Assembly (NCBI GenBank): GCA_902785355.1 | Contig: CACZYF010000003.1 | Coordinates: forward strand, 60,757-124,756 | Reading direction: 5' to 3' | Source of the DNA: an uncultured Ruminococcus sp. | GTDB taxonomy: Bacteria; Bacillota; Clostridia; Oscillospirales; Acutalibacteraceae | DNA: 64,000 nucleotides | In this document: piece after piece, positions 1 to 64,000 of the stretch | Layout of the letters: the number at the start of each line of letters is the position of its first letter | How positions within the stretch are numbered: position 1 is the first letter of the stretch | Notes under the pieces: generated by a model | What the model saw: the letters and a program-made list of their open reading frames with translations, nothing else | Database searches by the model: none | What the model was told of the DNA's origin: nothing | Made by a program: the position numbers and the translations under genes

Positions 1-3000
1 CCATCAGCAAAAAAAGCATATGCGGTGTTGGTATCTCAACCCACAACCTCCTACTACCTAACCGGTTATTTGAACGGTGCATCTGTAAATACCACTGACA
101 ACAGCAGGAAGTTTACTGAGACATCAAGCGGCAGCGGCGTGTATACGCTTACATGGGCGCCGGAATCTGATCACGAGGGGTATCAGTATGCTACCATTTA
201 TACCGGCTCTACTGCTTATCACCCCGGCTCTCACCCCGGCGCGAACGGAGCTGCGGCGACTGATACTGACTCAGATCCCGGTGATGACGCAAAATGGAAG
301 GTCGGCGCGGTAGCTGGTCAAACCGTCACCTTTACGTGGGATACAAGAGGCACAAACCCGACCCTGTCTTGGACAGTCTCCGGTGGTACCGTTTCGTCCG
401 ACTGGCTGTATTCCAAAGACGGCACAACGAAGTTTACCCCTCCGACAACATCTGAGGGCACCTTCCGCTTTGTTTGGTCGACAAATGATGACGGTCCCGG
501 TAAATCCGGTACCACTGCGATCGCTACTAAGGTGGGTACAAACGCTTATTGGGCTGATATCACGTCTTATGTTAAATCAAACTCACAATTCTACTTTGCG
601 TTAGCTAATAATGACAACAATGGTGGTATCCGCGGTAATAAGCAAGAACAAATTAACGGTGAAGCCATAGCGCCGGGTTCAACCGGTACAATCTCCGGTG
701 GCGGATTTGTCGCTGAGATGAAAGAAAAAAGCACCGTTACCGGAACTGCTTATTTCCAATTGATCAGAAATGTTGATTTCACAAAGATTTCCGCTATTGG
801 CGTACTCGCCGAGTATTCCGACTCAGGTAAGGTAAACTACAAATACTACTATAAGACCGTCAGCTCCGGCGACGATCAGATCACGACCGTTAATGTTTAC
901 GCCAAGGATGGCGCGGCTCCTATCAACTGGGACAATAAGGGCGCAGGCGGCGCCAGCGCTACTACCGGTACAGCGTATAACTATGCCGCTATCGCGACCA
1001 CTACGATCACACAGATCGATGGCGCGACCCCGGAAAGCGGCGTTGTTTCCAGCGTAGCATGCGGCGACGAGAGCAGTAAATATCAGGTAGCGACGGTCGA
1101 CGCGGGCAAGAGCATCACCGTCAAGACAACAATTGCGTCAGACTACCGAAGCAAGTATTACGTAGTTGGTTGGTGTATCAACGGCGTTACCTATAAGACC
1201 GACGGTACTCCCGGTGTGAACGAGGCTTCTGATACTTCAACAGAAAACGGTGAATGTACACTGACCTACACCCTCCCGGCTGAGCCCACGGTAGATTACC
1301 TCGAGATCACCCCGATCTACTATCTCAGAAATACTACCGGTACTATCACCTTCTACCTTGAGGGTTACAACACTGTTGTCGAAAAGTGGGGCAACACGCC
1401 GTATATCTATCCGTTCTACGGCAACCTGAACAACGTCTCTAACTCCTTTGGCGTATATCCCGGTCAGCCGATGGTTTACGCAGAGGGTAAGTATTCGACC
1501 CAGATCCCGTTGAAGGATATCCCGATCATAGGTGCTTCGACCAACACCCCGATCAAGGGTATCACCATCAACAACGGTTACGCGGATCATGTTCATCGCA
1601 ATATGATCTATAAGTGGACGGATCACGATAATGATCAGGAGCATAAGCAGACCTATGACTATGACGACTTCTACAAGATCTATGAGGAATGCTTGACCAA
1701 TGCCGCCGGAGAATCGGCAGGTCATCCCAACTCCATCATCTTCCGTATTATTGATGAAACCGACACCTACAACCGCAATACTTACGGCAGTTCTGTCTCC
1801 GGCGCGCGTGTGGTGGGAACTAAGAGCTCTCTCACAACAGAAGACCTCACAAATATCAATAGCGGCAACGGCTGGGAGGTTCTCAGAAACCGTTACAATC
1901 AGCCTATCGACCTGTTTGGTAACGTTCTTCAAACCGAGCCTTCTGATCCTTCTGCTGTAGGCGACAATGTCCGCATCGTATCAACCGGTTACAACGCGAA
2001 TATCGCCGGCGACTACGGTACCGCTTGGATGGTATATAAGAAGAATGGCAGCTCCTACTCTCTGATCTCAGACGCCACCAACGGCAGATACGCCGCACCG
2101 CCCTCCATCTTCCTGCTCAGAGGTAACGCATCCGGTTATTCCACCACTATAACCTATCCGGAAGCTAACCACAGCGTCACGGGCGTCGGCACTTATACCG
2201 ACAGCATCAAGAAGTATGAGGGTATTTATAAAGCTGCTTACGCTGATAGCTCGGTAAAAGGCAAGCCCGTCTATATCACCTACGAGAAGGACGCACAGGA
2301 TACCCGTGATAACGCCGCCGGTACCGGCGCGTATCGTCTGGACGGCAGATGGTATTATACTCACTCTAATGATACAGTTAAATCGACTGTCGGTATCGAG
2401 TACTTTGATAAGGCTCAGAACAAATGGCTACCGGATACTGTATCGGAATCTACCGGTGACGGTGCATCCGGATCGATAAATAAGAATAACGTTAAATTCA
2501 ACAGCAATTCTTACAAAGATGATACTCACGTAACGACTTCAAAGGAAGCTGTCATCAACACCAACACCACCTTGAACTTCACCGCAACCGCCGGTACGGG
2601 CTACCTCTTTGACGGCTGGTACATCAAGTACAGTGCAACCTCCTACGATAAGATCGAAGGCGCGGCAGAAGCTGCCAGCATCAAGGCGACCGCAAACTAT
2701 GAGCTGATCGCGCGCTTTGTGCCGATCGTCACCGGCTCGCTGACCATCGATCATAAGCTGACTGGTTCCAGCACCGGTGAGGGAACCGTTGATATGCAGG
2801 TTCTTGTAAAGGATGGTACTACTACAAAAGCGACTTACAATGGCTCTCATATTTACATCGACGGAACCTATATCTCCAATACCTATGCTACTTACACCAT
2901 CGATGTGACCTTAAAGACGACGCCTAAGTATGACGGTACTGTGACCGCCTTCGGCTATGACAAGTTCAATACCTCTAAGAGTATTGCCGCTACGACATCT

Positions 3001-4464
3001 CCTGAGTCCTTGCCCGGTAATGAGGGGGCTCTGACTACATCACACTTCACCTTTACTGTAGGTGATTTGTATGCGGGTACTACGCTCTCTACCTCTGAGC
3101 TTACGTATTATTCGACGATTGCTGAAACGCCTCATTACTACAACTTCACCTATAACTTCACTGACAGAAGCGGCGCATCTAAGAGCTACACCGCCAAGGG
3201 TGAGATCTTACTGAAGGAATATAAGCAGTATGTCGGCGACACTGGTCACGAACTTGCAGCATCGTATATCAAGGCGAAAGCTCCCTTCGAGAGTAACTTC
3301 CTGAAAAAGAATACGCTGAATGTCGGCAATGCTACTTATAGCGATCTTGATCATACATTTACCGCAACGTCTGATTTTGCCGAAACGGTTGATCTTCCGG
3401 TGTATACAGTAAGATTCAAGCTGCCCTATGATTATTATACCGTCAAATCCGGCGATCATAAGATATACACGGCAATCGAAAGTTCTTATAATGCCGACAA
3501 GGCTACCTTCGATCTGGCTGCCCGGTATGATCAGTTCGTTACTACTGACGCGAGTGTGACAACTCCCGGTACTTCAACAAACGTCAGCAAGTCGACTGAA
3601 ACCAATCATAAAGACAACGACTTCATTACGGCGCCCGATCAGGTCGGCAACATGAACTTTGCATACTGGTCGATCAAGCGTCTCGCGGATACCGCTGATG
3701 AGCAGGCTACCGCTCCCGAGGTCGCCCGGATCTACTACCCCGACTTCCATTATCGTATTTACGGCGACTATTATGTTGAGGCTGTATTCTCTGATGAAGA
3801 TACGAATAGCTGGCATAATACCTATTCCGATACCAACAACAGCGGTTGCTCCATCCTGTACGTCGGCGACAGCCGCAACCAGTGGAACGATGGTGCAGGC
3901 ACCACCGATGATGATGCAACTAAAGCTGCGGATATGCTTTATAACGACTTTATCTTCAATTACAGAAATAACGGCGCTGAGCTGAAGAACAGCAGCAATG
4001 TCAAGATCGGTATGATCATCGAGCGTGTTGCAGATAGAAGTTCGTCTCCTGCAAAATGGGCTATGGGCTCTGCCGATGTATCTGATATGAGCTACTACGA
4101 GACCGTTAATTACGGTGAAAATGTATCATCTGTCAAGAACGCTATACTGACTGCTTTGAATGGTAAAGATTCAGCTGCAGCAATCAGCCGCGGCGGTTGT
4201 ATCGGCTTTGACTGGAATACCTCTAAATTGAACAACAAGAACAATCTTGAGGAAAATTATCCGGTATACAGCGCGTACGGTCAGACTGTCGGCGATAACT
4301 CGATTGAGTTTAAGAATGACAGTGCAATCGACAATTATGTTTACAGAGCTTACGCGGTAATGAAGTATGACTCAAATAAGGACGGTACGCTTGATACATG
4401 GTGTATCAGTGATCCTGCTTACTTCTGTATGAGATATACTGCTAACCTCAAATACAGCGAATAA
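1..4464 (+). CDS. Giant secreted repeat protein, 5' end outside window (cassette A, gene 1)
   Basis: The frame is open to base 1 (the GTG at 25 is not a convincing start), so the N-terminus and any signal peptide lie outside; at least 1,487 residues are present. The protein is Thr/Ser/Gly/Asn/Tyr rich. Beta-rich segments (YLTGYLNG near the start, FYLEGYN about residue 450) resemble starch-binding or Ig-like modules, but I cannot assign a family. An InlB-type repeat (FDGWYIKY) lies near residue 870. The last ~400 residues, from YNFTYNFTDRSG through APFESNF, FAYW and DSRNQW to a terminal tail, match the end of the 39100-45012 protein in order and spacing. There is no LPXTG motif or C-terminal membrane helix, so attachment would be non-sortase. 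The stop is followed after 18 nt by a small peptide gene and then an LRR/dockerin gene. Extracellular location is inferred; function unknown. Confidence 0.85.
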   Translation, partial: PSAKKAYAVLVSQPTTSYYLTGYLNGASVNTTDNSRKFTETSSGSGVYTLTWAPESDHEGYQYATIYTGSTAYHPGSHPGANGAAATDTDSDPGDDAKWKVGAVAGQTVTFTWDTRGTNPTLSWTVSGGTVSSDWLYSKDGTTKFTPPTTSEGTFRFVWSTNDDGPGKSGTTAIATKVGTNAYWADITSYVKSNSQFYFALANNDNNGGIRGNKQEQINGEAIAPGSTGTISGGGFVAEMKEKSTVTGTAYFQLIRNVDFTKISAIGVLAEYSDSGKVNYKYYYKTVSSGDDQITTVNVYAKDGAAPINWDNKGAGGASATTGTAYNYAAIATTTITQIDGATPESGVVSSVACGDESSKYQVATVDAGKSITVKTTIASDYRSKYYVVGWCINGVTYKTDGTPGVNEASDTSTENGECTLTYTLPAEPTVDYLEITPIYYLRNTTGTITFYLEGYNTVVEKWGNTPYIYPFYGNLNNVSNSFGVYPGQPMVYAEGKYSTQIPLKDIPIIGASTNTPIKGITINNGYADHVHRNMIYKWTDHDNDQEHKQTYDYDDFYKIYEECLTNAAGESAGHPNSIIFRIIDETDTYNRNTYGSSVSGARVVGTKSSLTTEDLTNINSGNGWEVLRNRYNQPIDLFGNVLQTEPSDPSAVGDNVRIVSTGYNANIAGDYGTAWMVYKKNGSSYSLISDATNGRYAAPPSIFLLRGNASGYSTTITYPEANHSVTGVGTYTDSIKKYEGIYKAAYADSSVKGKPVYITYEKDAQDTRDNAAGTGAYRLDGRWYYTHSNDTVKSTVGIEYFDKAQNKWLPDTVSESTGDGASGSINKNNVKFNSNSYKDDTHVTTSKEAVINTNTTLNFTATAGTGYLFDGWYIKYSATSYDKIEGAAEAASIKATANYELIARFVPIVTGSLTIDHKLTGSSTGEGTVDMQVLVKDGTTTKATYNGSHIYIDGTYISNTYATYTIDVTLKTTPKYDGTVTAFGYDKFNTSKSIAATTSPESLPGNEGALTTSHFTFTVGDLYAGTTLSTSELTYYSTIAETPHYYNFTYNFTDRSGASKSYTAKGEILLKEYKQYVGDTGHELAASYIKAKAPFESNFLKKNTLNVGNATYSDLDHTFTATSDFAETVDLPVYTVRFKLPYDYYTVKSGDHKIYTAIESSYNADKATFDLAARYDQFVTTDASVTTPGTSTNVSKSTETNHKDNDFITAPDQVGNMNFAYWSIKRLADTADEQATAPEVARIYYPDFHYRIYGDYYVEAVFSDEDTNSWHNTYSDTNNSGCSILYVGDSRNQWNDGAGTTDDDATKAADMLYNDFIFNYRNNGAELKNSSNVKIGMIIERVADRSSSPAKWAMGSADVSDMSYYETVNYGENVSSVKNAILTALNGKDSAAAISRGGCIGFDWNTSKLNNKNNLEENYPVYSAYGQTVGDNSIEFKNDSAIDNYVYRAYAVMKYDSNKDGTLDTWCISDPAYFCMRYTANLKYSE

Positions 4465-4482
4465 CAGAAAGGGTTGATGAAA

Positions 4483-4641
4483 ATGAAAAAAAACTATTCT
4501 TCACCTGAACTGGAATTGATCAATTTAGCTATCTCTAAGGATGTTTTGGCTGTCAGCGATCCCATGGAGACGACACCTGTGGGTGAAGGCGTTAACCCTG
4601 CCAATCCTGGATCCGATCCCTTCGGTGATCTTATTCCTTAA
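4483..4641 (+). CDS. Small peptide with YxxPELEL motif (cassette A, gene 2)
   Basis: A 52-residue product starting MKKNYSSPELEL and ending DPFGDLIP. AGAAAGGG at 4466-4473 sits 9 nt before the ATG at 4483; an in-frame ATG at 4477 is too close to it. It has no signal peptide, membrane segment or cysteine. It lies 18 nt after the giant gene and 66 nt before the LRR/dockerin gene, so is probably cotranscribed. It aligns with the 54-aa product at 38869-39033, which occupies the same place in a second cassette: Y-x2-P-x-LEL near the N-terminus, then DV and S about ten residues later, and a GDL-x-P segment in the acidic C-terminal half. Y-x2-P resembles the recognition motif of some RiPP leaders (lasso peptides), but no modification enzymes are near. 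Function unknown. Confidence 0.75.
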   Translation: MKKNYSSPELELINLAISKDVLAVSDPMETTPVGEGVNPANPGSDPFGDLIP

Positions 4642-4660
4642 ATTAACATTATTCAACTTC

Positions 4661-4685
4661 GCAGGCGGTATTCTTTACCGCCTGC
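4661..4685 (+). promoter_or_regulatory. Perfect hairpin between peptide and LRR/dockerin genes
   Basis: A 10-bp perfect stem (GCAGGCGGTA / TACCGCCTGC) with a 5-nt loop, 22 nt before the next start codon. No T-run follows, so it is not a classic terminator; partial read-through control or an RNA processing/stability site is possible. The ribosome site of the next gene (AAGGA, 4694-4698) lies just after it. Confidence 0.6.
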
Positions 4686-4707
4686 GCCTATATAAGGACT
4701 CAGCAAT

Positions 4708-5709
4708 ATGAAAATATCGATTAAACTCTTAGTATCTCTGATATTAGTATTGTCTTTATTAACAGTGACGGCGACGACCTTTTTCGCGGAAACGATCTTC
4801 ACATCCGGCGATTTCTCCTACACATTAATGAACGACAACTATATCTCGTTGTATGATTGGGAGGGCGGTTCCGACACTTTGACGATACCTAACTCTCTTG
4901 ATTATTATTATGTCAGAGAAATCAGAAACAGATGCTTTATCAATCGTAATGATTTTACTTCACTGGACTTGGAAAAGGCAAATTACCTGAATCGTATCGG
5001 CTTGAATGCATTCAAGGGTTCTGCTCTTTCAGGTGAGTTGAGCGTTCCTGCGCAAATCAAAACCGTAGCGTCCGGCGCTTTTGAGAACTGTGATAGTATC
5101 GAGGTTTTGTATTATAACGCAATGGCGCCTGTGGTTTCGTCACAATGCTTCTATGACTGTGATTCACTCAGAGAAGTATATTTGACAGATGGCGTTACTA
5201 CCATTGAAAATCACGCGTTTTCAAGCTGTGACAGCCTTACGATCTTCAGGATCCCCGATACGGTAACTTCGATATCATCTGTTGCGTTTGAGGATTGCCC
5301 CAATCTCGTCATCTACTGCTACACCGATTCTGCGGCGCATCAATTTGCTGAGAGTAACGGGATCGAATATGTGTTGATCGACGCTCCCGAGCCGACGGAG
5401 CCGGTAACGGAGCCGACCGAAGCGCCTACCGAGCCTGTGACCGAGACCCCCGAGCCGACCGAAGCTGTTACGGAACAGCCGACGGAGGCCGTGAGGCTCC
5501 TTCTCGGTGATGCTGACGGCGACGGGATGGTGGACGTTACCGACGCGACTGTCATCCAGCGCGTACTGAATTACATCGACGTTTCTTCCTATAATGAGAA
5601 CGCCGCCGATGTAAACCGCAGCGGTGATGTTGAGATCATCGACGCGACCTACATCATGCGGTACTCCGCTCTGCTCACTGTCCCCTACCCCATCGGCGAA
5701 TGGATCTGA
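4708..5709 (+). CDS. Secreted LRR_5 (BspA-type) protein with C-terminal dockerin-like module (cassette A, gene 3)
   Basis: 333 residues. An N-terminal signal peptide (hydrophobic stretch about 7-25, ending near TFFAE) directs export. Residues ~60-220 hold BspA-type LRR_5 repeats (GAFENCDSIEVL, CFYDCDSLREV, AFSSCDSLTIF), a fold known for protein or matrix binding. A linker of repeated PTEP/PTEA units (~228-262) follows, then a dockerin-like module: GDADGDGMVDVTDATVIQR and a second calcium loop DVNRSGDVEIIDATYIMR. Dockerins bind cohesins, so the protein may dock on a cell-surface or cellulosome-like scaffold; no cohesin is seen in this window. AAGGA precedes the ATG by 9 nt. The gene has the same architecture as 37914-38855, its counterpart in the second cassette. 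A strong terminator follows. Confidence 0.9.
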   Translation: MKISIKLLVSLILVLSLLTVTATTFFAETIFTSGDFSYTLMNDNYISLYDWEGGSDTLTIPNSLDYYYVREIRNRCFINRNDFTSLDLEKANYLNRIGLNAFKGSALSGELSVPAQIKTVASGAFENCDSIEVLYYNAMAPVVSSQCFYDCDSLREVYLTDGVTTIENHAFSSCDSLTIFRIPDTVTSISSVAFEDCPNLVIYCYTDSAAHQFAESNGIEYVLIDAPEPTEPVTEPTEAPTEPVTETPEPTEAVTEQPTEAVRLLLGDADGDGMVDVTDATVIQRVLNYIDVSSYNENAADVNRSGDVEIIDATYIMRYSALLTVPYPIGEWI

Positions 5710-5758
5710 TCCCCTATAATATTTGTTTGCCATAAACTACTATTATGATTTCAAAACA

Positions 5759-5795
5759 AAAATGCCGCGTTTGCATTATGCAAGCGCGGCATTTT
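5759..5795. terminator. Bidirectional terminator after cassette A
   Basis: A 17-bp stem with one G-U pair and a 3-nt loop (AAAATGCCGCG... / ...CGCGGCATTTT). A-rich left and T-rich right arms let it work on either strand. It ends the cassette transcript about 50 nt after the stop. Confidence 0.85.
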
Positions 5796-5893
5796 GAGCG
5801 GAACCGTGAAATATGTCTTAAACATTGCGAGGAGCGCAGCGAAACGGCTATCCTCTTAGGTTTTATCTTACCTTGGCAGAATTACTACGTGTA

Positions 5894-6222
5894 ATACTAA
5901 TCCTTGATAAAAAGATTTAATCAGATATTAGTGATATATTTCGGATAGCGCGACGGGAGACGCAGACAGGCTGGCGCCTGTCACTTCCGGCGCGTTGTGG
6001 GGAGAGGAGGAGTCGCGGCACGAGGTCAAGGCATACCTACCGGAGTAGCCTTCAGATGAGGAGTTGTCCAAATCTGTGATTTGGTTTACAACTCCCATGC
6101 AACAGCGCTCCAAGAGCGTAGCGATTGGCTAAGCGCCACTGTGTACAGCGAACGACGACAACAACAGAGCTATACGAAATATAGCGCAATACATGATAAA
6201 GGTTTTTATTAAGGATTAGTAT
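5894..6222. mobile_element. MITE-like element with terminal inverted repeats, non-coding
   Basis: The left end ATACTAATCCTTGATAAAAA (5894-5913) is matched in inverted form by GGTTTTTATTAAGGATTAGTAT (6201-6222) with one internal difference. The 329 bp between contain several hairpins: GACAGGC/GCCTGTC at 5965-5982 and GGAGTTGT..ACAACTCC with an inner CCAAATC/GATTTGG at 6060-6095. I see no supported protein gene; a 61-codon minus-strand frame has no family resemblance. Size, paired ends and internal secondary structure fit a miniature inverted-repeat element or a mobile structured RNA. A degenerate short relative lies at 45769-45863. Confidence 0.6.
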
Positions 6223-6400
6223 AAACCCTCGCGATGTCTGCGTTTATGCACAGTTCTATTATGTATAATCTATCAGATAATATTGTATTACCCACCCTTC
6301 AACTCATTACCACAGCATCAATCATCGTTTGCTCTATGCAAAACAACCATGATGCTTTACAGGACGAGGGTTAGTTATATACTGACCTCGTTATCAACAT

Positions 6401-6433
6401 CGAGGACGGCTCTGCCGTATCTCGGCTTTTTTT
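6401..6433 (+). terminator. Intrinsic terminator upstream of recombinase
   Basis: CGAG-ACGGC / GCCGT-CTCG stem with a small internal loop, followed by CTTTTTTT. It lies in the 370-nt gap between the MITE-like element and the recombinase, with no gene in front of it that I can recognise; it may end a lost gene or a short untranslated transcript. Confidence 0.55.
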
Positions 6434-6478
6434 ATGCCTGAATCCAGCAAAAATATTCAATATTTTACATGAATATGA

Positions 6479-8251
<1,773 letters not shown>

Positions 8252-8385
8252 TGATAGCATTCATTTCTCCTTCCGGAGCATTCATACTGATACTAAGTAT
8301 CATTAAAACACTTTAACAAGATATAGCGGATATTTACGCAATAGATGTTAAAGGGCTTAATTAGTAGTATCATTTCTACATACGC

Positions 8386-8427
8386 AAAAGGGTGCTGTCG
8401 CAACGCTTAATGCGACAGCACCCTTTT
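8386..8427. terminator. Bidirectional terminator between recombinase and GGDEF gene
   Basis: Perfect 17-bp stem (AAAAGGGTGCTGTCGCA and its complement) with an 8-nt loop and A/T-rich outer arms. It separates the converging recombinase and diguanylate cyclase genes. Confidence 0.9.
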
Positions 8428-8440
8428 CTTCTTGTTTGTA

Positions 8441-9550
8441 TTAACGTCTCAGACCGAGCTTACTCTTCTCATCATACAGATACTTATCTGCCAGCGTCAA
8501 ACCGTCAAAGAACTCCGCGATATCCATCGGATGGAGCCTGACGCAGCCAAAGCTGCATCCCAAGCGCATCTGTATTCCCGCTAACTGAGCCGATGAAAAA
8601 CGATCATTGATCTGATCGAACTTTTGCAGAAAGCCGTCAAGATCGTCAGTCTCTTCGATGATCAAAAACTCATCGCCGCCGTAACGGTATATGCACTCGG
8701 AAGGAAAAACCTCGAGCAGAATATCGGAAAAGAGCTTAAGAACGTCGTCGTCGGCACGGTGACCGCAGGTATCGTTGATCGCTTTGAAGCTGTTGATATC
8801 CCCCATCGCGATACAGATATCCCGGTCAACATAATCGGGAATCCGTTGATTCAGCGCGTAGCGATTCTGTAATCGGGTATTGCTGTCATGGTTTGCAATG
8901 ATCTCAAGAGATTCATTCAACATCCCCGCCTTATTCTTTTCGGAAATATAATTGACCGTCAGGCGATAGTTCAGCATCGAACCCGCTGCAGAAAGCACCG
9001 CAAGCATCAGATAATTATAGAGATTGATTCCGCCCTGATAGTACCCGCAGCTGAGTATCAGGTAGTTCACAATATAAGAACAAAGGATCAGCGGAGTTAG
9101 AAAGGCGGGCTTCAGCTTAACGAACAATACAGCCGTCAATTCAACGGTATAAAAGGTAAGAAGCTGTTGATGGTTTACATAGTTATAAATCGAAACATAG
9201 ATACTCCAGATCATCAACAGAATGATAAATACGCCGATGAATACACGGGTGCCGGTAGGGTGTTTACCCACGGTCCGAGAATCCTTCAGCAACGCACCGG
9301 AAACAAAGAATCCAAAAATACACAGGACAACGCTCAGACCCACTCGAATTATGACGGATGTTACCTCGCTGCTGTCGAGGCTGCCTGAATTGATGATGAA
9401 AAACATCACAAGCGAAAGGATCTGGACGATACCCACCACAAGCGAGACATAGTGGATATTCTTCGTGTTCAACGTATCTATTTCTAATCTCGTTTTCTTA
9501 TCTGCATCCGGAAAAAACCATGGTTTGATCCATTCTAAAACCTTCCTCAT
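8441..9550 (-). CDS. Membrane diguanylate cyclase (GGDEF)
   Basis: 369 residues. The N-terminal ~200 residues carry about six hydrophobic segments (from HYVSLVVGIVQIL onward) and serve as a membrane sensor or anchor. The C-terminal ~165 residues are a GGDEF domain: NTRLQNRYALNQ, GDINSFKAINDTCGHRADD, then an intact YRYGGDEFLII active site. It should make cyclic di-GMP from two GTP. I see no RxxD inhibitory site just before GGDEF, so classic product inhibition may be absent. It is the last gene of the minus-strand signalling run, 151 nt after the HD-GYP gene, and ends at a strong terminator. Confidence 0.92.
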   Translation of the reverse strand: MRKVLEWIKPWFFPDADKKTRLEIDTLNTKNIHYVSLVVGIVQILSLVMFFIINSGSLDSSEVTSVIIRVGLSVVLCIFGFFVSGALLKDSRTVGKHPTGTRVFIGVFIILLMIWSIYVSIYNYVNHQQLLTFYTVELTAVLFVKLKPAFLTPLILCSYIVNYLILSCGYYQGGINLYNYLMLAVLSAAGSMLNYRLTVNYISEKNKAGMLNESLEIIANHDSNTRLQNRYALNQRIPDYVDRDICIAMGDINSFKAINDTCGHRADDDVLKLFSDILLEVFPSECIYRYGGDEFLIIEETDDLDGFLQKFDQINDRFSSAQLAGIQMRLGCSFGCVRLHPMDIAEFFDGLTLADKYLYDEKSKLGLRR

Positions 9551-9586
9551 TGGATCACCTTTTAATTAACAAAATAATATGATTAT

Positions 9587-9604
9587 CACGTTTCAATAAA
9601 CGTG
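9587..9604. promoter_or_regulatory. Small hairpin before the GGDEF gene
   Basis: CACGTTT / AAACGTG inverted repeat with a 4-nt loop in the 151-nt gap between the HD-GYP stop and the GGDEF start. It could be an operator or a weak attenuator; the gap suggests the GGDEF gene may also have its own promoter, which I could not fix. Confidence 0.3.
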
Positions 9605-9701
9605 GTCTTTTCTTTGCGGCGAATACACCTCTACATATGGCATTTTAACGGTATTTCGCAAAAAAATCAATGGTCAGAATCACCAAATATTGACCTGTAT
9701 A

Positions 9702-11831
9702 TTAAACCGAAGGCTCCATATTGAGTTTTGCGACGCGCCTCACCTCATCCTCAGCATCCAAAAAAGCTTGCACGACATACGGATCAAAGTGGTTTCCGGC
9801 TTCCTCGCGAATGATATCAAGCGCTTTTTCGATTGTGAACGGTTCCTTATAACTACGGCGGGAAACCAACGCATCAAACACATCCGCAACCGCCATCACA
9901 CGCGCCGAAAGCGGGATATCCTCGCCGCTGAGACCGATGGGATAACCCTTACCGTTCCATTTCTCATGATGATACATCGCAAGATTCTTTGCTTCGCGCA
10001 AATATCCGGAATCTTCATCAACGACAGCTATCGCCTTGTCGATGATCTTGCCGCCCTCTGTGGTATGACTCTGCATGATACGGAACTCCTCATCAGTAAG
10101 CCTGCCGGGCTTGTTGAGGATCACATCGGATACGGTGATCTTGCCCACATCATGGAGCGGAGCGGAATTGACGACCTCGCTGATAAACTGCTCCGACAGT
10201 TGATCGGCGTAGACGCCTTCCTTCTGCATCTGACGGAGGATGATCTCAGTATAAGCGGCAGTCTTGAAAACATGATCGCCGGTGCATTGGTCGCGGCTCT
10301 CAACCATATCAGCGAGCACCATAATCAGACCGTTCTGCAGCTTTGTGAGCTGTTCGCTCTTGTGTTGGATCTCCTCGATATACCGAACGGTGTTATGAGC
10401 CGCTTTCTTATATTCCTCATAGAGGGTCTCGATCTCGTCGCCGGTACGAATATTCAGCATATCGAGCATATGAATCCACTTTTCCCTTGCATCGGGTGTG
10501 TCATAGCTCGAATGACGAGATACATGCGCGATCGAGTTGATCGGCTTGATGATATGCTTCTCCGCAATCCAGACTGCGTAGGTTCGAATCAAAAGCAAAA
10601 ATCCGAGGAACAGCGAGATGATCCTCGCCAAAAACGCAAACTCTTCTGATCGCAGACGATTCATCTCCAAATCGACTCCGACATAACACTGCACCTTTCC
10701 GACACTGTCGGCAACAGGCTTATATACCGACAAAAGCCATCCGTACTCGTCATCCGTGATATCGACAGGGATTTCTTTACCGGCAAAGAAAAGATCACGA
10801 TATTTCTCGATCGAAGAGTCGTAATCGATCACCGCTCCGGGCTCGTCAGCCTTAACGTCTGCGGTGTCGATATCAAAAACGACATGAGTGCCATCCTCGG
10901 CTATTCGATAGATATAAGCAAATTTGATATCGGGAGAAAGATTGATAACCGTACTGAGAAGCTCCTCGGTATCGGCGTAACCATCTGCCGCTCGGCCTTT
11001 CTCCAAATATTCATCTATCCGGTCGGCGTCCAACTGCTCGGCGATCATTTCGGCGGCGTAACGCCCGTTCTCCTCATACTCCTTAACGGTGGAATTATGA
11101 TACTGCAGAATACTGATGCCGATCGCCGCCGACGCGACCAGCGTCAGTGACAGCGCTACCACCAGCGTAGTCTTTATGCGTAGAGAAATCCGTTTTCTGT
11201 TATGTCGATTCGGTTCCTCAAAGATAGTGATATAGTACCAGTTGCGGGTATGAATGTAATCCAGCAGCTTGAGAGGAAGCAGCTTATATAAAACCACCGC
11301 GATCACAGTTACAAGCGTCTTATCGACGAGATCAATCAGAAAAGAGGCAAGCAGATTAGAGAGAAAATATCCCATAGGAACCATGCGATTGATTCTCTCC
11401 GCCATTTCGACAGCATATCCCTCGCCGAAGCTCAACCCGTTGATAAGCCACGTCAGCAGACCTCCCGCGATGCCTCCCCAAAACGCAAAGCTCAGGACAG
11501 CGGTCAAAATCGCGTGGATTTTGATCCGGCGCATTTTTTCGGCAAAAGCTACCGCCGATACTGCGATCAGAACGCTGATAACGCAGTAATACATACTGTA
11601 TGAATCCGAAAGGCTGTTGATGATATTCGAGAAAAATCCGACCGTAATACACGGGATATAACCGCCCAGCATGGCGGAAAGGATCGTACCGATATCATCG
11701 ATATACAACGGCAGACCCAGCATTTGGTTCAACCTTGTACCGAGGATATTCAACAGCACCCCGAAAAAGATAACGCCCAGCAATGAAGCGCCGGATTTCC
11801 ATGCAGATTTCGATTTCATATTAGAAGACAT
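9702..11831 (-). CDS. Membrane HD-GYP phosphodiesterase with ECF-S-like sensor region
   Basis: 709 residues from the ATG at 11831, which has GGAGGA five nt upstream; the ATG at 11852 has no such site. Residues ~10-190 form several membrane helices with a PLYIDDIGTILSAMLGG pattern resembling ECF transporter S-components, then another helix (~225), an extracytoplasmic segment (~245-395), a helix and a HAMP-like linker (HIIKPINSI). The C-terminal ~200 residues are an HD-GYP domain with HDVGK and HHEKWNGKGYP, which degrades cyclic di-GMP to GMP. It follows the REC-GGDEF-EAL gene by 13 nt and is surely cotranscribed with it. The ECF-like part suggests sensing of a small ligand, which is inference. 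Confidence 0.9.
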   Translation of the reverse strand: MSSNMKSKSAWKSGASLLGVIFFGVLLNILGTRLNQMLGLPLYIDDIGTILSAMLGGYIPCITVGFFSNIINSLSDSYSMYYCVISVLIAVSAVAFAEKMRRIKIHAILTAVLSFAFWGGIAGGLLTWLINGLSFGEGYAVEMAERINRMVPMGYFLSNLLASFLIDLVDKTLVTVIAVVLYKLLPLKLLDYIHTRNWYYITIFEEPNRHNRKRISLRIKTTLVVALSLTLVASAAIGISILQYHNSTVKEYEENGRYAAEMIAEQLDADRIDEYLEKGRAADGYADTEELLSTVINLSPDIKFAYIYRIAEDGTHVVFDIDTADVKADEPGAVIDYDSSIEKYRDLFFAGKEIPVDITDDEYGWLLSVYKPVADSVGKVQCYVGVDLEMNRLRSEEFAFLARIISLFLGFLLLIRTYAVWIAEKHIIKPINSIAHVSRHSSYDTPDAREKWIHMLDMLNIRTGDEIETLYEEYKKAAHNTVRYIEEIQHKSEQLTKLQNGLIMVLADMVESRDQCTGDHVFKTAAYTEIILRQMQKEGVYADQLSEQFISEVVNSAPLHDVGKITVSDVILNKPGRLTDEEFRIMQSHTTEGGKIIDKAIAVVDEDSGYLREAKNLAMYHHEKWNGKGYPIGLSGEDIPLSARVMAVADVFDALVSRRSYKEPFTIEKALDIIREEAGNHFDPYVVQAFLDAEDEVRRVAKLNMEPSV

Positions 11832-11844
11832 AATGATCCTCCGT

Positions 11845-13542
11845 TTATTCATCGTTCAGGCTCTGACATTCCTTCTCAACTAATTCACTGAAACGATCCG
11901 CCGGCAAAGGCGGTGAAAAATAGTAGCCCTGTACAACCTGACAGCCCATATCACGCAGCACCTTGAGCTGCTCTTCCTCCTCGACTCCCTCCGCGACGAC
12001 GGGAACCCCGAGGAATCCGGCGATATCCATCACCAGCTCCACAAGCTTCAGATTTCTCTCATCATTCAGCATACGGCGTATAAACTGCATGTCGAGCTTG
12101 AGTACATCGATCGGTATCTCAGTCAGCATATTCAGCGAGGAATATCCCGAGCCGAAGTCATCCATCTCGATTTTGAAGCCGCGATTCCGGAGGGCGTTAA
12201 CGATTTCAATCAGGCGGTCTCCGTTATCCGAATAAGCCGATTCGGTGATCTCCAACAGCAGATCATCGGGACTCAGCGAAAACTCATCCAGGATATTCAA
12301 TAGCTTAGTTTCAAGCTCGGGATCAGCGATATCGACGCGGGAAACGTTCACCGAGACGCGGATGTTCACACCATACATGTCTCGCCAACGCCTGATCTGT
12401 GACGCCGCTTCACGCCAGACAAAGTGATCCACCCTGCGAATCAGGCCGTTCTGTTCAAAAAGCGGGATAAACTCACCCGGGCTGATGAAGCCGAGCTCGG
12501 GATGGATCCAGCGGATCAGCGCTTCGGCGCTGCCGAGGACAGGGCGTTCCCCTTGTATATGGTATTTCGGTTGATAATATACAACAAACTGACGGTTTTC
12601 GATCGCGTCCTGTACGTCACCGATCAACCGCTCATGAAAGACCGTCTGCTCATAAAGCTCATGATTGTAGCGCGCTGTCAGAACGCCGAACTTTCCGCGG
12701 ATTCGGTCGCACGCCGCCTTAGCACGGCTGAACCAGCTCTCGGGATCCGGGTCATCGCCGAGCGCAAATATACCGATCCTCAACCGAAGCTGACGCGCCT
12801 GGGTGGAGCGGCTCAGCTCCTCCTGTAAGCGTTCTGCAAGAGGCTCGTAATCCTCCCTGTGCTCGCTGAAAATAAAGAAGGTGTCGCTTTCGCTCCGACA
12901 GGCGATACCTCTGGATCGGGACAGCTCCTCCGTAATCAGCTCACCCGCACGCCTCAGAACTCGATCCCCCTCTTCTCTTCCGAACAGTTCGTTGATAAGG
13001 TGGAAGCGATCAATATTCAGCACTAAAGCGTCGGCGGGCACATCAAGCCTTGTAAGCAGACGATCAAGATAGGCAAAAAAGTATTCTCTCGTATATAATC
13101 CCGATACCTTATCCCGTTCGGTCGAACGGATAATGCTCTTGTCCTCACTCAGTTCGATGATCCTCTCGCATCGGGCGAGGATGATCTCGGGCATATCATA
13201 TGGCTTAGTGATAAAATCCGCCGCGCCCATTCGGATACTGCGTACCTCGGCGGATTTTTCAGCCGTCATGACAATGATCGGAATGCGTCGAAGTTGTTCA
13301 TTCGCCTGACAGCGTTCGATAACCTCAAAGCCGTCCATCACAGGCATCATCAAATCGAGCAAGATCAGCGAATAATCTGCTCCGGGTGCGGTGAGCGCTG
13401 CCATCGCCTCTTCACCGTTCGAAGCAAAATCCGCGTCAAAGCTCTCTGAAAGCATCGCGCCGAGCAGCTCCAGGTTGATTATCTCGTCATCTACTATCAG
13501 TACGCGGCGCTTCACACCGCCTGCCGTCATAAACTGTTTCAT
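11845..13542 (-). CDS. Response regulator with degenerate GGDEF and EAL output
   Basis: 565 residues. A receiver domain (~13-130) has the acidic pocket VDDE and the phospho-acceptor Asp63 in LLDLMMPV. The middle domain is GGDEF-like but its signature reads SESDTF, so it should not make cyclic di-GMP and may be regulatory. The C-terminal EAL domain has SAEALIRW, ITES, MDDFGSGYSSL, KLD and AEGVEEEEQ, the residues needed for hydrolysis of cyclic di-GMP to pGpG. The start has GGGAGA upstream. It lies one nt after the stop of the permease-kinase gene and is its obvious phosphorylation partner, giving a route from amino-acid-type sensing to c-di-GMP breakdown. Confidence 0.93.
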   Translation of the reverse strand: MKQFMTAGGVKRRVLIVDDEIINLELLGAMLSESFDADFASNGEEAMAALTAPGADYSLILLDLMMPVMDGFEVIERCQANEQLRRIPIIVMTAEKSAEVRSIRMGAADFITKPYDMPEIILARCERIIELSEDKSIIRSTERDKVSGLYTREYFFAYLDRLLTRLDVPADALVLNIDRFHLINELFGREEGDRVLRRAGELITEELSRSRGIACRSESDTFFIFSEHREDYEPLAERLQEELSRSTQARQLRLRIGIFALGDDPDPESWFSRAKAACDRIRGKFGVLTARYNHELYEQTVFHERLIGDVQDAIENRQFVVYYQPKYHIQGERPVLGSAEALIRWIHPELGFISPGEFIPLFEQNGLIRRVDHFVWREAASQIRRWRDMYGVNIRVSVNVSRVDIADPELETKLLNILDEFSLSPDDLLLEITESAYSDNGDRLIEIVNALRNRGFKIEMDDFGSGYSSLNMLTEIPIDVLKLDMQFIRRMLNDERNLKLVELVMDIAGFLGVPVVAEGVEEEEQLKVLRDMGCQVVQGYYFSPPLPADRFSELVEKECQSLNDE

Positions 13543-13543
13543 T

Positions 13544-16465
13544 CTATTCTCCCATATTCTTAATACATTCCGTCAGTGTAGCGATCAGCTCGTCGGGATT
13601 GAACGGCTTTGAAATGTGCGCGTTCATTCCGGCCTCCTGAGCCTCGCGGCGGTCGTCCTCAAAGGTATTAGCCGTAAGGGCGATGATGGGAACGCGGGAA
13701 CGCTCTCCGCCCATCGCGCGGATCGCACGGGTCGCGTCAAAGCCGTTCATCACCGGCATCTGAACATCCATCAAAACTGCGTTATAATAGCCTGCGTCCG
13801 CTTTTTCTATCATATCGACTGCGATCCTACCGTTTTCGGCAGCCTCTACCATGAAGCCCTCCTGCGTCAGGATCATTGTCGCGATCTCACTGTTGATCGG
13901 ATTATCTTCTGTAAGAAGAATTCGGAAATTGCTGAAATCGATCTTTTCATCAGCCGAGGAATCAACAGGTGCATGAACCTCTTCCTTACTTGAAATCGGG
14001 AACGTCAGACTGATAGTAAAGGTCGTACCCTGATCTTGAGCGGTCTCAACCAAAATTCTGCCGCCCATCAGCTCTACCAGGTTTTTGGTGATCGCCATGC
14101 CCAGACCCGTGCCCTGGATCGAGCTGACCGTTCGGCTTCGTTCACGCTCAAATGCGTCGAAAATATGCTCCGCAAACTCCGGACTCATACCGATACCGTT
14201 ATCGCTGACGCTCAGCTCATAAGTCGCGTTCTCGGAGCTCGCCGTTTTTTCGGTCAGTTTAACGCTGACTTTACCGTTTGCGGGCGTAAATTTATATGCA
14301 TTCGAGATCAGGTTGAGCAGAATACGGTTCAAACGGTTCTTGTCACAGACAACATAACGATGCGTTATATTACTGTGATCGACGGTATATGTCAGTGGCT
14401 TGGATTCCATCTGTATATCAAAGATATGACAGGTTTCTTCGAGCACCTCCACCAAGTCGCCGGGTGTAGGATCCAGCTCCATTTTTCCGCTTTCGATACG
14501 ACTCATATCGAGGATATCGTTGATTAAAGAAAGCAGCTGTTTACCCGAGGTGTCGATCTTGTCGAGGTAATCGCGGATCGTCTCGGGAATATCGTTCTCC
14601 TTCAGGGCAAGCGCCGTATAGCCGGTGATGGCGTTCATGGGCGTTCTGATATCATGGCTCATATTGGAGAGGAAGGTACTCTTTGCGCGGCTGTTTTCCT
14701 CAGCAAGAATACGTTCGGCTTCAATCTGCTGTTCCCTTTTATTGATGATTGAAAATATACTCAGGATCAGCGCGAGAGAGCCCAGCAGCAAAGCGGCGAA
14801 TACATAGATATTACGTCTGACGGAAAATGCAAATTCGCTAAACATATTCGCTATATAACGATTTGTCTCCCTAACGCTGTCGTTTTCAGCGTCAAGTCCC
14901 GCTCTCTCTGCAAGCTCGATGTGCGTGGCGCGGGTGGCAGCCGTAGCTTCACCTGCCTCGTCCAGCGTGATACGGTTCACCCATGAAACAGCTACCAACA
15001 AGATCAGACAGAACAGAATGATCCATACCACCGTACTCTTACCGATACGACGCGATTGATCCCGCTTCATCAGGATGCGGAATACGATCATTCCGATAAC
15101 GCTCCACAAAATCAGGATCATGTAGGATTCTGCGGCAAGCGCGCTCTTTGAACGAATAGTCGGCAGAAGATAGAAAACAGCAAAGATAACAGCGATCACG
15201 GCGCCGATCAAGCCGTAAACGAAGGTCGGACGTTTCTTCTCTCGATACCCCAGTAAACAGGCACAGATCGAAACATAAGCATAGACAACGGTTGCGCCGA
15301 TGGTAGTAACATCAACGATCCATCCGATAGCGGTTCTGCCTAAAAGCGGTATCACAACGGATATCGCCGCTACACAGCCGATCGCTCGGGCGGGTATCCC
15401 GCGAGAATTGAGCGAACCGATCCACCCCGGAAGCATCTTATCCGATGATAAGCGATAAATCAGGCGGCTCAGGGCGATCATGTTACCGATCAATCCTGTA
15501 ATTATTCCGCAAAAAGCGGCAACGCCCAGAATCACCGGGCCGATATTCCCCATCGCCTCCTGTGCGGCGTGGAAGGTCGGCAATCCTCGGATACCTTCAA
15601 AATGCGACAGAGAACCGATATACTCGGTCCAACTGCGAAAGCCGTCCGGTATCAGCATAGACGCGCAGAGCGTCAGCATCGCATATGCCAAAGCTCCCGC
15701 GACAAGCGCGATAGCAAGGATCGCAAGCACTTTTTTCTGTTTGAATTTAAACTCACCCGACGAGTGAGAAACCGACTCGAAGCCGATAAACGCCCACGGC
15801 GCCAGAATAACAATCGTCATGATCTGCGACGCCGGATCGCCGCCCGCAGTAAACGCGGGAACAATGTTTTCGAGACCGCCTCTATGTACCGTTACGGCAA
15901 TAAAGCAAGTTGTGATACCGCCGAACAGGAGCACCGCTCCGATGATCTGTACAACAACCGCGAGTCGCTTACCGAGGACGCATACCAGACTTGTCACGGC
16001 AAGGATCGCCACGGAAAGCAGCACCTCGCCCATGTAGACAGTGTAGCCTGCGATCTTATAGGAAAAGCCAAAGCAGAAAATGTCTCCGAACAAATAGCGG
16101 ACAATCAGCGAGAGCGCCGTACTGTTAGCCCAAATGATCGCCGTATAGGTCAACATCAGCATCCACGCGCACAAAAATCCGTGATCGCTGCCGAGTACCT
16201 TGGCGGCATAAGTATAGGATCCGCCCGCATCGGGATATCTGACCATCAGGAAACGGTAGCTAAATCCGATAATCAGCATAACCACAGCGCCGATCAAAAG
16301 CCCGATTACCGAGCCCCACGGTCCCGCTATCGGCAGAAAGGTCGTGCCGGGCATGACAAAGGCGCCCCACCCGACAGCGCTGCCGAAAGCAAGCGCCCAT
16401 ACCGCAAGCGGGGAAAGATATGGCGACAGCGAAGTGCTGTTCTGCTGATGCTCTATACGAATCAT
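13544..16465 (-). CDS. Amino-acid permease / hybrid histidine kinase fusion (APC-HisKA-HATPase-REC)
   Basis: 973 residues in one open frame. Residues ~15-470 look like a complete APC-superfamily amino-acid permease (GSAVGWGAF, PDAGGSYTYA, APWAFIGFESV, about twelve membrane helices). After one more helix (~478-496), a soluble segment and a helix (~553-573) comes a histidine kinase: phospho-acceptor His604 in SNMSHDIRTPMN, N box NLISNAYKF, DNGIGM, GTGLGMAI. A C-terminal receiver has the acceptor Asp900 in LMDVQMPV. The permease probably serves as sensor, and perhaps also as transporter, for the kinase; the principle is known for CbrA-type kinases, which carry a different transporter family. Next gene downstream is a REC-GGDEF-EAL protein one nt away. 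Confidence 0.9.
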   Translation of the reverse strand: MIRIEHQQNSTSLSPYLSPLAVWALAFGSAVGWGAFVMPGTTFLPIAGPWGSVIGLLIGAVVMLIIGFSYRFLMVRYPDAGGSYTYAAKVLGSDHGFLCAWMLMLTYTAIIWANSTALSLIVRYLFGDIFCFGFSYKIAGYTVYMGEVLLSVAILAVTSLVCVLGKRLAVVVQIIGAVLLFGGITTCFIAVTVHRGGLENIVPAFTAGGDPASQIMTIVILAPWAFIGFESVSHSSGEFKFKQKKVLAILAIALVAGALAYAMLTLCASMLIPDGFRSWTEYIGSLSHFEGIRGLPTFHAAQEAMGNIGPVILGVAAFCGIITGLIGNMIALSRLIYRLSSDKMLPGWIGSLNSRGIPARAIGCVAAISVVIPLLGRTAIGWIVDVTTIGATVVYAYVSICACLLGYREKKRPTFVYGLIGAVIAVIFAVFYLLPTIRSKSALAAESYMILILWSVIGMIVFRILMKRDQSRRIGKSTVVWIILFCLILLVAVSWVNRITLDEAGEATAATRATHIELAERAGLDAENDSVRETNRYIANMFSEFAFSVRRNIYVFAALLLGSLALILSIFSIINKREQQIEAERILAEENSRAKSTFLSNMSHDIRTPMNAITGYTALALKENDIPETIRDYLDKIDTSGKQLLSLINDILDMSRIESGKMELDPTPGDLVEVLEETCHIFDIQMESKPLTYTVDHSNITHRYVVCDKNRLNRILLNLISNAYKFTPANGKVSVKLTEKTASSENATYELSVSDNGIGMSPEFAEHIFDAFERERSRTVSSIQGTGLGMAITKNLVELMGGRILVETAQDQGTTFTISLTFPISSKEEVHAPVDSSADEKIDFSNFRILLTEDNPINSEIATMILTQEGFMVEAAENGRIAVDMIEKADAGYYNAVLMDVQMPVMNGFDATRAIRAMGGERSRVPIIALTANTFEDDRREAQEAGMNAHISKPFNPDELIATLTECIKNMGE

Positions 16466-16524
16466 AGTTTACTCCATATAACGGTAATTTTGAGGATGAA
16501 TCATCCCAAATAGTTTTATCTAAG

Positions 16525-19344
16525 TCAATTATTAGCAGCTATCAGCTCTTCGAGCGTGTTGAACAGCTGATCCGGCTCGACGGGCTTAGACAGATGTGCG
16601 TTCATACCTGCCTGGAGCGAACGCTGAACGTCCTCGTCAAAGGCGTTCGCCGTCAACGCGATGATCGGAACAGGCCTTGCGTCCTCACGCGGGAGCGCAC
16701 GGATCGCCTCAGCGGTCTCAAGACCGTCCATGACCGGCATACGTACATCCATCAACACTGCGTCATAGGTACCCGGCGCGCTGTCACGGAACAGCGCGAG
16801 CGCCTTTTCGCCGTTCTCGGCGTGATCGGTCTCCATCCCCTTGATAGACAAAAGCTGCTTGATGATCTCGGCGTTAATCGGCATATCTTCCGCAAGCAGG
16901 ATCCTTCTTCCTTCAAGCGAGATATGATGACGGGATTCCTTTACAGGCATCTGCATCACGCGCTCGATCTCACGACGTATCACAGTGGGGAAATCTGATT
17001 TAGAGATAAAGCTGTCTACACCTGCAGCGACTGCCTCCTGCATAATATCCTCGGTGTCATAAGCGGTCAAGGCGATAATGCGCGTTTCGTTCCGGTAACG
17101 ACGGCGGATCTCGCGGGTGACGTCCACGCCGCCTCTTTCGGGCATCTTCCAATCCACCAGAACCAGATTATAGGGATCCTGTTTGGCGTGTCGGATCTCA
17201 ATTGCGAGAAGCGCTTCAGTTCCCGAAGAGGAAGTATCCACCGCTACGCCGATATCCTCGAGTACGATACCCGCATGCTCCAGAGCGACCTCGTCGTCGT
17301 CCACCACCAGCGCCTTTACCTCGGAGAAGTCAAAGCCCATGACATCCCGATGATTATTATCACAGTTTTTCAGCGTAATCGATACAACGAAGGTAGAGCC
17401 TTCACCTTTCTTCGACTTTACATCGATCGTACCGTTCATCATCTCAACGATTCTCTTGGTGATCGCCATTCCCAGACCCGTACTACCGTATTTATTTCTG
17501 CGGCTGGCGTCCTCCTGCGTGAAGGCGTCAAATATACGCGGTAGAAATTCTTCATCCATGCCGATACCTGTATCCTTGATGATGAATCGAAGCGTCGTCT
17601 GGCGTTCGTAGCTCGCGATCTTCTCTACGGTGAAGGTCACCGAGCCGGGAGCCTCGGTAAACTTGATCGCATTGCTCAGGATGTTGATGATGATCTGCTT
17701 GAGCTTAGTATCATCTCCGAAATACCATTCGTTGATCTCTCCGATGATATGACATTCATAGTCGAGTCCCTTGTCATTACACTGGGACTGGATCATGATA
17801 TTGATCTGTTCAAGCATATCAGCCATGCTGAACTCTTCCTTGTGAAGGGTCATACGGCCGGACTCGATACGGCTCATATCGAGGATATCGTTGATCAGAT
17901 TCAAAAGATGTCCGGCGCTCTCTCCGATTTTCTGCAGATAGCTCCTTGTCCGATCGCTCAGAGAGGTATCTTTTAGCGCGATGCTGTTCAGTCCGATGAT
18001 CGCGTTCATGGGAGTACGGATCTCATGGCTCATGCTGGAGAGAAAGGAGGTTTTGGCGACGTTGGCATGCTCCGCCTCCTTCAAGGCGAGCGCCAACATC
18101 TCATTTTGTTCGCGTTCCTGTTTCAACACGTCTGTCACATCGGATTTTAAAAGTAGGAAGAAGCGCATATCCCTATCAACGACATAGTAGGTGAAACGCT
18201 TGTAGTACGTTACACCGTCGATCTCACAGGTCACATTAATCGTGTAGGACTCATTGTCCTCCAGCTGCTCGGCGATAGTCTCGGGAGCAAGCGCGTGTTC
18301 AAGCTCGGCAATGTCATGCGTAACGGCGGAAGCGGCGGGAAGCACCTGGTCGTGAATATAGTCGGTATATATACCGCTGTGGTATTTCGGAAAAATACTT
18401 CCCTTCCCTATCTTTGAAGCGTCGCCGATAACGACGCTGTAATTATTGTCAACGATATAGGTGACCATATCATACTGCTGAACGAGTACCTTTTCGTTCA
18501 GCACCTCGGAAACCTTCTCGTCATTATATTCTGTCTCGGTACCGAAGAGGATCAGTTCTCCGCTTGTCGGGGCATGGGCAACCGATCGGGTAAACCGCAC
18601 AAAGCAGTGTCTGCCGGACTGACGGCGACAGTAAGCAACAAAGGTTGCGGGCGGAGCGCCCTTATAGAAGCGATCCATCAACCGTTCAATACGAAAACAT
18701 TCGTCGAAACGCTCTCTGTCTCTCTCTACCAGCAGGCTTTCGCGGCGAATTTTTCCGGCAGCCTCCACGCTCTCCCCTGCCCTGTCGGTATCGTAAAGGT
18801 CATTTCCGTCGGCTTCTTCTATCAATCCTGTCGACAAATTGCAGCGCATGACCGTCAGACTTGAATCGGCGGCTGTGTGGAGTTGTTCGACCATAGAGGT
18901 GTAGACCCCCGCCCTGCGATAGCTCTCCTCACGAGCCAGGTACTGCTCGGTTATATCGCTGATAAACACATAAAAAACATCGCCGTAGCCCGGAAACTGC
19001 GCAAAATGACCGTAGTCGTCTACCCAGCGGATACTGCCGTCTCTGCGGATGATACGATACTCAACATGGTCCCTGTTCAGTGAATCTACGCTCTGCGTCT
19101 GTTCTACGATAGACTGGTTGACATTATCATAATCCAGCGGATGCACCATACCTCTGAAGGTATAGCCCGTAAGCGCTCGAAACTGGTCGTCCGTCTCACA
19201 GCCGTACATATGATGTACAGCGCTGTTGACATACAACAGCTCCATCCCTTCATCTGCGCGATAGATAAAAAAACCGCCGGGGATCTGCTCGCCAAACCAC
19301 TCTATGGCAGAGGTCATATAACCACTCTGAAAAAGCTCGTTCAT
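16525..19344 (-). CDS. PAS hybrid histidine kinase with two receiver domains
   Basis: 939 residues, no clear membrane helix, so probably cytoplasmic. A PAS domain (~10-135; GFFIYRADEGMELLYVN, WVDDYGHF) is followed by a second sensor-like region (~150-400), then the HisKA domain with SSMSHEIRTPMNAI, HATPase (NILSNAIKF, DTGIGM, GSTGLGMAI), and two receivers: REC1 with the acceptor in LVDWKMPE and REC2 with Asp866 in LMDVRMPV. It is the first gene of the minus-strand run and lies 59 nt before the permease-kinase gene. Its ribosome site is weak (GGATG), so the exact start is uncertain; MTSAIEW nine codons later is an alternative. It probably joins a phosphorelay with the neighbouring receiver proteins. 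Confidence 0.9.
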   Translation of the reverse strand: MNELFQSGYMTSAIEWFGEQIPGGFFIYRADEGMELLYVNSAVHHMYGCETDDQFRALTGYTFRGMVHPLDYDNVNQSIVEQTQSVDSLNRDHVEYRIIRRDGSIRWVDDYGHFAQFPGYGDVFYVFISDITEQYLAREESYRRAGVYTSMVEQLHTAADSSLTVMRCNLSTGLIEEADGNDLYDTDRAGESVEAAGKIRRESLLVERDRERFDECFRIERLMDRFYKGAPPATFVAYCRRQSGRHCFVRFTRSVAHAPTSGELILFGTETEYNDEKVSEVLNEKVLVQQYDMVTYIVDNNYSVVIGDASKIGKGSIFPKYHSGIYTDYIHDQVLPAASAVTHDIAELEHALAPETIAEQLEDNESYTINVTCEIDGVTYYKRFTYYVVDRDMRFFLLLKSDVTDVLKQEREQNEMLALALKEAEHANVAKTSFLSSMSHEIRTPMNAIIGLNSIALKDTSLSDRTRSYLQKIGESAGHLLNLINDILDMSRIESGRMTLHKEEFSMADMLEQINIMIQSQCNDKGLDYECHIIGEINEWYFGDDTKLKQIIINILSNAIKFTEAPGSVTFTVEKIASYERQTTLRFIIKDTGIGMDEEFLPRIFDAFTQEDASRRNKYGSTGLGMAITKRIVEMMNGTIDVKSKKGEGSTFVVSITLKNCDNNHRDVMGFDFSEVKALVVDDDEVALEHAGIVLEDIGVAVDTSSSGTEALLAIEIRHAKQDPYNLVLVDWKMPERGGVDVTREIRRRYRNETRIIALTAYDTEDIMQEAVAAGVDSFISKSDFPTVIRREIERVMQMPVKESRHHISLEGRRILLAEDMPINAEIIKQLLSIKGMETDHAENGEKALALFRDSAPGTYDAVLMDVRMPVMDGLETAEAIRALPREDARPVPIIALTANAFDEDVQRSLQAGMNAHLSKPVEPDQLFNTLEELIAANN

Positions 19345-19710
19345 TCTCTACATCCATTCTCTTATAACAACCCTCCGATAAACGCTGACTTATACTATCC
19401 GGGGTCAATATTTGTTATACCAATCTAGTCTATATTATAAACCATCTTCACTAAAAAAACAATCTAATCACGAAAAATATATGAAAAATGCTTATTATTC
19501 TTTTCCCCACGGTAAATACAGGCAACTTGTTTCATTCACCTTGAACGCAAAACAAACAGCGACAAATCTCTTGTATAGATTACATAAAATCAATAACAGA
19601 ATTATATAAATAATTCCGATTTTACCCTGCTGATATTGAAAATAGACGACAATGATATTATCATTATTATGAGTTTTTAGCATATCAAATAATAAGGAAC
19701 GGTAAAACGT
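19345..19710. other. Divergent intergenic region of the signalling island
   Basis: 366 nt between the divergent PAS-kinase and PAS-GGDEF-EAL genes, AT-rich, so it must hold both promoters. On the plus strand TTGAAA (19636) with TATCAT (19659) about 17 nt later is a possible promoter. On the minus strand a TATAAT at about 19434 lacks a clear -35. I see no gene or riboswitch in it. Confidence 0.4.
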
Positions 19711-22248
19711 ATGAGCACGGGTTTGTTCGAGCTGATGAAAGAGGTAAAACAACCTGAAAAAATAATACGGTTTTATAACAACTCTTCATATGACGAGTTA
19801 ATTGAGATCGACCTGAATAATTACCGATTCAGGAGTATCAACCATGTTGAAAATAAATACGCAATGCCGATGCTGCAGGGCAGCTATAAGAATCTGTTCA
19901 TCGGATTATCTGAGGATGTGGTTCATCCCGACGAGCGCGAACGTCTCATCGAACTGATGAACCCCGAGACCCTGATCCATAAGCTCAAGGCGTCGGAAAT
20001 CCCGGGGCTATGGAGCGAGGATTTCCGCTTTCGGATGGTCAACGGCGGTTGGCACTGGATCGAGCTGACGATCATTACGGGCAGAGAGTACATGTTGAAA
20101 GACAACATCCTGCGCATGTACATATTTGACTGTCAAAGCCGCAAGTCGCGCGAGCTGGGACTGTCGGATATTGCCGACTATACCGACAATAACCGTAACG
20201 AGATGACCGGTCTGCTCAGGAAACGCGCCTTTGTACGAGAGGCTCAACAGCTGATAAAAAACGCCGACGTCAACTGGTGTCTGGTTTCAATCGACATCGA
20301 TAATTTCAAGCTCTTTAACGAGTGGTACGGACACAGCGAGGGCGATCTGCTGATGGTACAGATCGGCGTTGCGTTACACAAGATCTCGGAACACACCAAA
20401 GGCACCGCGGGCTACTTCGGTCAGGACGACTTTTGTCTGATGATCCCCCGAGATATGGAGCGCATAAAAAGGCTGTACGACGAGATCGCCGATCTGGTGA
20501 CCGCCCGCGGCAGCGGCGCCGGATTCTTGCCCGCGTTCGGTATATGTGACGTCGACCCGAAATGCGAGTTCAGAGATCTGCTCGACCGTGCGTTCTTAGC
20601 CTGTCAGGTTGCAAAGAAAGGCTATCACAGCCGTATCCGCGTTTTTGAAGAGGGCATGTACAAGCGCACGGATGAGGAATATCATGTTCTGTCCGATTTC
20701 CTACATGCTCTCAAGCGCAGGGAAGTCACCTTCTACCTTCAGCCTCAGTGCAACGCGTCCACAGGGAAAATCGTCGGCGCCGAAGCGCTGGCGCGATGGG
20801 TCAAGCCCGACGGCACGATCGTTCCCCCCGACGTATTTATACCCGTACTGGAAAAGCGCGGCTTGATCTATGACCTCGACTTTTATATCTGGGATGAGGT
20901 CTGCCGCTGGCAGAAGCAGTGGATCGATCACGGCAACACGCCTCTGCCCGTCTCGGTAAACGTTTCCGTAGCAGACATACTGCATAACGACCTTCCCGCC
21001 GTATTTGACAACCTCGCGGAACAATATGGCCTGGAACGCAGGCTTATCAAGATCGAGATCACGGAATCCTCCTTTATCAGCAACTCGGAGCCGGTGAGGA
21101 ACACCGTCTATTCCCTGCAGCAAAAAGGATTTACGGTACTGATGGATGACTTCGGCAGCGGTTACTCCTCGCTGAATATGCTTAAGGATCTGAATGTCGA
21201 TATCATCAAGCTCGACGCGCAATTCATGAATACAGATAATATTAACGAAGAAAAGAGCATCGGCATCCTTGAATCCATCGCCAATATGACAAAAACAATC
21301 GGCGTTCCGATCATTGTCGAAGGCGTCGAAACAGCGGCGCAAAAGGCCTTTCTGCAGGATCTGGGATGCGACTATATACAGGGATACTTCTTCTATCGCC
21401 CGATGAAGGTCTCCGACTACGAAGCGCTGATCGCAGACGACGATGTAATCGATACCTCGGGCATAGTATTCAAGACGAACAGGCAGTTTCGCTTAAGAGA
21501 GATGCTCGACAGCAATATCTACAGCGATTCCATGTTCAACTGTATCCTCGGACCCTGCGCACTGTACTCATGGCATGATGATATTGTGGATATCATCCGA
21601 TACAACGAGCAGTTCTATCAGGCTGTCGATGTGCCGGATTTCGCGGAGAGAGTGACCTGTATCTCCCGATTCATGCCGAGCGTTGATGTGCCCCGGCTGA
21701 CGTCACTGCTGCAAAAAGCCTTGCACGACCGTCTGAACGGGTCCGAAGGTACTCTGCATTTTTACAAGACAGACGGTTCGCTGACTACCTTCTACATGCA
21801 TTTCTACTATCTACATTCCGATGGTGAAAACAAGATCTTTTATGGTTCGGTTCGTAACACCACCAAGCTCAGCAACCTTGAGAAACAGATGTCCCTGCTG
21901 TCACACATCTCGAAGGAAACGGTTCTGTTTCTCTCCCGTACACATGACGGCGAGATCCGCTTCACCGTACTGTTCAACGGTTTGGAGAGCGAGCTTGAAA
22001 AGGCACAGTTTGAGCTTGAAGAACTACTGAACAACGAAGCGTTTATCTCACAGCTAAGCACGAGAAAAAACTCCGCAACATATGAGATGGTTTTGCAGAG
22101 TATTAAAAACTCTGAGAACTTTACAGCTCAGATAAACATAAATAAACCGGACGGCGCCCAAATCACGCTGGACGTCAAAGGGACATATATGCCTGACGAG
22201 ACCGATGTGATGAATTACATCGTCATCCTGAGCAAGCATAAGGATTAA
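19711..22248 (+). CDS. PAS - degenerate GGDEF - EAL phosphodiesterase with C-terminal sensor-like region
   Basis: 845 residues. An N-terminal PAS-like domain (~20-150, with VHPDERERL and WHWIELT) is followed by a GGDEF-like domain whose signature reads GQDDF, so cyclase activity is doubtful. The EAL domain (~325-575) is intact: GAEALARW, IEITESSF, MDDFGSGYSSL, KLDAQF, EGVE. The last ~260 residues look like another PAS-type region (YSWHDDIVDIIRYNEQFY), an unusual extra C-terminal module. It should hydrolyse cyclic di-GMP under control of one or two ligands. It is transcribed away from the five-gene signalling run. AAGGA lies upstream of the ATG. 52 nt separate it from glgB, so cotranscription with glycogen synthesis is possible. 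Confidence 0.9.
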   Translation: MSTGLFELMKEVKQPEKIIRFYNNSSYDELIEIDLNNYRFRSINHVENKYAMPMLQGSYKNLFIGLSEDVVHPDERERLIELMNPETLIHKLKASEIPGLWSEDFRFRMVNGGWHWIELTIITGREYMLKDNILRMYIFDCQSRKSRELGLSDIADYTDNNRNEMTGLLRKRAFVREAQQLIKNADVNWCLVSIDIDNFKLFNEWYGHSEGDLLMVQIGVALHKISEHTKGTAGYFGQDDFCLMIPRDMERIKRLYDEIADLVTARGSGAGFLPAFGICDVDPKCEFRDLLDRAFLACQVAKKGYHSRIRVFEEGMYKRTDEEYHVLSDFLHALKRREVTFYLQPQCNASTGKIVGAEALARWVKPDGTIVPPDVFIPVLEKRGLIYDLDFYIWDEVCRWQKQWIDHGNTPLPVSVNVSVADILHNDLPAVFDNLAEQYGLERRLIKIEITESSFISNSEPVRNTVYSLQQKGFTVLMDDFGSGYSSLNMLKDLNVDIIKLDAQFMNTDNINEEKSIGILESIANMTKTIGVPIIVEGVETAAQKAFLQDLGCDYIQGYFFYRPMKVSDYEALIADDDVIDTSGIVFKTNRQFRLREMLDSNIYSDSMFNCILGPCALYSWHDDIVDIIRYNEQFYQAVDVPDFAERVTCISRFMPSVDVPRLTSLLQKALHDRLNGSEGTLHFYKTDGSLTTFYMHFYYLHSDGENKIFYGSVRNTTKLSNLEKQMSLLSHISKETVLFLSRTHDGEIRFTVLFNGLESELEKAQFELEELLNNEAFISQLSTRKNSATYEMVLQSIKNSENFTAQININKPDGAQITLDVKGTYMPDETDVMNYIVILSKHKD

Positions 22249-22261
22249 GGATCAAAGACCT

Positions 22262-22280
22262 TTCAGCCTAATCGGCTGAA
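22262..22280 (+). promoter_or_regulatory. Short hairpin between EAL gene and glgB
   Basis: TTCAGCC / GGCTGAA stem with a 5-nt loop, just ahead of the glgB ribosome site. No T-run follows; its effect on read-through into glgB is unknown. Confidence 0.35.
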
Positions 22281-22300
22281 TCGACAACAGAGAGGTATTA

Positions 22301-24199
22301 ATGGGTTATTTTACACAGACAGACAGTTATCTGTTCCATCAGGGAACAAGCTATGAGGTATATAAGAAGATGGGCGCCCACATCGTTACCGAAAACGGCG
22401 TCAAAGGGACGCGCTTCGTGCTATGGGCGCCTAACGCGCAGTCGGTAGACGTCATAATTGATCCGGACGGTAATGAAAGCCATCATGAAATGAAACGAAC
22501 CGCCGACGGAATATGGGAGGTCTTTGTGCCGGAGGCGGGAAGCGGGGACGTCTACCGCTACGCGATCACCGGTCCGGACGGAGTGAAGCGCCTCAAGAGC
22601 GATCCGTACTCCTTCCGCTATCAGCTCCGTCCCGATAATGCATCCGTCATTTGCCCTTTGAACGGCTACAAATGGAATGACTCAAGTTACATGGCAAAGG
22701 TCGACAACACAGCCGTCATTGAAAATCCGATGGCGATCTATGAGGTGCATCTCGGCTCGTGGAAAAAAGCTTACAAGAGCGAGGACGATCCCGACGGATT
22801 CCTGAACTATCGCGAGCTGGGCGATCAGCTGGCGGATTACCTCGGCTATATGGGCTACACGCATGTTGAGCTGATGGGTATTTGTGAATATCCCTTTGAT
22901 CCCTCCTGGGGCTATCAGGTGACGGGTTACTTCGCCCCCACCGCCCGTTACGGTACGCCGGACGATTTCCGCTACATGATCGACCGACTGCACCGCAGCG
23001 GGATCGCGGTCATCCTCGACTGGGTACCCGCACATTTTCCTAAGGATGACTTTGCGCTGGGTCGTTTTGACGGTACGCCGCTGTATGAGTCAGCCGATCC
23101 GCTGAGAGCGGAATTCCCGATCTGGGGTACCTACGCCTTTGATCACGGAAAGCCCGAGGTTCGCTCCTTTTTGATCTCCAGCGCCTTCTACTGGATCAAC
23201 GAATTCCATATCGACGCGCTGCGCGTTGACGCGGTCGCCGCGATGCAATACGCCGATTTCAGCCGTACAGAATGGCGCCCGAACATTCACGGCGGTCACA
23301 TCAACCTTGAGAGTACCGATTTCTTAAAGCAGCTCAACAGCGAGCTGACCCAGCGGACGAAGGGTTACCTGATAGCTGAGGATTCCTCTATCGAACAGGG
23401 TATCACCAATGATATCCATATCGGCGGTCTGGGCTTTACGCTCAAATGGAATATGGGCTGGATGTACGATACACTGAAGTATCTCTCATACGACTTTTAT
23501 GATCGCCGTCACCATCACGGAGAGCTGACGCATATCGCCGATTATGCCTATACGGAGAATTTCATCTTAGTCCTGTCACATGACGAGGTAAACGTCGGTA
23601 AGGGTTCTATTCCCGATCGGCTCTGCGGCAGCTATGAGGACCGTATCAATTCCGTCAAGGCGCTGTACGCCTTCCAGTTCACCTTCCCGGGCAAGAAGCT
23701 GCTGTTTATGGGTCTGGACTTTGCTCAGGACAGCGAATGGGACTACAGCAAGCCGCTCGATTGGAACCTCACCGAGGATCCCGCCCACCGCGATGTGATG
23801 CTGACGCTCAGAAATCTTTTGTCCGTTTACAAAGAGATACCCGTTCTGCACCACGACTCCAAGGACAGCGCAACCTTCGAGTGGATAACGAAGAACTTTG
23901 CCGACGCAAACGTGATCTCCTATATTCGTAAGAATCCGTGGAACTACAGCGGCGCCGTGCTGGTGATCTGCAACTTCTCCCCGTGGCATCACAACGGCTA
24001 CGGCTGCGGCGTTCCGATCGACGGCGATTATACGCGCGTATTCAGCACTTATGATACCGTTCCCGGACAGGGAGGTCCCGAAGAGCTCGGTGGCTATCCC
24101 GTTATGCACAGCGAGCATAATTGGTGCGACGGTAAGCCCTTCCGCCTGAGCTACGGTCTGAGACCGTTCGAGGTCGTTATCATCAAGCTGCCCGAATAA
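22301..24199 (+). CDS. glgB: 1,4-alpha-glucan branching enzyme
   Basis: 632 residues, the usual length. It makes alpha-1,6 branches in glycogen by moving segments of alpha-1,4 chains. The N-terminal CBM48-like domain (TRFVLWAPNAQSVDV) is followed by a GH13 barrel: EVHLGSWK, the nucleophile Asp310 in LRVDAVAAM, the acid/base Glu360 in LIAEDSS and the third carboxylate Asp428 in LSHDEV. The start is supported by AGAGAGG upstream. No other glycogen genes are in the window. Its place downstream of a c-di-GMP phosphodiesterase may be chance. A perfect palindrome lies 30 nt after the stop. Confidence 0.96.
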   Translation: MGYFTQTDSYLFHQGTSYEVYKKMGAHIVTENGVKGTRFVLWAPNAQSVDVIIDPDGNESHHEMKRTADGIWEVFVPEAGSGDVYRYAITGPDGVKRLKSDPYSFRYQLRPDNASVICPLNGYKWNDSSYMAKVDNTAVIENPMAIYEVHLGSWKKAYKSEDDPDGFLNYRELGDQLADYLGYMGYTHVELMGICEYPFDPSWGYQVTGYFAPTARYGTPDDFRYMIDRLHRSGIAVILDWVPAHFPKDDFALGRFDGTPLYESADPLRAEFPIWGTYAFDHGKPEVRSFLISSAFYWINEFHIDALRVDAVAAMQYADFSRTEWRPNIHGGHINLESTDFLKQLNSELTQRTKGYLIAEDSSIEQGITNDIHIGGLGFTLKWNMGWMYDTLKYLSYDFYDRRHHHGELTHIADYAYTENFILVLSHDEVNVGKGSIPDRLCGSYEDRINSVKALYAFQFTFPGKKLLFMGLDFAQDSEWDYSKPLDWNLTEDPAHRDVMLTLRNLLSVYKEIPVLHHDSKDSATFEWITKNFADANVISYIRKNPWNYSGAVLVICNFSPWHHNGYGCGVPIDGDYTRVFSTYDTVPGQGGPEELGGYPVMHSEHNWCDGKPFRLSYGLRPFEVVIIKLPE

Positions 24200-24228
24200 C
24201 CGTACATATTTATAGTATAAAAATGAAC

Positions 24229-24264
24229 TCACCCCTCAGAATGATCGATCATTCTGAGGGGTGA
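24229..24264. terminator. Perfect palindrome downstream of glgB
   Basis: A 36-nt perfect palindrome (TCACCCCTCAGAATGATC then its complement). It folds into a long stem after transcription on either strand. No long T-run follows on the plus strand, though A/T-rich sequence (TATAAAAATGAA) precedes it, so termination from the minus side is as likely. Confidence 0.6.
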
Positions 24265-24284
24265 AGCGTTATTCTGCACCAATT

Positions 24285-24344
24285 AGCGTAAGTTTTGGCG
24301 TAAGTGGCGTAAATGGCGTAAATTTAGGCGTAAGTGGCGTAAAT
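24285..24344. repeat. Cluster of six GGCGTAA(G/A)T repeats
   Basis: Six close copies of a 9-nt unit (GGCGTAAGT or GGCGTAAAT, first copy AGCGTAAGT) in 60 nt, preceded by TTCTGCACC. A three-copy version with the same preceding TTCTGCACC stands at 25662-25704, so the two clusters bracket the Cro/C1 and BrnTA genes. Confidence 0.8.
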
Positions 24345-24361
24345 TGCTAAAAATGCGGCAA

Positions 24362-24871
24362 TTAGCATTTTCTCCTCGTCATGATGATTCCGACAATCGC
24401 CCCAATCAGGACGATCGGTGCAACTCTGACAAATGCCCACTCAAAGATATGGAAAGCAGTTCCGAGAACTGCCGTTTCAGGATCGTTAAAATTCCATCCC
24501 AAGTACGGACTGTCCAGGAAAAATAATACCGCTGTGATAAGCACGATCACAATTGCCAATGAGATAAATAGCCAATGTGCTATCTTCCTACGCGATTGTT
24601 GCTTCCGGGAAAGCTGAAGGTTGAGCACCTCCAGTTTTTGGGATATTGCTTTAAGATCATTTGCCTCCGGTTCTGTACTTGCCTCCCCCAGCAAGGTGCT
24701 GACCGGAGTTTCAAGTGCTTCGGACAGCGCGAGCAGCAATTCGGAATCCGGAACAGACAAGCCCTGCTCCCATTTTGAAATTGTTTGCCGAACCACATTC
24801 AGCTTGAGTGCGAGTTCCTGTTGGGTAAGACCTTTTGCTTTTCTGATTGTTTTTATGTTCTCACTTAACAT
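24362..24871 (-). CDS. Membrane-anchored Cro/C1-type (XRE) regulator
   Basis: 169 residues from the ATG at 24871 with GGAGG eight nt upstream (the frame also opens at a TTG two codons earlier). Residues ~1-60 form a helix-turn-helix of the XRE type (IRKAKGLTQQELALKLNVVRQTISKWEQG). A charged linker (~65-95) leads to two membrane helices (~98-115 and ~140-163) and a basic tail RRKC. It is probably a membrane-tethered transcription regulator; target unknown. It lies in the block bracketed by GGCGTAA repeats. Confidence 0.88.
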   Translation of the reverse strand: MLSENIKTIRKAKGLTQQELALKLNVVRQTISKWEQGLSVPDSELLLALSEALETPVSTLLGEASTEPEANDLKAISQKLEVLNLQLSRKQQSRRKIAHWLFISLAIVIVLITAVLFFLDSPYLGWNFNDPETAVLGTAFHIFEWAFVRVAPIVLIGAIVGIIMTRRKC

Positions 24872-25093
24872 GGCCAAAGCCTCCTTTCGCAGTCATAGTA
24901 CCATCAATAGGTCCATTGACGCAAGCAACGCAAATTAACAATGCGCAATTCAGGGTAAATCATGATTTATCTTTCTATGATTATATCATTTCAGCTTGAT
25001 TCTGTCTATCTATAAAGCAAAAACAGACAACCCCGTAGAAGAAAGGTTGTCTGTAAAATCTTTTTCCGCACTGTTTTGTGTCATGATATTTAT

Positions 25094-25309
25094 TCATGCC
25101 CACGTAATATTTAGTTTTTTCTTATGCTCAACACAATCGATCAGGTAAAGATTGATTAGTGTTTGGTAAGGAATACCCGTAGTCTGAGCCTGCTCCTTAA
25201 AATAATCTATAATCGAACTGTCGATATTAATTGTAATTTGTTTTTTGAGCTTTTTAGCGTAAGGATTTTTTCTCGGATTCAGTTTTTCAATATCATAATT
25301 ATCTAACAT
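25094..25309 (-). CDS. brnA: BrnA-family antitoxin
   Basis: 71 residues from the ATG at 25309, preceded by GGAGGA; the frame extends further up but overlaps brnT. The core KKQITINIDSSIIDYFKEQA followed by GIPYQTLINLYL is the ribbon-helix-helix pattern of BrnA antitoxins. BrnA binds and neutralises BrnT and represses the operon. It starts 13 nt after the brnT stop, in the toxin-first order usual for this family. Confidence 0.9.
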   Translation of the reverse strand: MLDNYDIEKLNPRKNPYAKKLKKQITINIDSSIIDYFKEQAQTTGIPYQTLINLYLIDCVEHKKKLNITWA

Positions 25310-25322
25310 TTCGACTCCTCCT

Positions 25323-25613
25323 TTACAGATTTTTCTCATATACATTTTGCTCTGTTTTCGTTGCTTTCCTTGCGGAGATAATCCTGATGATTTCATCATT
25401 TCCACGATAACAATGACTGACAATACATATCTTTGATGACGTTGTTGTTCCGATAATTAAAAATCTGTCCTCTTCATAAGAGTGTTCCGGATCATCAAAG
25501 AGAATTGCTCTATCATCGTAAAACACCGTACTTGCTTCCTCAAAGGATATTTTATGCTTCTTTTTATTGATAGTATTTTTATTATTATCCCATTCAAATT
25601 GTATTGTATCCAT
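25323..25613 (-). CDS. brnT: BrnT-family toxin (ribonuclease)
   Basis: 96 residues. The pattern FEWDNNKNTINKKKHKISFEEA, then a VFYDD segment, HSYEEDRFLIIG and IRIISARKAT, fits BrnT, an RNA-cleaving toxin of the RelE-like fold. There is no Shine-Dalgarno site before the ATG, and the predicted -10 box is only 6 nt upstream, so the transcript may be leaderless. First gene of the brnTA operon. Confidence 0.9.
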   Translation of the reverse strand: MDTIQFEWDNNKNTINKKKHKISFEEASTVFYDDRAILFDDPEHSYEEDRFLIIGTTTSSKICIVSHCYRGNDEIIRIISARKATKTEQNVYEKNL

Positions 25614-25619
25614 AATTAT

Positions 25620-25647
25620 ATTATAATTATAAAATAAGTTTTGTCAA
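25620..25647 (-). promoter_or_regulatory. brnTA promoter with AT palindrome
   Basis: Read on the minus strand, TTGACA (25647-25642) is followed after 16 nt by TATAAT (25625-25620). Overlapping this is the palindrome TTATAATTATAA, a plausible operator for the BrnA repressor. The predicted transcription start falls at or next to the brnT ATG. Confidence 0.75.
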
Positions 25648-25675
25648 TAGGTTTTTTTGTTTTTCTGCACCGTTT

Positions 25676-25704
25676 GGCGTAAGTTTGGTGTAAATGGCGT
25701 AAAT
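25676..25704. repeat. Three-copy GGCGTAA repeat cluster
   Basis: GGCGTAAGT, GGTGTAAAT and GGCGTAAAT in tandem, preceded by TTCTGCACC (25664-25672) exactly as at the left cluster (24273-24281). Same orientation as the left cluster. Confidence 0.75.
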
Positions 25705-25847
25705 CCGAGACATCGGAAGGCTCGGAAGCCACATAAACACTGTGTTTTTGCAGAGTTACTTATCTAAGGCTTTTCATTGTCGGGATATCTAAACCTGTAT
25801 TTACCGGCAACAGATTCGTTATGCGATATTGCTGTCTCTCAGAAAGG

Positions 25848-28508
25848 CTAATCGGAATAATCCGACTCACGGAATTTCAAAGAAACAGGCAGTGAAGCGG
25901 ACAGCTCGTCCTTTGAAACTGCGTAAACATAAGCGTTCAGCTCCATATTCTCGGGGTAATCGCTCAGATCGATATCATAGGACAGGTACGGCGTTTTTTC
26001 TTCTACGTCTATTGTATCATCATCGCTCAAGCAGAACATGTACTGATATTTATTGTGGTCGCCGTCCCAACGGAAGCGATACCGCCTATCCCCTATCTTC
26101 TTCACCCTGAAATTGACAGGTAACGCGGGGAATGAAATATCGTAACCGCTCTCGTGATACTCGGTGATCGGCTCTTTGTTTTCATCCAGGCCGATCACAT
26201 AGATGCGGTAGCTTTTGTTCTGCTTGATAATATTATCATCGCGGATATACATCGGCTCGTCGCCGTTGATGATAAAGGTTCCCAGATAGTCTCCGGCAAA
26301 CTCAAAGTTGATCGCAAAATAGGGTATATCAAACAGATTCCCCTCCTTCGCCTGAACCAGCGCCATGTTCTCTCCGTTGAAGATCACAAACTCCAGCTCG
26401 GGGATACATTCTTCGACAGTAAAACTCTGGGTCCAACCCTTCGTGTTGAATCTACTGGTAAAGCGACTGCCGTCGTCGCTCAGGCACCGAACAGTATAGG
26501 TATAGGAGTTACCCGGAACAACGTCGGTATCGATGTACCGGGACTGTGACGGAACAACATCGATACGCTTCCACTTCTTATTCTCCATTCGGTAAACCGC
26601 TACGTCAACATTCTGTTCACCGCCCACATAGAAACTCACACCGTCCAGATGGGCTTCCAGATTATTTATATAGGGAGTGCTCAACAGATTGAAGCTTTCG
26701 CCGTCTCGATCATAATCGCTCGCAAAGCCCGTGCCGTCCGGACTCAGACAGCGAACGGTAAAGGTCATCATTGTATAATCAACGGTCGTGTAAATACAGC
26801 TCGTATCACGAGTATCCGCGATTTTGACCCATCTGTTGTTACTGGAGCGATATACGCGGTACAGGTCGGCACCTTCTACAGGCGCCCAAGTGATCTTCGC
26901 GCCCTCGTTCACTGCTTCGATACGGGTGATCTGCGGGGTATCGAGCTGAGGAGCGTAGGTATATGACCATCCCGGACGGTAGAAGTCGGAGGTAAACGCG
27001 CTCAGGTCAGCTTTGATACAGCGGACGGTATAACAATAAGTTGTCCCGGTCTTAACGCTGCTGTGGATAAAGGTATTGTCATCAGTCTCCCCTATCTTTG
27101 TCCAGCTGCCGGTCTCGTCTTTATAATAGACGCGGTATTTCTCAGCACCGGCTACGGTACTCAGGTTCATCTCTACACCTCTGCCGGTACTCTTGAAACC
27201 GATAATACGTGGGATACTGCTGTCACACTCAGTAGGTTCAAGCTCAGTAGGTTCAGGCTCAGTGGGTTCAGGCTCAGTGGGTTCAGGCTCACTGGGTTCG
27301 GTAGGCTCTATCGGAACATAGGGCTTCCATCCCTCCGGACGGTATGGAAGCTCAGCCAGGAAACGCTGAATTGCAGACGTGTCGGTGATATCGCGATCAC
27401 CGTCCCGATCAAAGTCCGAGAACCACTCGACCGTGCCGCTGAAACTATCGACGGCATCGTTCCTGTCATTCTCGGGATAATCATCCATCTGAGCCTGACA
27501 GCGTTGGATCAGCGCGGCATCATCAACATCCAAACTGTCATCGCCGTTCATATCCCCGATCAGTCTGCCCGTGCCCATCTGAGTCCATACGCGCTCCAGT
27601 CCGTCAAATTCATACAGCTCGGGGGCGTCCAAATCAAAGAAACGGTCATAAGCCGCACTGTAAACGCCGATCCCGCAGGCAAAGGGAGCGCCGGACGATT
27701 CCGTACTGATAACGCGGTTGCCGAACTCGTGATAAAAGGGAGTCGAAACAGGGGTTGTCTCAGCCTTCACCAGCGCCCAGTCGACCGTACCGTCGTCAGC
27801 CGTGTGTTCATAGATTTCATCGTAACTTGTCAGAACGGCTTGATCTATTCCGTATTGGCTGACCAGCTTATCCTGGTACTTGTACACGGGAGCCGGAGGC
27901 TCGGGAGCAGGCATCTCTCTCAGGCTTCCGGAGTATAATGAGAAAGACCCTGTTTCAACACCGTCGCGACAAAGCACCGTGCCGTCCTCCAGAACCACGT
28001 CGAGCGGTTGATTTCTGACTAATAAGCCCGCATAATTGTCCTTGTATCCGAATGCCATTTCCATTACTGTAAAGGTACGGCGCTTATCCTTCGCACGGGA
28101 GGTAAAGCCGGTGTAGCCGCTCTCGACAACATTTCTGTCGAGGATATCGAGGTAATCGTCCAGCTCGTAGCCGTCCTTAAGAGTAAGCACGCATAAAATC
28201 TTGTTTTCTTCAACCGTGCAGCTGAAATCAAATAATTCACCAAATGCACCCTGCGTCAGCGGGCAACTTACACCCGTACCGTTATAGCCGGGATAATCGG
28301 GCAAAAGTTCAATATGCTCGGCGTCATAAGTGAAAGTTGCTCTGATAAGCTTCGGCAAACCGTAAGCGGAGAACGTTACCGGACAATAAGCGTAAGTCAA
28401 ATACGGTGAACTCTCAGTTTCCGAAATATCCTGTGCGTCAGTGCCGAATGACACGCATGACATCATAACGATCAGCGACAAACACAACGACACGATCCTC
28501 TTCATCAT
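25848..28508 (-). CDS. Secreted protein with internal dockerin-like pair and fibronectin-like repeats
   Basis: About 886 residues from the ATG at 28508 (GGAGG six nt upstream; the next codon is also ATG). Signal peptide MKRIVSLCLSLIVMMSCVSF. An N-terminal domain (~30-190), similar in tone to cohesin/dockerin partners but unassigned, then an internal dockerin-like pair (GDMNGDDSLDVDDAALIQR and DFDRDGDRDITDTSAIQR), an EPTEP linker, and three or four fibronectin-type modules with a repeated motif (AEKYRVYYKDETGSWTKIG, ADLYRVYRSSNNRWVKIA, ..YTVRCLSDDG.). The dockerin is internal rather than terminal, which is unusual. It lies directly after the pilus sortases and has a structured leader with a terminator hairpin; it is probably surface-associated. 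Confidence 0.88.
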   Translation of the reverse strand: MMKRIVSLCLSLIVMMSCVSFGTDAQDISETESSPYLTYAYCPVTFSAYGLPKLIRATFTYDAEHIELLPDYPGYNGTGVSCPLTQGAFGELFDFSCTVEENKILCVLTLKDGYELDDYLDILDRNVVESGYTGFTSRAKDKRRTFTVMEMAFGYKDNYAGLLVRNQPLDVVLEDGTVLCRDGVETGSFSLYSGSLREMPAPEPPAPVYKYQDKLVSQYGIDQAVLTSYDEIYEHTADDGTVDWALVKAETTPVSTPFYHEFGNRVISTESSGAPFACGIGVYSAAYDRFFDLDAPELYEFDGLERVWTQMGTGRLIGDMNGDDSLDVDDAALIQRCQAQMDDYPENDRNDAVDSFSGTVEWFSDFDRDGDRDITDTSAIQRFLAELPYRPEGWKPYVPIEPTEPSEPEPTEPEPTEPEPTELEPTECDSSIPRIIGFKSTGRGVEMNLSTVAGAEKYRVYYKDETGSWTKIGETDDNTFIHSSVKTGTTYCYTVRCIKADLSAFTSDFYRPGWSYTYAPQLDTPQITRIEAVNEGAKITWAPVEGADLYRVYRSSNNRWVKIADTRDTSCIYTTVDYTMMTFTVRCLSPDGTGFASDYDRDGESFNLLSTPYINNLEAHLDGVSFYVGGEQNVDVAVYRMENKKWKRIDVVPSQSRYIDTDVVPGNSYTYTVRCLSDDGSRFTSRFNTKGWTQSFTVEECIPELEFVIFNGENMALVQAKEGNLFDIPYFAINFEFAGDYLGTFIINGDEPMYIRDDNIIKQNKSYRIYVIGLDENKEPITEYHESGYDISFPALPVNFRVKKIGDRRYRFRWDGDHNKYQYMFCLSDDDTIDVEEKTPYLSYDIDLSDYPENMELNAYVYAVSKDELSASLPVSLKFRESDYSD

Positions 28509-28570
28509 TATCATCCTCCGATCAATTATCTTTATACCGATACAGTTCATGAACTGTAAATGTTTCCGTA

Positions 28571-28700
28571 CAAAACAAAATGCGCAGCCCGCAATCACGA
28601 ACCGCGCACGAAAAACACACTGCTCCAATTGCCGCGACACAAATCCTCAGCTATTCCGGAGAAGGCTAAACAGATCCGGCGCAAGGCAATTGTACCGCAA
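28571..28700 (-). promoter_or_regulatory. Structured leader with terminator hairpin before the 25848-28508 gene
   Basis: On the minus strand a stem pairs CAATTGCC (28688-28695 region) with GGCAATTG (28629-28636 region) around an inner CCGGA/TCCGG stem. The conserved box GTGTGTTTTTCGTGCG (28620-28605) follows, then a GCGC..GCGC hairpin (28607-28582) and a T-rich stretch. The box, hairpin and T-run recur before the gene at 58123-60768. It looks like an attenuator leader; no known riboswitch class fits what I see. Confidence 0.55.
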
Positions 28701-28771
28701 TACAGCCGGATATGCAAGTCAAAATACAAACTTTTGTTTTGCAAAAACACACATAGATCCTTCTGACCGGA

Positions 28772-29602
28772 TCATTTTACTCTCTCGCATACAACATAGT
28801 ATCTTCCGAAGCTGTAAGCGTCCAGCGGCGTACAGGTAAACATAGTAAACAGATCCCTTCCCTTGTCGATAAAGATACTCTGCGACTGGTTAGGACGCAC
28901 GATATCGGTTTCGATAACCTCGTAGGTCAGCGTATCCCAGAACGTGGTCACATAGATTCTGTCGCCCTTACTGAGGTATCGGATATTATCGAAGAAGATT
29001 CTGCCGATGTATCCGGTGTGACCCGCTACCGTGCAGTTCGTATCCGTACCGCCGAGCGGCAGAGAGGTATAGGTCATATGAGCCGCGCCGTAGCTCATAT
29101 TCAGGTCGGAGGTACCGAGATAGATCGGCAGCTCCATCCCTATCGTCGGTGCCGAAACATAACCGTAAATATCGTTATAGATACCGTATTGGGTCAGGTC
29201 AAGCGCGGGATGGTTGTAGCTTTCGCCCTCGACAAATTTGCTGCCCTGGTGGAGCTTTAAGTCCTCATTATAAGCGACGCTGTCACGATACAGGCGATCC
29301 AGATCGAGTCGGAACACGACCCGCGTGCTGCTCGTACGAACGCCGTTTTCATCGATCGGATAACCCTGCTCGTCGATCTGTTTCTTTTCAAGAGCGGCGG
29401 CGAAGGTTTTTTCCGTCACGCCGGGAACGGTATCTTCGCCTTCTTCGGCGGGGACGACGTTCTCGAGCAACCGGTCGAAGCTCTCCGCCTGACTGTGGGA
29501 AACCTGCTTGCCGATCCAGTTGGAGACAGGCGGAAAGAGCAAGAATCCCAATCCCGCCACAAGCAGAACGATCGCAATGATAAGAATCACTTTCTTACGC
29601 AA
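28772..29602 (-). CDS. Sortase (class C-like), second of the pilus locus
   Basis: 276 residues if it starts at TTG 29602, which has GGAGG eight nt upstream; ATG at 29611 directly abuts that site and ATG at 29632 is another option. One N-terminal membrane helix. The sortase barrel has the catalytic His195 (AGHTGYIGR), Cys257 (FTCTPLD) and Arg267 (FGRYYV). There is no C-terminal membrane helix and no lid DPx motif that I can see, unlike its neighbour. It overlaps the end of the first sortase gene, so they are translationally coupled. It may act as housekeeping or tip-specific enzyme, joining pilus subunits or anchoring them; the division of labour is inference. Confidence 0.88.
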   Translation of the reverse strand: MRKKVILIIAIVLLVAGLGFLLFPPVSNWIGKQVSHSQAESFDRLLENVVPAEEGEDTVPGVTEKTFAAALEKKQIDEQGYPIDENGVRTSSTRVVFRLDLDRLYRDSVAYNEDLKLHQGSKFVEGESYNHPALDLTQYGIYNDIYGYVSAPTIGMELPIYLGTSDLNMSYGAAHMTYTSLPLGGTDTNCTVAGHTGYIGRIFFDNIRYLSKGDRIYVTTFWDTLTYEVIETDIVRPNQSQSIFIDKGRDLFTMFTCTPLDAYSFGRYYVVCERVK

Positions 29603-29603
29603 A

Positions 29604-30500
29604 TCAGCCATCCTCCTTACTGTGTCGGGCATCCTTCTTCTTACCGCGGTGTACGAAGAATATGACAAAGAAAGCGGTTACGCCGACGATCGCAACGATG
29701 ATGAGCGCCGCTGCCCAGAACGGAACGCGGTAGCCGAGGAAGAACAGATAGCCTCCGCTTGCCTTCACGGGCTGAGCGCCGGTGACAATATACTTTGTAT
29801 CATCATACTCGACGCGCTTGCCGCGTACAAGCAGACGGTGCGTGTTGACGGAATAAGGCGTACAGGTAATCAGCGTCACGTGATCCTCTCCGCGGATCAC
29901 CCGTAGATTATCGGTGTTGTCGGGCAATACCACCGTGATCTGATCGACCTCATATTTCAGCGTTCGGTTGAGTACGTGGATGAAAAACTCGTCCCCCTCC
30001 TTGAGCTCGGTCAGATAGTCAAAGAAGGTTTGTGTGGGATAAGCCGAATGAGCCGAGATAACGGAGTGGGTACTCACGCCGCCGATGGGCAGCGAGGTGT
30101 TCTGCAGATGACCCGCCGCGTGAGCGAGGACCTCCTCGGTGGTGGAGTGCATGATCGGCAGGTAGACGTTGATCTTAGGAATATCGATATAACCGATCAA
30201 GCCCTGACCGTCTACGTTCAGCGCCGCTTCATACTCCTTACCGATCTTCTTGAACGCTTCCACGTCGAACGGGTCGGTGATGATGATATTATTGGTGAGA
30301 CTGTCATTGTATTTTCTGGCGCTTTCCATCAGCTCCTGCTGCCTTGCGGAGGGCATCTCCTTAGTGACCTTGGTGTACTCCTCCGCCTGATTGCGGGCGG
30401 CGAAATTATTGATCGCGGCGCTGATAAGCGGATAGGACAGGATACCCAAGCCAACTAAAAAGATCAGTAGGATACCGATGACGGGTAAATTCTTTTTCAT
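29604..30500 (-). CDS. Class C (pilin-polymerising) sortase
   Basis: 298 residues. N-terminal membrane helix (~6-28), a lid with the DPF motif at 76-78 typical of class C sortases, catalytic His151 (ISAHSAYP), Cys213 (LITCTPYS) and Arg222 (THRLLVRGKR), and a C-terminal membrane helix (~262-285) with a basic tail. These enzymes cut the LPXTG-like signal of pilins and link them through lysine into a covalent fibre. It follows the backbone pilin gene by 219 nt with a strong hairpin between. Confidence 0.95.
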   Translation of the reverse strand: MKKNLPVIGILLIFLVGLGILSYPLISAAINNFAARNQAEEYTKVTKEMPSARQQELMESARKYNDSLTNNIIITDPFDVEAFKKIGKEYEAALNVDGQGLIGYIDIPKINVYLPIMHSTTEEVLAHAAGHLQNTSLPIGGVSTHSVISAHSAYPTQTFFDYLTELKEGDEFFIHVLNRTLKYEVDQITVVLPDNTDNLRVIRGEDHVTLITCTPYSVNTHRLLVRGKRVEYDDTKYIVTGAQPVKASGGYLFFLGYRVPFWAAALIIVAIVGVTAFFVIFFVHRGKKKDARHSKEDG

Positions 30501-30662
30501 GCAATAAATACCTTCTTAAAATAACTCAAAGCGAAAGCCGCCGACGGGTTTCGGTTCTCATACTATTTTCTAATAAAACGAATTAAAAAGCAGTTAGACG
30601 CAACAGATGTTAAGCCGTTTTATTAGATAACAGTACCAGCTTTTATCGCAATATTTGAAAGA

Positions 30663-30690
30663 GTCGGGGACGTGAGAACACGTCCCCGAC
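30663..30690. terminator. Hairpin between pilin and sortase genes
   Basis: Perfect 12-bp GC-rich stem (GTCGGGGACGTG / CACGTCCCCGAC) with a 4-nt loop, 30 nt after the pilin stop. On the minus strand it is followed by CTCTTTC. Such a partial terminator would let the pilin be made in excess over the sortases. Confidence 0.75.
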
Positions 30691-30719
30691 AGTTGGTTCA
30701 ATCAGATTTAAAAGCTGAA

Positions 30720-32156
30720 TTACTTCGAGGTTCTTCTCTTGAAGATGATGAAGAAGATACCTGCGCAAGCGATCAGAGAAGCGCCGATGATGGTGAAGAT
30801 CATAGTGCCCTGGCCGCCGGTAGCGGGAACGATGATGGGAGTATCGCCGACGGTTACCTTGGTGATGGTGTCGTTGCCCATGGTGATGGTGCCATCGCTA
30901 GCGATAACAACGGTGTACTCGGTGTTGTTGATGTTGTAGCCCTTAGGAGCAGCAGTCTCCTTCAGGGTGTAGGTACCCGCCTTCAGGCCGCTGAAGGTAA
31001 CTACGCCGTTAACGGTATCAGAACTCTTAGAATATTTAGTACCGGTCAGCAGGAAGGTCGCGGCTTCATCAGTGATCTTGTTGTTGTTGGTAGCGTCAAC
31101 CTTCTCTACGGGCAGGCTGAAGGTGTAAACGTGAACAGTGTTACCATTCTTAGTGCTCTCAGCGTTGTACTTGTTCTTGTAAGAAAGGCTGTCCTTGTTG
31201 TAGTTAGCTACAATGTTATCATACAAGGTAGCATCGTCGCTGTTCTTTCTGCCGACAACAGCGTTATCGTTGAGCTTGCCGACCAGGGTAACGGTTACGT
31301 TGGCAGCATCATAGAAGCGGTTGGTGCCTGCCTTAGCATCGTTCAGATAATCAGCGGTAAGAGCGATCTGGATGTCGGACTTATTGGTGGAAGTTACAGT
31401 GTAATCGTCGGTTTCAGTCAGAGTAGCATCTTCATCTGCAGCGAAATCAACTACAACGGAATCAACTTTGACAAAGTCGAGACCTTCAGCCATGGAGTCA
31501 TGGATGACATAGGAGTTCAGATACTCGTCCTTGGTACCGGTAACGGAAGCGGTAAGCTGGAACTTAACTTCCTCGCCGATCTTAGCGGTAGCCTGATAAT
31601 CGTTGCCCATATCGGAGCTGAGGATCTTCTTGCTGACAGTAACGTCGCCGTCAGAGATCTTGGATGAGATATTAACCTCAGCAGTGGTCATAGATTTATT
31701 GTTTCCATCCTTCGCGTCGGACAGATAGAAGACTGCGCCGCCGGTGCTCTTGACGTTAACGCCGACAGGAGTACCGGTAACGGTAGCATAATACAGACCG
31801 GGCTCGGTGGTGGTGAAGGTTACCTTACCGTCGGTGCCGGCCTTTTGAGCGGTACCTACCTGAGTACCGGTGTTCTGGCCTGCCTTCTTGGCAGTCTCAG
31901 CAGCGGTCAGGACTGTCTGAGCAACAACAGGCTTCGCCTCAACAGCAGTCTTGATGCCGTCGGCAACGCCTGCTACAGCGGTGTAGTGGTCGCTTGTACC
32001 GTCGTAAGCCGCGAGCTTATACATGCTGATGGTATAGCCCTCTTTAGCTTTGATGGTTGCGGTGTAGGTGTCTGCTGCGCTTGCTGCGAAGGGAACCATC
32101 AGCGCAAGCATCATTACTGCCATTACAACAGCAAGAATTCTTTTGGTTGCTTTCAT
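30720..32156 (-). CDS. LPXTG-type backbone pilin
   Basis: 478 residues. Signal peptide (MKATKRILAVVMAVMMLALM.., cleavage near ASA-AD). The body has an isopeptide-forming pilin domain (~150-345) and a Cna_B/SpaA-type domain (~350-440; FLLTGTKY, GVVTFSGLKAGTYTLKET). The C-terminus has the sorting signal VPATGG, a membrane helix and KRRTSK. AAAGGAG lies upstream of the ATG. The position between the tip protein and the class C sortase, and the two isopeptide-type domains, identify it as the main shaft subunit. The lysine used for polymerisation was not identified. Confidence 0.92.
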   Translation of the reverse strand: MKATKRILAVVMAVMMLALMVPFAASAADTYTATIKAKEGYTISMYKLAAYDGTSDHYTAVAGVADGIKTAVEAKPVVAQTVLTAAETAKKAGQNTGTQVGTAQKAGTDGKVTFTTTEPGLYYATVTGTPVGVNVKSTGGAVFYLSDAKDGNNKSMTTAEVNISSKISDGDVTVSKKILSSDMGNDYQATAKIGEEVKFQLTASVTGTKDEYLNSYVIHDSMAEGLDFVKVDSVVVDFAADEDATLTETDDYTVTSTNKSDIQIALTADYLNDAKAGTNRFYDAANVTVTLVGKLNDNAVVGRKNSDDATLYDNIVANYNKDSLSYKNKYNAESTKNGNTVHVYTFSLPVEKVDATNNNKITDEAATFLLTGTKYSKSSDTVNGVVTFSGLKAGTYTLKETAAPKGYNINNTEYTVVIASDGTITMGNDTITKVTVGDTPIIVPATGGQGTMIFTIIGASLIACAGIFFIIFKRRTSK

Positions 32157-32204
32157 TTTTACTTTTCTCCTTTGTGCTAAAGATAAAATGATATAAATAA
32201 TTAA

Positions 32205-35200
32205 TTACTTTCTTCCGTGTCTGGGCATATATCTGCGGGCTGCGCGGCAACGCTTGTCATAGATGACATAAGCCATCGCGAGCAGCGCGGCAGTACCCAG
32301 GATACCGAAGCCGATCAGGATGAATCTCAGTGTGCCGCCGAAGCCGCTCTGAGGAGTGACGACCGCCACGTTGACATAGTCGAAGGTGACGTTGTACTTA
32401 CTCTCATACGGGAAGGTGACATACTTCACGGTATTGTTGGTATTGTAGCCATTCTTCGGTGAATACTCGAATACCATGTAGGTCTGAGGCGCCACAACGC
32501 CTTCAAAGTAGTTGCTGCCGCCGACCCACTGTGAGGATTCATGGTCATACACATTATCGCCGTTCTGATAGATCGGCAGATCATCAAATAATACAGTACC
32601 GTCAGTCTGTGTTGCACCTCTGCTGTAAGAGGTCGAATAGTTGTTGATCAGATCATTGATCTGCGCCTTGCTAAGCGGAGTCTCGTCCTTCACCTTAACA
32701 ACGGCAAATACGGTATCATTCAGCGGATCTTCGGTATTTGCTTTCTTCTTCACGGTAATGGACGCATGTTCGGTCGTGTTTTTAAACTCCGCCGCAGTCG
32801 TTTGGGTACAATTCTCGTCGGAATAATACTGAGGATCACCCGAGATCGCGAGGCCGGTAGCACCCGCCGCAACGGTAAACTTTGCATAAATGGTGCTTCT
32901 GTCCTTGTAATAACCCGCTTGAGCCAGATCCGCGGACAGATCGTTTTCGGTGATCTTATAAATGTAATCACCGGGCTGGGTAAAGGTAAGGTTAAAGGTA
33001 ACCTTACCGTCAGTAACACTGTCAGCGGTTGCGTCGGCGCCCGTTACATAACCGGTTTTCGAAACGCCCTCAGCCTTGAAGCTGAACTGGCCGCCGTTGT
33101 AATTCTCTCCGTCGAGGGTCTTTTTGACATAGAGGCTGCCGCGGCCGGAAAGCTTCTCGTTGGTAACGGTGATCGCGTTGCCGGAAGCGCGTACGGTGAT
33201 GCCGCTTTCGCCGCCTGTTACGCTGACTAAGCTGTAACCTGCGGATGTATCCTCAGAGATCATAACCTTCGCGCCCTGCGGAATACCCTCAAATCTCAGG
33301 GTTCTGCCGTTTTTCAGCTTACCGCCTGTCGCGAGCTTACCCTGATCGCTGAGCGTATAGCTTCCGCCGTCGCTCGTAGTATATGCGAGGTTGTAGGGCT
33401 TGAAGCCCCTGCCGTCTCGCAGATCGACCTTAACGGTACCGCCGAACTCGGTGGTATCGGTTGCGCCGCCGAGATTTCTAACGTCCTTTTTGATGGTGAC
33501 GGGCGCAACTGCAGGCTTATTAACATAAGAAAGCTGAACACGCGTCATTACAAAATCAGAGGAAGTATCCTTTGTCTGATATTTAAATTCAGCATACTTA
33601 TCGTTACCTGAAGCAATGGTGTACGCGGACTCGAGCTGTCCCTTACCCTTGAGCACCAGGTCGATCGCCTTCCAGGAGGTGGTATAGCTGAAGTTGCTCG
33701 TAAAGCTCTCGGTAACCTTCATCTCGGTCGGAACCGCAAACTGGTCCTTGAAGCTGATGTACTCCGCGTTCTTTAATGTATAAGTGCTGTTGCTGATCGT
33801 CCCCTTGCTGCTCACCTTACCGTTAGCGGTAGGCTGATTAAAGCTAAAGGTATTCACAGCAGCTACAGCTGCCTTGAAAGAGGCGCTGTTGTTAACACTT
33901 TCGGTATTTACGGTTTTGTCAACGATCAGCTCGTTGCCGATCGGTGCAAAGTTGAAGTCGAAGCTGAGGTTCGACTCAACCATACCTCTCTCAACATAGA
34001 ACATCGTCAGCGTGTGCTCCACTGTCGGGTCGTAGTTGTTGATCGTAAAGTTGGTATTTCTGGTGGCGTTATTCGGATTCTGATAGCCTGTCTCGATGGT
34101 GACTGTACCGTTTCCTCTGCCGCCGGCAAAGTTAATGGATCCCTTCGCCTTCTGGTGATCGCCGCCGAGGTCGAGAACGAGCTTACCGTCGATATAGACC
34201 CATACGTCGTCGTCACCGGTAAAGGTGAACTTCTGGTCTACATAAGTACCGTTGGTACCCTTGATCTGGCCGTAGTGACCGGTGTCACCGCCGAGGTTGA
34301 ACGGAATGTCTACACGCATACCGAAGCCGAAGTCTAAAGCTTCCTTATCCGATCCTCTGACAGAGTCAAACGGGAAGAAACCGTAACCGCTGCTTGCCTT
34401 TGGATTCGAATAGTAGTAGAGTGCGTCCTTTGCGCCGTTTGTAGGTCCCTGACCGTAATACATGGTCTTATGGTCGGCGCTGAACCAGGCGTTATCTCCT
34501 GCTCCCGAGCTGTCGAACTTGTAGGTAGTGATACCGTTGGAGGTCACCTTACGCATCGGGAACTTCGTGTTAACAACGGCGCCGATGTCGTTATTCTCCA
34601 GGAACGACTTATCAAAGAACGGCACGTTGACCGTGCTGGTTCCGCCGCCGGACGTCGCGTACTTAAGATTGCCGTCCACAAGCTCGGTACCGGTCAGACC
34701 GATAACCGCCTTGTGCGTACCGTCCAGACGAGCAGAGTTGTTGACCCAGTTGGAGAATTTCACCATTTGGGAGATTCCTTCACCGGTGTAACCGTCGTTC
34801 TTATCAAAGAAGTTACCGAAATACATCGGGTATCTGACGCTGACGTCGCTGCTCGCAGCCGCAATCTTGTTGTTCAGATGCTGGTAAGGCTCCCAGTAGC
34901 CATGGCTCGATTCGTAACGAATCGCTCCCCAACCGCTCTGAACCTCGTCATCGGTGTAGTAATCATAAAATGTTGCATCAATCGGGAAAATATTCGCGTT
35001 GTTCGTAATGCTGTCAGCATCAGGGCTGGCATTTACCTCCTGGTATCCGCCTGTGCCGCCGGTGCCCGCATAGGTCGACCACTGAGCGCTGTTGTTCCAA
35101 CCTGTGATCTTGATACAGTTTGCGGAGCCCTGACGATCCTTGTGATACATAAAACCGGTAGAGTTCCAGCAGGTGTTCATATCAGAGCTCAGGCGCAGTA

Positions 35201-35600
35201 CCTTTACATAACCGACCTTTTCGCCGGTAATCCTGAAGGTATAGACATGATCGGCGAACTTCGTCGGGGTGATCGCGTTCTGATAACAAGAATAGTTGTA
35301 ACATTCGGAATCATTTTTATTATTCTGAACGTTCCAGTTCTCATTACTGTCGCTGTAATAGGTATATACCCTGATGTTGGCGCCGCTCTCATCCCAGCCG
35401 GTAAGACCGGTCATGTCGATATAGATCTCTTCATTATGCGTGAAGGGTGAACACTGCAGCGCAGAAATGGTAGGGATCACGAGCATAAAGGTCGAAACCA
35501 GAATCATGAGCGTCAGCACAACAGCCAGCACCTTTGCAAACGGTCGCTTACTTCTCTCTTGACGAAACCTTTTTGCATTGGGTTTGTTTATAATTACCAT
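32205..35600 (-). CDS. Pilus tip adhesin with fibro-slime domain and Cna_B modules
   Basis: 1,131 residues. A long basic leader and signal helix (~24-46), an N-terminal domain with starch-binding-like pattern (~55-170), then a fibro-slime/PA14-like domain (~380-560; FTGDDDVWVYIDGKLV) as in carbohydrate- or matrix-binding adhesins. Several Cna_B-type modules follow (~690-1060). The C-terminus is a sorting signal with an atypical core, TPQSGFGG, then a membrane helix and a basic tail RRYMPRHGRK. First gene of the pilus operon, 48 nt before the pilin; AAGGAAG precedes the ATG. By architecture it is the tip subunit. Confidence 0.9.
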   Translation of the reverse strand: MVIINKPNAKRFRQERSKRPFAKVLAVVLTLMILVSTFMLVIPTISALQCSPFTHNEEIYIDMTGLTGWDESGANIRVYTYYSDSNENWNVQNNKNDSECYNYSCYQNAITPTKFADHVYTFRITGEKVGYVKVLRLSSDMNTCWNSTGFMYHKDRQGSANCIKITGWNNSAQWSTYAGTGGTGGYQEVNASPDADSITNNANIFPIDATFYDYYTDDEVQSGWGAIRYESSHGYWEPYQHLNNKIAAASSDVSVRYPMYFGNFFDKNDGYTGEGISQMVKFSNWVNNSARLDGTHKAVIGLTGTELVDGNLKYATSGGGTSTVNVPFFDKSFLENNDIGAVVNTKFPMRKVTSNGITTYKFDSSGAGDNAWFSADHKTMYYGQGPTNGAKDALYYYSNPKASSGYGFFPFDSVRGSDKEALDFGFGMRVDIPFNLGGDTGHYGQIKGTNGTYVDQKFTFTGDDDVWVYIDGKLVLDLGGDHQKAKGSINFAGGRGNGTVTIETGYQNPNNATRNTNFTINNYDPTVEHTLTMFYVERGMVESNLSFDFNFAPIGNELIVDKTVNTESVNNSASFKAAVAAVNTFSFNQPTANGKVSSKGTISNSTYTLKNAEYISFKDQFAVPTEMKVTESFTSNFSYTTSWKAIDLVLKGKGQLESAYTIASGNDKYAEFKYQTKDTSSDFVMTRVQLSYVNKPAVAPVTIKKDVRNLGGATDTTEFGGTVKVDLRDGRGFKPYNLAYTTSDGGSYTLSDQGKLATGGKLKNGRTLRFEGIPQGAKVMISEDTSAGYSLVSVTGGESGITVRASGNAITVTNEKLSGRGSLYVKKTLDGENYNGGQFSFKAEGVSKTGYVTGADATADSVTDGKVTFNLTFTQPGDYIYKITENDLSADLAQAGYYKDRSTIYAKFTVAAGATGLAISGDPQYYSDENCTQTTAAEFKNTTEHASITVKKKANTEDPLNDTVFAVVKVKDETPLSKAQINDLINNYSTSYSRGATQTDGTVLFDDLPIYQNGDNVYDHESSQWVGGSNYFEGVVAPQTYMVFEYSPKNGYNTNNTVKYVTFPYESKYNVTFDYVNVAVVTPQSGFGGTLRFILIGFGILGTAALLAMAYVIYDKRCRAARRYMPRHGRK

Positions 35601-35613
35601 CTTCCTTTCTATA

Positions 35614-35737
35614 GATTATCCCTCAAACGAACAGCGCAAGCACACTACGCCGATTTACTTCGCTTTACGGAAATTGTTGCGTATATTTGTTGATATTCTC
35701 AAAAAGATTCAAATAACTTTAGGGATAATCAACAAAT
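35614..35737 (-). promoter_or_regulatory. Pilus operon 5' UTR with competing stems
   Basis: On the minus strand, ATTTGTTGA (35737-35729) can pair with TCAACAAAT (35693-35685), while the overlapping GATTATCCC (35730-35722) can pair with GGGATAATC (35622-35614), which lies just ahead of the ribosome site AAGGAAG. The two pairings share bases and exclude each other, a pattern expected of a translational switch. No known riboswitch signature was recognised. Confidence 0.45.
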
Positions 35738-35757
35738 ATCCAGATATATTATAGTAG

Positions 35758-35786
35758 ATTATATATTATTTTTAGTTCTGATTCAA
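35758..35786 (-). promoter_or_regulatory. Promoter of the pilus operon
   Basis: TTGAAT (35786-35781), 17 nt, TATAAT (35763-35758) on the minus strand, giving a transcript with a ~150-nt 5' UTR before the tip adhesin. The remaining gap to the radical SAM gene stop at 35997 shows no further gene. Confidence 0.7.
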
Positions 35787-35996
35787 AATTAAGAAAAAGA
35801 ATCATATATTTTTTCTTGTTTTCCTGAACGCCCTCTCCCCTCTTTGACAGGAGGCTGAAAACAGGGGGTATTTTCGTCGGTCGATTTGCGCAAAATGTAC
35901 AAACCAACCGTGACATATCCGGCTACTGATCTCTGATAAACACTTTAAAAATTATTTGCGGAGATTTACGCAATCGAAAAGCTCTTTCTCTCATGG

Positions 35997-36881
35997 TCAT
36001 TTATTTTTCTTTGCAGATTTCTTTACTTCCTCATGGAAGAAGTAATTGACCACGACCGGCGGCTCGCCGAAATCGGAGCGCCTGGAATCGTCGTCGCGGA
36101 GGTATGGCAGATGGTTCTTTTCGGTGAACTCCTTCATCTCTTCATCGAGAGCATACCAGTAGGAGCGATCCTTGTAGGTGTAGATCTCCTTATATAAGCC
36201 GTCCAGCTCGGGGCGATTCTCATGGATCCAGTTGAGGATCTTTACGCGGTAGTCGCCGCGCAGATTCAGGTTTTCCAGCCACACCAGATTGCAGAAATCC
36301 TTTGCCGCTGAAATGATCTCCTTCGGGTCGGTAATGCCCGGAAAGATCGGGGAGATAAATAGTGTCGTCTGCACGCCCGCCTCATAAAACTGCTTCATCG
36401 CGTTCAGCCTGCGCTCAATGCTGACGGCTCTGTCCATCTGCTTGCGGAAGCCCTCGTCCAGCGTATTGATCGACCACGATACGCGCGCGTTCGGGAAGGT
36501 TTTGATCAAATCCAAATCTCTCAGCACCAAGTCGGAGCGGGTAGCGATACTGATATTCACGCCGCTGCCCCGAAGCTGTTCGAGTAATTCGCGGGTGCGG
36601 CCATACTCTTTTTCGCAAGGCTGGTAAGGATCGGTAACGGAGCCGATGAACGCCTCTTTACCCGCGTACTTTTTCGGATTCTTGATGGGCGTCCAGTATT
36701 TGACGTCCACAAAGTCGCCCCACGGCTCGGGGTGATTGGTAAAGCGCTTCATAAAGCTCGCGTAGCAGTATTTACAGCCGTGAACGCAGCCGACATAAGG
36801 ATTGACGGAATAATCCGACACGGGCAGATTGGACTTTGTCATCACGCCCTTTGTTTCGATCTCCTTGATCACGACACTCAT
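35997..36881 (-). CDS. SPL-type radical SAM protein
   Basis: 294 residues from the ATG at 36881 (GGAGGAA upstream; start overlaps the esterase stop as ATGA). The iron-sulfur motif is CVHGCKYC (C-x3-C-x2-C), followed by YASFMKRF and a TIM-barrel-like body. The family (spore photoproduct lyase-like, COG1533) has mostly unknown substrates; the motifs show a radical SAM enzyme but not which reaction it performs. Last gene of a coupled three-gene unit with the esterase and the HxlR remnant. Confidence 0.9.
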   Translation of the reverse strand: MSVVIKEIETKGVMTKSNLPVSDYSVNPYVGCVHGCKYCYASFMKRFTNHPEPWGDFVDVKYWTPIKNPKKYAGKEAFIGSVTDPYQPCEKEYGRTRELLEQLRGSGVNISIATRSDLVLRDLDLIKTFPNARVSWSINTLDEGFRKQMDRAVSIERRLNAMKQFYEAGVQTTLFISPIFPGITDPKEIISAAKDFCNLVWLENLNLRGDYRVKILNWIHENRPELDGLYKEIYTYKDRSYWYALDEEMKEFTEKNHLPYLRDDDSRRSDFGEPPVVVNYFFHEEVKKSAKKNK

Positions 36882-37549
36882 TTCGATTCCTCCAATATCC
36901 ATTTGATGCCCTTTGCCGTTCTAAGCGTCCCCTGCTGAAAATGATTGCCCTTGTTCAGCTCGAAAACAGTGTTGATCCCACTCTCGGCAAGGTGCTTTTC
37001 GATGGCTCTTGTGTGATCCTCCACGGTTTGGAGGGTTTTATTTTTTGTACGCGCTTCTCTGTCACCGAGAGAAAAGTAAATGGCTCGCGGCAGCTTTGTC
37101 GTGTCGAACTTCGTGATGTATTCCTTGAAATCGGGGAACCACATGGAGCCCGAGCAGGAGGCGACTGCTGTGAACAGATCGCATTTTGTAACGGCGTATA
37201 ACGCGAACAAACCGGCGAGAGAATAGCCCGCGAGCATAATTGACCTCGGCTCAGCGTTCAACTCGGCTTTTACGGCGGGAATGATTTCGTTTAGCAACAG
37301 CTCGAGATACGCGTCCGCCTTGCCGCCGCAGGGCGTGTCGTTCTCGCTGATGGGCGGGATCGCCCACGGCGACATATCGTCGTCCCAATTCAAGCCGCTG
37401 ATCTCAACAAGTGTAAAATCGGGACAGCCGAGCTCCTTGCACTTTTTATAGATCTCGCCGTTGCTTTTCATATAGTTATTGAGAATGACCAGCGGTGCGC
37501 TTAGATTCTCTGCTTTAAAAACATCTACTGTCTTTCCTTGGATTTTCAT
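36878..37549 (-). CDS. Alpha/beta hydrolase, esterase D-like
   Basis: 223 residues. The nucleophile elbow GYSLAG, an Asp in SLGDREA and a late His in NKGNHFQ form a plausible catalytic triad. A cytoplasmic enzyme with no signal peptide, resembling putative esterases of the IroE/YbbA kind; substrate unknown. Its ATG overlaps the stop of the HxlR remnant (ATGA at 37549-37546) and its stop overlaps the next start in the same way, so the three were an operon. Confidence 0.85.
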   Translation of the reverse strand: MKIQGKTVDVFKAENLSAPLVILNNYMKSNGEIYKKCKELGCPDFTLVEISGLNWDDDMSPWAIPPISENDTPCGGKADAYLELLLNEIIPAVKAELNAEPRSIMLAGYSLAGLFALYAVTKCDLFTAVASCSGSMWFPDFKEYITKFDTTKLPRAIYFSLGDREARTKNKTLQTVEDHTRAIEKHLAESGINTVFELNKGNHFQQGTLRTAKGIKWILEESK

Positions 37550-37671
37550 GACTGCTCCTCTTTATATAACTCGTTCTCGTGCTGAAAGCCCCGGTTCATA
37601 ATGGAATAGAATACGGGGATCAGGTCTTTGCCCATCTGCGTTAAGGAGTATTCGACGTGAGGAGGTACTCC
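37546..37671 (-). pseudogene. C-terminal remnant of an HxlR-family regulator
   Basis: Read on the minus strand, an open frame gives VPPHVEYSLTQMGKDLIP then VFYSIMNRG and a charged tail, ending in TGA inside ATGA of the esterase start. The VEYSLT..G..L.PV core is the wing region of HxlR winged-helix regulators. A stop lies immediately before GVPPHV, and the N-terminal ~70 residues with the recognition helix are missing; a hairpin-rich segment (37690-37790) stands where they should be. The regulator is broken. Confidence 0.8.
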
Positions 37672-37752
37672 TCATAGCTCATGTTTTCCTTTTGGTATAA
37701 TCAGCCATCGCCCGTTGTCGCGAAGCGACAAACTGGGCGGGCATATAAATTT

Positions 37753-37784
37753 GTATAATAACCGGATTTATACGGTTATTATAC
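37753..37784. repeat. Hairpin GTATAATAACCG / CGGTTATTATAC
   Basis: A perfect 12-bp inverted repeat with an 8-nt loop. Its right arm contains the -10 box of the adjacent promoter. Further GC-rich stem TGTCGC/GCGACA lies at about 37719-37733. This segment may be a short insertion that replaced the HxlR N-terminus. Confidence 0.55.
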
Positions 37785-37805
37785 CATATCCAAATATTGT
37801 TTCAA
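37778..37805 (-). promoter_or_regulatory. Promoter facing the esterase operon
   Basis: TTGAAA (37805-37800), 16 nt, TATAAT (37783-37778) on the minus strand. It would drive the HxlR remnant, esterase and radical SAM genes. Confidence 0.6.
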
Positions 37806-37861
37806 GTACGCAGTTTTTTGTTACATAGTACGCTCAGTGATACCGTAAACCTGCATCATAG

Positions 37862-37897
37862 AAAAAGGTTGCCGTAAATCCATTCTTTACGGCAACC
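37862..37897 (-). terminator. Terminator of cassette B
   Basis: Perfect 12-bp stem (GGTTGCCGTAAA / TTTACGGCAACC), 7-nt loop, followed on the minus strand by TTTTTC, 17 nt after the LRR/dockerin stop. Confidence 0.9.
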
Positions 37898-37913
37898 CAT
37901 GATCTCTAAATAT

Positions 37914-38855
37914 TCAAATTTGATTAGTCGGCAGCAAATAGTAGCTGTAGCTCTCAGTTTCACCAATATGGTACCGGTCATAGAAGTCGGCCAGATACCG
38001 TTGAATCATTGTTGCGTCGGTTATATTCAAGCCATCCTTATCAACATCTGCGGCCGTCTCATTAAATACAAATACAGGGATATCGGCAAGCCGTCTCTGA
38101 ATCAGCGTCACATCGAGTATCGACACTGCTTCATCGCAGTCGGCGTCTCCGATCATATAGGTGACCGTGATCGGTTCCGCGTCGGTGAGAACAAATGAAA
38201 TATCATTATCCAGCGCATATGATAAAGCGTAGCTTTTCGTTGTACAATAGATCACAAGATCATCACAGCCGTCAAAAGCATTGGCGGCGATTTTCTCCAC
38301 CGTATCGGGAATCTCGATGGCGGTCAGTCCGGAGCAGTTCATAAATGCCCTCTCTCCGATCTCGACGATCGACTCCGGCAGAGCAATCTGTTTCAGAGAA
38401 GTACATCCCCAAAAGCATTGATCGGGAATTTGTGTGATTCCGCCTTTGATCTCCAGTTCTTCCAAAGAAGTACAATTCTGAAAAGCGCCGAACGATAAGG
38501 CTTCAATCTGCTCCGGTATCGTCAGAGAAGTCAGATTGCGGCAGCCGTAAAAGGCGTTGACTCCGATGGTTTTCAATGCCGCCGCTTCATCAAAGGATAC
38601 TGACGAGATGATTGCGTCATTAAAGAACGCATAGTCGTCTATCGCTGTGACGTCAGCGCCCATCAGCTTCTGCGGTATCACTACATCCGGCGAGCGGTCG
38701 TCATAGCTGTGGATGACCGCTTCCCCATCCGTATTGATATCGAAAGCAAAACCGTAGAGCACAATATAGTTTTCAGCTGCTTTAGCAACCTGCATCACAG
38801 CGCAAAGCAGAATGCCGACAAGAATGAAAGAACAGAGCTTTTTCAAGTGTTTCAT
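37914..38855 (-). CDS. Secreted LRR_5 (BspA-type) protein with C-terminal dockerin-like module (cassette B, gene 3)
   Basis: 313 residues from the ATG at 38855 with GGAGG seven nt upstream; an earlier in-frame start would run into the peptide gene. Signal peptide MKHLKKLCSFILVGILLCAV. LRR_5 repeats at ~45-215 (AFYGCRNLTSL, AFQNCTSLEEL, CFWGCTSLKQI, AFMNCSGLTAI, AFDGCDDLVIY). A dockerin-like pair follows without a PTEP linker: GDADCDEAVSILDVTLIQR and DVDKDGLNITDATMIQR. In the first calcium loop a Cys replaces a usual Gly/Asn-type residue. Same layout and gene position as 4708-5709. Probably cell-surface docked; partner unknown. Confidence 0.9.
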   Translation of the reverse strand: MKHLKKLCSFILVGILLCAVMQVAKAAENYIVLYGFAFDINTDGEAVIHSYDDRSPDVVIPQKLMGADVTAIDDYAFFNDAIISSVSFDEAAALKTIGVNAFYGCRNLTSLTIPEQIEALSFGAFQNCTSLEELEIKGGITQIPDQCFWGCTSLKQIALPESIVEIGERAFMNCSGLTAIEIPDTVEKIAANAFDGCDDLVIYCTTKSYALSYALDNDISFVLTDAEPITVTYMIGDADCDEAVSILDVTLIQRRLADIPVFVFNETAADVDKDGLNITDATMIQRYLADFYDRYHIGETESYSYYLLPTNQI

Positions 38856-38868
38856 CAAATTGCCTCCG

Positions 38869-39033
38869 TTACCATTCGATATCATCATCGGGATCGGTGG
38901 GATCCAGATCACCCCAGTCATCGTTGCCGCCGTCCAGATAGTTGTTGAGATTCTCGGGGCTGCCCAAGATCACATCCTGCAATCTGAAAGAAACCAATTC
39001 CAGGTCAGGAACACAGTATTCTTTTTTGTCCAT
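38869..39033 (-). CDS. Small acidic peptide with YxxPDLEL motif (cassette B, gene 2)
   Basis: 54 residues, MDKKEYCVPDLELVSF to DPDDDIEW, from the ATG at 39033 with GAGGGG six nt upstream. Matches the 52-aa product at 4483-4641: Y-x2-P-x-LEL, then DV-x2-x-S, and a WGDLDP segment aligned with FGDLIP. Strongly acidic second half; one Cys; no signal peptide or membrane helix. It lies 66 nt after the giant gene, and its stop is only 13 nt before the next start. Conservation of place and motif in two cassettes argues that it is a real gene. Function unknown. Confidence 0.78.
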   Translation of the reverse strand: MDKKEYCVPDLELVSFRLQDVILGSPENLNNYLDGGNDDWGDLDPTDPDDDIEW

Positions 39034-39099
39034 CGGAAACCCCTCGCTTTCTCTTAGATTTCTTTGCCGCTGTGACAAGCCGTTCGGAGCGGCGCTTTT

Positions 39100-42000
39100 T
39101 TATCCGTTATTTGTTCTCGATACGATTCCGTTATCGATCGCCAGATTTTTGTCAGCCTCCGCCGCAAGACATATGTACACCGCGTTGCTCAGCGTGACCT
39201 CGCCGTTCTTGACAAGATAGGCGGTCGCCTTCAGCAGGTATCGGGCGTTGATATATGTCTTTTCCTCGTTCACATACTTATAGGTGTTGCGGTAGCTCTT
39301 GCCGTACTGCACGCGGTCGTGATTCGTCAGCGACGACTGTGGGATCTCGCTGATTTGCAGGCTGCGCAGCTTATTCGGTTTATCGGGATTATAATTGTAG
39401 GTCGCAGCGTTACTCAGGATCGCTTCCTTGAGGTTATTCTCGTTCGACACCAGACCGTAATCCTTCCCGGGTTCAAAGGTTTTTCCCGCCGGAAGCGTCG
39501 CGCACAACTCAAAGACTACGCCGGTACGGTAGGTGCCTTCGGCAGCATTGTAAATAAAATCCTCGGTACCTTCGTCAAACGCGATCTCGAAGTCGGTGTA
39601 GAGAATGTCGGTAGAGCCGCTTTGCGGCACTTCGTTGTTTTCATTCGTCCATGTGTTGCGCGTATCGTCGATATGGGTCAGCTTGATGACGGGCTCCGCT
39701 TCATGGTCGGCTGTCTCGGACGCGCTGTAAACCGGCGTGATCCAGTAGGTATCCATCATGCACAGATCAAACAGCGTATCGTAGCTTTTGGCTACAACGG
39801 AGCCGGCCTCGGTCTTTCGAACCTCCCAATACGCGAAGGACATGCCTTCATACGTCTCGGGACATACGATGTCGAGCATATTCTCCGATTGCTTATAATT
39901 GGAACCGTAGGGAATCGAAATAGTCTGATATTCTCCGATGGGCGTCGTACGGAAATTAGCGAAGACATTCTTCTTGGACTGGACCGCGTTCACGTCGGTA
40001 ACGATCCTGTCAACGGAGCCCTCCGTACCGTCGCCCTTTACGGAATTTTTGATAACATAATCGGGATGATCCGTCCAGTTCAGCACCTCGGCAAAGTTGC
40101 TCTCATAGGGGGCGTTCGCAAGAATGAACTCGTCGGTCAGCGCGTAGAAGCCGTCCGTTGTGATCTTTGGGTTCTCACTCTTCTCGTTCAGATCGTCGCC
40201 GGTCAGCGTACCTTTTTTAACATAAGTCTTTTCTTCGCCGGTGCGGGAGAGGAAGTTGTAGTTGAGCGTATAGGGCAGCTCGGTGACCTCTCTGCGGGCA
40301 TAGACAGCGATCAAATGCTGATTTTTTGTTCTTGATAACTGACTTGCCAGTGAATCCGGTGACCATTCGCCGCCGTTCCAGTTGTGCTTGGGGATCAGGT
40401 CGTTATTCTGCGCCTCGTCGATCTCCCACCACTCGGCAAACTCATATTTATAGACGCGGTTATCAACGTCCTTCATATGCAGCGAGTAGCCGTCGTTTTT
40501 ATGCCAGGCGATCTGCGTATGGTTTTGATACAAGCTGGGACTGTCGAAGATAACATCCTTTCCGCCGTATTCACCGCTCGTCTTTAGCTCGTTATTATCG
40601 ATCTTCTGCTGTAAGTACGCTTTCATCTGTTCATCAGACAGAGCGTACATCTGAGTCTTCGTATAATCATCGCAGAAGTAGAAATCAACGTCCATCTGAA
40701 CCATTTCCTGCTTTACGAGCGCGTAATACTTCACATCTCTGTCGGGAAGGCTGCCGTTGGTACCCAGCGCCTCTTTCGACAGTGTCTTATTTGTAGTCAG
40801 GAGATTCTCAGAGGGATTATTCTCGTTATAATCCGGTGAGGAATACCAGCCGAGGAAGGTATATTTATGAAGGTGAAGATCGACCTCTTGATTTCCCACG
40901 GTGATTTTATCATCATTCGTATCATAGAACGTGACGCTTTGGATCTGATCGTAGCTCTCGACCGTCTGGCGGTTCACGGACAGTCTGCCGAAGAGCGGAT
41001 CGCCAGTCGCTTCGTCATAGTCCGTCTCGCCGTTATCGTTGACGCAGATCATTCGATAGTTCAGGTCGCGTTCGATATCCTTGCGGTAATAGATCTTGAT
41101 ATGATTGACGAGCGAACCGTCGGGAGCAGGCTGGATGTTGATCTTGACGTCGTTCAGTGTTCCGTCGGCGTTCGTCAGGCGGGTATATGCCGTCACCGTG
41201 CCGTCAGTCGGGTTAGTATAGCTGTAATCGGTGGGTACGCCCAGCGTCACGGTAGCGCCTACGGGAGCCATGCCCGCGTTCGGGAAGGTCGCAAGAACAC
41301 CGTTCCACATATTCACGCGCTCCGACTCACTCGCCTGTTCGTAGGCTTTGGCGGCGGTGTGGTCGACATATTCGTAGGAATAGGAGTAGTACCTGCGGTC
41401 AAAGTACAGACGGATCGTCTTTTTATCCGTATCAACGATCGTAACACTGCCGTTATCGTCGACAGGGATCGGGTTCTCGCTCACGGAGCCGTCGTGTGCA
41501 ATATAAGTATATTCCGCCTTGCCCGGCGCGCGTTCAAAGCCGTCGGCTATGATCTGCTGCGGGATAGGACGCGCGAAAATATCGTTGATCGCAACGGTGG
41601 TGTCGCCCTGCGCGGCAATCGGGATATCTAAGGATTCCGACGCGAAGAGCGAGTAGCCGTCGCCGTCAAGATCATGTGTGTAATACTCTGTCTCGTAGAT
41701 ATATTCGGTAGTATTCTTGTGATAGAGGAAGGTGATGACGTTGTTCCTCAGCTCCTCCGCCTTTTGCTCTTCGGGCGTCGCGGCGGTCGAAGCGGAGAGG
41801 ATCAGCGTTGCCGAAGAGGGATCGGCGACATATCCGGGGATGACTCTGGCGTCCTCCTTGACGGAAGCGTGGGAGGTGATCTTCTCAATATCATGACCCT
41901 CGCTGTTGATCGGTTTGCTTGTGTCCGCATCGAGATAGCGGACGCGGTAATGCACCTTGTCCTTCTGAATATACTCAAAGGTATATTCGTTCGGGTGGTA

Positions 42001-45000
42001 CTCTTCGCCCTCTTCATTCGCTTTAATGATGATCGAATGAGAGTTGACGGTCGGCCACCAGTTGGTGCCTTCGTCCTCGTGCTCCTCCGTCCACTTGTAA
42101 TCACCGCTCAGCTCGTCGCCCGATTTCGCGTGGAAGGTACGGGTCTTCCAGACGTATGCTCGGCCGACGGTCGGGGGAGCGACCTCTACGGTCGGGTCGT
42201 CGGCGCGGACATAGCTGACCTTGTATTTTGCGACGTCCTGCGTGACCCATTCGGCAAAGAGCCTGAGCTTAGCGTTGTCGCCGGTCGACTCGGCGTTCAG
42301 CGCGGTGACAGGAACGTTCTCCGGCTCAAAACGCCGCGGAACACGGTTTCGGATATAGTACCAGCCGGCAAAGGAAGCCTTATCGGCGATCGGGGTCAGC
42401 TCGGGTCTATTGCTTTCTCCGTCATGTACGTCGGCGGGGATGTGGTTTAGCGGTACATAAGAGCCGTACTCTACCGTCCAGTCGGTGATGGGGTTATTCT
42501 CCTCATCATAGCCCAGCACAATGCGATTTGTATCCTCATAGTATTCGTTGTAGTTGTTATAGAATACGACGTTGATCTTCTTGGGCGTCCATTTGGCGTA
42601 GAGGGTGAGGTCGGTATCCGGCATATTCAGAGTAGAGAAATCGACCTTGCGGAAGTAATAGGGCGTATAATACCAGCCGTCAAAGGTGAAGTAGTCCGCA
42701 CGCTCGGGCGGGTTGTTAAAGGTCGGGGTATACTCCTTATCTGCAAGCGGTCTGCCGTAGAATACGTTCTCTTCTACCTTATCGGTCATGTTGTTGTTAA
42801 CGAAGCGGATGTTGTGCTCATTTCTTCGATAGAAGTATCGGATGTTGCAATGGTGGTTGGCGTCAAAGGTATAATCGGCAGCACCGTCGCCGTCATAATC
42901 AAATGGTTTTTCTACCCATTCGCATTTTGGATTCGGTCCGAAGCCCGCCGCCGCAGCCTGCGCGTCTGTCATCAGTGTAAAGCCGATCAGTGCCGTCGCG
43001 GTTTGCTGCGCTTTAACCTGTGAATCTCTTGTATTCTTATCACTATAACTGCCGCCCGCATCAAAGGTTTCAATGGCATTTTTAGGGAGCAAACCGTATA
43101 TCTTTCCTGTGTTCTCGTTCTTATAGGTATCGATATATCCGCCCTGACCGTTCCAGTTTCCGTTCTCGTCGTATTCAATACGCAGTAGCTCGGTATAATT
43201 CAAATACGTGAAATTATATACCTGATTTTTCTTATTCCAACTGGCTTGCTTCACATTTGTCCAGAACGCAAGGTAGTTGAGTACATACGGATCAACCTCG
43301 CTGTGATTTTTGAGGTATTGTTCTTCATAGAGTAGCTGTGTATCGAGCTTTTCGTAGATACCCTTTACGGTTTTGTTAGATCTTCTTGCGTAAGGTGTGC
43401 CCCATTCAACCGACCATGCACCGAAACGCGCGTAGTCGTTTGCACCTTCGCTGTTATATTCGACAAGTATAGGGTCAAGTGCATCTAAGAACCAGTTGCT
43501 GCGCAAATTAGCGGCGTATTTGGTTTTTAGTTCATAATAATAGTAGGTCGCTTGATTATAGGCAGAGTAATAGGTCTTGACTTCAAGCTTATCGGCGTAT
43601 TTCTCAGCGATCTGCGGGAGCGAATTTGTCGCTCTCGTCCAAGGAGTGCTGCCTCCTCCGCAGCTTGTGGAAAGATGTTGATCAAAAGAACCATATCCTG
43701 ACGAAAACGCCTTTGTCGAACCGGCGAGTTGAATTAGTCCGTCGTCAGTCTGTCTCGCATAGTAGAAGCGCTGGGTGATCTCCTTGCGGTCATAGAAAAT
43801 GCTGATTCGTGAAGTGCCATCGCCCTTGATAGCCATCTGACGGTTTTCGTCGAACTGATTTTCATAGGTTTGGGTCTTTTCCGCATTAAACTCAAAGTAC
43901 CTGCCCATGCCGTTTAGCTCGGTGATCTGGTCGTCGCTCATCTCGGGGAATTCTGTGGCAAGATTATACTTGAAGAAGCCGTAATTCGCAACGATATCGT
44001 CATACGAGACCTTCGTTCCTGACGGAACGTCATTGATCTCCTTTGCCGCGATAACGGTGTAATCCTCGTCGTCCGGATTCTCGATCCAGTAAATGATACG
44101 GTAGCGGGTGGTGTCCTCGCTCCAGATCGCTTTATAATAAGTATTCTTCGCGGGAATCGTCTGATCGCCCTCGAGGGTCAGCAGGTTTTCGGGCGCAGTA
44201 GCAACTTCCTCGCTGATGACGTTTCCGTTTTCGTCAATATAATGCCAGTCGGCGCCCTCAACGGCGGAGTCGATATCCGTACGCGCCCAGCCGCGGAAGG
44301 TGTAGCCCAGCCGTTTCGGCTCGTCGACATGATAGACGGTCTGGTACTTCGCGTAGATCGGCTCTACGCCGTAGCCGCCCTCGCCGAGATCAAAGCCGAC
44401 GGTGTAGTAGTTGCGGTCATAGTAGAGTCTGAACACGGTGGAGCCGTCGGCGGCGATCGCGTCCGGCTCGTGGAACAGGGATGTGAAGCCCTCGACCTCT
44501 ACATTCTCAAGATGATCGGGGAAGCTGCCGGTCACGCCCAGCAGATCCTGATACTGCGCATTGAGGGTCTGGTCGGTCGTATAGAGGTCGTCATAGACGT
44601 TTTGCAGATAATAGCGCGCTCTGTAATGCGACAGACCCGCAAGATAATAGACCGTGTAGGTCACATTATGCTCAAGCGTATCAATATGGACCGCTGTCGT
44701 TTTAGCCAACACTCCGTTTTCGGGAAGCGCCCGGGGATCTGTCTCGCCCTCGTTCAGCATCATGGGGTCGTAGCCGCTGACGTCGGGATTCGTGACCGTA
44801 ACGTCGACCGCATGACCGGCAGGGAAGGTCGCGATGTACGGATCGTGCGCATGGGTACCGTCTACATAAAGATAGTTGACACGAACGGTATAGTAGCTAT
44901 CGGCGCCGATATAAGCAGCGGTAAGGTCAAGCAAGAGCGTCACCATAAGGATGATACTGACCAGCTTGATCAAATACTTCCGTGTCGATCGGTTCGTTCT

Positions 45001-45012
45001 GTTATTATCCAT
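39100..45012 (-). CDS. Giant secreted InlB-type repeat protein (cassette B, gene 1)
   Basis: 1,970 residues, GGAGG upstream of the ATG. A basic N-terminus and signal helix (~13-36, KLVSIILMVTLLLDL). Residues ~190-1450 contain many InlB/Flg_new-type units with the hallmark GYTFRGWA, FDGWYYTPYYF, FAGWYYIRN, FLGWYSSPDY, each followed by a YxAxW strand; these form beta-grasp domains typical of adhesins. MucBP-like stretches (VRYLDADTSKPI) lie near 1035-1100. The last ~400 residues (YNFLSRTGEEKTY, APYESNF, FAYWEV, DTRNTW, LYTDFEIAF) match the end of the 1-4464 product. No LPXTG, no terminal helix. Extracellular; likely adhesive, role inferred. Confidence 0.9.
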   Translation of the reverse strand: MDNNRTNRSTRKYLIKLVSIILMVTLLLDLTAAYIGADSYYTVRVNYLYVDGTHAHDPYIATFPAGHAVDVTVTNPDVSGYDPMMLNEGETDPRALPENGVLAKTTAVHIDTLEHNVTYTVYYLAGLSHYRARYYLQNVYDDLYTTDQTLNAQYQDLLGVTGSFPDHLENVEVEGFTSLFHEPDAIAADGSTVFRLYYDRNYYTVGFDLGEGGYGVEPIYAKYQTVYHVDEPKRLGYTFRGWARTDIDSAVEGADWHYIDENGNVISEEVATAPENLLTLEGDQTIPAKNTYYKAIWSEDTTRYRIIYWIENPDDEDYTVIAAKEINDVPSGTKVSYDDIVANYGFFKYNLATEFPEMSDDQITELNGMGRYFEFNAEKTQTYENQFDENRQMAIKGDGTSRISIFYDRKEITQRFYYARQTDDGLIQLAGSTKAFSSGYGSFDQHLSTSCGGGSTPWTRATNSLPQIAEKYADKLEVKTYYSAYNQATYYYYELKTKYAANLRSNWFLDALDPILVEYNSEGANDYARFGAWSVEWGTPYARRSNKTVKGIYEKLDTQLLYEEQYLKNHSEVDPYVLNYLAFWTNVKQASWNKKNQVYNFTYLNYTELLRIEYDENGNWNGQGGYIDTYKNENTGKIYGLLPKNAIETFDAGGSYSDKNTRDSQVKAQQTATALIGFTLMTDAQAAAAGFGPNPKCEWVEKPFDYDGDGAADYTFDANHHCNIRYFYRRNEHNIRFVNNNMTDKVEENVFYGRPLADKEYTPTFNNPPERADYFTFDGWYYTPYYFRKVDFSTLNMPDTDLTLYAKWTPKKINVVFYNNYNEYYEDTNRIVLGYDEENNPITDWTVEYGSYVPLNHIPADVHDGESNRPELTPIADKASFAGWYYIRNRVPRRFEPENVPVTALNAESTGDNAKLRLFAEWVTQDVAKYKVSYVRADDPTVEVAPPTVGRAYVWKTRTFHAKSGDELSGDYKWTEEHEDEGTNWWPTVNSHSIIIKANEEGEEYHPNEYTFEYIQKDKVHYRVRYLDADTSKPINSEGHDIEKITSHASVKEDARVIPGYVADPSSATLILSASTAATPEEQKAEELRNNVITFLYHKNTTEYIYETEYYTHDLDGDGYSLFASESLDIPIAAQGDTTVAINDIFARPIPQQIIADGFERAPGKAEYTYIAHDGSVSENPIPVDDNGSVTIVDTDKKTIRLYFDRRYYSYSYEYVDHTAAKAYEQASESERVNMWNGVLATFPNAGMAPVGATVTLGVPTDYSYTNPTDGTVTAYTRLTNADGTLNDVKINIQPAPDGSLVNHIKIYYRKDIERDLNYRMICVNDNGETDYDEATGDPLFGRLSVNRQTVESYDQIQSVTFYDTNDDKITVGNQEVDLHLHKYTFLGWYSSPDYNENNPSENLLTTNKTLSKEALGTNGSLPDRDVKYYALVKQEMVQMDVDFYFCDDYTKTQMYALSDEQMKAYLQQKIDNNELKTSGEYGGKDVIFDSPSLYQNHTQIAWHKNDGYSLHMKDVDNRVYKYEFAEWWEIDEAQNNDLIPKHNWNGGEWSPDSLASQLSRTKNQHLIAVYARREVTELPYTLNYNFLSRTGEEKTYVKKGTLTGDDLNEKSENPKITTDGFYALTDEFILANAPYESNFAEVLNWTDHPDYVIKNSVKGDGTEGSVDRIVTDVNAVQSKKNVFANFRTTPIGEYQTISIPYGSNYKQSENMLDIVCPETYEGMSFAYWEVRKTEAGSVVAKSYDTLFDLCMMDTYWITPVYSASETADHEAEPVIKLTHIDDTRNTWTNENNEVPQSGSTDILYTDFEIAFDEGTEDFIYNAAEGTYRTGVVFELCATLPAGKTFEPGKDYGLVSNENNLKEAILSNAATYNYNPDKPNKLRSLQISEIPQSSLTNHDRVQYGKSYRNTYKYVNEEKTYINARYLLKATAYLVKNGEVTLSNAVYICLAAEADKNLAIDNGIVSRTNNG

Positions 45013-45128
45013 TCCAAAACCTCCTGTTCCCTGTTTTGCCGCAAACTCGAGGACATACTTTTCAAGGACAGCCTTTTTTATGAATAAACTTCCGCAGCGG
45101 GGTATTTTACCCTTTTTAAGCGGTTGAG

Positions 45129-45159
45129 ATTGCCACAGCCCCTAAAGGGGCTTCGCAAT
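45129..45159. repeat. Small palindromic intergenic repeat
   Basis: ATTGC...GCAAT enclosing GCCCCTAAAGGGGC, 31 nt. It resembles short interspersed palindromes of Clostridia. It stands ~110 nt upstream of the giant gene, in a 1-kb gap without genes. Confidence 0.5.
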
Positions 45160-45404
45160 GACTATTGAATAAAAAAATGCACAATAAACCTAGGCGCGGC
45201 AAATCCTGCCATCGCCATTCGGTTATTGCGCACAATTATCGTCTGTCTGCCTGTCACGGATTATCACCTCATAACGAAGAAAAGACAAGAGTTTTATTTG
45301 CCGTTTTTGGTTTTCCGTTCGAAGAATGAGGAGATGTCAGAAAAAACAATTTTTATTCATAAAAAATATTCTTGTCGAAAAAGTGAAACTAAGTTTTTCA
45401 AGCT

Positions 45405-45552
45405 GTCATTCTGAGGGCTTGCCCAAAGAATCTAACAGTGCAATCTATCTAAATATATTACACCTATCATGTTTAATCTAACGGAAATGAAGATCCTTCA
45501 CTTCGTTCAGGATGACATACTTTCAGATTCTTCGCTGATCGCTCAAAATGAC
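45405..45552. repeat. Inverted-repeat element, 148 bp
   Basis: GTCATTCTGAG...AAAGAATCT at the left (45405-45433) is matched by the inverted AGATTCTT...CTCAAAATGAC at the right end (45525-45552). The inner part carries GATCCTTCACTTCGTTCAGGATGAC-like sequence of the kind found as interspersed repeats in Clostridia. Non-coding; probably a MITE or REP-like unit. Confidence 0.6.
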
Positions 45553-45768
45553 AATTATTAGGTTTTTCTACAGTCTGTAATACTTATTCATATTATAATT
45601 TTATCTATAGTATATAATATTTCAATTATATTTTATCACTTTTGCCAAAACGTTTCAATATACATAATATTAGAAGATTTTGGTGCCTTAACAGCCCTAT
45701 TCGTCATAATAACCAAAAGTTAACAAGTGTATTCTGATATTTTAGGAATTGAGTAAGCATACTAATCC

Positions 45769-45863
45769 GATTATCCTTTATTGATGTAGAAAACAGGTAT
45801 TTCAAAATAGAGCAGTATCATGCTGATCGCCGATAAACACTATTCTTTTTATCAATGATTAGT
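45769..45863. repeat. Short degenerate relative of the 5894-6222 element
   Basis: ATACTAATCC at the left end equals the left end of the 5.9-kb element; the right end, read in reverse, is ACTAATCATTGATAAAAA, one base different from that element's end. Only 95 bp lie between, without its hairpins. The rest of the 45013-46037 gap holds no gene that I can support. Confidence 0.5.
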
Positions 45864-45893
45864 CGGGTTATATAAATAATCACGCCTATACCA

Positions 45894-45921
45894 ACAGCCC
45901 GCCGTTTCCGCGGCGGGCTGT
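45894..45921. terminator. GC-rich hairpin downstream of the PrsW gene
   Basis: Perfect 11-bp stem ACAGCCCGCCG / CGGCGGGCTGT with a 6-nt loop, ~117 nt after the PrsW stop. No long T-run, so its strength is uncertain. Confidence 0.5.
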
Positions 45922-46037
45922 GTTGTTGAAGTATTGTAATCATGGAGAGAGGCTTTTACCCCCTAACTATCCGCTCTTTTTCTCCGCCGATTCGGCTTTC
46001 AGGACACATCCGGGCGGATTAGCGAGAATATATCCGT

Positions 46038-46766
46038 TTATTCGGCGGTGATGACCGGTTGAAGATAACGCTCCTGTTTTTTTGAACGGACAAAGAACCG
46101 GATCATCAAAATGAGCAGTATGATATCCAGCAGAGCCAGCGAAACGCCTATAACAGCTAAATTGTCGTTCAGCTCCAAAAGCTCCGGAGCCAGTGAGAAA
46201 TCGTACAATCCGTGGATCAGCCACGGCAGCAGAACGGCGATCACGCCATAGCGCTTCTTTCCGGTTTTGAGCCGCTTGCCGTAGAACCATCCCATGATAA
46301 AGCCGTAGCCGACATGTCCCATCGTAAAGCCGCGCACCAGCATGATGATCGGCGACGCGCCGATAGCATAGGGAACATCCTCGATCAGTCCGAACGCCGA
46401 ACCGATGATTACCATAAATGCGACGACGTCAGCCCAAGAACAATCACAGGGGTTTCTTTTCAATACAAACCGTAAAACCAGATATTTGATGATCTCCTCG
46501 GCAAATGCCAATACAATAAAATTGTAGATCGCCTTATTCACCAGTACGTTGGTATCACGAAGAAAAGCATATTTCAAAACCGAGCTCAAAACATGTAATA
46601 TTGCGGACAGGAGAATGATCGGCAGCACGCTGATCAACCCGCTGACAAAGGAAAAGGTACATTTCTTTCTATATAAAACATGATCCTTATGTCTGTTTCT
46701 GAGCAAAATAAAAATCAGTACCGACGGCACAATGCTAAGTAAAAAGGACAAAATTGATAACAGCAT
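46038..46766 (-). CDS. PrsW-family intramembrane metalloprotease
   Basis: 242 residues with about seven membrane helices. The family motifs are present: EE-x3-K in AFAEEIIKYL, GxxED in FGLIEDV, HVGYGFIMG and a late HGLYDF. PrsW proteases cut membrane proteins such as anti-sigma factors (known in Bacillus); substrate here unknown. AAGGAAGG precedes the ATG. It lies 133 nt downstream of the giant 46900-54942 gene on the same strand with a terminator between, so it probably has independent or read-through expression. Confidence 0.88.
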   Translation of the reverse strand: MLLSILSFLLSIVPSVLIFILLRNRHKDHVLYRKKCTFSFVSGLISVLPIILLSAILHVLSSVLKYAFLRDTNVLVNKAIYNFIVLAFAEEIIKYLVLRFVLKRNPCDCSWADVVAFMVIIGSAFGLIEDVPYAIGASPIIMLVRGFTMGHVGYGFIMGWFYGKRLKTGKKRYGVIAVLLPWLIHGLYDFSLAPELLELNDNLAVIGVSLALLDIILLILMIRFFVRSKKQERYLQPVITAE

Positions 46767-46842
46767 TTTTACCTTCCTTTTCTATCTTAGCGAACAACAA
46801 AGCACACGGCTTTTGTTCGGTATCATTCAATGTTTTCAGGGA

Positions 46843-46880
46843 AAAGCCGGGCAGAACGGCTCGTCGGTCTGTCCGGCTTT
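46843..46880 (-). terminator. Terminator of the 2,680-aa protein gene
   Basis: AAAGCCGG-CAGA / TCTGTCCGGCTTT stem of ~13 bp with one G-U pair and a 12-nt loop, followed on the minus strand by TTTTCC, 20 nt after the stop. Confidence 0.8.
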
Positions 46881-46899
46881 ATAATTCACGGTATCGGGA

Positions 46900-49800
46900 T
46901 CAGGGCGTCTGCTCTTCCTTAGGCGGCTGTACCGGCAGTGCCATGGAGCTCACCTGATTGAAGCTGCACATACAGCCCCCGTAATAGGTATTCTTCTTGT
47001 AGGTATTATAGAAAACTCTCAGCTTTCCGTTCGCGTCATAGTAGCGGATATACGATCTTGCGTCGAGCTTCTCCGCCTTTTTGGAAGCGGAATCGCCCTC
47101 ATAGGTAACGACAAGCGTATATAATCTGTAATCGGCAAAGTTGCGGTGATCCTTGGCGATTTGTCCGGTACCCTTGGTGCAGTTGACGTTGGTGATATAA
47201 CGGAAATCGGTATCGGCGCCTCTACTTATGCCCGTGGTATCCTTGCCGTTGACGTTTTCTCCCTGATATTGCAGTGTGTACGCGGCGGTATCCTCAATAT
47301 TGTAGTGAGCGATAAACGCATTGATATTGGCTTCGGTACCTACCGCGTAGCCATATTCCACGTTAACTTTACCCTCGGGTGTGATGACCTCCTGAGATGA
47401 AAGCGCGTCAATACTGCTCAGGAGTTCTTCGCTCAGCGAGGTGATGAATCTCAGACCGCCGGGAGTTTCTTCCGTATAGTTTTCATCGTACATCTGAGGA
47501 TCGCGAATCTGAACGCCCGCTAAACCGAAGCCGCGGTAGCCGCTGATGATATTCGTATCCTCGTCAGACTTCGCGACCGTTCCTACCTTGATCCACTTCG
47601 CGTAGAGATGGTAATCGGAGTCTCGCTCGGCAAAACTATCGTTTTCGAAGTTCGACGCTGTGTCGGCAGCGCTGTCGGGTGTATCACATTCGGAATAATC
47701 ATTGTTATGATACCATCCGGCAAAGACGTACTCGTCGCCTGCCCACTCGGGAATATCGTAGAAATGGGTAACCTTCCCTTCGGAAAGATCCATAGGCTCA
47801 TAAATGCGGAAGACCTTTTGGATTTCGTCAGCCGTGCCGCCGGGCTTGTTCTCGTGGAAGATGACCTTATAAGCAGGCTCGTCGACCATCTTGACGTAGT
47901 TGACGGGCTCGCCGTTCACATAGATGATACCCTCGACGTCGATGGTGAACGGGATATCCGCAGCGAGCTTGTAGCCGCTGTTCACGGGGACGGCGGACTC
48001 GTGAAGAATATACTCACCCGGCGCGATATCGAAGTGGCTGACCTCGGTTGAAGAGGTGAACGAGGTATCATCGTATGTAGTCTCGTCGTTTTTAAGCGTC
48101 ATCGGGGTTGCGCCGTCTTCTTTCAGATTGCCCTGCTCATCACAGTTTGTATCGTTTTTCTCGTAGATCTCGAGGGTCGCACCTGCAAGCGGCTCATCCT
48201 TGGCGTTGACCTTCAGAATCTTCGCCTTTACGCCGGTTACAGTATGATAGGTCTTGTTGCTGGCGATGTTAGAATACGGAACGCCGTTGATAGAGGTGAT
48301 CTTCGCCTCGTTGGAGATAGGCGTGCCTTTTTCCAATCCGACCTTGACCGGGATCGTGATCTCTACGGTATCGCCGGGATTGAGCACGTCGACCGTCGCG
48401 GTAAATAGGCGCACATCCTCGTTATTGTCATTCTTGACCGTCTCGATGGAATAAGTAACGCGGGCGGTATTGTCGATCGGAATGGTCGCGCCGTCATTGA
48501 ATTTGACCGTATAATAGTTATTCGGCGAGAGCGCCATGGGGAACTTATCCTCGATCACGATATTTGTCATCGGGAGCTCGGGGTCGGGATTGGTCACGGT
48601 GAGGATATAGTCCATGACGCTGCCGTTAACGACGCTCTCGGGCTTATCCTGTGTGCCGGATGCCGGGAAAGCGGATTTGATGAACTGCGGCTTTGTAAAG
48701 CGGAGCGTGACGCTGGTGAGGGTGTTCATGACAAGATTTTTGCCGATTTCCTGATTGAAGCCCTTCACGACAGCCTCGTTGTAGGTCTCGATCTCGCTCC
48801 TTGATTCGTTGTCGGGGGACAGCATATTGATCGTGAGATCGACACCCTTCTTAACGCCGAGGACAAAGTCCTTTCCGCTGTCGGTCTTGCGGCAGTCAAC
48901 GGCGACCGCGGTGACGCTCGTAATATCAGCGGGAGGAGTCGTTGACCAGATATCCGTTCGTGTAAGATCGAACATCTCCTTGGTGAATTCGTTCTTGGGC
49001 TTTGTCGCGTAATAGACGACAGGAGCGCATTTTCCGTCGTTCGGATCAGCGCTGGACTGGTTTCTGATACTGCTGATATCAACGGATTGGAATTTACCCA
49101 ACCACTGGAAATCGCTGCCGTCGATCTGTCTTTCGATGACGTCATAAATTACGAGCTCCTTCGTCTGGGTCGACGTATTGCCCTCATAAGAGATGTTGTA
49201 AGAATAGCCGGTGTTAAGACCCACGACCTGGTGCTTAGCGATATCCGCGCCCTCGGTCATTACGTTGGAATCCGCGCCGTACTGGTAAACGTTCGGGGTT
49301 TTCAGCGTGGTCGTGCTGTAGTTGTAGGCGGTCTGCTCGTTATCAACGTGATCAAAGAGACGTCTGGTAGCGCTATCGAGATAGTTCTTTGTATTGATCC
49401 TATTCTCCGGCTTGCTCTGATCCTCCGTCGTATCGGTAAAGGCAACATAATTCTTGGGAGTTGTGCCGTTGATATGCAGGTTGTTGATCGTCGTCTTGCA
49501 CTTATAGTAGACGACAAAGCCGGTCGCTGTCATGTCCTCCGGACAGTTGATGTTGATGATCATCATCGTCTGGCCGGAGCCCTCCCAGTTGTCCTTGAAG
49601 GTCACGGAGTAATAGTCAGAGGAGATCTGTCCGGGGAATTCTGTTGCTTTCACGCCGTAGCTGGTAGCGTTAGCGGACGACTTCTGGCTGTTGATCGTAG
49701 TGCTGCCGCGCTTTCTCGCCTGTTCATCCGTACGGCCGCAGACGATGATCTTGCTTCTGTCTACTATAAAGCCGTGCGGCAGAAGATCGTGGAAAATACC

Positions 49801-52800
49801 GGACTTGACGCGCTTGATGTAGCCGAGCTGGTTCTTGCTGTACGCCCAGCCGGTGATCGCGACCGGGAACTCGACCGTAGAGGCTACGGAGTCGGTCACA
49901 AAATACTTTTGGGGATCGGTGATGGTTGTTTCATTCAGGCAGCTCTTCGCCGCGTAAAGCTCGCTCTCGCTCAGCGTCAACTCATAAGCGCTCAGCCATG
50001 CGTCATGATCCGTAGAATCGGCGGTGATGTCAGTCTTGCCCTCACGCTGAACTGTCATCAGGCTCTTGTTTTTAATCAGCGTATGTCTGCCGGCATTGGC
50101 GTGGGTGGAAACGAGAGAATGGATCTTTCTGGTGTTTTTCAGCTTGAGGCCGGTATTGACCTTGATATCCGTGGTGTAGCGGCTCGAGGTATATTCCACC
50201 TTGTAGCCGACGGTATCACCGGGGAGGACTACTCTGGCTTCGTAGCCTTTCTCAAAATCAGAGCCGGACTCCGTGCTGATGCCCATTTCATCATGGGTAA
50301 TGGTTTTCAGCAGCTCAAAATTACTTGAGCCCATCGTTCTGTAATATACCTTGATATCTCCGTAATCATAGAGGTTATCGTTTTCGTAAGGATTTGCCCA
50401 GTCGCCGTTTAGATTAACGGAATCATACTCGGTTACGTTGATATCGAGGTAAGTAAAGTAATAGTCGCCGTCGTCGAGTGTATCCTGATTATTCGCCTTG
50501 ATCCATTTACTGCGGGTATTGGCGCCGGTCGGCTTTTCGGCGGTGACTATGACGTCGCCTCTGTCCTTTACGCCATCTGTGAGAACATAGGTTCGCGGCG
50601 TAACGCTCATTTCTCCCGCATTCGTCCAATTCGGATTATCCTGATTCGTTTTTTCTGTATAGGAAAGGCGGTAAATGAACAGCGCAATGTTATTTGCGTC
50701 GTTGTTAAGGATCAGATCCTGACCTCCATACACATAATGAGCCTCCTGATTATACTCATCAGGAATCGTTTTCGAAAGAGTGCGGACATCTCCGGTAATA
50801 ATCTCACCAACATAAGCGCTGGCAACTCCGGTCGTTCTGAACTGCTGTTCAAAGCCTGATTTCCACTTGACATTCAGGATCGCTTCGTTTTTGACCTCAG
50901 CCCACGTGCCCTGCGCCATGGCTTCGTCACGGCGGTGCTTTGTAACGACCGTAAGGCGGTGAATTTCGTCTTTGGTAAATTCAGATGACCATTTATCCAG
51001 ACCGTTTGAATATACGACAGAGCCGTCGTGGACGGTGTTCTCGGTCCATTTCAGCTGATAAGGCTGATTGCTGTTGAAGTTGCTCGCGTTCAGCGTCCAT
51101 ACGACATAGAAGTACTCGTCAGCGTCGGAGGGTCTCTCTCCCCAACTGTCGCTCCAGCTCAGGGTCGCGCTCGCCTGCTCCTTATATACGGAGGTTTGCA
51201 CGTCCGTATGCAGCTCTACTTTGAGATTTCTCTCTTGGAAGGTGACATATTCATTATTGTCGTTTTTCAGCTCGATCTTGACATTGAATTCCTTGTTGAA
51301 ATATTTTTGGCACACGCCGTTCTCATCGACATAGCCGCCCGGTACCTCCATCGGGTCGACGGTATAGACAGGCTCGAGGACGGTGCTCTTGAACGTGGTC
51401 GCGTTCGTCAAGATATAGTATTCTCCGTTATCGGAGGTTTCTACATCAAAATTCGTGAAGGTGCTCTCGGTCGTCGTCTTATCGGTCGAACCGTCCCAGC
51501 CGGTAAAGAACTTTTTAGGCAGAGTGATTCTTACAGAGCCTGCCGGAAGCTGGTTGTTCTGGTTTTCCAGCGCAAAATCCACCGTCAGGTGAGCCGAGAT
51601 ATTACCGCTTGCCGAGGGATGGAACACAAGGGTGTCGCCGAGGTTAGTGACGTCGTTGCCCGACAGTGTACCCCAGCGGATCATGGAATTGTAGTTATCG
51701 GATGATATGCGGTTATCTACCCAGTTTGCGTAATAGGTCACGTCGCCGGTGATTTGGGTAGCCGTCGTGAGCTTGTCGCCGCCGCCGTTTTTCTCGGTGT
51801 ACCAGCCGTCAAAGGACTTCTTGACAATGGTCGCGCCGCCCGATTGTTCGATATAGTTCGCGCCGGGCAGATAGGTCAGGGTCTTGCCGTCGGCGACGGT
51901 ATAGGTCGTGCTGCCGACCATCTCGCCGTCGGTGGGGTCAAAGGTCACCTTATGACTCTCCGCCGTCCAGTGGGCGGTCAGCGTCAACGTATCGGGAGCG
52001 TTTGAATCCAAACGGCTTTGATAGGTGTATTTATTATTCTGACTGTCATACCAGCCGTCAAAGCGGTAGCCCGCTCTGGTCGGGGCGGGGAGCTCGCCGA
52101 TGATGTTTTGATCGTCTTCGCTTTTACTCTTGTAGACCTTGATGGTCTTGTTCTGTGTAGCGCCGTCGTTATAGTCGAGCGTGATCGTGCAGATCGGGTT
52201 CAGACTCCAGTGCGCCTTGAACACAGAATTTACAGATAAGTTTACCTCTTGGTTATTACTGTTTTTCGTGTCGGTATCGCCGATATACCAGCCGTCAAAG
52301 GTATAATTCTTTCTTTCTACCACCGGCAGGGTGCCGAGGTTATATAAAGAGCTGCTTTGAACGGGATAGTTCGGATTGGCATAATGCGTGCCGTCAGAAT
52401 CCTCGTACTTAATATACGAGCCGCCGTTGGTCTCGAACCTCGGCTGCCAGCCCCAGTGAGCGTGGTAGGTCACGTCGCCGGTGACCTTGGTAGCGGAGGT
52501 GATCTCCGTTCCGCCTTCCGCTTTGGTAAACCAGCCCATAAACGCCTGGTTGCCGTTGACCGGGGTCGGGATCGTGCCGATCGCGTGATCGTAGTCGCAG
52601 ACCTTTACATAGGTGCTCTCATTGTCGATCGTGCCGCCATGCAAGTCAAAGGTAACGTCGGGCTTTTTCTGCCAATAGGCGTGGAGCGTTGTGCTCAGCG
52701 AAACATAGGCGGTCTCGGTGTTGGGATCGGTCTCGTGAGTGACGACCTTTTTGCCGTAACCGTTCGGTAACGTGTACCATCCCATGAAGGTATAGCCGTC

Positions 52801-54942
52801 CTTCATCGGCTCACTGAGGTTTCCGTAAGGTACGTTCTCCTCCTCTTTGAGCTTATAGTATCTGGGTTCGATCGCAGTGCCGCCGTGAGAATCAAAGTTG
52901 ATGATCACGTCGGGTTTAGCCCACATCGCGTAGAGATATACCGTTCCGCCGTCCTCGGCGGTGAGCTTATCGACGGATTCATTCGCCGCGAATTCCACGC
53001 CTCTGCCGTTTTGCTGGGTATTCCAGCCCACTAAAACCTTGTCGGAATCGCTTGAGGTGAAGGTCTTTCCGCTGAGGGGTACGAATTGGGCATACTTTAC
53101 ATTTTGTTTCGTTTCGGTTTGCTCGGGAGTTTCGTTATTGTGCAAAACGATGTTGTAGGTGTTGTCCTCCCAGTGAGCGTAGTAAGACCACGACTCTGCG
53201 GTAACGCCGGTCGCGAGCTGCTGGCTCTCGTCACTCTCTCTGTCGGCATACCAGCCCTTGAATTTATAGCCGTTTCTTGTCGGTGTGGTGATATCGTCGG
53301 CATCATAGTTGAGCGTCATGCCTCTTGCGCCGGTGATCGACTGCTGGTTGGGTGTGCCGCCGTTGGCGTTCAGGGTGATCTTCGATTCCGCTACCCAAGT
53401 GCCCGCGTACTGGGGCTGGAAGTCGCAGAACAAATCGTCCGTCGACAATTTGGTGTTGAGGGGCAATAAATCGGGCATAGCCGTTTTGCCATCCTTCATT
53501 TTTGAAGGATAATCGGCAGGATCCGCAATCTTTATCCACTTGCGGTCTATGGATCTGCTGTTGCCGTATCCCATAGTTCTTTTCGGATCGCTGCCCTGCT
53601 GATTAGCCGGGGGATAATACGGACTGAACGTAAACTCCGACAGCTCATCGCAGCCTTCAAAAATATTGGTCTCAGCTTGTCCGGTATTCACCGTGCTGTT
53701 GAAGGTTCTGTTGTTTTGATAATCCCAAGACGTAAATTTATCCGATACTCCCATACCGCTGAGATTCAGACTTTTCAGCGAGGAACAGCCTGAGAATATC
53801 TCAGCGCCTCTGATATAGATTTCGTTCTTGCTTAGGTCGATCTCTTCCAAGGACGAACAGTTCTTGAACATCATTCTGTGCGTCCAGTTGTCGGCGTTGG
53901 AGTTCGGGATAAAGAGCTTGTCGATATTCTTGATCTCCCTGAGGCTCGTACAGCCGTTAAACATATTCGCATATTCAATACGCGTTTTTTCCGGCGGGAT
54001 CTCAAAGGTGGAAAAATCCACCTCCTCCAAGGATGTACAGTCGGCAAACATATTATTAAAATAGAGGTTGTTATTCTCTAAATCACCATTCGGCTTAAAG
54101 TTTCCGGGATAATCAATACCCGGCTGAAAAGTACCAAAGGTAACGGATTTCAGTGAGGCGTTATTGTAGAACGCGTACTGTAATTCTCTGACGTTTCTCG
54201 GGTTGAAGGAGGTGCAGTCCAACTCCTCAAGCAGCGGACAGCTCGTGATAAAATACTTTATCATTCTGGGCTTGGTAATATCGATATTCGACAAATTGAT
54301 GCTGGTGATATTACTGCCCCTGATAAAGGTTGATACCGTTTGACAACTATCGAATTTAAAGCCCGAAACATTTACGGACTCAAGCGCGGAAGCGTTGATG
54401 CAATTAGTGAAATTCTCAACCTTCGAGGTGTCAAGGCACGAAAGATCGAGACTTGTCATCTTGCTCATTCCGGTAAAGGCGTTGGACATATTTGTACACT
54501 GCGAAGTATCGAGGTTCTCAAGCCCTTGTATCTCCTCCAGCGCCCAAGTATCCCTGAACCAGCCCGAAATACTTGTCGGCTGGATCTTGTCCTTGATTAC
54601 AAAACGCTTTGCGTTACCGGCAAAGGTGTTGCCGGAGCCTGTCGGAAACAGAGTTGCCCACTGAGGTTTATTGCCAAACTGATCATCAGCAAAATTGCTG
54701 AAAGTTTTTAAATACTCCTTGGACGGGTCAGGGGTGTCGCCCTTTTGGAATACGATCTCGATATTCGACCAAACGCTTTGATTATTCGGATTGATCTTGT
54801 ATGCCAAGGCGTAGATATCATTACCCGTTGCGGGCTCCTGCTCCGCCGCATGTACCGTAAAGGGTACAGCGAGACTGAGTATTACCGACAGTATCAATAC
54901 CAGCGATAATACCCTTTTGAAATACTTTCCGGTCGTTTTCAC
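46900..54942 (-). CDS. Giant mosaic surface protein: BspA/DUF285, InlB repeats, pilin-like and Cna_B domains
   Basis: 2,680 residues from a GTG at 54942 just before the signal peptide (KTTGKYFKRVLSLVLILSV); the frame extends 40 codons further up but that part would precede the signal. Residues ~60-470 are DUF285/BspA-type repeats (MFKNCSSLEEIDLS, MFNGCTSLREI). Then InlB-type units (GYKFKGWYAD, GYTFMGWYTL, NYTFDGWYIG, GYRFDGWYDS). The middle (~1100-2150) has large isopeptide/DUF11-like adhesin modules, followed by a Cna_B domain (GATLEIYEKND ... YILHESAVP) and another InlB unit (YVFAGWYHN). The end (~2470-2680; GLRFITSLSEE, YGYAVG, ARSYIRYYDANG) is a GLRF/YG/ARxYV-type module seen in many Clostridial surface proteins. 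No LPXTG. Probably a secreted adhesin. Confidence 0.88.
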   Translation of the reverse strand: MKTTGKYFKRVLSLVLILSVILSLAVPFTVHAAEQEPATGNDIYALAYKINPNNQSVWSNIEIVFQKGDTPDPSKEYLKTFSNFADDQFGNKPQWATLFPTGSGNTFAGNAKRFVIKDKIQPTSISGWFRDTWALEEIQGLENLDTSQCTNMSNAFTGMSKMTSLDLSCLDTSKVENFTNCINASALESVNVSGFKFDSCQTVSTFIRGSNITSINLSNIDITKPRMIKYFITSCPLLEELDCTSFNPRNVRELQYAFYNNASLKSVTFGTFQPGIDYPGNFKPNGDLENNNLYFNNMFADCTSLEEVDFSTFEIPPEKTRIEYANMFNGCTSLREIKNIDKLFIPNSNADNWTHRMMFKNCSSLEEIDLSKNEIYIRGAEIFSGCSSLKSLNLSGMGVSDKFTSWDYQNNRTFNSTVNTGQAETNIFEGCDELSEFTFSPYYPPANQQGSDPKRTMGYGNSRSIDRKWIKIADPADYPSKMKDGKTAMPDLLPLNTKLSTDDLFCDFQPQYAGTWVAESKITLNANGGTPNQQSITGARGMTLNYDADDITTPTRNGYKFKGWYADRESDESQQLATGVTAESWSYYAHWEDNTYNIVLHNNETPEQTETKQNVKYAQFVPLSGKTFTSSDSDKVLVGWNTQQNGRGVEFAANESVDKLTAEDGGTVYLYAMWAKPDVIINFDSHGGTAIEPRYYKLKEEENVPYGNLSEPMKDGYTFMGWYTLPNGYGKKVVTHETDPNTETAYVSLSTTLHAYWQKKPDVTFDLHGGTIDNESTYVKVCDYDHAIGTIPTPVNGNQAFMGWFTKAEGGTEITSATKVTGDVTYHAHWGWQPRFETNGGSYIKYEDSDGTHYANPNYPVQSSSLYNLGTLPVVERKNYTFDGWYIGDTDTKNSNNQEVNLSVNSVFKAHWSLNPICTITLDYNDGATQNKTIKVYKSKSEDDQNIIGELPAPTRAGYRFDGWYDSQNNKYTYQSRLDSNAPDTLTLTAHWTAESHKVTFDPTDGEMVGSTTYTVADGKTLTYLPGANYIEQSGGATIVKKSFDGWYTEKNGGGDKLTTATQITGDVTYYANWVDNRISSDNYNSMIRWGTLSGNDVTNLGDTLVFHPSASGNISAHLTVDFALENQNNQLPAGSVRITLPKKFFTGWDGSTDKTTTESTFTNFDVETSDNGEYYILTNATTFKSTVLEPVYTVDPMEVPGGYVDENGVCQKYFNKEFNVKIELKNDNNEYVTFQERNLKVELHTDVQTSVYKEQASATLSWSDSWGERPSDADEYFYVVWTLNASNFNSNQPYQLKWTENTVHDGSVVYSNGLDKWSSEFTKDEIHRLTVVTKHRRDEAMAQGTWAEVKNEAILNVKWKSGFEQQFRTTGVASAYVGEIITGDVRTLSKTIPDEYNQEAHYVYGGQDLILNNDANNIALFIYRLSYTEKTNQDNPNWTNAGEMSVTPRTYVLTDGVKDRGDVIVTAEKPTGANTRSKWIKANNQDTLDDGDYYFTYLDINVTEYDSVNLNGDWANPYENDNLYDYGDIKVYYRTMGSSNFELLKTITHDEMGISTESGSDFEKGYEARVVLPGDTVGYKVEYTSSRYTTDIKVNTGLKLKNTRKIHSLVSTHANAGRHTLIKNKSLMTVQREGKTDITADSTDHDAWLSAYELTLSESELYAAKSCLNETTITDPQKYFVTDSVASTVEFPVAITGWAYSKNQLGYIKRVKSGIFHDLLPHGFIVDRSKIIVCGRTDEQARKRGSTTINSQKSSANATSYGVKATEFPGQISSDYYSVTFKDNWEGSGQTMMIININCPEDMTATGFVVYYKCKTTINNLHINGTTPKNYVAFTDTTEDQSKPENRINTKNYLDSATRRLFDHVDNEQTAYNYSTTTLKTPNVYQYGADSNVMTEGADIAKHQVVGLNTGYSYNISYEGNTSTQTKELVIYDVIERQIDGSDFQWLGKFQSVDISSIRNQSSADPNDGKCAPVVYYATKPKNEFTKEMFDLTRTDIWSTTPPADITSVTAVAVDCRKTDSGKDFVLGVKKGVDLTINMLSPDNESRSEIETYNEAVVKGFNQEIGKNLVMNTLTSVTLRFTKPQFIKSAFPASGTQDKPESVVNGSVMDYILTVTNPDPELPMTNIVIEDKFPMALSPNNYYTVKFNDGATIPIDNTARVTYSIETVKNDNNEDVRLFTATVDVLNPGDTVEITIPVKVGLEKGTPISNEAKITSINGVPYSNIASNKTYHTVTGVKAKILKVNAKDEPLAGATLEIYEKNDTNCDEQGNLKEDGATPMTLKNDETTYDDTSFTSSTEVSHFDIAPGEYILHESAVPVNSGYKLAADIPFTIDVEGIIYVNGEPVNYVKMVDEPAYKVIFHENKPGGTADEIQKVFRIYEPMDLSEGKVTHFYDIPEWAGDEYVFAGWYHNNDYSECDTPDSAADTASNFENDSFAERDSDYHLYAKWIKVGTVAKSDEDTNIISGYRGFGLAGVQIRDPQMYDENYTEETPGGLRFITSLSEELLSSIDALSSQEVITPEGKVNVEYGYAVGTEANINAFIAHYNIEDTAAYTLQYQGENVNGKDTTGISRGADTDFRYITNVNCTKGTGQIAKDHRNFADYRLYTLVVTYEGDSASKKAEKLDARSYIRYYDANGKLRVFYNTYKKNTYYGGCMCSFNQVSSMALPVQPPKEEQTP

Positions 54943-55069
54943 TTTTACCACACCTATCACCCACTGCATAATTATAGATATTATCATTATACAGAAAATC
55001 CGCGTCCGATACAATCGACCGATATGCCAAATATCTTGCAGATTTTTAGTGATTTCATACAAAGAAAGA

Positions 55070-55092
55070 GCGCTCTCAATGAAAGAGAGCGC
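55070..55092 (-). terminator. Terminator of the 544-aa protein gene
   Basis: GCGCTCTC / GAGAGCGC stem with a 7-nt loop and, on the minus strand, TTTCTTTG after it. Confidence 0.8.
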
Positions 55093-55138
55093 CCATTGAT
55101 GTCAATCGTTTCAATTATTATGCTTTTATGTCGGACAA

Positions 55139-56773
55139 TCAGGTGTACCAGTCGGGTTTGTCGCTTGGAGGATCGATTTTAAAGAAGATGATATATCCTT
55201 TTGTTGTATTGCTGCCCTTATCTTCAAATCCGTCAGCGCAGTCATAATTGTAATCACCGATGATCGTTGCATTGGTGTTTTTTGCGCCGGAACTGATACA
55301 GATCGCGGAGCCTGTTGTGGCGTATATGGTGCCGCGGTTATGGTATATTTTTGCATTCTCAGCGTTGTCCGGGACATAAATCGCGTGGCAGCCTCCTTTT
55401 ACGAAAGTATAGGTCAGTGTAAAATCAGAGTTGCTTGAAACCGAGAAGGTGTTGAGGTCGGACTTAGCGGTAGAGTCAAATGTGCTTCCGTTCGAGTTAT
55501 CTCTGCCGAGATTCAATTCTACCTTTCTGCGCTCGGGGACCTCAAAACCGCCGCTTGAATTAATGCCCTTTACGTTATCGTCAAGCTTGTAGCCTTTTTT
55601 TGCGTCAGCTTTTACGGTTATAAATCTTCCGTTGGAGTCGATTGTAAAATCACACATCGAGTCAATACCCTGCGACCAAGCATCGATAAAGCTTCTGCAG
55701 CCCTTTTCTGCAGTGTATTTATTCAGATTTTTGGTTTTAAGTGTGTAGGGAGCAACGTCGAGAATCTTGTTATTGTTATCCTCGATAACTTTTGTAAAAA
55801 CAGCGTCCATAGCGCGGAGGCTTTGGAGCATTTCGGAAGCTGTATTCTCATACTTTGTATAAGGCGCTTCATCCGCATTTACTGAAATGATGTTATTGTC
55901 GATTTCATATTCCTTTACTTTTTTTGCCATATTGTTCAGTACATTGATTGCAAAAAAGTCAAGGATGGCGTGCTCCTCCATAGAGGTTATCTCAGCGTTG
56001 ATACCCTTGATAACCTTGTGGTAATCGGGTGTATTTGTATAGCTGTGCTCGTTTTTGTCGGCGGCAATAACCCTGTCAAGCAGGTAGGATGTAAGCTGCT
56101 GATAGCCATTTTCGTGATTGCTGGCGCTGCGCTCGCCCTTAAGGAAGCTGAGCATCGCGTCAAAATCGGCCTGCAGATTGCTTACGCTGCAAACGGGGTC
56201 GTTGATGATTTCCTTGTAAGCTTTGTATGTGGTGTTGTTGAGCTTACCCATCCCATCGCAGGTGAAATTATCCTTGTGCTGAGAGATACGCTTTAGAACA
56301 TTAGCGTAATCCTCGGCTATTTTGTCGGTTTGCTTTCTGAATTCCATCGTGCTGATGTTAGAATCAATCATTTGAAGCTGACGCATCTCTTCGCTGTGAT
56401 ACTTATTCGCTTTTTCCGAAAGGGTCTGAACCTCGGCGAGAACCTCGTTGACCTTAGCCTTGATTTCAGCCGCCTGCTTATCGATGTCATCAATAACATC
56501 CTGATTTGAAGGATCGTCCTCCGAACCGAAAATAAGGTTAAATACGGGACCGATTGCCATATTTGCAAGCTTCATACCTGTTGCGTTAAGTAATGTTTTG
56601 CCGATGTACCCGAAGGCGGTCTTTGCCATACTACCCGCTATGTTCTCGGAAACCGGAGCCCCTGTTACTACGTTAGCCGAAGCCGGTGTAATTGCGACTG
56701 AGCATACTGAAAAAGCTGTGATTACGGATAAGGATGTAGCGATAATTCTTGTTTTGATACCATTCTTTTTCAT
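55139..56773 (-). CDS. Secreted helical protein of unknown function
   Basis: 544 residues; GGGGG precedes the ATG. Signal peptide MKKNGIKTRIIATSLSVITA.. cleaved near ASA-NV. A Gly/Ala-rich hydrophobic segment (~48-85; GYIGKTLLNATGMKLANMAIG, read as two shorter parts) is followed by a long heptad-rich helix (IDDIDKQAAEIKAKV.., ~95-145) and more helices to ~340; the C-terminal ~190 residues look beta-rich and asymmetrical. The order hydrophobic hairpin, long helix, beta domain is reminiscent of alpha-helical pore-forming or delta-endotoxin-like proteins, but I recognise no family motif. It is divergent from a TetR gene with paired repeats between, suggesting control by it. Confidence 0.8.
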   Translation of the reverse strand: MKKNGIKTRIIATSLSVITAFSVCSVAITPASANVVTGAPVSENIAGSMAKTAFGYIGKTLLNATGMKLANMAIGPVFNLIFGSEDDPSNQDVIDDIDKQAAEIKAKVNEVLAEVQTLSEKANKYHSEEMRQLQMIDSNISTMEFRKQTDKIAEDYANVLKRISQHKDNFTCDGMGKLNNTTYKAYKEIINDPVCSVSNLQADFDAMLSFLKGERSASNHENGYQQLTSYLLDRVIAADKNEHSYTNTPDYHKVIKGINAEITSMEEHAILDFFAINVLNNMAKKVKEYEIDNNIISVNADEAPYTKYENTASEMLQSLRAMDAVFTKVIEDNNNKILDVAPYTLKTKNLNKYTAEKGCRSFIDAWSQGIDSMCDFTIDSNGRFITVKADAKKGYKLDDNVKGINSSGGFEVPERRKVELNLGRDNSNGSTFDSTAKSDLNTFSVSSNSDFTLTYTFVKGGCHAIYVPDNAENAKIYHNRGTIYATTGSAICISSGAKNTNATIIGDYNYDCADGFEDKGSNTTKGYIIFFKIDPPSDKPDWYT

Positions 56774-56854
56774 AGTTAACGCCCCCTAGAAATCATTACA
56801 CTTATAGTATATTATTTTTTTCAAAGTAAACAATATTCAATCAAGTCGCGATTT

Positions 56855-56951
56855 GTAGCCTAATTTACACATTTACAGGCAGACGTAGCATAATTTACAG
56901 AAATGAATAAATTGTAGTCAACTTGATAATTGCAACAGTTAATGCTATAAT
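56855..56951 (+). promoter_or_regulatory. TetR promoter with paired direct repeats
   Basis: GTAGCCTAATTTACA (56855-56869) and GTAGCATAATTTACA (56885-56899) are direct repeats set 30 nt apart, about three helical turns, with a partial third ATTTACA between. Downstream is a good plus-strand promoter: TTGATA (56923-56928), 17 nt, TATAAT (56946-56951). The repeats lie between the divergent promoters and are candidate operators for the TetR protein. Confidence 0.65.
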
Positions 56952-56982
56952 CTAATCGGTTACAGAAGGGAGAGTTGATTTA

Positions 56983-57561
56983 ATGGCTGTAAAAAGACCC
57001 GACCGCAGAACTATGAAAACTAAGAACGCCATCTTTACGGCGCTTGCGGAGCTTATGACCGAAAAAGAAATCCGCCATATTACCGTTCAGGATATCTCGG
57101 ACAAGGCAGATATTCACCGCGTCACCTTCTATAAGCATTTTCTGGATATTTATGATGTTTATGAGCAGCTGACAAAAATCATTTTAAGCGAAGTAGGCGT
57201 CCTGTTGACTCAGCACGATGAAAAACCGCCCGCGACGTTTTATTATGATATATTAAACTATGTGTCGGAACATACCGTTTATTTCAAAATGATATTCAGC
57301 CCTCACAACACAAGCCGTCTTTATCAAAACTTGCTCAAATTGTTTATCGGATATGAGGCCTTGTTTTTATCGGAACAGCTTGGACCCGATTATCCCGAAA
57401 GTGTTTTAACCTGCGTCATTCGCTATCATGTGAACGGCTGTTTTGCCGTGATAGCCGATTGGGTTACGACCGATCTTGAATACCCGCAGGAATATATCGT
57501 TAAAACGCTGTCCGAGCTTGACAAAAGTATCCATGCGTATTTGAGAAGTCAGCAAACATAA
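56983..57561 (+). CDS. TetR-family transcription regulator
   Basis: 192 residues, AAGGGAG upstream. N-terminal helix-turn-helix (ITVQDISDKADIHRVTFYKHF) as in TetR/AcrR proteins; the C-terminal helical domain should bind a ligand and dimerise and resembles the DhaS/TetR_C_7-8 kind. It is divergent from the 544-aa secreted protein gene and probably regulates it and itself through the shared 209-nt gap. Confidence 0.93.
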   Translation: MAVKRPDRRTMKTKNAIFTALAELMTEKEIRHITVQDISDKADIHRVTFYKHFLDIYDVYEQLTKIILSEVGVLLTQHDEKPPATFYYDILNYVSEHTVYFKMIFSPHNTSRLYQNLLKLFIGYEALFLSEQLGPDYPESVLTCVIRYHVNGCFAVIADWVTTDLEYPQEYIVKTLSELDKSIHAYLRSQQT

Positions 57562-58077
57562 GATTCGGTGTGTCATGCGACAAGATGTTTTTATAAACAA
57601 ACATGCCTCCATTCGTCAACAGGATTCTCAATTAAAACAGCAGAAAAAGGAATGAAAGAGGTGCGGGCTTAGCCCGCATTCGCTTTGTTCGGCGGCCAGC
57701 GAAGGCCGTCGTAACACAAAGGCGAAACCGGAGGTATATACCTAAGTATATACCACTCTTAACCTTTCGTCACACCATAGCTTCTGCCAAGTTTTATTGA
57801 AAGAAAAACGACACTTCTCCCCTACCCTATGTACTCGACACGTTTAGCACTCCACGAACTCAGTATAAACTTTTGCAGCAGCCGGTAACGGGACTTTGAA
57901 AGTGTATAATTCTATCAGAGAATAAAAACGGCGTTTTTTCATAAAAAGAACGCAGCACATGATCTGTAACCACCTGACGGAATTACCGTCATAGGTGCTC
58001 ACAAATCGTCTGTGTTGCGTTTTGAGTTATACTCCGAGTCTGTATCGGCAGAGGAAAAATATCTCGACAAATGCGAA
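57562..58077. other. Gene-free, hairpin-rich intergenic region
   Basis: No supportable gene. Three structures stand out: TGCGGGCT/AGCCCGCA (57662-57678), GGTATATA/TATATACC (57733-57754), and a long nested hairpin at 57949-58021 in which AACGCAGCACA pairs with TGTGTTGCGTT around CACCT-GACGG / CCGTC-AGGTG. The last could be a small structured RNA or a strong two-way terminator. Confidence 0.5.
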
Positions 58078-58110
58078 CAGCGGGGGGAGACGTTCGCCTC
58101 AACCCCGCTG
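58078..58110 (-). terminator. Hairpin after the lipase gene
   Basis: CAGCGGGG / CCCCGCTG 8-bp stem with a 17-nt loop, 12 nt after the stop on the minus strand; only a weak T-rich tail follows. Confidence 0.45.
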
Positions 58111-58122
58111 CTGTGAGCTATA

Positions 58123-60768
58123 TTATTGTGTATATACATTAACTCCGATCAAATAAGGAATACTCATCTGATTTAGATAATACTGAATCGCTGTGACGTC
58201 CATTAATTCCAGTGTACCGTTACCGTCAACATCACCTTGTTGCAGTATCTCATCTGTGTATGGCGTATCGATCTTGGTAAGCTTTCGTTGAACGAAGGTA
58301 GCGTCGGTAATATCAATATCGCCGTTATTGTTTACGTCGCCGAGTACGAACCTGCTAACACATTCCTTTTCCTCTCCGTTAGGCAGTATCTCTACTCCTG
58401 CTTCTGTATCATTCTCTAGTAACAGAAGCTTTTCTTCTTGCTGAATCGTGTTATCATCTTCATTTCGTACATTCACTAAAGCTCCTAACATTTCTTTATC
58501 TTTATCCAGAGCAACATTTTCAAACGATTTAATGATTGATGTATCATCTCCCAAAATATCTGTTTTAGCGACATAATAATCTAAAGTTCCGACATCATTT
58601 CCAACCATTTTCAGTATGTAGTTTTTATCGCTGGGGACAGCAAACATTTTATGATCGTCAACTGTTGTAACAATTACCTCACCGAAATGTGAATCATGAT
58701 AATCGACAACACCGCCTATTATTGAAGCAACCACTTTACCGTTTTCATCAACCATTTCAACATCGACAGGGCAGTAAGTTGCATACAACTTATACTCTAC
58801 TTTCATAAACGGACCCCAGCCAGATGTTTTCCATTCATCATGGAATTTCGGCGTTTCTGTGTAGGTGCTGATTGATTTACGACTTCTCATATAATCCAGA
58901 TAACGTGTAGGAGAATGTGCGGCAGCGTCGATCGCTCCGTTTTCATCGCTGAACCAAACAGATTCGCCCCACTTTCTCCATTTGTTCTCAACACGCCCCG
59001 AAGCAAGCCACTGTTTGACAGACGTTAACACATCCACTATATGACCGGGTACATAACTCACGGGATCTTGGAGATTTGATATATTGAATATATTATCAAA
59101 GCCTTTTACATTCGTTTGATCGCTGATTTTTGCCGTATCAGGCACAGCGAAATTATATCCGTAAAGGTTTTGTTTTCCTACTTCAGGCTCCAGCATATAT
59201 TCGACTAGATTAGCTACCGCCGCACCTCGACTATGCCCTGTGACAAAATATTTTATGTTTGAGCCTTCCGAGATACTTGTGTTGTATTTTGCTGACAAAT
59301 ACGTATCTATTCCCTTATATACGTGCGCAGCAGCAGAATTAAAGTTTTTATGAGGTTGATATCCTATTTGAAACGCAGAGTCAACGTCCAAATTTCCAAG
59401 CCAATCTAATGTACCCTGAGAAATATCTGTGATACTTCCGGAACCCCTTAAAGTCACTAACAAACAAATCGTTCCGTCGTTATCAACTGTTGAAGCTATG
59501 CTGTAGCAAACTTTTTCGGTACCATAAACGCTATAGTAATTGAAATAATTATATGGTTCAAATTGCGATAAACCTAAATCCAGATACCCTTGTCCGACCT
59601 TAACAGGATCATAAGCCGCATTTGCGAAAGTCATCATCAAGTGAGCGAGTTCGGGATTGTATTGGGTTGAGTCCCAAATATTTGCATAATAAGATAGATT
59701 ATGACTGAACCTTTCGCCTAATACCGTTAACTGTGAATCAGTAATCCACCAGCAATTATAGTGCTTCGTAACATCTTTCAGACAATTATTCCCCATTAGA
59801 TAATAATCTATGTCGATTTGTGACCAATCATCAGCACTGCCTGCATAATAAACAACATTTAGATTGTATATGTATTCAAATGCATTATAGTTTATCGTTT
59901 TAACACCTATACCAACAGATAGCTTCTCCAGATTTGAACAGCCTTGGAATGTTCCGTAACTTATAGTAGTAACACCATTTCCAATTACAGCACTTTTCAG
60001 TTTACCGCAACAAAAAAAGGCTTGAGATTTTAGCTGTGTTACATTGTCCGGTATAACTATAGTTGAAATTTTGGTATTAGCAAACGCTTCACTCCCAATA
60101 TAGTCAACGTTCTTAGGAATGTTTATGCTTGTTAATGAGCTCATAGAAAAAGCATAATCTTCAATGCGATTTACACTTTCGGGGATAACGATATTTATAA
60201 GACTATTGCAACCATGAAATGCAAATCGTGGTATTGTCGTAATACAATTAGGCAAATAAACTTCAGTCAGTCTATCACAGTTTTTAAATATATCATCGCC
60301 CATTTCAATTACACTATCTGGGATTCTTACATATGATAAACCTGTACTAGCGAACGCTTCTTTCCCTAAACTGATAACACTTTCCGGAATTGTTATACTT
60401 TCGAGATTCTTACAACCAATAAAAGCACCTTTATCAATGCTGTTTACACTGCTTGGAATAGATATATTAGTCAAATTCTCTAAATGTATGAATGCGCATC
60501 CACCAATATTATTTATTCCATATTCTATTATTACTCTTGTTATTGAAGTGCGTTCGCTATACCAAGGGGCCCTAGTGCCGTATGCAGAATAATCATACAT
60601 ATTACCCGATCCGTTTATGGTCAATACTCCATTATCACTGAGATTCCAACAGACATTATCACCACATTTTCCGCTTGTTTCAGCTTTTACGGTAATCGGA
60701 ACAACTGCAAATAAAGATAACAATATAGTCAGTATCAACACTATAGAAACTATTTTCTTTTTCATCAT
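58123..60768 (-). CDS. Secreted LRR_5 / class 3 lipase-like / dockerin protein
   Basis: 881 residues (first two codons are ATG ATG; GGGGG lies 4 and 7 nt upstream, so M2 may be the real start). Signal peptide MKKKIVSIVLILTILLSLFAV. Residues ~55-330 hold BspA-type LRR_5 repeats (AFIGCKNLESI, AFHGCNSLINI, TFQGCSNLEKL). Residues ~350-640 form an alpha/beta hydrolase of the class 3 lipase type with the nucleophile Ser near 512 in TGHSRGAAVANL. After a beta-rich stretch the protein ends in a dockerin-like pair (GDVNNNGDIDITDATFVQR, GDVDGNGTLELMDVTAIQ). Probably an extracellular esterase or lipase docked to a scaffold. It has the same structured leader as the 25848-28508 gene. Confidence 0.9.
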   Translation of the reverse strand: MMKKKIVSIVLILTILLSLFAVVPITVKAETSGKCGDNVCWNLSDNGVLTINGSGNMYDYSAYGTRAPWYSERTSITRVIIEYGINNIGGCAFIHLENLTNISIPSSVNSIDKGAFIGCKNLESITIPESVISLGKEAFASTGLSYVRIPDSVIEMGDDIFKNCDRLTEVYLPNCITTIPRFAFHGCNSLINIVIPESVNRIEDYAFSMSSLTSINIPKNVDYIGSEAFANTKISTIVIPDNVTQLKSQAFFCCGKLKSAVIGNGVTTISYGTFQGCSNLEKLSVGIGVKTINYNAFEYIYNLNVVYYAGSADDWSQIDIDYYLMGNNCLKDVTKHYNCWWITDSQLTVLGERFSHNLSYYANIWDSTQYNPELAHLMMTFANAAYDPVKVGQGYLDLGLSQFEPYNYFNYYSVYGTEKVCYSIASTVDNDGTICLLVTLRGSGSITDISQGTLDWLGNLDVDSAFQIGYQPHKNFNSAAAHVYKGIDTYLSAKYNTSISEGSNIKYFVTGHSRGAAVANLVEYMLEPEVGKQNLYGYNFAVPDTAKISDQTNVKGFDNIFNISNLQDPVSYVPGHIVDVLTSVKQWLASGRVENKWRKWGESVWFSDENGAIDAAAHSPTRYLDYMRSRKSISTYTETPKFHDEWKTSGWGPFMKVEYKLYATYCPVDVEMVDENGKVVASIIGGVVDYHDSHFGEVIVTTVDDHKMFAVPSDKNYILKMVGNDVGTLDYYVAKTDILGDDTSIIKSFENVALDKDKEMLGALVNVRNEDDNTIQQEEKLLLLENDTEAGVEILPNGEEKECVSRFVLGDVNNNGDIDITDATFVQRKLTKIDTPYTDEILQQGDVDGNGTLELMDVTAIQYYLNQMSIPYLIGVNVYTQ

Positions 60769-60781
60769 AAGTCCCCCTTAT

Positions 60782-60960
60782 AAAAAATGCGTAACCCGCG
60801 TGAACGAGCTACGCACGAAAAACACACAGCTCTTGCTGCGACGCAATTTATCAATCACTATGAAAGTACGTGAAAGAGAGCCTGTATTTTTACCGAAATA
60901 AAAATACACGCACTTCATAGTGGAAAAATGTTTAATTACGTCGCAACCTTATTCTACCAT
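60782..60960 (-). promoter_or_regulatory. Structured leader with terminator hairpin before the lipase/dockerin gene
   Basis: On the minus strand TTGCGACG pairs with CGTCGCAGCAA across a long inner hairpin (CACTATGAA..TTCATAGTG, inner TGTATTTTT/AAAAATACA, 60856-60919). Then come the box GTGTGTTTTTCGTGCG (60827-60812), a hairpin GCGTA-CTCG / CGGG-TTACGC (60814-60789), and ATTTTTT. GAGCT before the box can pair with AGCTC in the terminator stem, giving an exclusive alternative fold. It looks like an attenuating leader; ligand unknown. Confidence 0.6.
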
Positions 60961-61196
60961 ATTCCGGAAGTTCATGCAATCCAAATTTATGCATCTTCTT
61001 TTAGTTATTCTGCACATACGAAATATCACTTTAGCCGCAGAATAGCCGCATGGAGAAAAAGTTGGTTTTATCCGCTGAAAGGGAAGAAATGCTCTTGAAA
61101 GGGAACAAATAAGGCGATCTGTTTGCTGAAATCTCTTTTCTCGCCGTAAACCTGTAGAATCTGCCCGGGATAATCAACAGAGTTTTCATTTTTATC
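60961..61196. other. Gene-free region
   Basis: AT-rich sequence with no supportable gene between the lipase leader and the promoter of the tRNA-Trp half. Nothing recognisable beyond short repeats of GAAAGGGAA (61078, 61096). Confidence 0.4.
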
Positions 61197-61225
61197 TTGT
61201 CATTTTCAGCATTCGATGATATACT
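61197..61225 (+). promoter_or_regulatory. Strong promoter before the tRNA-Trp half
   Basis: TTGTCA (61197-61202), 17 nt, TATACT (61220-61225), about 85 nt upstream of the tRNA sequence. The transcript would pass a GCATGC/GCATGC palindrome (61249-61262) and end at the terminator at 61371. Confidence 0.7.
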
Positions 61226-61310
61226 AATTCTCGCACGAAAGAAAGCGGCATGCGCGCATGCTTTAGTCTTGTAGTCGGCGTTCCACTTCTTCGTTCAATC
61301 AAATACACAT

Positions 61311-61348
61311 AGGGGTATAGCTCAGTTGGTAGAGCAGCGGTCTCCAAA
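61311..61348 (+). pseudogene. 5' half of tRNA-Trp (CCA), truncated after the anticodon loop
   Basis: AGGGGTATAGCTCAGTTGGT and the following AGAGCAGCGGTCTCCAAA match the acceptor 5' strand, D arm, and anticodon stem and loop of bacterial tRNA-Trp. The expected ACCGC and the T arm are missing: the next bases are GGCTCAAGAGGAGACC. The sequence cannot fold into a tRNA. Truncation exactly at the anticodon loop suggests recombination or integration at this site. Confidence 0.85.
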
Positions 61349-61371
61349 GGCTCAAGAGGAGACCCTTTTTT
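61339..61371 (+). terminator. Intrinsic terminator built from the tRNA-Trp anticodon stem
   Basis: GGTCTCC (part of the tRNA) pairs with GGAGACC after a 12-nt loop, followed by CTTTTTT. The left arm is tRNA sequence, so the terminator arises from the fusion itself. Confidence 0.8.
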
Positions 61372-61542
61372 ATTGCCCTTTATACCGTAAGAATGGCTTA
61401 AACAGTGATGTTTTGGTCATTATTTTTTTGCCCTGATTTCAGTATCAGCCGTCTGAAATCGGCTCCGAAATCGCCCAAAATTTTGCTCATAGTATTGAAA
61501 TAGCATCATTTTAGTAGTACCCTCTGAAAAGCCATGAAAAAG

Positions 61543-61578
61543 GCCTCCAAATTCGCTCGATTTGGAGGCTGTCTTTTT
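61543..61578 (+). terminator. Intrinsic terminator upstream of the group II intron
   Basis: Perfect 10-bp stem GCCTCCAAAT / ATTTGGAGGC, 7-nt loop, then GTCTTTTT. It lies 51 nt before the intron's 5' end. Confidence 0.85.
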
Positions 61579-61628
61579 GCTCAAATGAATTAAAAATGAA
61601 GGATAAAAGAGAACGATTGAGAAGTATT

Positions 61629-64000
61629 GTGCGACACGTTCCTAACTGAAAAGGTTAGGCACTAATAAAAGAACGTAAAAGTTCACTAATTTATTAGGAG
61701 AACTGATAGTCCAAAAGGTGGAATGACGGGGTAACGCCCTGAAACGCCTTCCCTAATACTCCGACTGGCGTTTGTAACAATACAAGGGTCAGAAGCTCGG
61801 TGAAGTCGGCAGAGAGTAGTCCAAACAGGTTAAGCTGTGGAAAGTGTCCCAGAAGTGGGATATGCTACCTATATGCCGGGGGTCTATAAAATAACTATGG
61901 TGAGAATGAACGAAAATGTTCTGACGAAATTGCGAATGTACGGGTCTAAACTCAAGAGGCATAGAAATGTGTCTTTACCTGCAAATGGTAGTTAGTGTGG
62001 TAAAGTAAGAATGATACTTATGAAATACCATATAATGTTACAGGCATTATCCAGCTAACAGGCTCAAAGCAAGAACCTACGGTTATATATGCACAGATAG
62101 GATTATCGGAACGTGGAAAGCAGTCTAACACTACTTCATCAGTAGTGGTGGTGACGAATCATATAAGCACCTTTAATGACTGTGAGAGTGGTGGCACGAC
62201 CTGAGAAGCTCTTGTAATGAGAGCAGAGGAACAGCCACCAGTCATAGTTATACAAGTAGTTATAGGTAGATAAGTTCATAGCTTCGAGTATGACAAAGAA
62301 AAATGCTCCCGAAAGGAGAGTGTTGCCTATGACAAAAGTTGCAAAGCTACGCCATAATGAGTATTACGATATGCAGTCTATCTTTGATGAATTGTATGCT
62401 GACAGTCAAAAAGGTAAGATATTCCAAAACCTTATGGATATCATATCTGCACCTGAGAATATTAGGTTAGCATATAGGAACATTAAGAGAAACAGCGGAA
62501 GTAATACAAGTGGCACTGATAAAGCTACAATCAAAGACATACAGTCTATTCCAACAGATAAATATGTTGAGATTGTGCAAAGAAAACTAAGCTATTATAA
62601 ACCAAAACCTGTTAAACGTGTTGAAATCCCTAAATCTAATGGAAAATTACGTCCGTTAGGAATACCCACTATTATGGATAGATTAGTACAGCAATGTATT
62701 CTGCAAGTGCTAGAGCCAATCTGTGAAGCCAAGTTTCATGAAAGAAGCAACGGCTTCAGACCTAATAGGTCAACAGAAAATGCCATGGCACAATGCTATC
62801 GTATGATACAACAGCAAGGATTGCATTTTGTGGTGGATATTGATATCAAAGGTTTCTTTGATAATGTCAATCACAACAAGCTAATCAAACAGATGTGGAC
62901 TATGGGAATCAGAGATAAACAACTTATCTGCATTATTAAGACTATGCTGACAGCCCCTATTGTAATGCCAAATGGTGAAATTGTACACCCTACACGCGGA
63001 ACTCCACAAGGAGGCATATTATCGCCCCTGTTATCCAACATTGTACTCAATGAACTGGATTGGTGGATATCCTCTCAATGGGAAATCATGCCAACTAATA
63101 AGAGCTATTATGTTGGAGTCAACAAAAATGGTGCAATTAACATTGGTAGCACATATAGAGCACTCAGAAAGACTAACCTTAAAGAAATGTATATAGTCCG
63201 CTATGCTGATGACTTTAAAATTTTCTGTAGAAAACGCAGTGACGCTGACAAAGTATTCATAGCTGTCAAGCTATGGCTACAAGATAGGCTGAAACTTCAA
63301 ATCTCAGAAGGTAAAAGCAAAGTTGTAAATCTCAAACGACACTATTCTGAATTTCTTGGCTTCAAACTTAAAGCAGTCAAAAAGGGCACCAAATATGTTG
63401 TTCGCTCTCACATGAGAGATAAGGCTGTAAAGAAGGTCACCAATGAGCTTATAGAGCAAGTTAAGAAGATCCAACGACCAAAAGATAAAGGACAGGCTGT
63501 ATTTGAAATGCAGAAGTTTAATCAGATGGTTGAGGGTGTTCAAAACTACTATAGGTATGCCACGCACGTCAATATTGATTGCGACATAATTCAGAGACGT
63601 ATCAGCACGGTTATTAAAAACAGGCTTAGAAACAGGGTTAAAAAACAAGGGGTTATAAACAGCAAGCACATAAAAGAAAGGTATGGTGGAAGTCAGCAAA
63701 TCAGATTTGTTGATGATAGACCATTAGTGCCAATCGGATACGTGCAAACCAAGAATCCCATGTATAAAAAGAAAAGTGTTTGCAAATATACAGAAAACGG
63801 CAGAGCCGAGATACACAAAAATCTGCAATTTGATGATTATGTCCTATGGGTTATGAAGCAACTGCTATATAGCTATCAAAGGTCAGAAAGCATTGAGTTT
63901 ACAGATAATAAAATCTCACTCTATGCGGCTCAGTATGGCAAATGTGCAATTCTTGGAACAGTCCTTGATATTGAGGATATCCATTGTCACCATAAGCTAC
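61629..64000 (+). mobile_element. Group II intron, 3' end outside window
   Basis: The 5' boundary GTGCGAC at 61629 matches the GUGYG consensus of group II introns. About 700 nt of structured RNA follow (domains I-III), including GTGAGAGTGGTGGCACGACC (62183 region), before the reverse transcriptase gene in domain IV. The intron is a retromobile ribozyme. Domains V and VI and the 3' splice site lie beyond the window. It sits in gene-free DNA shortly after a terminator. Confidence 0.85.
62329..64000 (+). CDS. ltrA: Group II intron reverse transcriptase/maturase with HNH domain, 3' partial
   Basis: 557 codons from the ATG at 62329 (GAAAGGAG upstream) with no stop before the window end. Reverse transcriptase blocks are intact: RPLGIPTIMDRLVQQ, FVVDIDIKGFFDNV, GTPQGGILSPLLSN and the catalytic VRYADDF. 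A maturase region follows (~400-470), and the visible C-terminus has an HNH endonuclease pattern (YGKCAILG, then IEDIHCHH). The protein helps the intron fold and splice and copies it into new DNA sites. No frameshift seen. Confidence 0.95.
   Translation, partial: MTKVAKLRHNEYYDMQSIFDELYADSQKGKIFQNLMDIISAPENIRLAYRNIKRNSGSNTSGTDKATIKDIQSIPTDKYVEIVQRKLSYYKPKPVKRVEIPKSNGKLRPLGIPTIMDRLVQQCILQVLEPICEAKFHERSNGFRPNRSTENAMAQCYRMIQQQGLHFVVDIDIKGFFDNVNHNKLIKQMWTMGIRDKQLICIIKTMLTAPIVMPNGEIVHPTRGTPQGGILSPLLSNIVLNELDWWISSQWEIMPTNKSYYVGVNKNGAINIGSTYRALRKTNLKEMYIVRYADDFKIFCRKRSDADKVFIAVKLWLQDRLKLQISEGKSKVVNLKRHYSEFLGFKLKAVKKGTKYVVRSHMRDKAVKKVTNELIEQVKKIQRPKDKGQAVFEMQKFNQMVEGVQNYYRYATHVNIDCDIIQRRISTVIKNRLRNRVKKQGVINSKHIKERYGGSQQIRFVDDRPLVPIGYVQTKNPMYKKKSVCKYTENGRAEIHKNLQFDDYVLWVMKQLLYSYQRSESIEFTDNKISLYAAQYGKCAILGTVLDIEDIHCHHKL

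Follow-up and report, generated by a model that had tools for sequence, protein, structure and literature searches.

The small genes that lie between a gene for a giant secreted protein and one for a leucine-rich-repeat (LRR) protein in gut Ruminococcus probably encode precursors of linear, LPP-like RiPPs, each produced along with a secreted surface protein; this reading is drawn from sequence and gene order. The window (the whole stretch of DNA analyzed here, 64,000 nt) comes from an uncultured Ruminococcus sp., assembly GCA_902785355.1, contig CACZYF010000003.1, positions 60,757–124,756 of the forward strand. It contains two examples of a three-gene cassette, a giant gene followed by a gene for a peptide of ~52 aa and then one for an LRR_5 protein, often with a dockerin; the genome holds at least four. 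Cassette A lies just upstream of the window (locus L006), B and C lie within it, and D is on contig C43 (locus L083).

Cassette B is on the plus strand. Its giant gene (1..4464) is an ORF open at the window start, with the 5′ end outside; the upstream part, found in locus L006 from 15735, begins with an N-terminus that looks signal-peptide-like by eye. No Pfam family matched the part within the window, and a conserved C-terminal region (380 aa taken, 3322..4461) was delimited by alignments and a profile. Peptide B (4483..4641; alternative in-frame ATG at 4477) has a YSSPELEL leader and an acidic tail, and scores E 2.4e-16 against a peptide profile that includes it. The LRR_5/dockerin protein (4708..5709; LRR_5 E 2.6e-25, Dockerin_1 E 5.7e-10, both over the Pfam cut-off) likewise starts with a signal-peptide-like sequence, judged by eye. 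Cassette C, on the minus strand, opens with a giant of 1970 aa (39100..45012), which carries List_Bact repeats (PF09479 E 1.5e-11), a signal-peptide-like N-terminus by eye and the same kind of C-terminal region, delimited in the same way (380 aa taken, 39103..40242). Peptide C (38869..39033; YCVPDLEL leader, acidic tail) scores E 2.4e-14 against the profile, which includes it too. The LRR_5/dockerin protein of this cassette is placed at 37914..38855 (LRR_5 E 9.2e-35, Dockerin_1 E 9.5e-8, over the Pfam cut-off, computed on the longer ORF); its start was revised from 38921, which overlaps the peptide gene, to the ATG at 38855, 13 nt past the peptide stop and preceded by a GGAGG box.

An earlier note on this DNA had placed the three-gene order at 1-5709 (+) and 45012-37914 (-), with all three members corresponding though much diverged, and both statements hold: the LRR proteins are 35% identical (E 6e-53), the peptides match at E 9e-5 in a single comparison, and for the giants an alignment is confined to ~290 residues close to the C-terminus (23%, E 1e-6). 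Two of its details need qualification. The 66-nt gaps that it saw in both cassettes are real, but one separates peptide from LRR gene (B) and the other giant from peptide (C); as the positions differ and gaps vary across the genus, the match is a coincidence. Strong hairpins do stand 3′ of both LRR genes, but the pattern scan calls a terminator after C alone (37866..37898, minus strand; -21.7 kcal/mol, z -4.6). After cassette B there is a terminator-like hairpin (5759..5795, plus strand; z -4.7, the stretch folding at -28.9 kcal/mol) with a short U-run, only 4 long and within the stem, and the scan found none there.

Cassette A is followed by genes that encode a PqqD-type RRE, a protein resembling S26/signal peptidases, an HPrK-like protein and, for export, an ABC protein. 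The RRE (contig C3, at 50.2 kb) matches PF05402 at E 1.3e-16; among NCBIfam models the lasso PqqD chaperones come first, under cut-off (6.9e-9). Against solved leader-bound RREs (structures 9x90 and 9x8z included), the RRE profile found TbiB1 (1.5e-10), TfuB1 (1.3e-7), PbaB1 (1.9e-6) and LppB (9x8z, 4e-6), the lasso RREs outscoring LppB; the genome’s own RRE as a single query reached lasso RREs at E 0.001-0.002 and gave no match to LppB up to E 1. One Asp is invariant in 20/20 RREs and a Phe four residues on is nearly so; they align with residues that, by their spacing, correspond to the Tyr-binding Asp and Pro-binding Phe described for LppB. Ser, His and Asp boxes were found by eye in 12/12 S26-like peptidases (a pattern search missed two of the His boxes). 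The one from this genome has no Pfam match and falls closest to the archaeal-type signal peptidase I model TIGR02228 in NCBIfam, under cut-off (E 0.0019); PF00717 is over cut-off in the L014 protein and under it in L187. The exporter has ABC_membrane and ABC_tran domains (Pfam), and in NCBIfam an MsbA model comes first, though a type I secretion model scores equally well and the MsbA match is under cut-off. No NTP transferase was found among the C3 cluster proteins scanned with Pfam; PF14907 occurs in L014 of the same genome (as a fusion), L082, L189 and L191. Each of the two other PqqD genes of the genome has a leader-like small ORF nearby, with weak matches to the peptide profile (E 0.012 and 0.28). 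Cassettes B and C have no RRE adjoining.

This module resembles that of the linear polyphosphorylated peptides (LPPs), RiPPs defined by lppAKBSDN of Paenibacillus alginolyticus (PMC13381572, May 2026), whose role is unknown according to the defining paper. As far as that system is described in the paper’s main text, the two share a discrete RRE, a SpI/SipW-like peptidase with Ser/His/Asp (a likeness judged here by those boxes and weak family matches), an HPrK-like protein, an MsbA-like exporter, an NTP transferase (in some loci here), a YxxP leader, a variable C-terminus and, here, no lasso B2. The LPP leader is given as YxxPxVLxHQxIxFETxxS (PMC13381572); the peptides here carry YxxP, by which they were selected, and the downstream Ser, and none of 55 inspected by eye shows the HQ or FET positions. 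The differences, on the same description, are that the precursors here sit behind giant secreted proteins and beside LRR/dockerin genes, that several cassettes lie away from an RRE, and that the HPrK of the Ruminococcus clade is P-loop-less, whereas the defining LPP modification needs an active kinase. The main text of the paper names capsule loci; the words ‘surface’ and ‘Ruminococcus’ are absent from it (PMC13381572). The two large partners have familiar domains, those of BspA-type LRR_5/dockerin proteins and of List_Bact/InlB-repeat giants, but are coupled here to an RRE-type precursor, and the literature search found no paper describing that coupling. The earlier note’s remark that no described system has this makeup thus survives for the cassette, as far as searched, but not for the processing module, which matches LPP and was hidden from that note because it lies outside the window. 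What is new with respect to the LPP description is the giant/LRR coupling, the presence of several precursors per genome and the conserved P-loop-less HPrK clade.

The cassette order is not peculiar to this genome. Peptides were located in three sets of loci (45 in 39/40 loci, 17 in 16/20 and 22 in 22/35); loci without a peptide were not scored as failures, many contigs being cut. The two flanks scored were, immediately upstream, a gene of at least 900 aa (or one truncated at the contig edge) and, immediately downstream, an LRR gene, all on the same strand. Both were present for 35/45, 8/17 and 17/22 peptides, but for 0/308 of the remaining genes in the first two sets. In the third set, 15/35 contigs also occur in the other two; of its seven new peptide loci, six have both neighbors. 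In the weaker set, 6/17 peptides are not immediately preceded by a giant or a cut gene, and at five loci (L057, L079, L115, L118 and L120) PqqD comes after the peptide and an LRR gene is missing. A dockerin occurs in only 17/36, 5/8 and 13/17 of the LRR neighbors. Most giants upstream of peptides have the conserved C-terminal region in common; its profile, built on 36 of 46 regions, finds four copies in this genome and matches 12 of 200 family genomes, strongly only within the genus. The proposal of a repeated unit is borne out by tabulating motif peptides with their neighbors, and recent local duplication is rejected, given the wide divergence of the copies and the genus-wide recurrence of the order. 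In other genera the peptide lies directly behind a secreted-protein gene in 19/20 loci; comparison of the giants’ C-terminal region with those upstream proteins gave no link (hhalign probability 8.8 and 0.1).

These neighborhoods bear on a second perspective, which supposes that the RRE-processed, exported RiPP is a signal or toxin that stands alone, the giant and LRR genes being merely co-regulated neighbors. RiPPs are commonly exported bioactives, the tails vary fast, and the related modules L194 and L202 contain radical SAM proteins and Cys-bearing peptides. The peptide nevertheless lies mostly directly behind a secreted-protein gene, in other genera too, and paralogous copies again show it together with the giant/LRR pair; the stand-alone explanation seems rather unlikely.

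The peptides themselves are real coding genes, as the earlier note had supposed: they are under purifying selection, with pN/pS 0.26 over nine close pairs (six of them among four sequences). Two regex hits (60928 in the window, 1896 in L076) were dropped as false, and the profile was built on 48 of 55 peptides. Mean identity is 0.355 in the leader (about 0.25 when the anchoring Tyr and Pro are left out) versus 0.108 in the tail, and pN/pS 0.16 versus 0.36. Tails are acidic in 67/68, with no Cys. A Ser stands at Y+17..21 in 65/69 peptides, compared with 29/69 and 24/69 for the next two stretches. A conserved leader followed by a variable acidic tail may be read as an RRE-dependent precursor. 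At two loci in other genera, L193 and L194, the upstream secreted protein and the peptide end in the same tail (2 of 108 unique peptides compared), which would fit a peptide that mimics a built-in tail or competes with it. No general rule follows: as such, tail-sharing was rejected, with scores of at least 35 in only those two of 1116 peptide–neighbor pairs (0/1284 random pairs), 12 real and 12 random pairs at 25 or above, and none above 21 in 30 further 3-kb loci, partly from the same genomes.

The peptide occurs in 50 of 200 family genomes, and every one of these has PqqD and HPrK-like genes; of the 150 without it, 74 have PqqD and 48 HPrK (Fisher 3e-13 and 6e-20, shared ancestry ignored). 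Seventeen PqqD genes lie within 3 kb of a peptide versus 0.42 expected (from 117 peptide matches and the 114 of 150 PqqD matches listed), and PqqD is present in 13/40 loci fetched by the best peptide matches. The order peptide-HPrK-PqqD is seen in 20 selected loci, ten of them with S26 as well; the selection is biased, 16 having been picked for close peptide and HPrK/PqqD matches and four for strong peptide matches.

A third perspective makes the peptide a cytosolic chaperone, or a factor in the translation or secretion of the giant, its link to the RRE being incidental. The peptide is small and acidic, and its short distance from the giant’s stop codon (spacing behind the secreted-protein gene is often 8-40 nt) suggests coupled translation. 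The YxxP leader, its greater conservation than the tail and the complete co-occurrence with PqqD and HPrK speak against such a factor, which is quite improbable. The chaperone role suggested in the earlier note is likewise not supported, the leader being of the RRE-read kind and the peptide associated with genes for RRE, peptidase, HPrK-like protein and exporter; the signal or cargo roles named there are possible.

The HPrK-like protein complicates the LPP-like picture. Its name rests on the P-loop and NDDKP of active relatives and on L189, which matches PF07475 weakly (E 0.0036); seven of eight such proteins scanned have no Pfam HPrK match, and a sequence search of solved structures gave no relevant one. 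The C3 protein and its clade have lost the P-loop and NDDKP (DDKP) in 33/33 members, which lie on one side of a single branch (support 100/100); the P-loop is present in the 20 others of the tree, eight of the same genus and 12 from other genera. Four of 16 other-genus HPrK-like proteins were left out of the tree; by pattern, L198 and L199 have a P-loop and L201 and L202 none. The junction Ser is present in 25/25 peptides beside dead HPrKs versus 4/7 beside active same-genus ones, which counts against a role as phospho-acceptor. Separately, an F.F[DE] leader is seen in 6/7 peptides beside active same-genus HPrKs and 0/62 others; this correlation of leader type with kinase state was set aside because 7/8 active same-genus HPrKs are one lineage.

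That all 33 pseudo-HPrKs in the tree have lost the P-loop and DDKP could mean that the cluster is a decaying LPP cluster, its kinase dead and the pathway out of use. Yet the dead kinase keeps 42 invariant positions across 32 sequences, the peptides are under purifying selection, the peptidase retains its Ser, His and Asp, and an intact stand-alone HPrK with a P-loop is encoded on contig C13 of the same genome; decay is very improbable. With its P-loop lost, the protein probably persists as a scaffold.

Paeninodin-like lasso clusters (RRE B1, B2, C, HPrK-type kinase, NTP transferase, ABC) share the RRE fold, the leader logic and the HPrK-like and NTP-transferase accessories, and differ in that no B2 is found here; paeninodins, as described in the LPP paper, have a leader Trp where these peptides have Tyr (PMC13381572). 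A true lasso cluster with cyclase and B2 located elsewhere can hardly be the answer, even though the YxxPxL leader with its RRE resembles lasso B1 systems: no match to the B2 protease family PF13471 turned up in this genome, ten of 100 genus genomes match at E 0.001, one of them over cut-off (26.2 bits), and no cyclase was found among the neighbor genes scanned with Pfam.

How, then, might an LPP-like precursor work beside a giant? From the motif, the RRE homology and the gene association, the N-terminal YxxPxLE leader would join the PqqD-type RRE as an added beta strand, and the C3 RRE is assumed to serve the precursors of several cassettes in trans. The S26-like protein, by homology to LppS, would cut near a D-[VI]-[IL]-x-x-S junction, and the ABC protein would export the acidic tail. 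Phosphorylation of the junction Ser may have been lost, or may be done by the intact C13 HPrK, with the clade’s own HPrK-like protein as probable scaffold. Gene coupling alone suggests that the peptide may then act outside, on or with the Sec-type giant encoded immediately before it and the LRR/dockerin protein, in the part of a ligand, a linker or an assembly factor of a surface complex. The complete scheme is tentative and more doubtful than not: a RiPP pathway that builds or tunes a surface machine, in which each giant would have its own RRE-processed, exported acidic peptide binding it or its LRR/dockerin partner outside, one RRE and peptidase serving many precursors and the Ruminococcus HPrK being a dead scaffold.

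Across gut Ruminococcus genomes, LPP-like precursors are repeatedly linked to genes for giant secreted and LRR/dockerin proteins, and these neighbors suggest what LPP-like peptides may be for. The question of their role becomes directly testable: does the peptide bind or mature the adjoining surface protein? The naturally kinase-dead branch offers a means to ask what phosphorylation is for, and the leader motif can guide the search for many small genes that annotation readily overlooks.

Two cassettes of identical gene order lie in the window, as the earlier note had described, one at 1-5709 (+) (cassette B) and one at 45012-37914 (-) (cassette C); in each, the gene for a giant secreted protein is followed by a peptide gene (52-54 codons) and then by one for a dockerin-bearing LRR_5 protein. 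That all three members correspond, though much diverged, is borne out by pairwise comparison: homology is clear for the LRR proteins (35%, E 6e-53), the peptides have the leader in common (E 9e-5), and the similarity of the giants is limited to a region near the C-terminus (23%, E 1e-6). The claim of a strong terminator after both stands in part: a strong hairpin closes each cassette, but in a pattern scan only that of cassette C matched the terminator pattern. At 46900-55062 (-) the window holds one more giant (2720 aa; List_Bact and Liste_lipo_26 repeats), and scanning the window for peptides showed none beside it.

The gene order recurs in relatives. Of 100 genus genomes, a profile built from three peptides matched 74 at E <=0.01, and 92 at a lax E <=1. 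Neighbourhoods were gathered in three sets: 40 of the best peptide matches (the genome's own C43 locus among them), 20 of weaker matches, and 35 anchored on the HPrK-like protein, 15 of whose 35 contigs, as judged from their lengths, were already in the first two. With the cassette taken as a peptide immediately preceded by a giant or contig-cut gene and immediately followed by an LRR gene, both neighbours were present at 35/45, 8/17 and 17/22 peptides, respectively, versus 0/308 other genes as control, the genomes being drafts with short contigs and the profiles made from the genus itself; among peptide loci new to the third set, 6/7 had both. A profile of the giants' C-termini, partly built from the same proteins, matched the upstream gene at 36/45, 7/17 and 19/22. 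Some peptides of the second set come after other secreted proteins (amylase-like, GLUG or LRR, for example). At locus L091, a cohesin-domain gene (PF00963, just over the cut-off; 9245-10054, +) takes the LRR gene's usual place after the peptide. Twenty loci were selected from other genera, 16 for nearness of peptide and HPrK or PqqD matches and four as strong peptide matches; the upstream gene is close and on the same strand in all 19 examined, and its product has an N-terminal hydrophobic stretch in 15/15 with the start present.

The peptide consensus, from 55 peptides selected and anchored by YxxP, is Y-x-S-P-[ED]-[FLI]-[ED]-[IL]-[VI]-x-F-x-[LF]-x-D-[VI]-[IL]-x-x-S. YxxPx[LVIFA] is a known docking motif in the leaders of lasso peptides and of linear polyphosphorylated peptide (LPP) RiPPs (PMC13381572). 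Similarity is higher in leader than tail (0.355 versus 0.108 over 68 unique peptides; leader about 0.25 once the anchoring Tyr and Pro are left out), and pN/pS (0.16 versus 0.36; nine close pairs, six among four sequences) indicates stronger selection on the leader. Tails are acidic in 67 of the 68 unique peptides and contain no Cys in any. Ser occurs at Y+17..21 in 65/69 peptides: 25/25 beside 'dead' HPrKs (without P-loop and DDKP), 36/37 where the locus has no HPrK, and 4/7 beside active same-genus HPrKs. At L193 (8186-8302 and 8341-9402, -) and L194 (4330-5290, +), the peptide has the same end tail as the secreted protein encoded upstream of it (GWSDWWTPEF / GWSDWWTPEY; ELPIIPV / ELPIITV). 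The L193 tails agree at 38 of 48 bases; because several changes are synonymous, conservation seems to act on the protein sequence.

The source assembly is a draft (2.23 Mb, 73 contigs). Directly upstream of the window, in locus L006, lies a third cassette on the opposite strand that has a peptide of its own (L006 7975-7817); after it come a PqqD-type RRE (L006 6421-6158), an S26-like (signal-peptidase-like) protein (155-172 aa, depending on the start chosen), an HPrK-like protein (223 aa) and an ABC exporter; the window thus holds precursors, and processing genes adjoin it. Contig C43 carries a fourth cassette. Each of the genome's two other PqqDs has a leader-like small ORF close by, weak by the peptide profile. 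Downstream of a second PqqD of the genome, which comes with an S26-NTP_transf_5 fusion, a dockerin-like protein lies beside a Ser/Lys-rich one (contig C63, L014 423-1305, -); DPYELPFIPSH occurs in one and KYELPFIPD at the end of the other. Neighbouring genes of roughly 210, 403 and 642 aa recur beside the RRE module in many loci (L105, L107, L114, L131 and others, likeness there judged from lengths alone), which suggests a fixed chromosomal site; at L006 1-2458 these neighbours resemble, by eye, aconitase, isocitrate dehydrogenase and Rex.

Peptide and processing genes are associated more widely. Of 200 family genomes, 50 have the peptide (E 0.01), and every one of these carries both PqqD and HPrK-like genes (E 0.001); among the 150 without it, PqqD is present in 74 and HPrK-like genes in 48; P values overstate this case, as related genomes are not independent. 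PqqD is found in 99/100 genus genomes, so that presence alone is uninformative within the genus. By proximity, 17 of 114 PqqD matches, taken from 150 listed, lie <=3 kb from one of 117 peptide matches compared, versus 0.42 expected. The order peptide, HPrK, PqqD, S26 holds in 10/20 of the selected other-genus loci, some of them having an intervening ABC or radical SAM gene. Where radical SAM proteins (PF04055) lie within the module (L194 6196-7542; L202 8957-10099), the peptides bear Cys, which makes another RiPP variant. The RRE profile matched four solved leader-bound RREs, and its invariant Asp aligns with the Tyr-binding Asp of LppB, the LPP RRE, a site placed by alignment and spacing.

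The account of Popov and co-workers (PMC13381572) defines LPP by an RRE, SpI-like peptidase, HprK-like kinase, NTP transferase and MsbA-like transporter; it demonstrates that a core Ser is phosphorylated and that leader cleavage depends on the RRE, shows the Ser/His/Asp residues, and states the role as unknown. The Ruminococcus module is similar in makeup to LPP as there described and differs in two respects: its clade's HPrK, own genome included, lacks P-loop and DDKP in 33/33 sequences, and its peptide leader lacks HQ and FET. The P-loop-less HPrKs form one branch (support 100/100); comparison proteins keep the P-loop in 20/20. An HPrK-like gene with P-loop and NDDKP intact stands on its own on the genome's contig C13 (L207 7623-8339, -), and a scan of the 16-kb stretch L207 brought up neither an RRE nor a credible peptide. 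Given this makeup, the two departures and the intact C13 gene, we would say that the Ruminococcus pathway works like the LPP pathway and is a candidate for LPP membership in the strict sense.

Homology and gene association point to a working in which the peptide leader would dock on the RRE, the S26-like protein would take the leader off and the acidic tail would be exported; gene order suggests that the exported tail may act with the surface protein encoded beside the peptide. This course, from docking through leader removal and tail export to action with the neighbouring surface protein, is the most likely one.
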